The notes under the pieces: model-generated
What the model was told of the DNA's origin: nothing
The model's database searches: none
What the model saw: the letters and a program-made list of their open reading frames with translations, nothing else
Shown: positions 1 to 34,921 of the stretch, in pieces
Layout of the letters: each line of letters opens with the position of its first letter
Numbering within the stretch: position 1 is the first letter of the stretch
Made by a program: the position numbers and the translations under genes
Assembly (NCBI GenBank): GCA_937127125.1
Contig: CAKZLO010000052.1
Location: 1-34,921 of the forward strand
DNA length: 34,921 bases
DNA from: an uncultured Ardenticatenia bacterium
GTDB lineage: Bacteria > Chloroflexota > Anaerolineae > 4572-78 > NAK82
Reading direction: 5' to 3'

Positions 1-152
1 GCACGTCGCCGTGCGTTCTCAGAAACCCCTCGTTGACAGCGTCAGAATCGAAGGAAAGCCCTTCGGGGCATTAAGACCCTGGGGACGTCCTTCCATCAGG
101 ACACCCCACAGGTACGTCAGAATCGAAGGAAAGCCCTTCGGGGCATTAAGAC
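1..152 (+). CRISPR. End of a CRISPR array (two repeats, cut by window edge)
   Basis: Two identical 37-bp repeats lie at 41-77 and 116-152, starting GTCAGAATCGAAGG and ending GCATTAAGAC, with a 38-bp unique spacer at 78-115. Bases 1-40 have spacer length and probably belong to a preceding spacer, so the array continues to the left. Each repeat contains a GCCC-TTCG-GGGC hairpin with a stable tetraloop. The last eight bases, ATTAAGAC, resemble the common ATTGAAAC-type 5' crRNA handle, which suggests transcription left to right and that 152 is the trailer end. No third repeat follows and no cas gene is visible, so the subtype cannot be told. Confidence 0.88.
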
Positions 153-286
153 GCGTTCTCGAAGTTTCACCCTATGTCCCAGGCTGGCGCTTGAAGTTGT
201 ATTCGCTCGAACCCTGATGGAATATCCGATCGGTATTGGGTGAGTTGTCATTCTATTACTAATCTTCCCCTTTTCCGCCTGATAAC

Positions 287-314
287 TTCCCCTGCTAGCA
301 ACTTGGGCTATAAT
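287..314 (+). promoter_or_regulatory. Probable promoter for the lipoprotein/FHA operon
   Basis: A perfect TATAAT lies at 309-314, with a transcription start expected near 320 and the first start codon at 341. The -35 region around 287-292 (TTCCCC) is weak. The 188 bp between the CRISPR trailer and the gene hold nothing else I can name. Confidence 0.45.
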
Positions 315-340
315 ATGTGCCACGATACAGGTGATATGCG

Positions 341-1945
341 ATGAACCCCTGCCAATCTCGATCTATATTCCCGCTGGGTGGCCTGTTTGTGTTGATGCTA
401 GTGCTGCTCGCTTGTGCCATTGTTCCTACTCCACGCAGCCAGCCGAGCGTGGTGATCACGTATCCTCAATCCGGCAGCAGCATTCCGGTTGGCCACGAGT
501 TGGTCGTCCAGTCGGTGTCCGCAACGACGGATGCCCGTGGTATCGCACGGGTGGAATTGTGGGTGGATGGTCAGGTGGTGCGCGTGCAAACGCTCAATCC
601 GCCGGTCAGCTCCTATGGGGCCAGCTTGCCCTGGACGCCAAATGTTCTGGGCACCCATGTGCTCGAAGTGCGTGCGTACACGGTGGATAACATCGCGAGT
701 GCACCTGCCCAGGTTTACGTCAATGTGCTTGCTGAAGCGGCTGCCACTAGTCCGTCAACGTCGGTGGTGTCTACACCTGGTAGTGAAGTTTCAGCTGTGC
801 CTGCAGCCACTGGTGCTCCATCGACAACAGCGGAAGTGGTGGATGAAGTGCTAGGTGAACCGATAGTAACAGCGCTGGTAGGTGTGAATGTGCGTTCTGG
901 GCCAGGTGTCGAATATGCACCACCCATTGGTTGGTTAGCGCGGGGACAGTCAGCGCGCATAACCGGACGTGACGCGGCGGGCACATGGTGGCAGATTGAG
1001 TACCCTCCTGAAACGGTGCAGCGTGGTTGGGTTTCGGCCAAACCGCAGTACACTACCGCAAGCAATGCACAGGACGTGCCAGTGGTGCCTGCTCCGCCCA
1101 CGCCAACACCTACTCCTACGCCAACCGATACTCCCACACCCACGCTCACCCCCATCCCCACGGCGACATCTACGGCAACACCGAATCCGCTCCGACCGGT
1201 GATCTTTGCCTTTATGGCTGATCGTTATGTCATAAGTCCGGGTGAGGTGGTCACGCTGCGCTGGGACTTTATGAACGCGGAAGCTGCTTATCTGCGCTAT
1301 GCGGGTGGCGAGGAAGAGGTGACGGCGCCGGGAACCAAGGTGGTGTCGCCTGCTACGACGACCACTTACGTGCTTGTAGCGCGTAATGCCTTTGGCACAA
1401 CGACTGCCGAAGTGACCATCGTGGTCCGGGCACCTTCTGGGGCACGCGTGATATTCGACTTCCTGAGTGCAGCTCCAGGGGCAACCTGGAGTAATGGCCG
1501 CGACCTATTGCCATGGAGTGGCTCACTAGATGACCCGCGTGGTTTCGCCCGTTGGCGCGACAGTGGGGAGCTTGAGGATGGTTCTCAGCCGGCGCGCGTG
1601 CTGGAGATGCATCCCGAACGGGTGCCCAATGGTAACATCGTGGGTCTCTTCACTTTGCCCGCACCGGTGCAGACGGGGGATCGCTTCCTGGCCAGGGTGG
1701 GCTTCTTGGCTAGAATAAGGGGTGAAGCACGTTTTCTAGTTGGCATTGATGGTGGCAGCTTATCTGGATTCACCCTGTTGGCCATGTTGGAAGACAACGC
1801 GGCCGACGGTGCGCTCGAGACCGTCGAGGCAGATCTCAGTGCGGTAGCCGGTGGACAGCGCATCTGGCTGGTAGTGCAGGCTGGTGCCTCTGCCGAAGAG
1901 GATCACGCTGTGTGGGTGAACCCGCGCATCGAGCGTCAAGGATGA
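341..1945 (+). CDS. Lipoprotein with Ig-like, SH3b and Thr-Pro linker domains
   Basis: This 534-residue exported lipoprotein has an N-terminal hydrophobic stretch ending in a lipobox, LLAC, with Cys25 as the lipidation site. Domains in order: an Ig/Big-like beta domain (about 36-131), a low-complexity linker, a bacterial SH3 domain (about 175-236, starting VGVNVRSGPG and containing GTWWQIEYP), a Thr-Pro rich linker (about 251-283), a second Ig-like domain (about 285-363) and an unrecognised C-terminal domain (364-534). SH3b domains often bind peptidoglycan or wall peptides, so a surface or cell-envelope role is inferred, not shown. An AGGTGA ribosome site precedes the ATG. The next gene, 16 bp downstream, repeats the same Ig-SH3b-TP-Ig order, so the two are probably diverged duplicates working together at the envelope. 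Confidence 0.8.
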   Translation: MNPCQSRSIFPLGGLFVLMLVLLACAIVPTPRSQPSVVITYPQSGSSIPVGHELVVQSVSATTDARGIARVELWVDGQVVRVQTLNPPVSSYGASLPWTPNVLGTHVLEVRAYTVDNIASAPAQVYVNVLAEAAATSPSTSVVSTPGSEVSAVPAATGAPSTTAEVVDEVLGEPIVTALVGVNVRSGPGVEYAPPIGWLARGQSARITGRDAAGTWWQIEYPPETVQRGWVSAKPQYTTASNAQDVPVVPAPPTPTPTPTPTDTPTPTLTPIPTATSTATPNPLRPVIFAFMADRYVISPGEVVTLRWDFMNAEAAYLRYAGGEEEVTAPGTKVVSPATTTTYVLVARNAFGTTTAEVTIVVRAPSGARVIFDFLSAAPGATWSNGRDLLPWSGSLDDPRGFARWRDSGELEDGSQPARVLEMHPERVPNGNIVGLFTLPAPVQTGDRFLARVGFLARIRGEARFLVGIDGGSLSGFTLLAMLEDNAADGALETVEADLSAVAGGQRIWLVVQAGASAEEDHAVWVNPRIERQG

Positions 1946-1961
1946 TCAGGAGGATATCCGT

Positions 1962-3467
1962 ATGGATTTCGAATCGCTTTCGGAAGGTGAGCAGGACGCA
2001 GTGGATATCACCCGGTCATCCGCAGGGCGTGTTCCAATTCGACTGCGTATACAGCTGGGAGCTCAGATGGGACGCACGTTCACCATGTCGGGCGATACGT
2101 TGTGCATCGGTCGTGCCCCGGACAATGACCTGGTGCTGGACGACGTGCAGGTGTCGCGTTACCACGCTCGTCTGATGCGGCGTGGCGATGCACTGGTTAT
2201 CGAGGATCTGGGCAGTACCAATGGCACCATGGTGAGTGGACGGCGCATTACCCAGCCTCAAGTATTGCAGCCCGGAGATACCATTGCTATTGGAAGGACA
2301 GTTTTCTCATTGGAGGGACTAGCAGCGCCTCATACGCTGGGCATGGTGCCGGTGGAGCCCGGGTTGCGTCGGGACGATACAGAGATCGAAGCCAAGGTAC
2401 CTGCTGTCGGGTGGATGCGTAGCAATGTTATATGGTTGCTTATTGCTGGTCTGGCAGGCCTGATAGTTGTTGTAGTGCTGATCTTGGCGCTTGGAGGTAT
2501 GCTTTCCTATTTGCTGTCCGCTCCAGCTACAGTTGCTGCGCCAGCAGCGCCTGTGGTGTTCATTCAGTCGCCGGCGGCAGGTACCCAGGTGCGCGTCAAC
2601 GAGTCTGTTACGGTGAGCGTAGTGGCCAGTGACGCTGAGGGGGTGGCACGTGTCGAACTTTGGGCAAGTGGCGGATTGGTGGCACAGCAGGCGGCTCCGG
2701 CCGACAAACCATCCCCATCCTTGCAAGCTGATCTGCGCTGGATGCCGCCGGCGCCAGGCAGCTATACTCTACAGCTGAGAGCGTACAATCTTCGGGGCAT
2801 CGCCAGTGAGCCTGTTATGCTCTTTCTTGTAGCTGTGCCTGCTTCTGTCGATACTCCCACGCCAGTAGTGACACCTACTCCTGAGGAAACAGGAGCACTC
2901 GCAGTGACCACTGCCGCTTTGAATGTGCGTCAGGGGCCAGGACAACACTATCCCGTCTTGGGCTTGGTACCAGTCGGCACGAAGCTGCGCATCGTCGGAA
3001 AGAACCCGGAGGCGACCTGGTGGCAAGTGATCTACCCCGAGGCAAGCGATGGACGAGGGTGGGTGTTTGCTGACTTCACCGAAGCGTCGAACGTCGCGGA
3101 TGTGCCGGTAGTGATCACCCCGGAGCCGCCTACTTCTACGCCAACTTCTACACCGCTTCCGACGATGACCTATACACCGACTCCGTTGCCCCTACCGACG
3201 TCGACGCCTACGCCAAGTGGGCCGATCGTCGAGCTGATTGCCGCACGTGCCAGTCTTGCACCCGGCGAATGCACTTTGCTGCAATGGCATATTGAAAACA
3301 TCAAGGCTGCCTACCTGAATGGCGGTGACTTTCGCAACGTAGGCGTGACTGGTCCATATGGTTGGCGCGAGGCGTGCCCGGTTGCCACCACAACGTATGT
3401 CTTGCGTGCCGAAACAGGGGCAGGGGTGATAGAGCGCACGGTGACGGTGGAGGTACTGGCACGTTGA
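1962..3467 (+). CDS. FHA-domain transmembrane protein with extracellular Ig/SH3b domains
   Basis: 501 residues. The cytoplasmic N-terminus carries a forkhead-associated domain (about 28-118) with the conserved Gly50-Arg51, SRYH at 65-68 and GSTNGT at 84-89, so it should bind phosphothreonine peptides. One transmembrane helix (about 156-178) follows. Outside are an Ig-like domain (about 197-291), an SH3b domain (about 313-372, LNVRQGPG and ATWWQVIYP), a Thr-Pro linker (about 386-419) and a final beta-rich domain. The extracellular half parallels the preceding lipoprotein. A good AGGAGG (1948-1953) sits 8 bp before the ATG. The layout suggests a link between wall contact outside and Ser/Thr-kinase signalling inside, but no kinase is in the window. 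The stop codon overlaps the ybeY start by one base. Confidence 0.85.
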   Translation: MDFESLSEGEQDAVDITRSSAGRVPIRLRIQLGAQMGRTFTMSGDTLCIGRAPDNDLVLDDVQVSRYHARLMRRGDALVIEDLGSTNGTMVSGRRITQPQVLQPGDTIAIGRTVFSLEGLAAPHTLGMVPVEPGLRRDDTEIEAKVPAVGWMRSNVIWLLIAGLAGLIVVVVLILALGGMLSYLLSAPATVAAPAAPVVFIQSPAAGTQVRVNESVTVSVVASDAEGVARVELWASGGLVAQQAAPADKPSPSLQADLRWMPPAPGSYTLQLRAYNLRGIASEPVMLFLVAVPASVDTPTPVVTPTPEETGALAVTTAALNVRQGPGQHYPVLGLVPVGTKLRIVGKNPEATWWQVIYPEASDGRGWVFADFTEASNVADVPVVITPEPPTSTPTSTPLPTMTYTPTPLPLPTSTPTPSGPIVELIAARASLAPGECTLLQWHIENIKAAYLNGGDFRNVGVTGPYGWREACPVATTTYVLRAETGAGVIERTVTVEVLAR

Positions 3468-3940
3468 TGGTCCACGTTCAGGTTGCTGAGCCCTATCGTG
3501 ATCGTGTGGCTGAGGAGCTGCTACATCGTGCTGCGCGAGTCTGCCTGGAGGACGCCGAAAAGGCTGCTGCCGAGCTAACGCTGGTAATCAGCGACGACGA
3601 GACAGTATGTGCGCTTAATCGCGCCTACCGCGGAGTGGACGCGCCCACAGACGTATTGGCTTTCGGCGGTGACACACCCGAGTTCGTCACCGCGCCGGAC
3701 AGTGTACATTACTTGGGAGATGTGATCATCTCATATCCTCGTGCGGTCGAGCAAGCAACAGGACGCCATACGCCGATGGAGGAATTGGTGTTGTTGGTGG
3801 TGCACGGTGTGCTGCATCTGCTCGGCTATGATCATGCCACAGCGCAAGAGAAACAGGTGATGTGGGCAAAGCAAGCGCTGCTGTTGGCTCAGCTGGGCTT
3901 GGCACACGTGCAACCCGATGAAACGGAGGGAGATCCTTGA
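3467..3940 (+). CDS. ybeY: YbeY endoribonuclease (rRNA maturation factor)
   Basis: This 157-residue protein belongs to the UPF0054/YbeY family of single-strand metallo-endoribonucleases for 16S rRNA 3'-end maturation and 70S quality control. The zinc motif HGVLHLLGYDH is intact (His113, His117, His123), and the family blocks TDVLAF and YLGDVIIS are present. I chose the ATG at 3467 because it starts the conserved N-terminus and overlaps the preceding TGA by one base; the frame is open upstream, but that part has no family similarity. GGTGGAGG lies upstream. YbeY followed by DgkA is a common bacterial gene pair, and that order is kept here. Confidence 0.93.
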   Translation: MVHVQVAEPYRDRVAEELLHRAARVCLEDAEKAAAELTLVISDDETVCALNRAYRGVDAPTDVLAFGGDTPEFVTAPDSVHYLGDVIISYPRAVEQATGRHTPMEELVLLVVHGVLHLLGYDHATAQEKQVMWAKQALLLAQLGLAHVQPDETEGDP

Positions 3941-4338
3941 GCATGCGTGCGCAAGGGGTGAAATCGACAGGAACGTTATTGAGCAGCTTCCATCACGCTT
4001 GGGATGGCCTGTGGTACGTAGTGCGTACACAGCGCAACGCGCGCATCCATTTGGGAGCGCTGGTGCTGGCAGTTGGATTGGGTGTCGTGGTGGGACTGAG
4101 CCGGCTCGAGTGGGTGATATTGGCACTGGTTATCGGTGCAGTGCTGACTGCCGAGTGGTTCAACACAGCGATCGAGGCGGTTGTCGATTTGGTGACTGCA
4201 CAGCATCATCCGCTCGCGAGAGTGGCGAAAGATGCTGCTGCCGCGGGTGTGCTGGTTACAGCGCTGGTGGCCATCGTAGCAGGCATCTTGATGTTGGGCA
4301 TCCCGTTGTGTCAACGTCTGTTCCATCTATTGTATTGA
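3937..4338 (+). CDS. dgkA: Diacylglycerol/undecaprenol kinase family membrane protein
   Basis: 133 residues with three predicted transmembrane helices, the usual size and shape of the prokaryotic DagK family. The family signature AEWFNTAIE is complete, with Glu73, Asn76 and Glu80 as expected ATP/metal and catalytic positions, and KDAAAAGVL near residue 98 is also typical. It should phosphorylate diacylglycerol or, as in many Gram-positive relatives, undecaprenol, recycling the lipid carrier for wall synthesis. A TTG start at 3937 overlaps the ybeY stop (TTGA) and sits 6 bp after a GGAGG; an ATG two codons later at 3943 is the alternative start. Confidence 0.9.
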   Translation: MSMRAQGVKSTGTLLSSFHHAWDGLWYVVRTQRNARIHLGALVLAVGLGVVVGLSRLEWVILALVIGAVLTAEWFNTAIEAVVDLVTAQHHPLARVAKDAAAAGVLVTALVAIVAGILMLGIPLCQRLFHLLY

Positions 4339-4412
4339 CCATCTAGTCTTGTAATAGGAAGAGGACGGCAGCGACGAGCTGGATTGAGCGCAATCGAGGC
4401 CATCTGCTAGTT

Positions 4413-4967
4413 GTGTTAATCAACTTAGCAGTGGTACTGATGGCTTTGTTCTGGATAAGACAACCTCCCCCAGTTGGAGTGGAGTTGCTATTGACCACCC
4501 CGACTCCCATTGCGACGCCTACTCCTACTTTTCTGCGCGTCTATGTTACGGGGGCTGTACAACACCCTGATGTGTATCAGTTGCCTGCCTCGAGCATCGT
4601 GAAGGATGCGGTGGCTGCAGCTGGTGGCGCCACAGTGGATGCAGATCTGGAGCGCATCAATCTGGCACAAGTACTCCAGGACCAACAGCAAGTTCACGTG
4701 CCACGCATCGGTGTACTGGCAGTGCAGCCAACTGGAGAGGATGGTGCGACAGCACTAGTGACCCCTCCTGAGCGTATTAATATCAATACGGCTACAGCGG
4801 ATGATCTTGTTACTCTGCCCGGAATTGGCCCTTCGCTAGCTCAGCGCATCATAGCGTGGCGTAACGAGCACGGCCCGTTCGTCAGGATCGACGACATCAA
4901 GCAGGTGCCTGGCATCGGCGAGACCATCTTCACACGCATCCAGTCGCACATCACGGTGGGTCCGTAG
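4413..4967 (+). CDS. comEA: ComEA-like competence DNA-binding protein (SLBB + helix-hairpin-helix)
   Basis: A membrane-anchored DNA receptor for transformation. As read from the GTG at 4413 (184 residues) it has an N-terminal membrane helix, a short Thr-Pro linker, an SLBB domain (about 40-98, VYVTGAVQHPDVYQLP) and a C-terminal double helix-hairpin-helix (121-184) with INTATADDL, PGIGP and PGIGE, which binds dsDNA non-specifically. The start is uncertain. The frame is open back to 4347, and the extra residues before 4413 (IERNRGHLLV) look like the positively charged front of the membrane helix, yet no ATG, GTG or TTG exists there. CTG at 4404 or ATT at 4383 could be the true initiator. Confidence 0.88.
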   Translation: MLINLAVVLMALFWIRQPPPVGVELLLTTPTPIATPTPTFLRVYVTGAVQHPDVYQLPASSIVKDAVAAAGGATVDADLERINLAQVLQDQQQVHVPRIGVLAVQPTGEDGATALVTPPERININTATADDLVTLPGIGPSLAQRIIAWRNEHGPFVRIDDIKQVPGIGETIFTRIQSHITVGP

Positions 4968-5043
4968 AATGCGCAAGATGAGATATATGTAGCATGTCTG
5001 CGTCGATTATGTATAAGCGTGGGGAAAAAAGCGGCTCCGGAGG

Positions 5044-5072
5044 TTGACTTTATGGTAAATACGATGTATAAT
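5044..5072 (+). promoter_or_regulatory. Strong sigma-70-type promoter for the DivIC-like gene
   Basis: TTGACT (5044-5049), a 17-bp spacer and TATAAT (5067-5072) give a near-consensus promoter. Transcription should begin near 5079, about 68 nt before the ATG at 5147. It lies in the 179-bp gap after comEA, so the division gene can be expressed separately. Confidence 0.75.
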
Positions 5073-5146
5073 AATGTAGACATAAGTCAGGCACCAGAGT
5101 TTTCTTTCGGGCCGTGTTCCAGCTTAATTATGAGTGGTGAAGTGCA

Positions 5147-5599
5147 ATGGCGAGGCAGACACGCAGAATCCGTACCCCTCAATCCGTGCTCATGTATGTC
5201 GTTGTCGTGGCGATTGTTGCAGTGTCGCTTTTCCTGATGATAGACTTTGGCGTCAGAGCAGCAGCACTTTTCCGTGCCACCCAGGAAGCACGACAGATAG
5301 AAGAGGAAATCAACCGCCAGATGCTCATACAGGAGAAATTGCGCGCTCGCTTGCAGTACGTGCAGAGCTCTGCCTATGTTGAAGAGGTAGCACAAACGCG
5401 ACTCAAGTGGACACGCCCGGGCGAAACACTAATTGTCGTGGTAAATGCACCAGCTTCTGGCCCAGAGGTCAGGGAGCAAATCCTGTTACAGGCCACCCCT
5501 CATTCAGATACGGAGACAAATGCTTGGCCGGCTCCGGTACCTGCCTGGATGGACTGGTGGCTGCTCTTCTTCAAATCTCCTCCGCCTGAGATCTTCTGA
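5147..5599 (+). CDS. Septum formation initiator (DivIC/FtsL-like) protein
   Basis: 150 residues with a short basic cytoplasmic tail, one transmembrane helix (about 14-36), then a charged coiled coil (about 40-72). The C-terminal element YVEEVAQTRLKWTRPGE is typical of the DivIC/FtsB family, whose members join FtsL and FtsQ/DivIB at the septum to activate septal peptidoglycan synthesis. Assignment to DivIC rather than FtsL is by the conserved PGE element and is not certain. It has its own strong promoter. The last 29 bp overlap the 3' end of the convergent gene on the other strand, with no room for a conventional terminator. Confidence 0.82.
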   Translation: MARQTRRIRTPQSVLMYVVVVAIVAVSLFLMIDFGVRAAALFRATQEARQIEEEINRQMLIQEKLRARLQYVQSSAYVEEVAQTRLKWTRPGETLIVVVNAPASGPEVREQILLQATPHSDTETNAWPAPVPAWMDWWLLFFKSPPPEIF

Positions 5600-6866
5600 T
5601 CTCGCCTCCCAGTATTGCTTTGACGGCTCGGTTAAGCAGGTTGAAGACGCGATTCTCCTTGAAGCCTAGCATAATGGCCAGAAGGTAGAGCGCGGCCATG
5701 TAGAGCACGTGGGTGAGCATCTCGGTATCGCTCACCTGCAAACCTACCGGTTTCATTCCCAGCACGCGCATAAAGACAAACATGCCCAAGTAAGCCATTG
5801 CGCCTAGGATCATCCCCATAAAGGGTTTGCCCAAGTAAGAGAGTGTGTGCTTGCTGTCGAAGCTGCGTTCGCGCACATGCTTGATTACGTGATAGAAGAC
5901 GGCAGCCACGCCACCTAATCCACCGAACACCAGCGCACGCAGGAATACACCCGGGTTGATAAAGAAATCTACAGCTTCACTCAGGCCGATCCACCGGAGC
6001 ACCCATGTGGGGTCGAAAACCAGGTACACTAGCACAAAGAACCAGCCCATCCCCCATAGAGTAAGTGCAAACGGTGTATGCATTTGTGTTGCACTGCGTT
6101 GCGCACGGTCGAGTCGCGCGCGCACCTGTTCTACACACCACTCGGCGCGTGGAAGCTCCTCAATCCTGCGTTGGGTCACGATGGTACGCGCTTCCATAAG
6201 CAGCTGGTGACACCAGTCCGTAATCCCTTGGCTGATACTCACTTGTTCGCGCCGGATACGTTCATATTCCGTCTCGATTGCTCTTTCGAGGGCGGCGAGC
6301 TGTTCCGCAACCTTTGTGGAACTATCTGGGGCAGATAAAACCTCGCGGGAAACGTCATCCGGCTTGGAAATCACTGGGGTAATGAGACGATCAAATTCGC
6401 ACTCTCGCTGTGGCACTGATGCATCTACAGGGGCCGACATGGGAGGACCCTGTTCCTTGGGCAGTTCGGGTGGTGGGGTAGGCAGTGGACGCATAGCTTT
6501 CACCGGTATCGGCGCAATCCATTCCTCAGTGGGCAAGCCTGATATTTCCTCGGGTGGGACAGATGGTGGCGAGGTGACTACCGCCTCCTCTTCGCCGCCC
6601 ACTGCCATATCCGCCTCTTCGCTCAGCAGTCTTTCGATCTCCGTGACTTCCAGCGGATAGCGTACGTCCCTTTCTGCGACGTGGTAACGCACTCGGGTGC
6701 TCGAATAGATGGTAGAGGTTGTCTCCTCTGCCGTAGCACGCTTACCAGGAGATGGCTTTTCTCGCTGCAATGGTGAAGCCAGCGGCTCTTGCCCTGGCTG
6801 CCGACGAGACATACCCAGTAGCTCCAGCCCTCTGTCTTTGAGACTGGTTTTTGTCCGGATCATCAC
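5571..6866 (-). CDS. Membrane protein of unknown function with coiled coil and four C-terminal helices
   Basis: 431 residues from a GTG at 6866; I do not recognise the family. Residues 1-180 are polar, Glu/Pro-rich and probably disordered (PTPPPELP near 129). Residues 185-255 form a likely coiled coil with a Cys-bearing helical segment (ITDWCHQLL, AEWCVEQVR). Four hydrophobic helices follow (about 266-284, 306-327, 347-369, 384-402), with a cytoplasmic-looking tail. A GAGGAG lies 7 bp before the ATG that is codon 2 (6863), so that ATG may be the real start. A good promoter lies upstream on the same strand. The convergent overlap with the DivIC-like gene and the domain order would suit an envelope or division scaffold, but that is only a guess. 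Confidence 0.75.
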   Translation of the reverse strand: MMIRTKTSLKDRGLELLGMSRRQPGQEPLASPLQREKPSPGKRATAEETTSTIYSSTRVRYHVAERDVRYPLEVTEIERLLSEEADMAVGGEEEAVVTSPPSVPPEEISGLPTEEWIAPIPVKAMRPLPTPPPELPKEQGPPMSAPVDASVPQRECEFDRLITPVISKPDDVSREVLSAPDSSTKVAEQLAALERAIETEYERIRREQVSISQGITDWCHQLLMEARTIVTQRRIEELPRAEWCVEQVRARLDRAQRSATQMHTPFALTLWGMGWFFVLVYLVFDPTWVLRWIGLSEAVDFFINPGVFLRALVFGGLGGVAAVFYHVIKHVRERSFDSKHTLSYLGKPFMGMILGAMAYLGMFVFMRVLGMKPVGLQVSDTEMLTHVLYMAALYLLAIMLGFKENRVFNLLNRAVKAILGGEIRRSQAEEI

Positions 6867-6956
6867 GATGCTCCTCTTCGGCTGTGTGCTTGATCACCTG
6901 ATGGAATGAGTAATCTGAATGTGTGCAGACAGGTAGGGCGCCTCACAACACATTTT

Positions 6957-6985
6957 ATTATACCATACATAACGTAATCTGTCAT
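6957..6985 (-). promoter_or_regulatory. Promoter for the unknown membrane protein gene
   Basis: On the minus strand, ATGACA (6980-6985) and TATAAT (6957-6962) are separated by 17 bp. Transcription would start near 6950, giving an untranslated leader of about 85 nt. It lies in the 166-bp gap after the nitrilase gene, so the downstream gene need not depend on that operon. Confidence 0.7.
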
Positions 6986-7032
6986 CATGCTTTACGTAAA
7001 ATGAGAGGTGATCTTATCATTTGTGATGCAGG

Positions 7033-7866
7033 TCAGAGATCGTACCCGAGTGTGGCATACGCATCCGGTCGCCTCATGCGTAATACAGGCATCTCACGCC
7101 GCCGTCGGTGCACCAGCGCGCGCTGCACTTCTGCTATAAGCACGTGGTCGCCTTCTTCGGGCGCTGCTGCCAAGACCTCTCCCCACGGTCCCACAATCAT
7201 GCTATTCCCATAGTGCCAGCGACCAGCGGCGTCACGGCCGTGTTGAGCGGCAGCCAGCACGTAGGCTTGGTTCTCGATGGCACGCGCGCGCAAAAGAATT
7301 TCCCAGTGCTGTGCGCGACCAGTTACTCGGGTGAACGCAGCTGGCACCGCGAAGGCTTCCGCGCCGGCCATAGACATCTGGCGATACATTTCAGGGAACC
7401 GCAGGTCGAAACAGAGGGAGAGACCCAGTACCAATTCGGGCAATTCTACCACACACAGAGCATCACCAGGCAGAATTGCTTGTGACTCATAGTCACTGAC
7501 GAGACCGGGTACCTGGACATCGAACAGGTGCACTTTGCGATATGTGGCGAGCAGAACACCTTTGGGGTCGAAGACGACGCTGGTGTTGTAGAAACGGCCC
7601 GCCACAGGGGAACGCTCGATCAGGCTGCCCGCATGGAGGTAGATGCTGTGCTGGCGTGCACATGCCGCCAGTCGCTCTGTGGTTGGACCGGGGATTGATT
7701 CGGCCGCTGCAGGGAAGTCCTCGTAACGTCCCAGAAAGGTGGCATACTCTGGCAGCAGCACCAGTTGAGCACCCCGCCGAGCTGCTTGTTCAATCAATCT
7801 CAGTGCGTGGGCCAGATTCTCATCACGCCCGCCCGCTGCATTTAGTTGGATCACGGCAACACGCAT
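7033..7866 (-). CDS. Nitrilase-superfamily carbon-nitrogen hydrolase (Nit-like amidase)
   Basis: 277 residues, usual length for the Nit branch of the nitrilase superfamily. The catalytic Glu-Lys-Cys triad is present: Glu40 in LLPEY, Lys111 in YRKVHLFD and Cys152 in SLCFDLRFPE. YRKVHLFD and FDLRFPE are typical of the Nit1/Nit2 group, whose members hydrolyse omega-amides such as deaminated glutathione or 2-oxoglutaramate; the exact substrate cannot be read from sequence. The gene is last in a minus-strand operon, 17 bp after the permease, with a CGGAGGT ribosome site 10 bp before its ATG. Confidence 0.87.
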   Translation of the reverse strand: MRVAVIQLNAAGGRDENLAHALRLIEQAARRGAQLVLLPEYATFLGRYEDFPAAAESIPGPTTERLAACARQHSIYLHAGSLIERSPVAGRFYNTSVVFDPKGVLLATYRKVHLFDVQVPGLVSDYESQAILPGDALCVVELPELVLGLSLCFDLRFPEMYRQMSMAGAEAFAVPAAFTRVTGRAQHWEILLRARAIENQAYVLAAAQHGRDAAGRWHYGNSMIVGPWGEVLAAAPEEGDHVLIAEVQRALVHRRRREMPVLRMRRPDAYATLGYDL

Positions 7867-7883
7867 GGGAGTTCACACCTCCG

Positions 7884-9146
7884 TCACAGGTAGCGCAGCC
7901 AGACATACAGGCTAGAAAGCACCAGAGACATGCTCGTGGTAATCAGACCATAACGAAAGAAGCGCCAGAATCGAATCGGGTGACCGCTGCGCTCGCTCAG
8001 GCTTGCCATCACCACATTAGCGGATGCGCCTACTAAAGTGGCATTTCCCCCAAGACATGCGCCAAGTGCCAGGCACCACCACAGAGGCCGGCTTGCTAAG
8101 GTATGGGTCAGGCTGTCGACAACTGGGATCATTGTAGCCGTGTAGGGTATGTTGTCCACGATGCCGGAAACTGCAGCAGACAACCACAAGATCAACATAG
8201 CTGTCAACGGAAGGTTCCCCTTCGTTATGCTCAGCGCTCCTTGTGTCAGCAGATTAAGAAGTCCGACTTGGACGACTCCTTGGACCACGATAAAAAGGCC
8301 TATGAAAAAGAGCAACGTCGTCCATTCCACTTCGCGTAGGACGCGCTGTGGGTCGACACCGCTCCAAAACAGGAGGATGGTTGCTCCACTCATTGCGATC
8401 GTCGCAGGCTCCAAATGGACAAACCCGCTGATCAGAAAGCCAATGATCACCAGACATAGGACAACCAGCGACCGGAATAATGTGCGTCGGTCGGTTATCA
8501 GGTTGCTAGCATCCAGGGAACTCACATCAGGTTGGAATCGGGCGTCTGTTTGCAGCTCTCGGCGGAACAAGAACCAGCTCAGGCCCAGAAAGGCTATCAG
8601 GATCAGGACGCTGATGGGGCCCATATGGAGCATAAAGGTGAGAAAGTCAATATCGGCTGCGCTGGCAATCAGAATGTTAGGTGGATCTCCGATCAGTGTG
8701 GCGGTGCCACCAATGTTCGAGGCAAGCACTTCGCTGATGAGAAATGGGAGAGGATCCAGGTGCAAAGTGGTAGCTGCAAACAAGGTAATCGGCACTACCA
8801 ACACGACAATGGTGACATTATCCAGAAAGGCAGAGCTTGCCGCCGTGACCAGGCACAGGATTACCAGAATGCGGTAGGGGCGACCATTGCCCAGTCGTAC
8901 TGCCTGGACAGCGATCCATTGAAAAAAACCTGTCTCTCGCAGGACAGCAGTAATGGCCATCATACCGAGCAAAAGAAAGATCACATTCCAGTCAACTGAA
9001 TGGAAAGCAACCTCTTGGCTGAGCACCCCACCAAGCACCATACATAGACCGCCCAGCATCGCTGACACTGCGCGATGCACCCGCTCGCTGACAATAAGAG
9101 CGTACGTGATGAAGAATATGGCACCGGCAAGCAACACAGGGGACAA
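7884..9146 (-). CDS. ArsB/NhaD-type (SLC13-like) anion or Na+/H+ permease
   Basis: About 420 residues with around eleven hydrophobic segments. Two inverted family repeats are visible: ASNIGGTATLIGDPPNILI in the first half and LGGNATLVGASANVVMASL in the second. These place it in the ion transporter superfamily with ArsB, NhaD, P-protein and SLC13 carriers. Substrate (Na+/H+, arsenite, dicarboxylate, sulfate or other) cannot be chosen. I prefer the TTG at 9146: it directly follows the TAG of the upstream gene and has GTGGAG 8 bp before it, which suggests translational coupling. A TTG at 9194 would add 16 residues and overlap the CBS gene by 46 bp with a poor ribosome site. Confidence 0.85.
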   Translation of the reverse strand: MSPVLLAGAIFFITYALIVSERVHRAVSAMLGGLCMVLGGVLSQEVAFHSVDWNVIFLLLGMMAITAVLRETGFFQWIAVQAVRLGNGRPYRILVILCLVTAASSAFLDNVTIVVLVVPITLFAATTLHLDPLPFLISEVLASNIGGTATLIGDPPNILIASAADIDFLTFMLHMGPISVLILIAFLGLSWFLFRRELQTDARFQPDVSSLDASNLITDRRTLFRSLVVLCLVIIGFLISGFVHLEPATIAMSGATILLFWSGVDPQRVLREVEWTTLLFFIGLFIVVQGVVQVGLLNLLTQGALSITKGNLPLTAMLILWLSAAVSGIVDNIPYTATMIPVVDSLTHTLASRPLWWCLALGACLGGNATLVGASANVVMASLSERSGHPIRFWRFFRYGLITTSMSLVLSSLYVWLRYL

Positions 9147-9148
9147 GG

Positions 9149-10036
9149 CTATGGCTCCACGATATTTTTGCCTGAGAGCGGCTCCGACTGACAACAGATA
9201 GCTACCAGCAAGGCCAACAGGCTGATGTACCCGACGATATGGTAGGTCTCGTCTACAATGGGCAGACCGGGCAGTTGGTGCTGGTGCATGCGTTTGAACG
9301 CCATCTTCACCGGATCATCATGGCGTACCCAGACGGCTGGCTTCATTACGTCTGCTGCGGTGCGCACACGGCTCCGATCGGCGAATTCGATCACACCCTC
9401 AAGGTCGGTTACTTCACTGAGGAACTCCTCAGGCATCTCATAAAAAAGCAGGGCGTCGGCCAGCTCGCGTAGAGGAAGCACTCCTACCAGCACATTGTCT
9501 TCGGAGGCCACACACACTACCTGCACATCTGGCTGTGCTGAGAGTGCACGCGGGATCTGATCCAGCGTTGTGTCACGCCGCACAATCACTGGTCGCAGGT
9601 TAAGCAAGGCTGCTACCTCTGCTGCTGACTTGTTGCGCCAAGTTATCCAGCTGGTATGGATGGCTTCGTAGGGTCGCGTGTCCATTGCGGCCGGGCGAGG
9701 TTTGTGCAATCCGAGTGCTCGTGATACCGGGAGCACCAGTAGTAACCCGCTCTCTGGTCGGTCGAACCCGCCTACCAGCCTTTCGGCCTCCGCGATCGCG
9801 CGCTCTAAGACGGCCTCATCCTCGATAGCTGCTAACAGAGTACGCCGGCGTATCTCCTCCGATTCGAACAGTCGATCAATCGCACCCAATCCGACACGTT
9901 GGAGCCACTTTTGAGTGCGATATGCTCCAGCGCTCTGCAAGATGGTCACACCTGGTACCCCGACCGATCGCCATGTATCCAGCAGGGCTGGCAATACGCG
10001 GACATCATCCAGGACAAGCAGTATCAGGTATTCCAT
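9149..10036 (-). CDS. PII-like domain fused to two CBS domains
   Basis: 295 residues. Residues 1-112 have the beta-alpha-beta repeat pattern of PII/PII-like proteins: LILLVLDD, then an amphipathic helix and VPGVTILQSAGAYR, a loop, a second helix and LLLVLPVSRALGL in the place of the PII C-terminal strand. This match is by pattern, not alignment. Two CBS motifs follow (about 146-200 and 225-280; the second, ADVMKPAVWVRHDDPVKMAF with LPGLPIVDETYHIVGYI, is clear). Both modules usually bind adenine nucleotides. Being first in an operon with a permease suggests it senses nucleotide state and controls the transporter, as GlnK does for AmtB or SbtB for SbtA. An AGGAGGT lies 14 bp before the ATG. Confidence 0.8.
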   Translation of the reverse strand: MEYLILLVLDDVRVLPALLDTWRSVGVPGVTILQSAGAYRTQKWLQRVGLGAIDRLFESEEIRRRTLLAAIEDEAVLERAIAEAERLVGGFDRPESGLLLVLPVSRALGLHKPRPAAMDTRPYEAIHTSWITWRNKSAAEVAALLNLRPVIVRRDTTLDQIPRALSAQPDVQVVCVASEDNVLVGVLPLRELADALLFYEMPEEFLSEVTDLEGVIEFADRSRVRTAADVMKPAVWVRHDDPVKMAFKRMHQHQLPGLPIVDETYHIVGYISLLALLVAICCQSEPLSGKNIVEP

Positions 10037-10169
10037 TTTGTTTTTCTCTTACCTCCTCGCTTGTCTGGAACAGCTTTCGCCCTATGCCGGGGGTGAATTC
10101 CCTGCGGCAATTCCAGGGCGGCTGTGGGTAAACAAGCCGGACTATCTCGTCGTCTACGCGTTGCGTGCT

Positions 10170-10198
10170 TTGTGCGGCTGTGATATTGTTACTACACT
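10170..10198 (+). promoter_or_regulatory. Possible promoter for dtd
   Basis: TTGTGC (10170-10175) and TACACT (10193-10198) with a 17-bp spacer would start transcription about 30 bases before the dtd ATG. Both boxes are only partial matches. The 200-bp divergent gap 10037-10236 should also hold the promoter of the CBS/permease operon, which I could not pick out. Confidence 0.35.
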
Positions 10199-10236
10199 AT
10201 GAGCATGCCACATTCCTTTCAGGGATGCAAAGACCT

Positions 10237-10686
10237 ATGCGAGCAGTCATCCAGCGGGTTCGTTATGGTTCCGTCACCGTGCCCGATCAACCTCCTCAAA
10301 TGATTGGTAATGGTTTGGTAGTCTTGATCGGCGCTACTCATAGTGACACTGAAAATGATGCTATTTTGTTAGCACGCAAGATCGCCTTCCTGCGCATCTT
10401 TGAGGATGATGCTGCTAAGATGAACCGTTCTGTGCTCGATGTACAGGGTGCTGTGCTGGTGGTGCCTCAATTTACCCTCTATGCTGACTGTAGGCATGGG
10501 CGCCGTCCCAGCTTCACTGAGGCAGCTGCTCCAGAGCGGGCCCGTGCGCTTATCGACGTTTTTATCAAGGTATTGCACTCAGAAGGGGTCGAGCATGTAG
10601 CAAATGGGTTCTTCGGCGAGCATATGTTGGTGGAAATCCACAATGATGGTCCGGTGACCATTGTGCTTGATACTGCGCTTCTTTAA
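10237..10686 (+). CDS. dtd: D-aminoacyl-tRNA deacylase
   Basis: 149 residues, the family length. It removes D-amino acids (and glycine from tRNA-Ala) mis-attached to tRNA. The N-terminus MRAVIQRVRYGSVTV, the block VPQFTLYADCRHGRRPSF and the C-terminal NDGPVTIVLDT with the cross-subunit Gly-Pro are all canonical. The ATG at 10237 starts the conserved sequence and has AGGGA 11 bp upstream; the frame is open further 5', but that part is not conserved. It is transcribed divergently from the CBS/permease operon and is followed 82 bp later by an unrelated oxidoreductase. Confidence 0.95.
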   Translation: MRAVIQRVRYGSVTVPDQPPQMIGNGLVVLIGATHSDTENDAILLARKIAFLRIFEDDAAKMNRSVLDVQGAVLVVPQFTLYADCRHGRRPSFTEAAAPERARALIDVFIKVLHSEGVEHVANGFFGEHMLVEIHNDGPVTIVLDTALL

Positions 10687-10768
10687 GGCCTGGGAAAGGT
10701 TTGAAGCGAGTCTTGGAATGTCATCAGGAGAATTTTCCCCAATCACTTACGCGTCATAGGAGAGAAGT

Positions 10769-11737
10769 ATGGAAAGACGCCAATTGGGATTCACCGATCT
10801 TCATCTGAGCACCATTGGTCTGGGGGCATGGGCCATGGGCGGTGGTGGCTATATCTTCGGTTGGGGATCTCAGGACGATACCGAATCAATTGTCACCATT
10901 CACCGCGCTCTGGACGAAGGGATCAACTGGATCGACACGGCGCCCGGTTACGGGCGTGGCCATTCAGAGGAAGTAGTGGGTAAGGCATTAGTGGGTCGCC
11001 GTCACCAGGTTTACATTGCCACCAAGTGTGGCATTCACGTCTTGCCTAGTGGGGAGCTTACTTTCCGGCTCAAGCGCGAGTCTGTGCGTCAGGAGATTGA
11101 GGACAGCTTACGGCGCCTCCGGACAGATGTGATCGACCTCTATCAGATCCATTGGCCGCGCCCCGACGAAGATATCGAAGAGGCGTGGGGTGTCATCGCT
11201 GATGCAGTTCGTGCTGGTAAGGTGCGTTATGGCGGTGTCTCCAACTTCAACATTAGCCAGATGGAACGATTGCAGTCCATTCACCCTATCGCCTCCTTGC
11301 AGCCGCCCTATAGTATGCTCAACCGTGACGTCGAATCGGAGCTGTTGTCCTATTGTGCTGCTCACAAAATCGGGGTCATCGTTTATAGCCCTATGGAACG
11401 TGGCCTGCTCACTGGCAAGATCACCCGCGAGCGCATTCAGGCGATGCCCGAGGATGATCATCGCCGGCGTTATGCACCTTTCCAGGAGCCCCAGTTGAGC
11501 GTCAACTTGCGTTTGGTCGAGCAGTTGCGCCCGATTGCCGAGCGCAACGGGAAGACACTAGCTCAGCTGGCGCTGGCATGGGTATTGCGGCGACCTGAGG
11601 TGACCGCTGCAATCGCTGGCGCAAGGCGACCCGATCAGGTAACCGAGCTGGTAGGTGCCAGCGGCTGGAAGCTGTCTGATGCTGATTTGGCAGAAATCGA
11701 TACGTTACTGGCTCAGCGTCAGCAGGCACTTGCTTAA
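10769..11737 (+). CDS. Aldo/keto reductase
   Basis: 322 residues, a TIM-barrel NADPH-dependent oxidoreductase. The catalytic tetrad is visible: Asp56 and Tyr61 in WIDTAPGYGRGHSE, Lys86 in IATKCG and His128 in LYQIHWP. VSNFN and the C-terminal TAAIAGARRPDQV block for the cofactor phosphate are present. The type resembles general stress protein 69/YhdN-like AKRs acting on aldehydes or ketones, but substrate is unknown. AGGAGAG precedes the ATG. It converges with the SorC regulator that ends the sugar operon, so a role in that catabolic route is possible but not supported by cotranscription. Confidence 0.9.
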   Translation: MERRQLGFTDLHLSTIGLGAWAMGGGGYIFGWGSQDDTESIVTIHRALDEGINWIDTAPGYGRGHSEEVVGKALVGRRHQVYIATKCGIHVLPSGELTFRLKRESVRQEIEDSLRRLRTDVIDLYQIHWPRPDEDIEEAWGVIADAVRAGKVRYGGVSNFNISQMERLQSIHPIASLQPPYSMLNRDVESELLSYCAAHKIGVIVYSPMERGLLTGKITRERIQAMPEDDHRRRYAPFQEPQLSVNLRLVEQLRPIAERNGKTLAQLALAWVLRRPEVTAAIAGARRPDQVTELVGASGWKLSDADLAEIDTLLAQRQQALA

Positions 11738-11830
11738 GTTGACGCAAGCGCGCAGATGTACTGATAAAGGCTCAATTCATGAGTGGGCTCTGCGGAATCG
11801 CAACACACGCTGACTTGAAGATGTATCATT

Positions 11831-11851
11831 ATTAGCCTATCTGAGGCTAAT
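11831..11851. terminator. Inverted repeat between convergent genes (possible terminator)
   Basis: An 8-bp perfect stem, ATTAGCCT and AGGCTAAT, with a 5-base loop overlaps the stop codon of the SorC gene and lies 94 bp after the aldo/keto reductase. Neither side has a clear T run, so this may be a weak or factor-assisted terminator. Confidence 0.35.
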
Positions 11852-12803
11852 GATGGCTGTTCAGACGCAGGATTTCAGTTGCTGCGCGTGCATCGGTGAT
11901 CAGCACATTGATGAATCCACCGCGCAGTGCGCCCAGGATTGCTGATGCCTTGGCCAGCCCCCCGGCGACTCCGACCACCTTTGGTATCTGGGAGAGCATC
12001 TGCTGATTTGCGGCGATCAGGCGTCGGTTCAAGGAGATGTCGAGCACGTGTCCCCACACATCGAATTGATGGCCAAGGACGTCGCCAACTGCTCCAACTC
12101 TGGCGAGTTCTTTGAGATCTGCATCCGTAAGGAAGCCAGCGCGGTACAAGCTGGAGAGCTCGGGATCGATGGTGCCGATACCGGTAACGGCAACCTCCAC
12201 ATGGCGAATCAGCTCCATCGTGCTGGCGATGGCTGGCTCCTGTAGAAGGGCAAGTGCGATCGCCTCGCTCTCCACCAAGGCAGGGGCGTGGAGGAAGCGA
12301 ATTGTGGCACCCAACTTCTGGGCCAGCAGGCGCGCACATTCCGGCCCGTCAACTGTGGAGTGCCCGCGCGCCACCGCTCCGAGCAGCTGGATTACCACGG
12401 CGTCGCGCAGGGGGATGTTTGTCACGTTGCGTGCCGTTTCGTACACTGCCGTGCCCCAGCCAATGCCAATGTTGATCCGGTCGTGTAGCTGTCGCTGTAG
12501 GAAGCGAGCACACAGCTCGCCTAGGTGCTGTATTAGTGTGGTGTATTGCGTGGGGGCTTCGGCCAGAACCCATGCATCTACCAGCCCAAAAGTTCTGACC
12601 AATGCTGTCCCTAGCTCGGCATCCACGTTGATCAGCTTGTTGACGCGGATCTCGACAATGCCTTCTTCGCGTGCTTCTTGGAGAAGACGGGACACGGTGG
12701 AGCGCGACAGGCCCAGGCGACGGGCAATCTCCTCTTGTGTCTTATTCTCCTCGTAATACCAGGCAGCAACTTGCTCTAACAGCTCATGGCGAGTCTGGTA
12801 CAT
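11847..12803 (-). CDS. SorC/DeoR-family sugar-responsive transcriptional regulator
   Basis: 318 residues. An N-terminal helix-turn-helix (about 20-50, KTQEEIARRLGLSRSTVSR) is followed by the SorC/CggR-type sugar-phosphate-binding domain (about 60-318) with INIGIGWGTAVYETA and the C-terminal VAGGLAKASAILGAL block. Relatives (SorC, DeoR-like LsrR, CggR) bind a phosphorylated sugar and control the operon that makes it. It is the last gene of the nine-gene minus-strand operon, 72 bp after the E2 core, so it probably autoregulates the unit through the palindromes upstream of the binding-protein gene. The likely inducer is the product of the FGGY kinase. Confidence 0.9.
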   Translation of the reverse strand: MYQTRHELLEQVAAWYYEENKTQEEIARRLGLSRSTVSRLLQEAREEGIVEIRVNKLINVDAELGTALVRTFGLVDAWVLAEAPTQYTTLIQHLGELCARFLQRQLHDRINIGIGWGTAVYETARNVTNIPLRDAVVIQLLGAVARGHSTVDGPECARLLAQKLGATIRFLHAPALVESEAIALALLQEPAIASTMELIRHVEVAVTGIGTIDPELSSLYRAGFLTDADLKELARVGAVGDVLGHQFDVWGHVLDISLNRRLIAANQQMLSQIPKVVGVAGGLAKASAILGALRGGFINVLITDARAATEILRLNSHH

Positions 12804-12875
12804 ACTTGTCGTTGCTCTAAGTCAATTACCTGGTGCTCGTCAGAGAAGAATGAGCTCTGTGTAGCATTTTTGGTC

Positions 12876-13601
12876 TTATACCTCGAGCGCAGCTTTCAAC
12901 AATTCTGCATTCTCAAGTGTTTGGCGCAGGTCGGCCATAAAGCGAGCAGCGTGTGCCCCGTCCACGATGCGGTGATCACATGACAGTGTGGCGATTATTG
13001 TTGGTGCTGCTACCACTTGATCCTGGTGTACCACTGGGCGCGATGCAACCCGGCCTACAGCTAGAATGGCAGCATCCGGAGGGCTGATAACAGCTTGAAA
13101 GGCGTCGATGTCCAGCATTCCCATATTCGAGAGGGTGAAAGTGCGGCCCGTTAGATCACCGCTTTGCAACCGGCGGGCTCGCGCGCCAGCTTCCAACGCT
13201 AACGCACGGCTAGCTATCTCAATCAGGGACATACGTTCAGTGTGATGCAGCACAGGGATGATCATCCCATCTTCTAGGCCGACCACAAAACCGAGATGAA
13301 CCGAGGCGTATTCCTCAATTCCCTCTTCTGTTAGCCGGGCGTTTAGGCGTGGATGCTGTACCAACAGCGTTGCGATGACTTTCATAAGAAGATGGGTAAG
13401 TGTCAGCCGTTGTTGTGTATGAGTCGCTCTGAGCTCACTCAGCGTTGTCTGCGCTGCTTGCATCTCTATCTCTTGTACGACGTGGAAGTGGGGGATGTCA
13501 CGCTTGCTCCGGACAACGCGCTCCATTATGGCGCGACGCATGGACGTCAATGCCACCCGTCGGGCAAGCACAGGCTGAGACACCTGCGTTTCTGCGTTCA
13601 T
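12876..13601 (-). CDS. Catalytic core of 2-oxo-acid/acetoin dehydrogenase E2, without lipoyl or E3-binding domain
   Basis: 241 residues from the ATG at 13601, covering only the acyltransferase domain of E2. The active-site block SCDHRIVDGAHAARF (His210, Asp214) and TFTLSNMGM are intact, so it should move an acyl group from lipoyl-lysine to CoA. A normal E2 begins with one or more lipoyl domains and an E3/E1-binding domain; neither is present, and the lipoyl domain is a separate gene 51 bp upstream. An in-frame TTG at 13652, directly after the lipoyl stop, would add 17 residues without family likeness; AAGGAA before 13601 supports the shorter form. Confidence 0.9.
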   Translation of the reverse strand: MNAETQVSQPVLARRVALTSMRRAIMERVVRSKRDIPHFHVVQEIEMQAAQTTLSELRATHTQQRLTLTHLLMKVIATLLVQHPRLNARLTEEGIEEYASVHLGFVVGLEDGMIIPVLHHTERMSLIEIASRALALEAGARARRLQSGDLTGRTFTLSNMGMLDIDAFQAVISPPDAAILAVGRVASRPVVHQDQVVAAPTIIATLSCDHRIVDGAHAARFMADLRQTLENAELLKAALEV

Positions 13602-13652
13602 AGGTTCCTTTCCGTTACTGTTCCAGTGTCCCGTGCCACTTGTACTCCGCAA

Positions 13653-13910
13653 TCATTCAGGCAACGATTCGTCGGGATCTGCGATATAAGCCAGCACATC
13701 CCCCACTTTGGCTGTTTCACCTGCTGGCACCTTGATGCGACGCAACACGCCCGTGCCGAGCGCCTCGACTTGGAGGACAGCTTTATCAGTCTCCACTTCA
13801 AATAACATTTCGCCCTTCTCGACGTGATCGCCTTCCTGCTTCAGCCATTGGAGTATCTTGTAGGAATCAGCTGTCTCAGTGAGTGGAGGCATAACGACCG
13901 GTGTGCTCAT
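13653..13910 (-). CDS. Free-standing lipoyl-domain protein
   Basis: 85 residues, a single biotinyl/lipoyl domain. The lipoylation site is Lys43 in EVETDKAVLQVEA, the usual ETDKA hairpin; VMPPLTETADSYKILQWLKQEGDHV is the conserved first half. It should act as the swinging arm between the E1 dimer encoded just upstream and the E2 core encoded just downstream. In the usual complex this domain is the N-terminus of E2. Here the reading frame closes after 85 codons with a normal TGA, and no fusion to the E2 core is possible in this frame. Confidence 0.92.
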   Translation of the reverse strand: MSTPVVMPPLTETADSYKILQWLKQEGDHVEKGEMLFEVETDKAVLQVEALGTGVLRRIKVPAGETAKVGDVLAYIADPDESLPE

Positions 13911-13931
13911 CTTTCTCTTTCCTTATTCAGA

Positions 13932-14963
13932 TCAGATCGATTTACAGCATAGTGTTTGTGTTGTTGCGTGCTTGGCAGCCATTTCGGGAGTGCCTATCAT
14001 TTCTTTCACTACTTGGACGATTTGGTCCACGCTCGGGACTACCTGTTTCTCCAGTTGCGAATGGGCTGGCAATGGAACGTGCAATCCACCGATGCGGCGC
14101 ACTGGAGCTGTTAACGTGTCGAATAGTCGTTCCTGCAAGCTAGCAGCAATCTCAGCACCGAATCCGCCAAATTGGCTCGCTTCGTGAATAACTACCGCCC
14201 GACGCGTCTTGAAAACTGATGCGCTAACTGTATCCATATCCAGCGGTGCCAGAGTGCGCAGATCAACAACTTCGGCACTGATCCCAGCTTGGCTCAGTTC
14301 CTGTGCTGCTGCCAGCGCTGTGTGTACCATATAAGAGTAGGCGATCAACGTGACGTTATTGCCCGGTCGCTTGATGTCTGCCACGCCCAAAGGTATAGTG
14401 TATTCTTCCTCGGGCACCTCGCCCTCTAACGCGTACAGGCCCTTGTGTTCGATGAATATCACCGGGTTATTATCCCGAATGGCACTTTTGAGCAATCCCT
14501 TAGCGTCGTAAGGGGTTGCTGGCATGACAACCTTTAGGCCGGGCACGTGGGCAAACCAAGCTTCAAGGCTTTGCGAGTGCTGGGGGCCAGCACCTCGGCC
14601 GGTACCTTGCTGTGTGCGAATAACCAAAGGAGCTATCAGTTGACCGCCAAACATGCAGTGTAGCTTGGCAGCCTGGTTGACAATCTGATCCATCGCCAGA
14701 GTGGCGAAGTCTACGTACATGATTTCGGCCACCGGGCGGCCACCTACAACAGCGGCGCCCAATGCTGCTCCGACAATAATTGCTTCGGACATTGGGGCGT
14801 CGATAATGCGCTGAGGACTGAACTCTTGCAATAGTCCTTGAGTAACAGCATAAGCGCCACCGTAGCGCCCCACGTCCTCGCCGATGACAAATACGCGCGG
14901 GTCACGCTGCATCTCTTCGCGCAGAGCTTCTCGAAGTGCCTCGCGATACCTAATCTTACGCAT
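13932..14963 (-). CDS. TPP-dependent 2-oxo-acid/acetoin dehydrogenase E1 beta subunit
   Basis: 343 residues, full length for the family. MRKIRYREALREALREEM, VFVIGEDVGRYGGAYAVTQG, DAPMSEAIIVGAALGAA and AEIMYVDFATLAMDQIVNQ are standard PdhB/AcoB/BkdB blocks. It pairs with the E1 alpha subunit encoded 11 bp upstream to bind thiamine diphosphate and transfer an acyl or hydroxyalkyl unit to lipoate. AGGTGA precedes the ATG. The last 20 residues (ATTQTLCCKSI) look unconserved. Sequence alone does not separate pyruvate, branched 2-oxo acid and acetoin enzymes; the context of a sugar kinase favours an acyloin-type substrate (inference). Confidence 0.92.
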   Translation of the reverse strand: MRKIRYREALREALREEMQRDPRVFVIGEDVGRYGGAYAVTQGLLQEFSPQRIIDAPMSEAIIVGAALGAAVVGGRPVAEIMYVDFATLAMDQIVNQAAKLHCMFGGQLIAPLVIRTQQGTGRGAGPQHSQSLEAWFAHVPGLKVVMPATPYDAKGLLKSAIRDNNPVIFIEHKGLYALEGEVPEEEYTIPLGVADIKRPGNNVTLIAYSYMVHTALAAAQELSQAGISAEVVDLRTLAPLDMDTVSASVFKTRRAVVIHEASQFGGFGAEIAASLQERLFDTLTAPVRRIGGLHVPLPAHSQLEKQVVPSVDQIVQVVKEMIGTPEMAAKHATTQTLCCKSI

Positions 14964-14974
14964 AGTTCTATCAC

Positions 14975-15943
14975 CTAGTCCTGTCGTGCGAATACATCTT
15001 CCAAGACGCTATCTAGTGTGGCTGGAGAGCTCTCTTCGGCGAAACGCACCGCATCTGCAATCGCTTCTGCCACCTTGGCTTCTATAGCGTCCACGTCCGC
15101 TTGTGTCAGAATACCCTCCTGTAACAATCGTTCCTGATAGAGGCGGATAGGATCCCGGGCGCGTTGTCTCGCTTCCTCCTCTTTGTCCCGGTAAGGGCTT
15201 GGGTCCCCACGCGAATGTCCCAGGAAACGGTAGGTTTGCGCACCGATGAGAGTGGGGCCTTCTCCGTGCCGGGCTCGCTCGATAGCCTGTAATGCTACCT
15301 GACGTACTGCCAGTACATCTTGCCCGTCCACTTCGACACCAGGCATCCCGTATGCTTCTCCCTTGCGTGCAAAAGAACGCTCAGCGGTTGCATGCGTCCA
15401 TGGCAGTGACATGGCATACTGATTGTTCTCGCATACGAAGACAATCGGTAGTTGCCACAGAGCAGCCATGTTAGCGGCTTCGTGGAATATCCCTTCCGTA
15501 AGAGCGCCCTCGCCAAAGAAAGCGACGGTCACTCGGTCGGCATTCTGCAGTTTGGACCACAGTGCTGCACCAGTTGCGATGCCTATGTGGCCCCCGACGA
15601 TGCCATTCGAACCGAGGTGACCCAGATTGATGTCTACCAAGTGCATCGAACCACCACGTCCTTTGCAATAACCTGTGGCGCGGCCCAGCAGCTCAGCGAT
15701 GATGCGGCGCAGGTCTCCGCCGCGCGCAATGATATGCCCATGCCCGCGGTGAGTGCTGGTGAGGTAATCTTGAGGTTGCATGGCTGAACACACCCCAGTG
15801 GCAACTGCCTCCTGGCCGATGCTGACGTGGCACATGCTACTGGCCAGTTTCCCCTGCAATAGCAGCTCAAGGATCTTTTCCTCAGTACGCCGGATCAGCA
15901 GCATTGTGTAGTATAAGTTGGTTAACGTTTCTCTATCTTCCAT
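14975..15943 (-). CDS. TPP-dependent 2-oxo-acid/acetoin dehydrogenase E1 alpha subunit
   Basis: 322 residues from the ATG at 15943. The thiamine diphosphate motif runs about 144-174: FFGEGALTEGIFHEAANMAA to CENNQYAM, with Glu in place of the usual Asp in GDG, a conservative change. STHRGHGHIIARG and GRGGSMHLVD are E1 alpha hallmarks, and the loop GHSRGDPSPYRDKEE would carry the active-site His. Length and style are closest to the AcoA/PdhA group. GAAGAGG lies 8 bp before this ATG and 20 bp follow the kinase stop; a GTG at 15973 would overlap the kinase gene and has a worse site. Confidence 0.92.
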   Translation of the reverse strand: MEDRETLTNLYYTMLLIRRTEEKILELLLQGKLASSMCHVSIGQEAVATGVCSAMQPQDYLTSTHRGHGHIIARGGDLRRIIAELLGRATGYCKGRGGSMHLVDINLGHLGSNGIVGGHIGIATGAALWSKLQNADRVTVAFFGEGALTEGIFHEAANMAALWQLPIVFVCENNQYAMSLPWTHATAERSFARKGEAYGMPGVEVDGQDVLAVRQVALQAIERARHGEGPTLIGAQTYRFLGHSRGDPSPYRDKEEEARQRARDPIRLYQERLLQEGILTQADVDAIEAKVAEAIADAVRFAEESSPATLDSVLEDVFARQD

Positions 15944-15962
15944 AATATTAGTATCCTCTTCC

Positions 15963-17519
15963 CTATTGAGCACGTTGTGCGATGTACCGAGTCATTTCGT
16001 GCATCAGGTCGCGCATCTGAGGATAGGTATTAATGTACTTATCCACGAAGAATCGGTAAGCCTGATGGGTAGCCGGGTTGGGCGAAATGCGCTCCGTCAC
16101 ACGTACCATCGCCTTTGAAGCAGCCGCAAGGCTTGGGTAAGCGCCACAACCGACTGAGGCACAAATGGCTGCTCCCAACACCGCCGCCGATGCACCTGCC
16201 TCGGTTAGTGATATCGGTACGTTGCTTACATCAGCATGTATCTGCATCCACAGCTTGTTCTTGGTCGGCCCACCTGAGGCGACCAGCTCTTGGGCCACGT
16301 AGCCGTGTTCACGCATTGTGCGCAGGATATGTTCTGTGCCGTAGGCGATGCCCTCGATAATGGCGCGGAACACATGGGCGGGTGTGTGGGACAGGGTAAA
16401 CCCCCAGATCATCCCTCGTGCTTCTGGGTCGACGTAGGGAGTGCGGTTGCCCTGCCAATAGTCTAGCACAATTAGACCATCGGAGCCCGGAGGAATTTTG
16501 GCAGCTTCTTCCGTCAGCAGATCATATGCGCTGACACCTAGAGCTTGGGCTTTTTGCATGTAGCTGCTAGCGAAGTTGTCACGGAACCAACGTACGACCG
16601 AACCAGTGGATATTTGACCTCCCTCCACTGTATACTGACCAGGTATGAGACAATCCGTGTAAGCACCAAAGATACCTTTGCCATGGAACTGATGTGCTGA
16701 CTGTCCCAATAGCAGATGGGACGAGCCCACGATAAAGGCCATCTTGCCGGGTTCCACCACGTTCAGCCCGAGCATAGCGATATATGCGTCTGCGCCACCC
16801 TGCGCGACCGGGATGCCAGCTCTCAGTCCCAATTCACTTGCCACGTCGGCGCGCAGCGAGCCAACCACCTCTCCCAGATCAAGAATGCGCTGTGGAAACT
16901 TCGCCAGCAGATCACCCAATCCGATCCCTTCATAGAAATCGGCAGGGAAGCCACCCGTGTTACGGTCATAGTACCAGCGGATGCTTGTGTTGTTAATGCT
17001 GCCTACCCATTCACCGGTTAGACGGTGCATAAACCAGTCGACATATTCACCTACGTAGCGAGCTCTTGCCCACACTTCTGGCTCGTTTTCCTTGACCCAG
17101 AGTGCCTTGCAGGGCATCCACTCGGCAGATACGTTGCCGTATCCGTTGTACTTGAGAGCCTTGTACCCGCTGGCTGCGATGCGTCTTGCCTGGTCGGCGG
17201 CGCGCACATCCATCCAGATGATTGCGGGACGCAGTGGTCGAAATTGTGCATCCATAAAGACTACTGTGCAGCTGGTGAAATCACCACTGATACCTACGAT
17301 AGAATGTGGGTCCAGGCCAGACTTCTCGACTGTACCTCGCACGGCGCTGACTATGGCTGACCACCACTCATTCGGGTTCTGCTCTGCCCACCCCGGATGA
17401 GCATGGTATACCGCGTAAGGAACAGCCTCTGAAGCGATCATCTTCCCTTGCGGGTCAAAGATAGCTGCACGCACGCTCTCCGTGCCACAGTCGATGCCAA
17501 TGAAGTACTGATCTGCCAC
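15963..17519 (-). CDS. FGGY-family carbohydrate kinase (pentulose-kinase type)
   Basis: 518 residues, the normal length. The N-terminal phosphate-binding motif GIDCGTESVRAAIFD, the catalytic Asp in GGADAYIAMLG, and the C-terminal FGGY signature region ASGGPTKNKLWMQIHAD are present. GTESVRAAIFD and the 518-residue size recall the ribulokinase/pentulokinase branch, but LsrK, erythritol and xylulose kinases share the fold, so the substrate is open. It follows the ABC transporter genes and precedes the E1 genes, so the phosphorylated product is likely the compound cleaved or sensed by the rest of the operon. GTG start with AGGAGGG close by. Confidence 0.92.
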   Translation of the reverse strand: MADQYFIGIDCGTESVRAAIFDPQGKMIASEAVPYAVYHAHPGWAEQNPNEWWSAIVSAVRGTVEKSGLDPHSIVGISGDFTSCTVVFMDAQFRPLRPAIIWMDVRAADQARRIAASGYKALKYNGYGNVSAEWMPCKALWVKENEPEVWARARYVGEYVDWFMHRLTGEWVGSINNTSIRWYYDRNTGGFPADFYEGIGLGDLLAKFPQRILDLGEVVGSLRADVASELGLRAGIPVAQGGADAYIAMLGLNVVEPGKMAFIVGSSHLLLGQSAHQFHGKGIFGAYTDCLIPGQYTVEGGQISTGSVVRWFRDNFASSYMQKAQALGVSAYDLLTEEAAKIPPGSDGLIVLDYWQGNRTPYVDPEARGMIWGFTLSHTPAHVFRAIIEGIAYGTEHILRTMREHGYVAQELVASGGPTKNKLWMQIHADVSNVPISLTEAGASAAVLGAAICASVGCGAYPSLAAASKAMVRVTERISPNPATHQAYRFFVDKYINTYPQMRDLMHEMTRYIAQRAQ

Positions 17520-17572
17520 GGGGTCCCTCCTAGTACATAGGGTACATGTATCTTCTGGGTATAGGATAACGA

Positions 17573-18565
17573 TTAGAAGAAACGAATCTCCTCGCGTCGC
17601 ACAGCTAGTAGCACTGCGAAGATCAGGATGCCTCCACGTACCATGTTCTGCAGGTAGAAAGGAGCTCCTACCATGTTGAGCCCATTGTTGATAATGCCCA
17701 GCGTCAGCACACCAACTAGAGTGCCCAGGATGTTGGCCTGACCCCGTTTAATGGTAGTCATACCTAGGAACACTGCTGCCAGCGCGTCCATTGTGTAGGG
17801 GTCGGCGCCTTGGGGTTGGGCAGATCCCAAGTACGAAGTTAGCATGACACCTGCTAGAGCGGCAAAGAAGCCGCTGCATATCAACCCCAAGAAGCGATAT
17901 CGCTCAGTGTTGATACCGCTCAATTTGGCAGCTTTGGGATTGGCACCTGTTGCGATAACATAGCGCCCGGCACGCGTCTTATTCAGGAAGAGGTACTGGA
18001 CCAGCAACACTGCCAAGGCAAGAATGACAGCAAATGGAATGCCCGCAATGAATCCCTGACCAATAAACTTGAAAGTAGCTGGCATTTGTCCATAGATGGA
18101 GTCACCGCCAGCGTATGCAAAGTTCACCCCTAGCGCAATGGAGGAGCCTCCGATCGTAGCGATCAAGGATGGCACGCGAAAAACGGTGACAATGAAACCG
18201 AACAACGTTCCAAAAGCTGCTCCAGACAACAATGCAACGATAAGTGCTATCTCGAAGCTTTGTTCCTGGCGCACCATCAAACCAGCAACCAGAATACCCG
18301 CCAGGCTGGCGACTGTCCCGACGGACAGGTCGAACTCGCCGGCAGCCACACAAATGGTCAGACCACCCGCAACTACCGCCAGTGTGGAAACCTGGCGCAG
18401 GATATTGAGCAGGTTACGGCTGCTCACAAAGCGGCTTTCAAGAACCCAAAACGCCACGAAGACTGCCACCAATGCGAGCACAGTTCCATAGCGGGCAATG
18501 AAATCATCCCAATCAATCGCAGGTGACTTCAGCCTGCTGGTTGTTGGAGCTTGCTCTATCTTCAT
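17573..18565 (-). CDS. RbsC-type sugar ABC transporter permease
   Basis: 330 residues with about nine or ten hydrophobic helices, belonging to the branched-chain/ribose permease superfamily (BPD_transp_2). AAGEFDLSVGTVASLAG is the equivalent of the GGIDLSVGS block, and GANPKAAKLSGI marks the cytoplasmic coupling loop. One permease gene is present, so it should form a homodimer as in ribose and xylose systems, unlike the two permeases of Lsr. CAGGAGG lies just before the ATG. It is transcribed between the ATPase and the kinase. Confidence 0.93.
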   Translation of the reverse strand: MKIEQAPTTSRLKSPAIDWDDFIARYGTVLALVAVFVAFWVLESRFVSSRNLLNILRQVSTLAVVAGGLTICVAAGEFDLSVGTVASLAGILVAGLMVRQEQSFEIALIVALLSGAAFGTLFGFIVTVFRVPSLIATIGGSSIALGVNFAYAGGDSIYGQMPATFKFIGQGFIAGIPFAVILALAVLLVQYLFLNKTRAGRYVIATGANPKAAKLSGINTERYRFLGLICSGFFAALAGVMLTSYLGSAQPQGADPYTMDALAAVFLGMTTIKRGQANILGTLVGVLTLGIINNGLNMVGAPFYLQNMVRGGILIFAVLLAVRREEIRFF

Positions 18566-18611
18566 AGCAATTTCCTCCTGCTATTACGTCCAGGCATTCT
18601 GGACGTTGATC

Positions 18612-20123
18612 TCATCCAATCACTGTCTCTGTTGCGCCCAGCATGTGTTGCAGCACAAGTTCTTGAGTGAAATCAGCCCGTTTGCCTGAAGAGACTACTG
18701 TGCCAGCACGCATGATGTAAATACGATCCGCCAGCACCATCAGCTCTTCTAGGTCTGAGGTGGCTACCACGACACCTGCTCCCTGTGCAGCAAGGCGACG
18801 AATAATGTTCCACATCTCAGCACGGGTGCCCACGTCAATACCTTCCGTTGGCTCGTCAAGCAGGAAGATTTTTTCTCCGACGTCTTCACTGGCAGCTAGC
18901 CATTTACCAAACACCACTTTCTGCTTGTTGCCACCGCTCAGATTGCCCACATTCGTACGTAGGCTCGGGGTCACGATGCTCAGCCGCCTCACAACGTCGT
19001 TAGCCACTTGCTGAAGGCCGCGTTCAGACACAATCCCACCTGGAGAGTACTGGGGCAGGCACGCCGCTGTGAGATTCTCTAATACATCTAGGCGCATGAG
19101 AAGTCCCTTTTCCATACGTTTTTCCGGCACCAGAATGAGCCCATATTGGATAGCCTGTTGCGGCGTATGAATGCGCTTGGGCTCCCCTCGAACCAGAATT
19201 GTGCCGTTACGCACGGATCGGTAACCAACCAGGCTTTCCAGCAATTCGGTGCGGCCTGCTCCAACGACGCCAGCCAAACCCACAACTTCTCCCGCATGGA
19301 CCTCCAGTGAGACCTCGTAGAAGCCTTCGCCCGACAGGTTGCGCACTTCTAGCAGTACTGGCTTCCCGCTGGCATCCACATACTCGGAACTTGTCTCAGC
19401 GATTTCGCGTCCTACAATCAACCGCGGCACGTCTTCTGGCTTGTAGGCGGCAATGGGGCCTGTGCTGACCACCTTGCCGTCGCGCAATATAGTAATATGA
19501 TCAGCTATCTCGAAGACTTCATCCAAGTGATGCGAGACGAAGATAATCCCTACGTCTCGTTCTTTGAAACGACGTAACGTATCAAACAGGTGTTCTGTCT
19601 CCCCTGCCGATAGAGACGCCGTGGGCTCATCCAGGACAATTGCTTTGGGTGAGGTGCGTAGGGCGCGCGCGATGTCCACCAACTGCTGCTGACCTGCACC
19701 GAGCTTTTCGACGTCAGCATCGATGTCCAGATCGCTGATACCCAGGCTTTCTAGTAGCTCGCGGGCACGCTGACGTAATAATTGATTGTTAATGATACCT
19801 AGTTGTGATGGCTCGATACCGAGCAAGATGTTCTCGGCGACTGATAGATGACGAATGAGTGTGCGTTCCTGATGGACGACTACGATGCCATGTTGTGAGG
19901 CGTCGCGCGCGTGGCTTAGATGAAGCGGCTGACCGTCGAGAAAAATAGAGCCACGATCAGGTTTTTCTGCTCCTGCGATGATCTTGACCAAAGTGGATTT
20001 GCCGGCTCCATTCATCCCCACCAAAGCATGGATTTGGGCGCGTTCGAGGGTGAAATCCACGTGATCAAGTGCTCGCACACCCGGGTAAGTCTTGACAATA
20101 TCACGTGCTTCTAGAAGTGCCAT
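18612..20123 (-). CDS. RbsA/MglA-type sugar ABC transporter ATPase (two nucleotide-binding domains)
   Basis: 503 residues from the ATG at 20123. The first domain has Walker A GMNGAGKSTLVK, a variant signature GAGQQQLVDIARAL and Walker B AIVLDEPTAS. The second has the degenerate Walker A GVVGAGRTELLE typical of this family, signature LSGGNKQKVVFGKW and Walker B IFLLDEPTEG. It powers uptake with the adjacent permease and binding protein. An ATG at 20168 would add 15 residues, but that stretch falls in a large intergenic stem-loop (20153-20188) and GGAGG sits about 11 bp before 20123, so I take the shorter form. A short insertion (SEDVGEK) precedes the second Walker B. Confidence 0.92.
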   Translation of the reverse strand: MALLEARDIVKTYPGVRALDHVDFTLERAQIHALVGMNGAGKSTLVKIIAGAEKPDRGSIFLDGQPLHLSHARDASQHGIVVVHQERTLIRHLSVAENILLGIEPSQLGIINNQLLRQRARELLESLGISDLDIDADVEKLGAGQQQLVDIARALRTSPKAIVLDEPTASLSAGETEHLFDTLRRFKERDVGIIFVSHHLDEVFEIADHITILRDGKVVSTGPIAAYKPEDVPRLIVGREIAETSSEYVDASGKPVLLEVRNLSGEGFYEVSLEVHAGEVVGLAGVVGAGRTELLESLVGYRSVRNGTILVRGEPKRIHTPQQAIQYGLILVPEKRMEKGLLMRLDVLENLTAACLPQYSPGGIVSERGLQQVANDVVRRLSIVTPSLRTNVGNLSGGNKQKVVFGKWLAASEDVGEKIFLLDEPTEGIDVGTRAEMWNIIRRLAAQGAGVVVATSDLEELMVLADRIYIMRAGTVVSSGKRADFTQELVLQHMLGATETVIG

Positions 20124-20152
20124 TTCTGAGCTGGCCTCCAAAGCGTACGAAA

Positions 20153-20188
20153 CGGTCGCCGCCAACATTATAAGTTGGCAGGCGACCG
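20153..20188 (-). other. Large stem-loop between binding-protein and ATPase genes
   Basis: CGGTCGCC-GCCAAC (20153-20166) pairs with GTTGGC-A-GGCGACCG (20174-20188) around a 7-base loop, giving a 14-bp stem with one bulged base. It lies 55 bp after the binding-protein stop. No T run follows, so partial termination or 3' protection of the binding-protein message (as at malE-malF) is more likely than full termination. It would let the binding protein be made in excess over the membrane parts. Confidence 0.7.
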
Positions 20189-20243
20189 CTCGCTAATCAG
20201 TAACTGGACATATCTACCTACAAAGTGACATGCTTATGCCAGC

Positions 20244-21338
20244 TTACTCCTTGACCATCGCCTGCTCGAAGAAGAGCTGATAGAAGTCCACTGTCTCCCA
20301 CGGCATCTTGCCCTCAGGTGGCATGTTAACGCCCTTGACGATGAACGGCGCGGGGAAGTCCACTTGAGGCACAGGGACCACCTCCTTGGCAGGTCGCCCT
20401 TTGCCCACGATCTCGTCCACGAAGGAACCGGCCAAAGCACCCCATAGCTCAAATGCCTGTGCTGGCGTGGCGACCATCGGGTAGTCTGGATTGCGCATTT
20501 CCTCTACTGCAGGGGGATGTCCGTCCGCACCGACAACAAACGCATCCTTGACGGTCATACCTTGGCTCACAAGCGCCTGGGAAGCAGCCTGCGCAGGTTC
20601 ATCCCATGGACACCAAATGGCATCGATATCTTCGCCGTAGCGGTTGATCCAGTCGTTCACTGTGTTGAGAGTGGTTTCGAAGAAGCCTTCGTACTGGATA
20701 ACTTGGTCGGCCAACACCTTGATGTTCTCGTTCTCCGAGAGCACTGCATCACGCACCTTGCCCCGTTTGCGCGTTCCATGATGGAAATTGGCCGTGATCG
20801 TGCAAATGTTGGCCTCGGTCTTACCCTCGCCCAGCAGGCGCTGTACCAGGTAGGAGGTCATATGAGAGCCCATCACATAGTTGTTGGAAGCGATGTCGCA
20901 GATAGCAGGCGGGTAGTAACCCGAGTCTACAGATAGCATAGGAATGCCTGCCTTGGCAACTGCCTGTAGAGCCCCTTGAGCAGCTGTCAGCGTCCCGAAG
21001 GTGACAATAATAGCGTCAACACCTCGAGACACAGCATCTTCAATTGTGGCAGATAGCTGGCCAGGATCACCCTTTGCATCGGTTACGGTGACATCCCAAG
21101 GAAGACCCGATGCCTTTAGCCAGTTCTCGAAACCTGCTTTGACACGCTGATTGCTTTGAGCGGAGAGCTGCTGGCACAGATAGGCGATTTTTAGCTCCTT
21201 CTTCTGACGTGGCACATCAGGTCGTACATGGGCGAAGGGGTTCCTGGCGAATACCGAGGTCACGGAACCAGAGAAAGCCAAACCTGCGGCACCTAGTGCA
21301 CTGGCCACCAGAAATTCACGACGTGTTACTTTTGACAT
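20244..21338 (-). CDS. Sugar ABC transporter substrate-binding protein (RbsB-like, Tat signal)
   Basis: 364 residues. The N-terminus has a twin-arginine signal, TRREFLVASALGAAGLAFSG, so it is probably exported folded. The mature part is a ribose/galactose-binding (Peripla_BP_4) fold: KIAYLCQQLS, DAIIVTFGTLTAAQ, AVAKAGIPMLSVDSGYY and DAFVVGADGHPP are the expected strands and loops. No lipobox is evident; the tether, if any, may be an uncleaved signal. It is the first gene of the sugar operon, with AAAGGGGG before the ATG, a long leader and a strong promoter. The ligand cannot be read from sequence; the family covers pentoses, hexoses, polyols and AI-2. Confidence 0.92.
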   Translation of the reverse strand: MSKVTRREFLVASALGAAGLAFSGSVTSVFARNPFAHVRPDVPRQKKELKIAYLCQQLSAQSNQRVKAGFENWLKASGLPWDVTVTDAKGDPGQLSATIEDAVSRGVDAIIVTFGTLTAAQGALQAVAKAGIPMLSVDSGYYPPAICDIASNNYVMGSHMTSYLVQRLLGEGKTEANICTITANFHHGTRKRGKVRDAVLSENENIKVLADQVIQYEGFFETTLNTVNDWINRYGEDIDAIWCPWDEPAQAASQALVSQGMTVKDAFVVGADGHPPAVEEMRNPDYPMVATPAQAFELWGALAGSFVDEIVGKGRPAKEVVPVPQVDFPAPFIVKGVNMPPEGKMPWETVDFYQLFFEQAMVKE

Positions 21339-21603
21339 AAGGTATACCCCCTTTCTGCTTATAGTTGCAGCTTATAGCCGAACGATGATCTTGCTGTCTT
21401 GAGGATGTCTCCCTTTAGGTCTGCGGAGGCATTAAGATGTTGCCAAAAAACACGTGGTTTGCTGGAGCGTAGCAATTTTGCAAGCATTTCGTGCTGCCTA
21501 TCACCTCCTTTCTCCACTCCTCAGGGTGGCTCTACCAAACTTCCCTGCAACAGACACGTTTTATCCTGGAGTTTCAGAGAACCTCATCTGAGGTCTATCG
21601 TAA
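21339..21603 (-). promoter_or_regulatory. Long 5' leader of the sugar operon with an orphan ribosome-binding site
   Basis: The expected transcript runs about 260 nt before the binding-protein ATG. It contains AAGGAGGTGAT (plus-strand 21500-21510), a full complement to the 16S 3' end, with no start codon 4-10 bases downstream. The nearest ATG (21487, 16 bases after GGAGG) opens a 42-codon basic frame ending at 21359, two bases from the real gene's ribosome site region. It may be a leader peptide, a ribosome standby site or nothing. No known riboswitch fold was recognised. Confidence 0.4.
21581..21594. promoter_or_regulatory. Palindrome at the sugar-operon transcription start (candidate operator)
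   Basis: ACCTCA-TC-TGAGGT is a perfect 14-bp palindrome just downstream of the expected start near 21597. The position would suit a repressor site, with the operon's own SorC regulator as the obvious candidate; a hairpin with a 2-base loop is less likely. Confidence 0.4.
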
Positions 21604-21633
21604 AGTATAACACTTTGGTTGCACATATGTCAA
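21604..21633 (-). promoter_or_regulatory. Promoter of the nine-gene sugar/dehydrogenase operon
   Basis: On the minus strand a perfect TTGACA (21628-21633) and TATACT (21604-21609) are 18 bp apart. This is the only strong promoter-like pair I found in the 426-bp gap between the RodZ-like gene and the binding-protein gene. Two palindromes overlap or flank it. Confidence 0.72.
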
Positions 21634-21651
21634 TGATATCAACAAATGTGC
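21621..21651. promoter_or_regulatory. Imperfect palindrome over the -35 box (candidate operator)
   Basis: GCACAT (21621-21626) and ATGTGC (21646-21651) form an inverted pair around TGATATCA (21634-21641), itself a perfect palindrome. They cover the -35 box. The motif ATATCAA (21636-21642) recurs inverted as TTGATAT at 21699-21705, 56 bp away in an AT-rich stretch, which could allow looping by a tetrameric SorC-type regulator. Confidence 0.4.
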
Positions 21652-21764
21652 ATATATATAAAAAGTGTATATAAATTTCAAAGTTTAATATAGTTTATTT
21701 GATATTTGTATGGGGAGCCCAGATCTTTTGTCGGGGGTATAGGTGGCACTGTCGTGTTGTTGTG

Positions 21765-22592
21765 TTATAATGGAGCAGACAAGGTTGGGGTGGGGGTGAG
21801 GAGCAGGGGAGAACCTTCGTCTACTTTTTCCCACACTTGATCCACCACCTGCCCTCGCTGTCCCATGCGTCCCATGGATTGTCCGTTGACAATCGCTTCT
21901 ACGCCGCCAGCATTGCCTACACGCACTGCTACTTGCTTTTGACCATTCCAATGTTTTTCATCACCCGGTCGCAAGATACCCTCAAACTCCTTGACGCCGT
22001 CTACAAACACTTGCACCCAAGACTCTTCAGTGATTCGCAGCTCCACGGTGACACCAGTGTAGTAAATCGGCGTAGGGGTGCTGGTGGGAGTAGGTGTATA
22101 AGTGGGCAGCGGGGTGGGCGTGGGTAGAAGGAGCGCAGCATCCTCAGTGGGCAGTACCGAGTTTCGTGCTGCTTCCAGGAGAGGTAACCATTGCCCCTGA
22201 AAAACGTAGAAGGCACCCAGCAGGCCACCGACCACGACCAGGGCAATCAGAATCCCAACAGCGACATCACTTGGTGTACGAGTGGAAGCACCTATAGGGA
22301 TGTCCTTGTACTGAACACCCTTTTCCGACAACACTGCTCCATCGTCCGGGACATCCAGTGGTCGTGTGAGGCCATCAAACATATCCACCAGGACCGTTGG
22401 GTCGAGCTTGAGCACTGAGGCATAGCTGCGCAGGAAACCACGCCCGACTACGTGATCGGGTAGCTCCTCGAACTGTTCCAGTTCCAGGGCTTCCAGGTAG
22501 CGGCGCTGGATACACGTCATGGCCTGGATGTCGTCTAGGGTAAGTCCTAGCTGCTCGCGCGAACGGCGCAGCAGGTCGCCCAGTTCTCTCAC
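21765..22592 (-). CDS. rodZ: RodZ-like membrane protein with N-terminal helix-turn-helix
   Basis: 275 residues from a GTG with GAGGTGA 7 bp upstream. Residues 1-70 are a RodZ-type HTH (LGDLLRRSREQLGLTLDDIQ, YLEALELEQFEELPDHVVGRGFLRSYA), followed by one transmembrane helix (about 109-131), a Thr-Pro linker (about 155-176) and a C-terminal beta domain of the DUF4115 type (about 180-256, VTVELRITEESWVQVFVDG). In rod-shaped bacteria RodZ links MreB to the envelope; in bacteria without MreB it may serve otherwise. It is on the same strand as the sugar operon but has its own promoter, and the operon has another, so they are probably separate units. Confidence 0.85.
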   Translation of the reverse strand: MRELGDLLRRSREQLGLTLDDIQAMTCIQRRYLEALELEQFEELPDHVVGRGFLRSYASVLKLDPTVLVDMFDGLTRPLDVPDDGAVLSEKGVQYKDIPIGASTRTPSDVAVGILIALVVVGGLLGAFYVFQGQWLPLLEAARNSVLPTEDAALLLPTPTPLPTYTPTPTSTPTPIYYTGVTVELRITEESWVQVFVDGVKEFEGILRPGDEKHWNGQKQVAVRVGNAGGVEAIVNGQSMGRMGQRGQVVDQVWEKVDEGSPLLLTPTPTLSAPL

Positions 22593-22631
22593 TCTTAGTT
22601 CACCTCTATCTATCTATACCGGCAGATTTTT

Positions 22632-22660
22632 AGCATAGAACGGGCGGAAGCAAAAGTCAA
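22632..22660 (-). promoter_or_regulatory. Promoter for rodZ-like gene
   Basis: TTGACT (22655-22660) and TATGCT (22632-22637), minus strand, 17-bp spacer. Transcription would begin near 22625, about 33 nt before the GTG. Confidence 0.6.
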
Positions 22661-22722
22661 GTGCTCCAATGAGTTCTGCACTACAACTATCCTGAACGAG
22701 CGTTAGGGAATCCAGTATACTC

Positions 22723-22751
22723 TTGACAATTGATGGACAATATGATAATAT
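22723..22751 (+). promoter_or_regulatory. Promoter of the carotenoid operon
   Basis: A perfect TTGACA (22723-22728) is followed by TAATAT (22746-22751, 17-bp spacer) or GATAAT (22744-22749, 15-bp spacer). The start would fall near 22758, so the crtI leader is very short. It is divergent from the rodZ promoter about 65 bp away. Confidence 0.6.
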
Positions 22752-22770
22752 TTATCTGGATATTCTTGAA

Positions 22771-24270
22771 ATGGATAGGACAATGGCAAAAGTTGTCATC
22801 ATCGGTGCAGGACTGGGAGGCCTGGCTGCATCGTTGCGCCTGCGGCACGCTGGCTTTGAGGTGACAGTCTTGGAGAAACAAACACGCTTCGGGGGGCGCT
22901 GCAATCTTATCGTGGAGGATGGATTCCGTGCCGATACTGGCCCTACCATCTTGGTGATGAAAGGGGTATTGGAGGAGTTCTATCGCTCCGTTGGCGAAGA
23001 CTTGCACAGGCGTTTGGAGCTCGTGCGATTGGAGCCTAACTATCGCCTCTATTTCCACGATGGCAGTCAGCTAGATCTACACAACAGCATGGCCGAGCTG
23101 GCAAACGCGGCGGAGATGTTGGTGCCAGGTGCTGCACCACGTGTGTTCCGCTTTTTGGGTGATGCAGCGACCAAGTACGAACTGGCGATGGAGTTTGTTA
23201 CACGCAACTATCGGTATCTCACGGATTTGATCAATCCAAAGTCGATCGGGAGATTGCTGCGTACCCGTGCATATCAGAATCTCTATGCGCAGGTTGGCCG
23301 TTTTTTCGAGAACAATGACAAGCTGAGTAAGGCTTTCTCTTTTCACTCTATGTTTCTGGGGCTGTCGCCCCTCGAATCGCCTGCTATGTACAGCTTGATC
23401 ACCTATGCGGACCTGGCATTGGGGATGTGGTACCCGCAGGGTGGGATGTATCGCCTTGTTGAAGACTTGGTGCAGCTGGCAGAGGACAAGGGGGTCATAC
23501 TGCGTGCTAATGCGCCGGTGGCCGAGATCGAGATCGCCCGGGGACATGTTACGGGTGTACGTCTCACGTCGGGTGAGCGGGTGTCGGCTGATATTGTGAT
23601 CTCCAACGCTGACTTACCTTATACCTATCGCCACCTGATTGCGCCTGCTTGGCGAGGAGCCTACAGTGAGCGGCGTCTGGAGCGTATGCGCTACGCCTGC
23701 TCGGGCTATATTTTGTTTCTAGGTGTGAAGAAAACTTATGCTGAGCTACCTCATCAGTCTATCTACTTTGCTGGTGATTATCGTGCCAATCTAGAGGCAA
23801 TCTTTCACACACATACCTTGCCGGAAGAACCCTCATTTCATCTCAATCATCCGACCGCGACGGACATTACTGCAGCGCCGCCAGGTCATAGTCTGCTCTA
23901 CCTGTTGGCTCCAATGCCTAACTTGCAAGGAAACCGGATAGATTGGTCCTCTGCTGCGTCCGTGGTGCGTAATCGATTATTGGATATCCTCGAGCGTATC
24001 CTTGATCCAGATATTCGGCAGCATATTGTATGGGAACGTGATTATCGGCCAACAGATTGGCTGCGTGATGTCAATGCAGTCCACGGTACTGCCTTCGGTT
24101 CTTTGGCGCACGATTTCTTTCAATCAGCCTATTTCCGACCACACAACAAATCCTACGAAGTCGCAGGGTTGTATTTTGTCGGCCAGGGAACTTATCCCGG
24201 TATTGGTATACCTATGGTGATTATCTCTGCAGGTTTGGTCGCAGAAAGGATCCTTCGCGAATGGCCTTGA
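22771..24270 (+). CDS. crtI: Phytoene desaturase (CrtI family)
   Basis: About 499 residues. The N-terminal FAD-binding motif KVVIIGAGLGGLAASLRLRH with a following acidic strand end (VLEK) and GGRCNL, and the C-terminal GLYFVGQGTYPGIGIPMVI block, are the CrtI hallmarks. It should desaturate phytoene to lycopene or neurosporene at the membrane. It is placed first and directly before phytoene synthase, so it is more likely the phytoene desaturase than the second CrtI-family gene at 28618. The start is uncertain: ATG at 22771 or 22783 (MAKVVIIGAG); a TTG at 22723 lies inside the promoter. It overlaps crtB by 10 bp. Confidence 0.9.
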   Translation: MDRTMAKVVIIGAGLGGLAASLRLRHAGFEVTVLEKQTRFGGRCNLIVEDGFRADTGPTILVMKGVLEEFYRSVGEDLHRRLELVRLEPNYRLYFHDGSQLDLHNSMAELANAAEMLVPGAAPRVFRFLGDAATKYELAMEFVTRNYRYLTDLINPKSIGRLLRTRAYQNLYAQVGRFFENNDKLSKAFSFHSMFLGLSPLESPAMYSLITYADLALGMWYPQGGMYRLVEDLVQLAEDKGVILRANAPVAEIEIARGHVTGVRLTSGERVSADIVISNADLPYTYRHLIAPAWRGAYSERRLERMRYACSGYILFLGVKKTYAELPHQSIYFAGDYRANLEAIFHTHTLPEEPSFHLNHPTATDITAAPPGHSLLYLLAPMPNLQGNRIDWSSAASVVRNRLLDILERILDPDIRQHIVWERDYRPTDWLRDVNAVHGTAFGSLAHDFFQSAYFRPHNKSYEVAGLYFVGQGTYPGIGIPMVIISAGLVAERILREWP

Positions 24271-25196
24271 AAGACCATGTACTGGTGCTACCTTTACCCG
24301 CATCTCGTGAGCGCATTGCCTCGGCCCAGGACTACGCATTATGTCGGCGTATTATGCAGGGGGCCAGCAAGAACTACTCTTTTGCCAGTCGCTTTCTACC
24401 ACGTGCAAAGCGCCCACACGTAGAAGCACTGTACGCGTTGATGCGCGTCGGGGATGATCGCGTCGATGTATCGCACACCAGCTTTCCGTCGCCTTATGCG
24501 GCTATCGAGGACTGGGAACGCACGTACTGGCATGCATTTGAAGTGGGAGATAGTCCTGATCCGGTGATGCGTGCTTTTCTCGATACAGCGTTCACCTTCG
24601 GTATTCCTCCTGAAACTATGGCTGCCTATTTTCGTGCGATGAAAGAAGACTTGACTATTCACCGTTTTCCTAGCTTTGCTGACCTGTGGCACTATATGGA
24701 AGGGAGCGCTATCCCGGTTGGACGCGCAATGACTTATATCTTGGGCGTACGTCCACCCTATCACGTTAACGACGCTTTGCCGGCGGCCGATAGCTTGGCG
24801 GTTGCTATGCAACTAAGCAATTTTTGGCGCGATATCTGGCAGGACTGGAATGATCTGGGGCGCATTTACATCCCGTTAGAGGATATGGAACGATTTGGCT
24901 ACACACCCATCGATTTGGCGGAAAGGCGCATAAATCGCTCGTGGCGGGATTTGCTTGAGTTTGAATTTGAGCGCACCGAAAACTACTATGAGCGAGCACG
25001 CTCGGGTATAACAATGCTGGCCAGTGGTCGCTGGGGAGTGATGACTGGCCTCGAGGTTTACCGTGCCATTTTGCCTGCAATCCGCCGCAACGGGTATGAC
25101 GTGTTTCATCGTCGTGTCGGGACATCGACAGTGCACAAATTGCTCCTAATGGTGAAAGCGGGTTGGCAAGTACTGACTCCGGCACGCCGCATATGA
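24261..25196 (+). CDS. crtB: Phytoene synthase
   Basis: 311 residues, a trans-isoprenyl diphosphate synthase of the squalene/phytoene type joining two geranylgeranyl diphosphates. The first acidic motif is MRVGDDRVD (Asp65, Asp66, Asp69) and the second NFWRDIWQDWNDLGRIYIP (Asp191, Asp195). GASKNYSFASRFLP is the usual substrate-pocket start. GAAAGGA lies 10 bp before the ATG, which overlaps the crtI end. The GGPP supplier (crtE) is not in this window. Its stop overlaps the cyclase start in ATGA. Confidence 0.95.
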   Translation: MALKDHVLVLPLPASRERIASAQDYALCRRIMQGASKNYSFASRFLPRAKRPHVEALYALMRVGDDRVDVSHTSFPSPYAAIEDWERTYWHAFEVGDSPDPVMRAFLDTAFTFGIPPETMAAYFRAMKEDLTIHRFPSFADLWHYMEGSAIPVGRAMTYILGVRPPYHVNDALPAADSLAVAMQLSNFWRDIWQDWNDLGRIYIPLEDMERFGYTPIDLAERRINRSWRDLLEFEFERTENYYERARSGITMLASGRWGVMTGLEVYRAILPAIRRNGYDVFHRRVGTSTVHKLLLMVKAGWQVLTPARRI

Positions 25197-26065
25197 TTCT
25201 AGATTTGTGCGCAGTCAGTCCGTCTTTCTGTCCTGCGCCTGGAGCGATCTACACGACCTACTTTGGGGTGCTCGCCCTTTTCCTGACATTACCTTTGGTA
25301 TGGTTGCTGGCATACGTGGCGCGTGACCTTTACCAACGTCTGTTAATGGGCCGCCCTGTTTCGATCGATCGGCGCGCTTATATCGTGGTGCTCTTGCATG
25401 TGATAATGGCCCTAGTATATACCACGCCATGGGATAATTATCTCTTGGCGAATGGGGTATGGTTTTATGATCCCCAACGTGTGAGTGGTGTCTTCTTGGG
25501 CTATGTGCCCATTGAGGAGTACTGCTTTTTTGTACTGCAAACCCTTCTGGTGGGTCTTTGGACACTCAGAGTGCGAAGCTATTTGAAATCTTCTGAAAGC
25601 CTTATTGTGTCGTCCTTGTCGCTTCGTCTTCGGCTGACGATTTTCGCCTTTGGGGTTTGGTTGGTTGCTATAGTACTGTGGATCATTGGATGGAAACCGG
25701 GGACGTATCTCGCCTTGATCCTTGCATGGGGGCTGATTCCTGTGCTGATTCAGCTCGGATTCGGTGGTGATATCTTGTGGACCAAGCGACGGTTGGTCGC
25801 ATGGGCGATGTTACCTCCTACCGTGTATCTGTGGTTGTTGGACTGGGTGGCGATAAGCAATGGCGTCTGGCAATTAGATCCTGATCAGACCACTGGACTG
25901 GCGTTAGCCGGTCTACCTCTGGAGGAAATGCTTTTCTTTCTAATTACCAATTTGATCATCACTTGTGGTGTGGTACTAATGGTGTCCGAGGTTAGTTATG
26001 TTCGGGCGCGGGCACTTCGTCAGCAGGTATGGATGAGATGGCAACGCTTCCTTTCATTCGGATGA
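25193..26065 (+). CDS. Lycopene cyclase, fused CrtYc-CrtYd type
   Basis: 290 residues and about seven membrane helices. Two copies of the cyclase domain are visible, each with the PxEE..FF motif: PIEEYCFF (106-113) after PWDNYLLANGVWFYD, and PLEEMLFF (242-249) after DWVAISNGVWQLD. This matches the fused form of the actinobacterial heterodimeric cyclases, also used by archaea, fungi and some Chloroflexota. It should make beta rings on lycopene; whether one end (gamma-carotene) or both is unclear. I use the ATG at 25193, overlapping the crtB stop as ATGA; an in-frame upstream ATG at 25163 lies within crtB. Confidence 0.9.
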   Translation: MILDLCAVSPSFCPAPGAIYTTYFGVLALFLTLPLVWLLAYVARDLYQRLLMGRPVSIDRRAYIVVLLHVIMALVYTTPWDNYLLANGVWFYDPQRVSGVFLGYVPIEEYCFFVLQTLLVGLWTLRVRSYLKSSESLIVSSLSLRLRLTIFAFGVWLVAIVLWIIGWKPGTYLALILAWGLIPVLIQLGFGGDILWTKRRLVAWAMLPPTVYLWLLDWVAISNGVWQLDPDQTTGLALAGLPLEEMLFFLITNLIITCGVVLMVSEVSYVRARALRQQVWMRWQRFLSFG

Positions 26066-26901
26066 AGTGTCTAATCCCTGTCTGCGTGCGATGGTTCCGT
26101 TTCGCAATAGGAATTGTGAGTAGGGTCCCTCTTCGTGAGCGCATCGCTGTAACGGCTTGGCTACTATCACTCATCGCCACACCAATTGTCCTATGGAGCA
26201 CAGACGAGCATATATTTCCTTGGTTGACATCACTAGGGGTTTTCACACAGGTGGTTGTCGTCTTATCTATGCTTGCCCGTACTTGGTCGTGGCAGCGGTT
26301 GGTGAGCACCAGCGGGACAATCATGATAGGGGCATGGGCGATCGAGGTGGTCGGTGTGCACACAGGGTTGCCCTTCGGACGTTATGAGTATAGTGATATG
26401 TTGCAGCCACAGCTGGGTGATGTGCCAGTGCTCATTCCATTTGCTTGGTTAATGATGTTGCCACCTGCTTGGGCAGTAGCAGAGGCGATTTTGCTGACGT
26501 GCGGTGACAAAACGCTATGGTGGCAGCGTCATCCGCTGATCTTGGCGGCATTTTCTGGGGCTGCTTTCACAGCATGGGATACTTTTCTCGATCCGCAAAT
26601 GGTTGCACGCGGATTATGGCAGTGGTTAACGCCCGGGGAGTATTTAGGCATTCCACTGCTTAACTTTCTGGGGTGGTGGTTAGCAGCTACCTTGCTGACA
26701 GCTGTGGTCCGGCCGAACTACATACCGCGAGTTTCTCTATTGTCTATATATACCCTTACTTGCATCTTGCAGGCCATTGGATTGGGAATCTTTTGGGAAC
26801 AGCCAGCCGCTGCGCTGTATGGCCTGATTATAATGGGAGGCTTTGTGCTTGTTGCGTGGAAGAGGGAGAAGTCCTTGTGGAAACCCTCCTCTGGACTTTG
26901 A
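26062..26901 (+). CDS. cruF: CruF-like carotenoid 1',2'-hydratase (DUF422 membrane protein)
   Basis: 279 residues, strongly hydrophobic, about seven helices. The family elements IEVVGVHTGLPFGRYEYSD, AWDTFLDPQMV and GIPLLNFLGWWL are present. CruF adds water to the 1',2' double bond of the acyclic psi end of gamma-carotene or similar, making a tertiary hydroxyl. This fits a monocyclic product and the glycosyltransferase two genes on. The start at 26062 forms an ATGA overlap with the cyclase stop; ATGs at 26029 and 26038 are alternatives. Its end overlaps the next gene by 25 bp. Confidence 0.88.
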   Translation: MKCLIPVCVRWFRFAIGIVSRVPLRERIAVTAWLLSLIATPIVLWSTDEHIFPWLTSLGVFTQVVVVLSMLARTWSWQRLVSTSGTIMIGAWAIEVVGVHTGLPFGRYEYSDMLQPQLGDVPVLIPFAWLMMLPPAWAVAEAILLTCGDKTLWWQRHPLILAAFSGAAFTAWDTFLDPQMVARGLWQWLTPGEYLGIPLLNFLGWWLAATLLTAVVRPNYIPRVSLLSIYTLTCILQAIGLGIFWEQPAAALYGLIIMGGFVLVAWKREKSLWKPSSGL

Positions 26902-27488
26902 TCGCCTTTGCCTGGGGTTCCGTACCTTTCTCTTTGTTGGTGGGATGGTTGGCTACCAGGCGTGACATTCGTGCCTATGGCGATCACAATCCTGGAGCTA
27001 CCAACGTGCTGCGTGCCTCTAATTGGCGCTGGTTTGCTTTAGCCCTGTTGCTGGATTACCTGAAAGGGGCATTGCCGGTAGGGATCCCTTACCTTTTGCT
27101 CAACATCCAGGATTGGCGCATCGTGCCGGTTGCGTTTGCTCCGTTGTTGGGGCATGCTTTCTCACCCTGGTTGCGCGGAAAAGGTGGCAAAGCCGTCGCT
27201 ACGACGTTTGGTGTCTGGAGTGGCCTCACCCTTGGTGCGGCGCCTATCATCCTTGCAGTGCTGTTTACCGCGTTCTTTGCGGTCTTCACATCGGGTGGTT
27301 GGACAACATTGACATCTATGCTCGGGCTAGGGTGCTTTGTGGCAATGCAATATGCCGGTTCTGCTCCGGAGCTGTTGATAGTCTGGATGCTCAATCTGGC
27401 TTTGATTGGCTGGCGGCATCGTGCAGAGCTGCGTAATCCGCCTCGGTTACGTGACTGGATACGCCGAAAAATCTTCTGGGTAGAATGA
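26877..27488 (+). CDS. PlsY-like acyltransferase within the carotenoid operon
   Basis: 203 residues, about five helices, size of glycerol-3-phosphate acyltransferase PlsY. Motif 1 is AWGSVPFSLLVG with DHNPGATNVLR (usual SGNxGATN altered), motif 2 is GKGGKAVATTFGVW (usual GKGVAT has Ala), and motif 3 near the C-terminus is changed to WRHRAELRNPPRL. The changed motifs and the place between cruF and a glycosyltransferase suggest it acylates a carotenoid glycoside or another lipid rather than serving housekeeping phospholipid synthesis; this is inference. GTG start with GGGAG 9 bp before; the upstream open frame lies inside cruF. Confidence 0.82.
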   Translation: METLLWTLIAFAWGSVPFSLLVGWLATRRDIRAYGDHNPGATNVLRASNWRWFALALLLDYLKGALPVGIPYLLLNIQDWRIVPVAFAPLLGHAFSPWLRGKGGKAVATTFGVWSGLTLGAAPIILAVLFTAFFAVFTSGGWTTLTSMLGLGCFVAMQYAGSAPELLIVWMLNLALIGWRHRAELRNPPRLRDWIRRKIFWVE

Positions 27489-28621
27489 TCTGGCTAGTTG
27501 GACTCAGCGTTCTGATCCTGATCACACTCATCAGCATTGTCAATGCTCTCACGTTCACGCGTCTGCGACCGGCCCCTCTGCGCCAGTTCCCAAGTGTTTC
27601 GATTCTAGTGCCCGCCCGTAACGAAGCAGAGTATATCGAAGAAACCCTGGAACGTCTGCTGCGAATGGACTATCCCAACTTTGAGGTCTTGGTGTTGGAT
27701 GATGCTTCCGCTGATGATACTCTTCAGCGTGCTCAGACGATTGCGGAACGTGATTCACGCCTGTCGGTGCTTAATGGGGAGCCTTTACCAGAGGGTTGGG
27801 TTGGCAAGAACTGGGCTTGTCACCAACTCGCGAAGCATGCCAAGGGCGAGATCATGATTTTCACGGATGCCGACGTATGCTGGGAGCCGTCAGCACTTGT
27901 TGCCTTATTGCATCTTATGGAGCGAACCCAGGTTGATTTGTTGACCGTCTGGCCTACTCAGGACACAGTCACATGGTCGGAGCGACTAGTGGTGCCAATG
28001 ATGATGTTTACTATCATCAACTATTTGCCAGAACTGGCGGTACGCTATGTCCCTTGGCCTGTCTTTGCTGCGGCGAATGGACAGTGCTTGGTCTTTCGGC
28101 AATCAGCCTATAAGCGAATCGGCGGGCATGCGCAAGTGCGCCAGAGCATTATAGAGGATATGGGACTCGCCTGGAACATCAAGCGTTATGGACTGCGCTT
28201 GCTAATGGCGGAAGGCAATCGTCTTATCCATGCCCGCATGTATCGCTCTTGGGCCGAGGTGCGGGACGGTTTTGCTAAGAATATCCTTGCGGGACACGGG
28301 GGCAAGCCTTTCTTCTTGTTGTTGTCAGCAGTTTTTCACTGGTGGTTGTTCGTTGTCCCTTGGTTGTGGCTGCCTATCGGCTCGTTGTTGCCCTCGAGTG
28401 AGCATTGGCCGTGGATACCCATGGCAATGGTGGCTATGGGTGGTGGTGTTCGTGCATTGAGCGCTGCTGTCACCCATCAACGGCTGCGCGACGCTCTGCT
28501 ATTGCCGATATCGAATGTTCTTATGACGGTTATCGCCGCGAGGGCACTCGCTTGGCATTACCGGTATGGTGGGCCACGCTGGAAAGGTCGTACGCTGGTA
28601 CGTAATACGGAGGGAAGATGA
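27485..28621 (+). CDS. GT2-family glycosyltransferase, probably for carotenoids (CruG-like)
   Basis: 378 residues. An N-terminal membrane helix is followed by a GT2 catalytic domain (VSILVPARNEAEYIEETLERL, VLVLDDASADDT, the metal-binding IFTDADVCWEP, and SIIEDMGLAWNIKRYG) and two or three C-terminal helices. This build is shared by CruG (2'-O-glycosyltransferase) and CrtQ types that glycosylate hydroxylated carotenoids. Following CruF, the likely acceptor is the hydroxylated psi end. Start ATGA-overlaps the PlsY-like stop; the end ATGA-overlaps the next gene, so the genes are translationally coupled. Confidence 0.85.
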   Translation: MIWLVGLSVLILITLISIVNALTFTRLRPAPLRQFPSVSILVPARNEAEYIEETLERLLRMDYPNFEVLVLDDASADDTLQRAQTIAERDSRLSVLNGEPLPEGWVGKNWACHQLAKHAKGEIMIFTDADVCWEPSALVALLHLMERTQVDLLTVWPTQDTVTWSERLVVPMMMFTIINYLPELAVRYVPWPVFAAANGQCLVFRQSAYKRIGGHAQVRQSIIEDMGLAWNIKRYGLRLLMAEGNRLIHARMYRSWAEVRDGFAKNILAGHGGKPFFLLLSAVFHWWLFVVPWLWLPIGSLLPSSEHWPWIPMAMVAMGGGVRALSAAVTHQRLRDALLLPISNVLMTVIAARALAWHYRYGGPRWKGRTLVRNTEGR

Positions 28622-30108
28622 ACTCCATCTGGGATGTCATCGTGGTGGGTGCAGGAGTGGGAGGTTTAAGCGCAGCTATTCGTTTGGCTGCAGCAGGTCT
28701 GCGCGTACTGGTGTTGGAACAAAATGACTTGCCAGGAGGCAAGCTGACCCAGAGGTTTCACAATGGATACCGATGGGATTGCGGACCCTCGGTGATTACG
28801 ATGCGCGGCGTACTGGAGGATCTGTTTGCGGCGGCGGGACGCCGTATGGAGGACTATTTATCTCTGCAGCCTGTTGTGCCTTATACACGCTATTTCTATC
28901 CGGATGGGACCAGGCTAGACATAAGCGGAGATTTGTCCCACTTATCGCCACAGCTGGAGCGTTTGGCCAAGCGAGATCTCGAAGGATATTTGAAATTCTT
29001 AGCTTATGCTGCGCGTTTGTACCGGGTCGTCGCGCCAACTTTTATCTACGGAGAACCTCCTCGGCTGGGTAATCTGTTCAAACAGCCATTGGGAGATATT
29101 CGGTATCTGGATGGATGGCGCACGATGAGTTATGCTATTCGTGGCTTCGGGCTTTCTCCCTATTTACACCAGCTCTTGTGCCGTTTTGCCACATATGTCG
29201 GCTCCGACCCATTTCGCGCACCAGCGACACTTAATGTGATTGCGCACGTCGAGCTTAACGAGGGTGTGTGGTATCCAGTAGGCGGCATCTATCGTATTAT
29301 GGAAGCGCTGCTGCGTCTGGCTCAAGAATTAGGCGTACAGATTGAATGTGGGCGAGCGGTGAGACAGTTGGAGATCGTGGATGGTGTGATACGTGGAGTG
29401 GTGTGCGCTGATGGCACGGTAGAACGAACGCGTAGCGTGGTGGCCAATGTGGATGTTAATGTGGTCCATGACGCTTGGTTGTCCGGGCATGATGCCAGAG
29501 CTCGTGATCGTGCGCGCCAGTTACAATCTTATGAGCCTTCGTGTTCCGGTTTTATTATGTTGCTAGGGGTTCGCGGATATCATCCCCAACTGCTACATCA
29601 TAACATCTTTTTCTCCTCCGACTATCAGCGCGAGTTTCGCGAGATCTTCAGAGAGGGGGTACCACCAACAGAGCCAACCATATATGTAGCTATCACAAGT
29701 CGGAGCACTCCTCAAGACGCGCCGTCTGATGCGGAAAATTGGTTCGTATTGGTCAATGCACCATCTTTGGGAGGCACATGGAACTGGGAGGTAGAAGCGG
29801 AACGTTATGCTAATCGTATCCTGGAACGTTTGGCGATGTATGGACTGGATGTGCGCTCTCGGATTGCGGTACGCTATATTGTAACGCCAGTCGAAATTGC
29901 ACGCACGACGGGCGCCTGGCGTGGGGCGCTGTATGGTGCCGCTTCCAATTCGCCGTGGGCTGCTTTCCGTCGTCCGCACAATCGTGTCGCCGAGGTGCGA
30001 GGGCTTTATCTCGCTGGGGGTAGTGTCCATCCGGGTGGTGGTGTGCCGTTGGCGATCCTCTCGGGGCGATTAGCCAGCCGCATGCTCATAGAAGATGGAC
30101 CTGCGTAG
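28618..30108 (+). CDS. Second CrtI-family carotenoid oxidoreductase (CrtD-like)
   Basis: 496 residues. DVIVVGAGVGGLSAAIRLAAAG binds FAD, PGGKLTQRFHNGYRWDCGPS is the usual following block, and the C-terminus has GLYLAGGSVHPGGGVPLAIL. The GGSxHPGGG form occurs often in CrtD (3',4'-desaturase) and related enzymes, compared with GQGTYPGIG in the operon's first CrtI. A CrtD-type desaturation at the hydrated end would extend conjugation, as in myxol or deinoxanthin routes. Ketolase (CrtO-like) or aldehyde-forming oxidase activity cannot be excluded. GGAGGG lies just before the ATG. Confidence 0.85.
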   Translation: MNSIWDVIVVGAGVGGLSAAIRLAAAGLRVLVLEQNDLPGGKLTQRFHNGYRWDCGPSVITMRGVLEDLFAAAGRRMEDYLSLQPVVPYTRYFYPDGTRLDISGDLSHLSPQLERLAKRDLEGYLKFLAYAARLYRVVAPTFIYGEPPRLGNLFKQPLGDIRYLDGWRTMSYAIRGFGLSPYLHQLLCRFATYVGSDPFRAPATLNVIAHVELNEGVWYPVGGIYRIMEALLRLAQELGVQIECGRAVRQLEIVDGVIRGVVCADGTVERTRSVVANVDVNVVHDAWLSGHDARARDRARQLQSYEPSCSGFIMLLGVRGYHPQLLHHNIFFSSDYQREFREIFREGVPPTEPTIYVAITSRSTPQDAPSDAENWFVLVNAPSLGGTWNWEVEAERYANRILERLAMYGLDVRSRIAVRYIVTPVEIARTTGAWRGALYGAASNSPWAAFRRPHNRVAEVRGLYLAGGSVHPGGGVPLAILSGRLASRMLIEDGPA

Positions 30109-30135
30109 AAACATTTTCAATGGGAGGACAATCTA

Positions 30136-31440
30136 ATGGCCAAGTCGGTGCCGATGCCAAGTTCGCAGACAGGGTTGCGTGCGCTCCAAGCGTTGCTGCG
30201 TGAACGACACCCATTAGCGGCTTTGCGTGTGTTTCAAGCTGAGACGGGAAACGTTTTTCGCATACGGCTTGGCCACTTTGCTCCCATCATTATGGTTGGC
30301 CCACAGGCGGCGCGCTTTATTCTGGTTGATGCGTATGAACACTTTCGCTGGCGCAATGAATATGATCCGGTGACTGAACTTCTCCGGCACGGAGTCCTAG
30401 TTGAGGATGGCAACAAGCACGATACCTTGCGCAACGTTATGGCGCCGCCGTTGCATCCCAAGAGGTTGCCCGGTTACGTTGCAACTCTGATTCGCCGAAC
30501 CGACCAGATAAGTGCTGGCTGGCAAGATGGTGCTGTGGTTGATATGTTGGTTGAAATGCGCAAGATCACCCTGCTCAATTTGCTCGAGGCCCTCTATAAT
30601 GTGGATTTCACAGAGCCAATGAAGGAACTCTGGTTTTCAATTTTGACACTGATTCGTTACATCTCGCCAGGTCTGTGGATGATATGGCGTGGGGCGCCTG
30701 TGCCTGGCGCGAGTAGTGCACGGCAGCGCGTTGACCGCTATCTCTATGATCTTATCCATGTCAGGCGCGCAGCGATTCTGGCAGGAAAAGCCCCTGGGGA
30801 TGATCTGCTCGGACATCTCATCATGTCTGGCATTGATGATGACTTGATTCGCGATCAATTGCTCACGATCCTGATTGCTGGGCACGACACCAATACAGCC
30901 TTGTTAGCCTGGAGCTGGTATCTGCTGGGCACACATCCGGACGCTATGCAACGTGCTCGGGAAGAGGTAGATAACCAGATTGGTAATCACCTGCCGGATG
31001 TGGATCAGCTCTCACGGTTGCGCTATCTGGGGTTTGTCATCCGGGAGGCATTACGACTATATCCTCCGATCCATTTAGGCTCGCGGGTGGCTGGCGAAGA
31101 GTTGGAGTTTGATGGCTATCGCATCCCAGCGGGTGAGCGGGTGATCTACTCCATATACCTGACCCAACGTGATCCGGCTTTGTGGCCTGATCCAGATGCT
31201 TTCATCCCGGAGCGCCACGCGCAAGGGGCACAACAACCAGCTTTTGCGTGGCTGGCGTTTGGTGGGGGCAAGCGTAATTGCATGGGTGCAGCTTTTGGTC
31301 AGTTGGAAGCACGGACGGTGCTGGCCCGCCTTTTGCAGACGCATGAATTCACCCTAGTCAACGCAGCTGTTCATCCGCATATGGGGGCTACTCTTGAGCC
31401 AAGGCCTGGGGTATTTATGCAAGTGCGTCGGCGCAGGTGA
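30136..31440 (+). CDS. Cytochrome P450, probable carotenoid hydroxylase
   Basis: 434 residues with all class signatures: I-helix AGHDTNT (248-254), ExxR in EALRLYPP (Glu304, Arg307), PERHAQG, and heme loop FGGGKRNCMG with Cys382 as iron ligand. No membrane anchor is evident, so it is soluble-type. Being last in a crt operon suggests carotenoid hydroxylation, as with Thermus CYP175A1 (beta-ring 3-hydroxylase) or Deinococcus CYP287A1 (2-hydroxylase); the choice needs an alignment. No ferredoxin or reductase gene accompanies it. GGGAGG sits well placed before the ATG, 27 bp after the previous stop. Confidence 0.9.
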   Translation: MAKSVPMPSSQTGLRALQALLRERHPLAALRVFQAETGNVFRIRLGHFAPIIMVGPQAARFILVDAYEHFRWRNEYDPVTELLRHGVLVEDGNKHDTLRNVMAPPLHPKRLPGYVATLIRRTDQISAGWQDGAVVDMLVEMRKITLLNLLEALYNVDFTEPMKELWFSILTLIRYISPGLWMIWRGAPVPGASSARQRVDRYLYDLIHVRRAAILAGKAPGDDLLGHLIMSGIDDDLIRDQLLTILIAGHDTNTALLAWSWYLLGTHPDAMQRAREEVDNQIGNHLPDVDQLSRLRYLGFVIREALRLYPPIHLGSRVAGEELEFDGYRIPAGERVIYSIYLTQRDPALWPDPDAFIPERHAQGAQQPAFAWLAFGGGKRNCMGAAFGQLEARTVLARLLQTHEFTLVNAAVHPHMGATLEPRPGVFMQVRRRR

Positions 31441-31443
31441 GTC

Positions 31444-31486
31444 ATCCAGCTGGCTGGATACATAGAAAAAAACCGATCGGTTTTTT
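31444..31486 (+). terminator. Terminator after the carotenoid operon
   Basis: Two inverted repeats stand in tandem. ATCCAGC-TG-GCTGGAT (31444-31459) is followed by the 20-bp perfect palindrome AAAAAACC-GATC-GGTTTTTT (31467-31486). The A/T arms give a T run on either strand, so it can act in both directions. It insulates the carotenoid operon from the ribosomal operon promoter starting 18 bp later. Confidence 0.75.
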
Positions 31487-31503
31487 CAAACCTTGGGCTG
31501 GAT

Positions 31504-31532
31504 TTGACGACCTATCGTAAGTGTGATAGTAT
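31504..31532 (+). promoter_or_regulatory. Promoter of the str (rpsL) operon
   Basis: TTGACG (31504-31509), 17-bp spacer, and an extended -10, TGATAGTAT, whose core is 31527-31532. Transcription would start near 31539, about 70 nt before rpsL. Confidence 0.65.
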
Positions 31533-31606
31533 TGAACTTCATGCTTTAGATCCACATTGAAGCCAGTGTGGATTGGTCATTCGTGCATTTTTAGAAGGAG
31601 GGAGCT

Positions 31607-32023
31607 TTGCCTACCATTAATCAGCTCGTGCGCAGACCGCGTGTTGCCAAGCGGAGCAAAAGTAAAGCGCCAGCCTTGCGCTACACTTTCAATGCGTTGA
31701 AGGGAGGCTTGCAGATGCGGCCAGAGGGAGCGCCACAAAAGCGTGGTGTATGCACGCAAGTGCGCACTATGACGCCGAAGAAGCCCAATTCGGCGCTGCG
31801 CAAGATTGCGCGTGTTCGTTTGACGAACGGGATTGAGGTGACTGCATACATACCGGGCGAGGGTCACAACCTCCAGGAACACTCGGTTGTCCTGGTGCGT
31901 GGTGGACGTGTGAAGGATCTGCCGGGTGTGCGTTATCATATCGTGCGCGGTGCATTGGATGCGGCCGGTGTGGAGAATCGTAAGCGCGGGCGATCCAAAT
32001 ATGGTGCCAAGCGCCCGAAGTGA
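31607..32023 (+). CDS. rpsL: Ribosomal protein S12
   Basis: 138 residues, starting at TTG (31607) with AAGGAGG 5-6 bp upstream; the read [12 protein letters not shown] is the exact conserved N-terminus, so the rare start codon is firm. [10 protein letters not shown] and [13 protein letters not shown], which carry the streptomycin-contact lysines, are wild-type. Between PAL and PQKRGVCT it has an extra stretch ([18 protein letters not shown]) corresponding to the insertion seen in Firmicutes S12 and absent from E. coli and Thermus. First gene of the str operon. Confidence 0.97.
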
Positions 32024-32057
32024 GCACTATCCGCTAGTTGGGATGCAGAGGTGAAGG

Positions 32058-32528
32058 ATGTCGAGACGAACTCGTGCTGAGCGCCGTCCTGTCAAGCCTG
32101 ATGTAAGATACAATAGTGAATTAGTGGCACGTTTTTGCAATAAAATAATGCGCAACGGCAAGAAGAGTCTTGCCACGCGCATTGTTTACGATGCGTTCGA
32201 TATCATCGAACAGCGGACGAAGAAATCGCCTCTTGAGATCTTCGAGACAGCGGTCAAGAATACGATGCCTATGATAGAGGTGCGTCCGCGACGAGTAGGC
32301 GGTGCCACATATCAGATTCCTATGGAAGTTCGTCCGGAGAGACGCTTGAGTCTCTCGCTGCGCTGGTTGGTACAAAGTATGCGTCAGCGCCCTGGCAAGT
32401 CTATGGCGGAGAAGGTAGCCGCTGAGCTAATAGACGCCGCCGCTGGCCAAGGAGCCTCAGTCAAGAAGAAGGAAGACACTCATCGGATGGCAGAAGCCAA
32501 CCGCGCGTTTGCCCACTATCGCTGGTAG
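32058..32528 (+). CDS. rpsG: Ribosomal protein S7
   Basis: 156 residues, standard length. S7 nucleates assembly of the 30S head by binding the 16S 3' domain and often represses its own operon. [43 protein letters not shown] and [11 protein letters not shown] are canonical. It lies 34 bp after rpsL with AGAGGTGAAGG before the ATG. Confidence 0.97.
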
Positions 32529-32591
32529 TTTGCTCCGCGAGCAGTAACATCTCGTAGTCGGCTCCCTTTCCGGGACACGATAGATTACATC

Positions 32592-32614
32592 CTGGCGATG
32601 GTGGTCATCGCCAG
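32592..32614 (+). other. Stem-loop in the rpsG-fusA spacer
   Basis: CTGGCGATG (32592-32600) and CATCGCCAG (32606-32614) make a perfect 9-bp stem with a 5-base loop, 63 bp after rpsG and 41 bp before fusA. No T run follows. It may be a processing site, an attenuator or a feedback site for a ribosomal protein; which one cannot be told. Confidence 0.6.
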
Positions 32615-32655
32615 CAATAATTGTTCAGGTTCTGGAGTAGCATCTCTGGTGCTAT

Positions 32656-34746
32656 ATGGTGGATAGGATTGCCCTCGAAAGGGTAAGAAACATAGGGATC
32701 ATTGCGCACATCGATGCTGGGAAGACTACAGCATCGGAGCGTATCCTTTTCTATACCCAGAAGATCCATCGCATGGGAGAAGTCCACGAGGGCACTGCCA
32801 CCATGGACTGGATGGAACAAGAACGCGAGCGAGGTATCACGATCACAGCAGCTGCCACGACCTGCTTTTGGCGTGGTTATCAGATCAACCTGATTGATAC
32901 ACCAGGACATATTGATTTTACAGCGGAAGTGCAGCGCTCACTGCGTGTGTTGGATGGAGGTGTAGTGATCTTCGATGCAGTGAGTGGAGTCGAACCACAA
33001 TCAGAGACGGTGTGGCGGCAGGCCGATCGTTTCCATGTGCCGCGCATTTGCTTCATTAACAAAATGGACCGCGTGGGTGCTGACCTGCCCCGCACTGTAG
33101 AGATGATCATAGACCGATTGCATGCGCATCCTGCGTTGATCCAGCTGCCTATCGGTGTAGAAAGCTCGTTCAGTGGAGTTGTCGACCTGGTGGCGATGAA
33201 AGCAATTACGTACCGGGACGAGCTAGGTACGGAAATGATGATCTCGGATGAAATCCCGGGACAATTGCGCGACGAGGCTGTCCATCTGCGCCACAAATTG
33301 ATAGAGCAGGTAGCCGAGACGGAAGCGAGTGAGACCCTCACGGAGAGGTTCCTCATGGAGGAGGAGGTCTCCCCTGAAGAGCTGCGTGCTGCCCTGCGAG
33401 TGGCTACCCTGCGTGGGAAGCTGGTTCCAGTTTTGTGTGGCTCAGCGTTGCGCAACAAAGGTATACAGCCATTGCTGGATGCCGTGGTAGACTACCTACC
33501 CTCACCGTTGGATGTGCCATCCATCGTGGGGACTGATCCGAAGTCGGGCAAGCCTATCGAATGCCCTCCGGATCCCAAGGCGCCCTTCGCTGCGTTGGCG
33601 TTCAAGATCGTGACAGACCCTTATGTGGGGCGGTTGGCATATATTCGTGTCTACTCGGGCACGGTACACAGCGGAGCAAATACATATAACGCCACCCGGG
33701 GTGTAAGAGAGCGTGTTGGCCGGCTTCTCCAGATGCATGCCAATCAGCGCCAGGAGATTGAAGCGCTCTCGGCAGGTGATATCGGGGCCATCCTAGGCCT
33801 TAAGGGTACTTTCACTGGTGATACTCTGTGTGATCCGAGCCGACAGGTCATCTTGGAGGACATCAAGTTTCCGGAGCCAGTCATTTCGGTTGCTATTGAG
33901 CCCAAGACAAAGGCAGATCAGGAGAAAATGATTGATGCGCTCAAGAAGCTGGCCGAGGAAGACCCTACCTTCCGCGTGAAGATAGACGAGAACACCGGAC
34001 AGACACTCATCTCGGGCATGGGGGAGCTGCACCTCGAGGTGCTTGTCACGCGGATGATGCGCGAATTTCGGGTGATGGCCAAGGTGGGACGTCCCCAAGT
34101 TGCCTATCGGGAAACCATTACGCGGCCAGCGCGCGGGCGCGGGCGGTTCATACGCCAGACAGGCGGGCGCGGGCAATATGGGGATGTGGAACTACTGGTA
34201 GAGCCATTGCCAAAAGGGGGTGGCTTTCAGTTTGAGGATAAGACAGTGGGGGGTAGCATTCCTAAGGAGTTTATTCCTGCTGTGGAGCAGGGAGTACGTA
34301 GCGCTCTGGAAAGTGGGGTATTAGCAGGTTATCCGTTGATCGATCTAAAGGCTACCGTGGTGGGTGGCTCGTATCACGAGGTGGATTCGTCTGAAATGGC
34401 CTTCAAGGTCGCTGGTTCGATGGCGCTGAAGGAAGCTGTGCAGGAAGCTGGACCTGTGTTGCTTGAACCGGTGATGAAGGTCGAGGTAGTTGTTCCAGAG
34501 CAGTTTACCGGTGACGTGGTTGGAGATATGGCATCACGCCGTGGGGCGATTGAGACAATGGAGTCGCGTGGCCCGGGAATGCAAGCGATCCGAGCACTCG
34601 TGCCGCTGGCGGAGATGTTCGGTTATGCTACTGACTTGCGCTCGATGACCCAGGGCCGAGGCACCTTTACGATGGAGTTTAGTCACTATGATCAGGTTCC
34701 CGAGACATTTATGCAGCAAGTATTGCCGGGTGGATTGCCTCGCTAG
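32656..34746 (+). CDS. fusA: Translation elongation factor G
   Basis: 696 residues, normal EF-G length. The GTPase motifs are intact: G1 AHIDAGKTT (17-25), G2 RGITI, G3 [10 protein letters not shown]4 NKMD. Domain IV and V blocks such as GRGQYGDVE and SRRGAIETM are present. It drives translocation and, with RRF, ribosome recycling. The ATG at 32656 gives a slightly different lead-in ([14 protein letters not shown]) and has only a weak ribosome site; the next codon is GTG. It is 127 bp after rpsG, with a stem-loop between. Confidence 0.97.
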
Positions 34747-34768
34747 AAGATCATGAGATGTGTCAGAT

Positions 34769-34797
34769 TTGCCGATATGGGGTTTCGGGAATATAAT
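34769..34797 (+). promoter_or_regulatory. Separate promoter for tuf
   Basis: TTGCCG (34769-34774), 17-bp spacer and a perfect TATAAT (34792-34797) lie in the fusA-tuf gap. Transcription near 34804 would allow EF-Tu to be made in excess of EF-G. Confidence 0.6.
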
Positions 34798-34844
34798 AAT
34801 AGAGTTTTGCACACTTAATGAACTCATAGGAGGGTACTTTATCT

Positions 34845-34921
34845 ATGGCGAAGGAGAAATTTGTTCGGGACAAGCCGCATGTGAACGTGGGGACGATAGG
34901 GCACGTGGATCATGGCAAGAC
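34845..34921 (+). CDS. tuf: Elongation factor Tu, 5' end only
   Basis: The first 25 codons ([20 protein letters not shown], ending in the P-loop GHVDHGK) are those of EF-Tu, which brings aminoacyl-tRNA to the ribosome. AGGAGGG (34828-34834) sits 10 bp before the ATG. The gene is cut by the end of the window. The order rpsL-rpsG-fusA-tuf is the standard str operon. Confidence 0.93.

Follow-up and report, generated by a model that had tools for sequence, protein, structure and literature searches.

The window analysed here, a stretch of 34,921 nucleotides from an uncultured Ardenticatenia bacterium, carries on its minus strand a gene cluster in the order binding protein, ATPase, permease, FGGY kinase, E1 alpha, E1 beta, lipoyl protein, core and regulator. 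Within this cluster the E2 component of a dehydrogenase is divided between two ORFs, a free lipoyl protein and a catalytic core, both lacking a peripheral-subunit-binding domain (PSBD). The features of the locus are the following:

20244..21338, minus strand: probable substrate-binding protein of the transporter, by position and secretion-type N-terminus
18612..20168, minus strand: monosaccharide ABC transporter ATPase; nearest NCBIfam model AraG, 473 bits
17573..18565, minus strand: monosaccharide ABC transporter permease; BPD_transp_2, 154.8 bits
15963..17519, minus strand: FGGY carbohydrate kinase; FGGY_N and FGGY_C (Pfam)
14975..15973, minus strand: E1 alpha subunit; E1_dh 284.6 bits; TIGR03182 363.6 bits, under its cut-off of 393.85
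13932..14963, minus strand: E1 beta subunit; Transket_pyr and Transketolase_C (Pfam); NF006667 411.5 bits, above its cut-off
13653..13910, minus strand: free lipoyl protein, 85 aa, ATG start, TGA stop; Pfam Biotin_lipoyl 65.5 bits, residues 5-76
13782..13784, minus strand: codon of K43, the predicted lipoylated lysine in ETDKA, read from the sequence and invariant among the aligned free lipoyl proteins
13602..13655, minus strand: TGA (13653-13655) and 51-nt intergenic gap, with the RBS-like GGAAAGGA preceding the core
12876..13601, minus strand: E2 catalytic core, 241 aa, without lipoyl domain and without PSBD; ATG at 13601
12972..12974, minus strand: codon of the catalytic histidine H210 (DHRIVDG), invariant column
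12960..12962, minus strand: codon of the partner aspartate D214 (DHRIVDG), invariant column
11847..12803, minus strand: SorC/LsrR/DeoR-type sugar-responsive regulator; Sugar-bind 217.3 bits; adjoins the pair also in the two closest relatives (L019 and L020, below)

The E2 is encoded as two proteins without a PSBD

The earlier note on this DNA had described a lipoyl domain that ends with its own stop after 85 codons and a core of about 241 residues that begins almost at the catalytic domain, and both statements agree with our annotation. The core matches the Pfam profile 2-oxoacid_dh (PF00198) with 226.7 bits from residue 14 to 235, covering profile positions 5-230 of 232, and it contains the DHRxxDG catalytic motif, whose D, H, R, D and G columns are invariant in the alignment. 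Solved structures of E2 cores match it, the best being 1b5s, and by Pfam it is a separate ORF without an E1 domain. Each of the two genes is preceded by its own purine-rich RBS-like sequence.

The absence of a PSBD from both proteins, also claimed in the earlier note, was borne out by profile search: E3_binding (PF02817) gave no match at E<=1 in the lipoyl protein, in the core or in the extended 258-aa frame, and neither protein has the spare length of roughly 35 residues that the domain needs. A cryptic PSBD in the lipoyl protein or the core was rejected for lack of a Pfam match. Pfam likewise found no PSBD or added domain in the E1 subunits, and when the whole genome was searched with PF02817 the domain was present solely on contigs other than that of the window. 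AlphaFold single-chain models, built on shallow alignments of 5 rows for the core and 3 for the lipoyl protein, reached a mean pLDDT of 38 and 49, respectively.

The lipoyl and core ORFs share a common frame with a sole TGA between them, the intervening 17 codons being open, so that a sequencing error had to be ruled out. In the closest relatives, Ardenticatenia bacterium Nak82 (L019) and Anaerolineae bacterium SKYB15 (L020), which have the same gene order and a protein identity of 81-94%, the lipoyl gene ends with TAA and TAG, respectively, in place of the TGA of the window, and the gap to the core measures 55 and 53 nt as against 51 nt. Since 55 and 53 are no multiples of three, these gaps are not readable in frame. 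Among the window and its relatives dN/dS was 0.01-0.07 for both genes where calculable, at dS about 1 or more, with 0.01-0.04 for the lipoyl gene where calculable, and the intergenic gap is poorly conserved save for the stretch directly before the start codon of the core. Purifying selection on the two genes is strong. Sequencing error or readthrough was rejected on the strength of the different stops and frames and of the low dN/dS, and the split thus withstood the check that the earlier note had named.

Genes for lipoylation and for E3 lie elsewhere in the genome

The earlier note had pointed to an E3 and a lipoate ligase as genes to be looked for, and an E3 and a protein of the lipoate-ligase family were found in the source genome, which is 95% complete. 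One E3 scored above the family cut-off; it lies on contig C65, outside the window's cluster. As it is not co-encoded with the free lipoyl protein, an E3 from elsewhere in the genome must serve this protein. Six ordinary E2s with lipoyl domain, PSBD and core were identified, all on other contigs, and a true GcvH is found on contig C14. For lipoylation the genome encodes LipA and one LplA/LipM-like protein of the lipoate-ligase family, while a second PF03099 match looks, from its sequence, like a biotin ligase. With these genes present, and with K43 of the lipoyl protein standing in a DKA context (ETDKA), the free lipoyl protein is predicted to be lipoylated.

The split pair lies in a sugar transport and kinase context

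The FGGY kinase has ribulokinase and xylulokinase as its nearest NCBIfam models, under their cut-offs, and the ribulokinase 3qdk as its nearest solved structure; the binding protein at 20244..21338 gave no NCBIfam match at E<=1e-15. A transporter and/or kinase, plus the regulator, flank the split pair in 3 out of 3 close genomes. The best family matches of the E1 and lipoyl proteins are the pyruvate/acetoin dehydrogenase families. The combination of transporter, kinase and E1 suggests a phosphorylated ketose as the most likely substrate. The earlier note had reported neither this sugar context, nor that the architecture recurs in other phyla, nor the single TGA in one common frame.

Split pairs recur in Chloroflexota and on plasmids of other phyla

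The split pair was also found in homologous clusters, as the earlier note had suggested looking for. We surveyed 400 Chloroflexota genomes for short, PSBD-less cores next to a free lipoyl ORF, and obtained, beyond the window, at least 10 loci in at least 9 further genomes, belonging to two coded families; the absence of the PSBD was verified by Pfam in the 3 cores of these loci that were scanned. Short cores starting at contig ends (L063, L065) and loci with a PSBD match (L036/L064 and L046) were left out of the count. Two settings deserve mention in their own right. Locus L053 (G058:C73:78000-86345) encodes E1 alpha and beta with a free lipoyl ORF, followed by an E1 alpha-beta fusion, a second free lipoyl ORF and a single bare E2 core, and here two E1s may share one core. 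In L058-L061 (coded family f42, genomes of about 1.1-1.2 Mb) no E1 gene was recognised near the split pair, whose core is the sole E2 match above the search threshold in those small genomes.

Outside the Chloroflexota, the Arthrobacter plasmid NZ_CP084551.1 (L075) carries a fused E1, FGGY kinases, a sugar-binding regulator and a sugar ABC transporter, together with an 85-aa lipoyl protein 50% identical to that of the window; an E3 (lpdA) and a 228-aa core lie toward the opposite end of the record. In the annotation of L075:2847-4642 the genes for the lipoyl protein and an FGGY kinase share 115 nt; the start given for the kinase is probably too early. The plasmid NZ_OZ000533.1 (L092) of Shinella sp. 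WSC3-e encodes E1 alpha, E1 beta, an 80-aa lipoyl protein and a 225-aa core, along with GlpD, a class II aldolase, an ABC transporter and an FGGY kinase, and also a divergent regulator, a second kinase and lipA. This sugar cluster (5542-22739) includes an iron-containing ADH as well, and could offer a cultivable model of the split system. The kinases of the window, Arthrobacter and Shinella sugar clusters share only about 30% identity, and no significant alignment was obtained between the binding protein of the window and that of Arthrobacter or Shinella, suggesting that the three clusters have their logic in common and perhaps not their substrate.

A tree built from 64 E2 cores has split cores at three positions, occupied by the clade of the window, the pair from Arthrobacter and Shinella, and the remaining Chloroflexota splits. 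The AU test nevertheless did not reject one origin, with p 0.28 when all splits were taken and 0.22 for those in sugar clusters. The branching of the E1 tree, which comprised the fetched loci only and not the window's own E1, was not resolved. The closest fused E2 relatives are found in Roseovarius and Rhizobium clusters of a different context, with enoyl-CoA hydratase and acyl-CoA dehydrogenase. On Tritonibacter, Phaeobacter and Pacificitalea plasmids (L076, L077, L094) a lipoyl plus PSBD-like protein stands beside a separate E2; in our reading of the sequences the former appears to have an E2-like tail, and the pairing would resemble that of an E3-binding protein, in bacteria.

Discussion

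The reading we favour, to which we give a probability of roughly 0.6, is that the cluster encodes a TPP/lipoate dehydrogenase for a ketone derived from sugar, with a split E2 whose lipoyl protein would shuttle among E1, the core and a common E3. The E1 alpha/beta enzyme would reductively acylate the 85-aa lipoylated protein, a putative diffusible carrier that would then hand the acyl group to CoA on the bare E2 core and be reoxidised by the only dihydrolipoamide dehydrogenase recognised in the cell, an enzyme that would be common to the ordinary complexes and probably to the glycine cleavage system. E1 and E3 would not be tethered by a PSBD, and a stable complex would probably not be formed. 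Most likely an imported, phosphorylated ketose would be cleaved to an acyl-CoA and a sugar-phosphate fragment; the identity of this ketose is a matter of speculation; a 1-deoxyketose would lead to acetyl-CoA, for instance, and a pentulose to glycolyl-CoA.

E1, E2 cores and E3 all accept isolated lipoyl domains as substrates, and GcvH needs no PSBD to meet E3, which oxidises free lipoyl proteins in glycine cleavage. By analogy with these precedents a diffusible carrier would be the simplest reading, and of the two modes of assembly that the earlier note had offered it is more likely than a loose complex. Counting against a free carrier, E1, E3 or the core may possess a docking motif that is not recognised. 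Counting further against the favoured reading, the low kinase identity and the unaligned binding protein give no support to a common substrate of the three sugar clusters, and E1 alpha falls under its family cut-off and yields no substrate prediction.

An acetoin or ordinary 2-oxoacid dehydrogenase, in which only the domain split would be unusual and the neighbouring sugar genes incidental, is possible, if on the unlikely side: it would accord with the family matches of the E1 and lipoyl proteins, but each of the three close genomes has the transporter and/or kinase and the regulator beside the pair, and genes of these types recur on the Arthrobacter and Shinella plasmids. We consider it unlikely that E1, the lipoyl protein, the core and E3 dock via surfaces other than a PSBD into a conventional complex, with channelling in the particle and a lipoyl protein that is not free. 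The E1 beta, lipoyl and core genes are indeed adjacent with short gaps, and other clusters, with the PSBD retained, redistribute domains among subunits, but here Pfam recognises neither a PSBD nor an added domain in the E1 subunits, the lipoyl protein or the core, and the E3 gene lies elsewhere in the genome. Lower still is the probability that the ordinary E2 complexes provide a scaffold, lending the PSBD and E3 of another complex to the E1 or to the free lipoyl protein, in the way that Corynebacterium OdhA works with AceF (PMC7568260). Six E2s with lipoyl domain, PSBD and core and a single E3 would be at hand for this, but the window supplies its own lipoyl protein and its own intact core, catalytic motif included, and purifying selection on both is strong. 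An artefact or a nonsense mutation of recent date, with the TGA interrupting a fused E2 or being read through, is hardly credible as the source of the split in spite of the common frame with its 17 open codons, given the TAA and TAG stops, the out-of-frame gaps and the low dN/dS described above, and a fused product would still be without a PSBD.

Literature searches, partial in coverage, yielded no description of a free lipoyl protein with a free PSBD-less core, and nothing on point for a split E2 or for a cluster of an FGGY kinase with an E1. In the Arthrobacter and Shinella records such genes already carry names given by automatic pipelines, with no comment attached, and the terms 'biotin/lipoyl-containing protein' and '2-oxo acid dehydrogenase subunit E2' hide a probable uncharacterised sugar catabolic route. 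In the textbook view, channelling in these complexes rests on covalent tethering of the lipoyl arm and docking by the PSBD; a conserved natural system without either would allow a direct test of how much tethering matters. As a tentative and rather doubtful generalisation, several phyla could have sugar-cleaving dehydrogenases of a common class, represented by the split pairs: a TPP enzyme would split a phosphorylated ketose, and a free lipoyl protein would ferry the acyl group to CoA. If this were true, acyl-CoA, NADH and a sugar-phosphate fragment would be produced directly, and with 1-deoxyxylulose 5-phosphate as the ketose, cleavage would give acetyl-CoA and glyceraldehyde 3-phosphate.

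Comparison with known systems

The window cluster shares with the 2-oxoacid and acetoin dehydrogenase complexes the E1 family, the E2 catalytic domain with DHRxxDG, the lipoyl domain family and the lysine predicted to be modified; unlike them, it has its E2 as two PSBD-less proteins and no E3 gene. Unlike in a canonical E2, the N-terminal lipoyl domain is not on the core polypeptide in the window, L019 and L020. The AcoC model NF011457 (372 positions, 307-bit cut-off) was not reached, the lipoyl part alone aligning with 76.3 bits to model positions 3-82, and the PF00198 core of the window gave no match to it.

In its proposed logic, that of a small diffusible lipoyl carrier reoxidised by a common E3, the system would resemble GcvH, but the window domain is of the E2 lipoyl type, with no GCV_H (PF01597) match at E<=1, and its partner is a CoA acyltransferase core. 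LbpA of sulfur oxidation, a GcvH-like protein with mostly two conserved cysteines that serves an Hdr-like complex (PMC6067878), is similarly a stand-alone protein with a single lipoyl domain working with enzymes encoded nearby, whereas the window protein is cysteine-free, has no GCV_H match and is accompanied by E1 and an E2 core. Single-domain archaeal lipoyl proteins form a known class (PMC3904984).

In Corynebacterium OdhA an E2 acyltransferase domain is fused to E1o (PMC7568260), so that, as in the window, an E2 catalytic domain is found apart from the E2 protein carrying the PSBD; the window core differs in being free of E1 and in having its own lipoyl protein. The C. difficile plasmid NZ_CP033217.1 (L093, 1643-7593) shows a different redistribution of domains, with a SorC-type regulator, E1 alpha and beta, an E2 with PSBD only and a lipoyl-bearing E3: it resembles the window in an E2 without its own lipoyl domain, and differs in that the PSBD is retained on E2 and the lipoyl domain is placed on E3.
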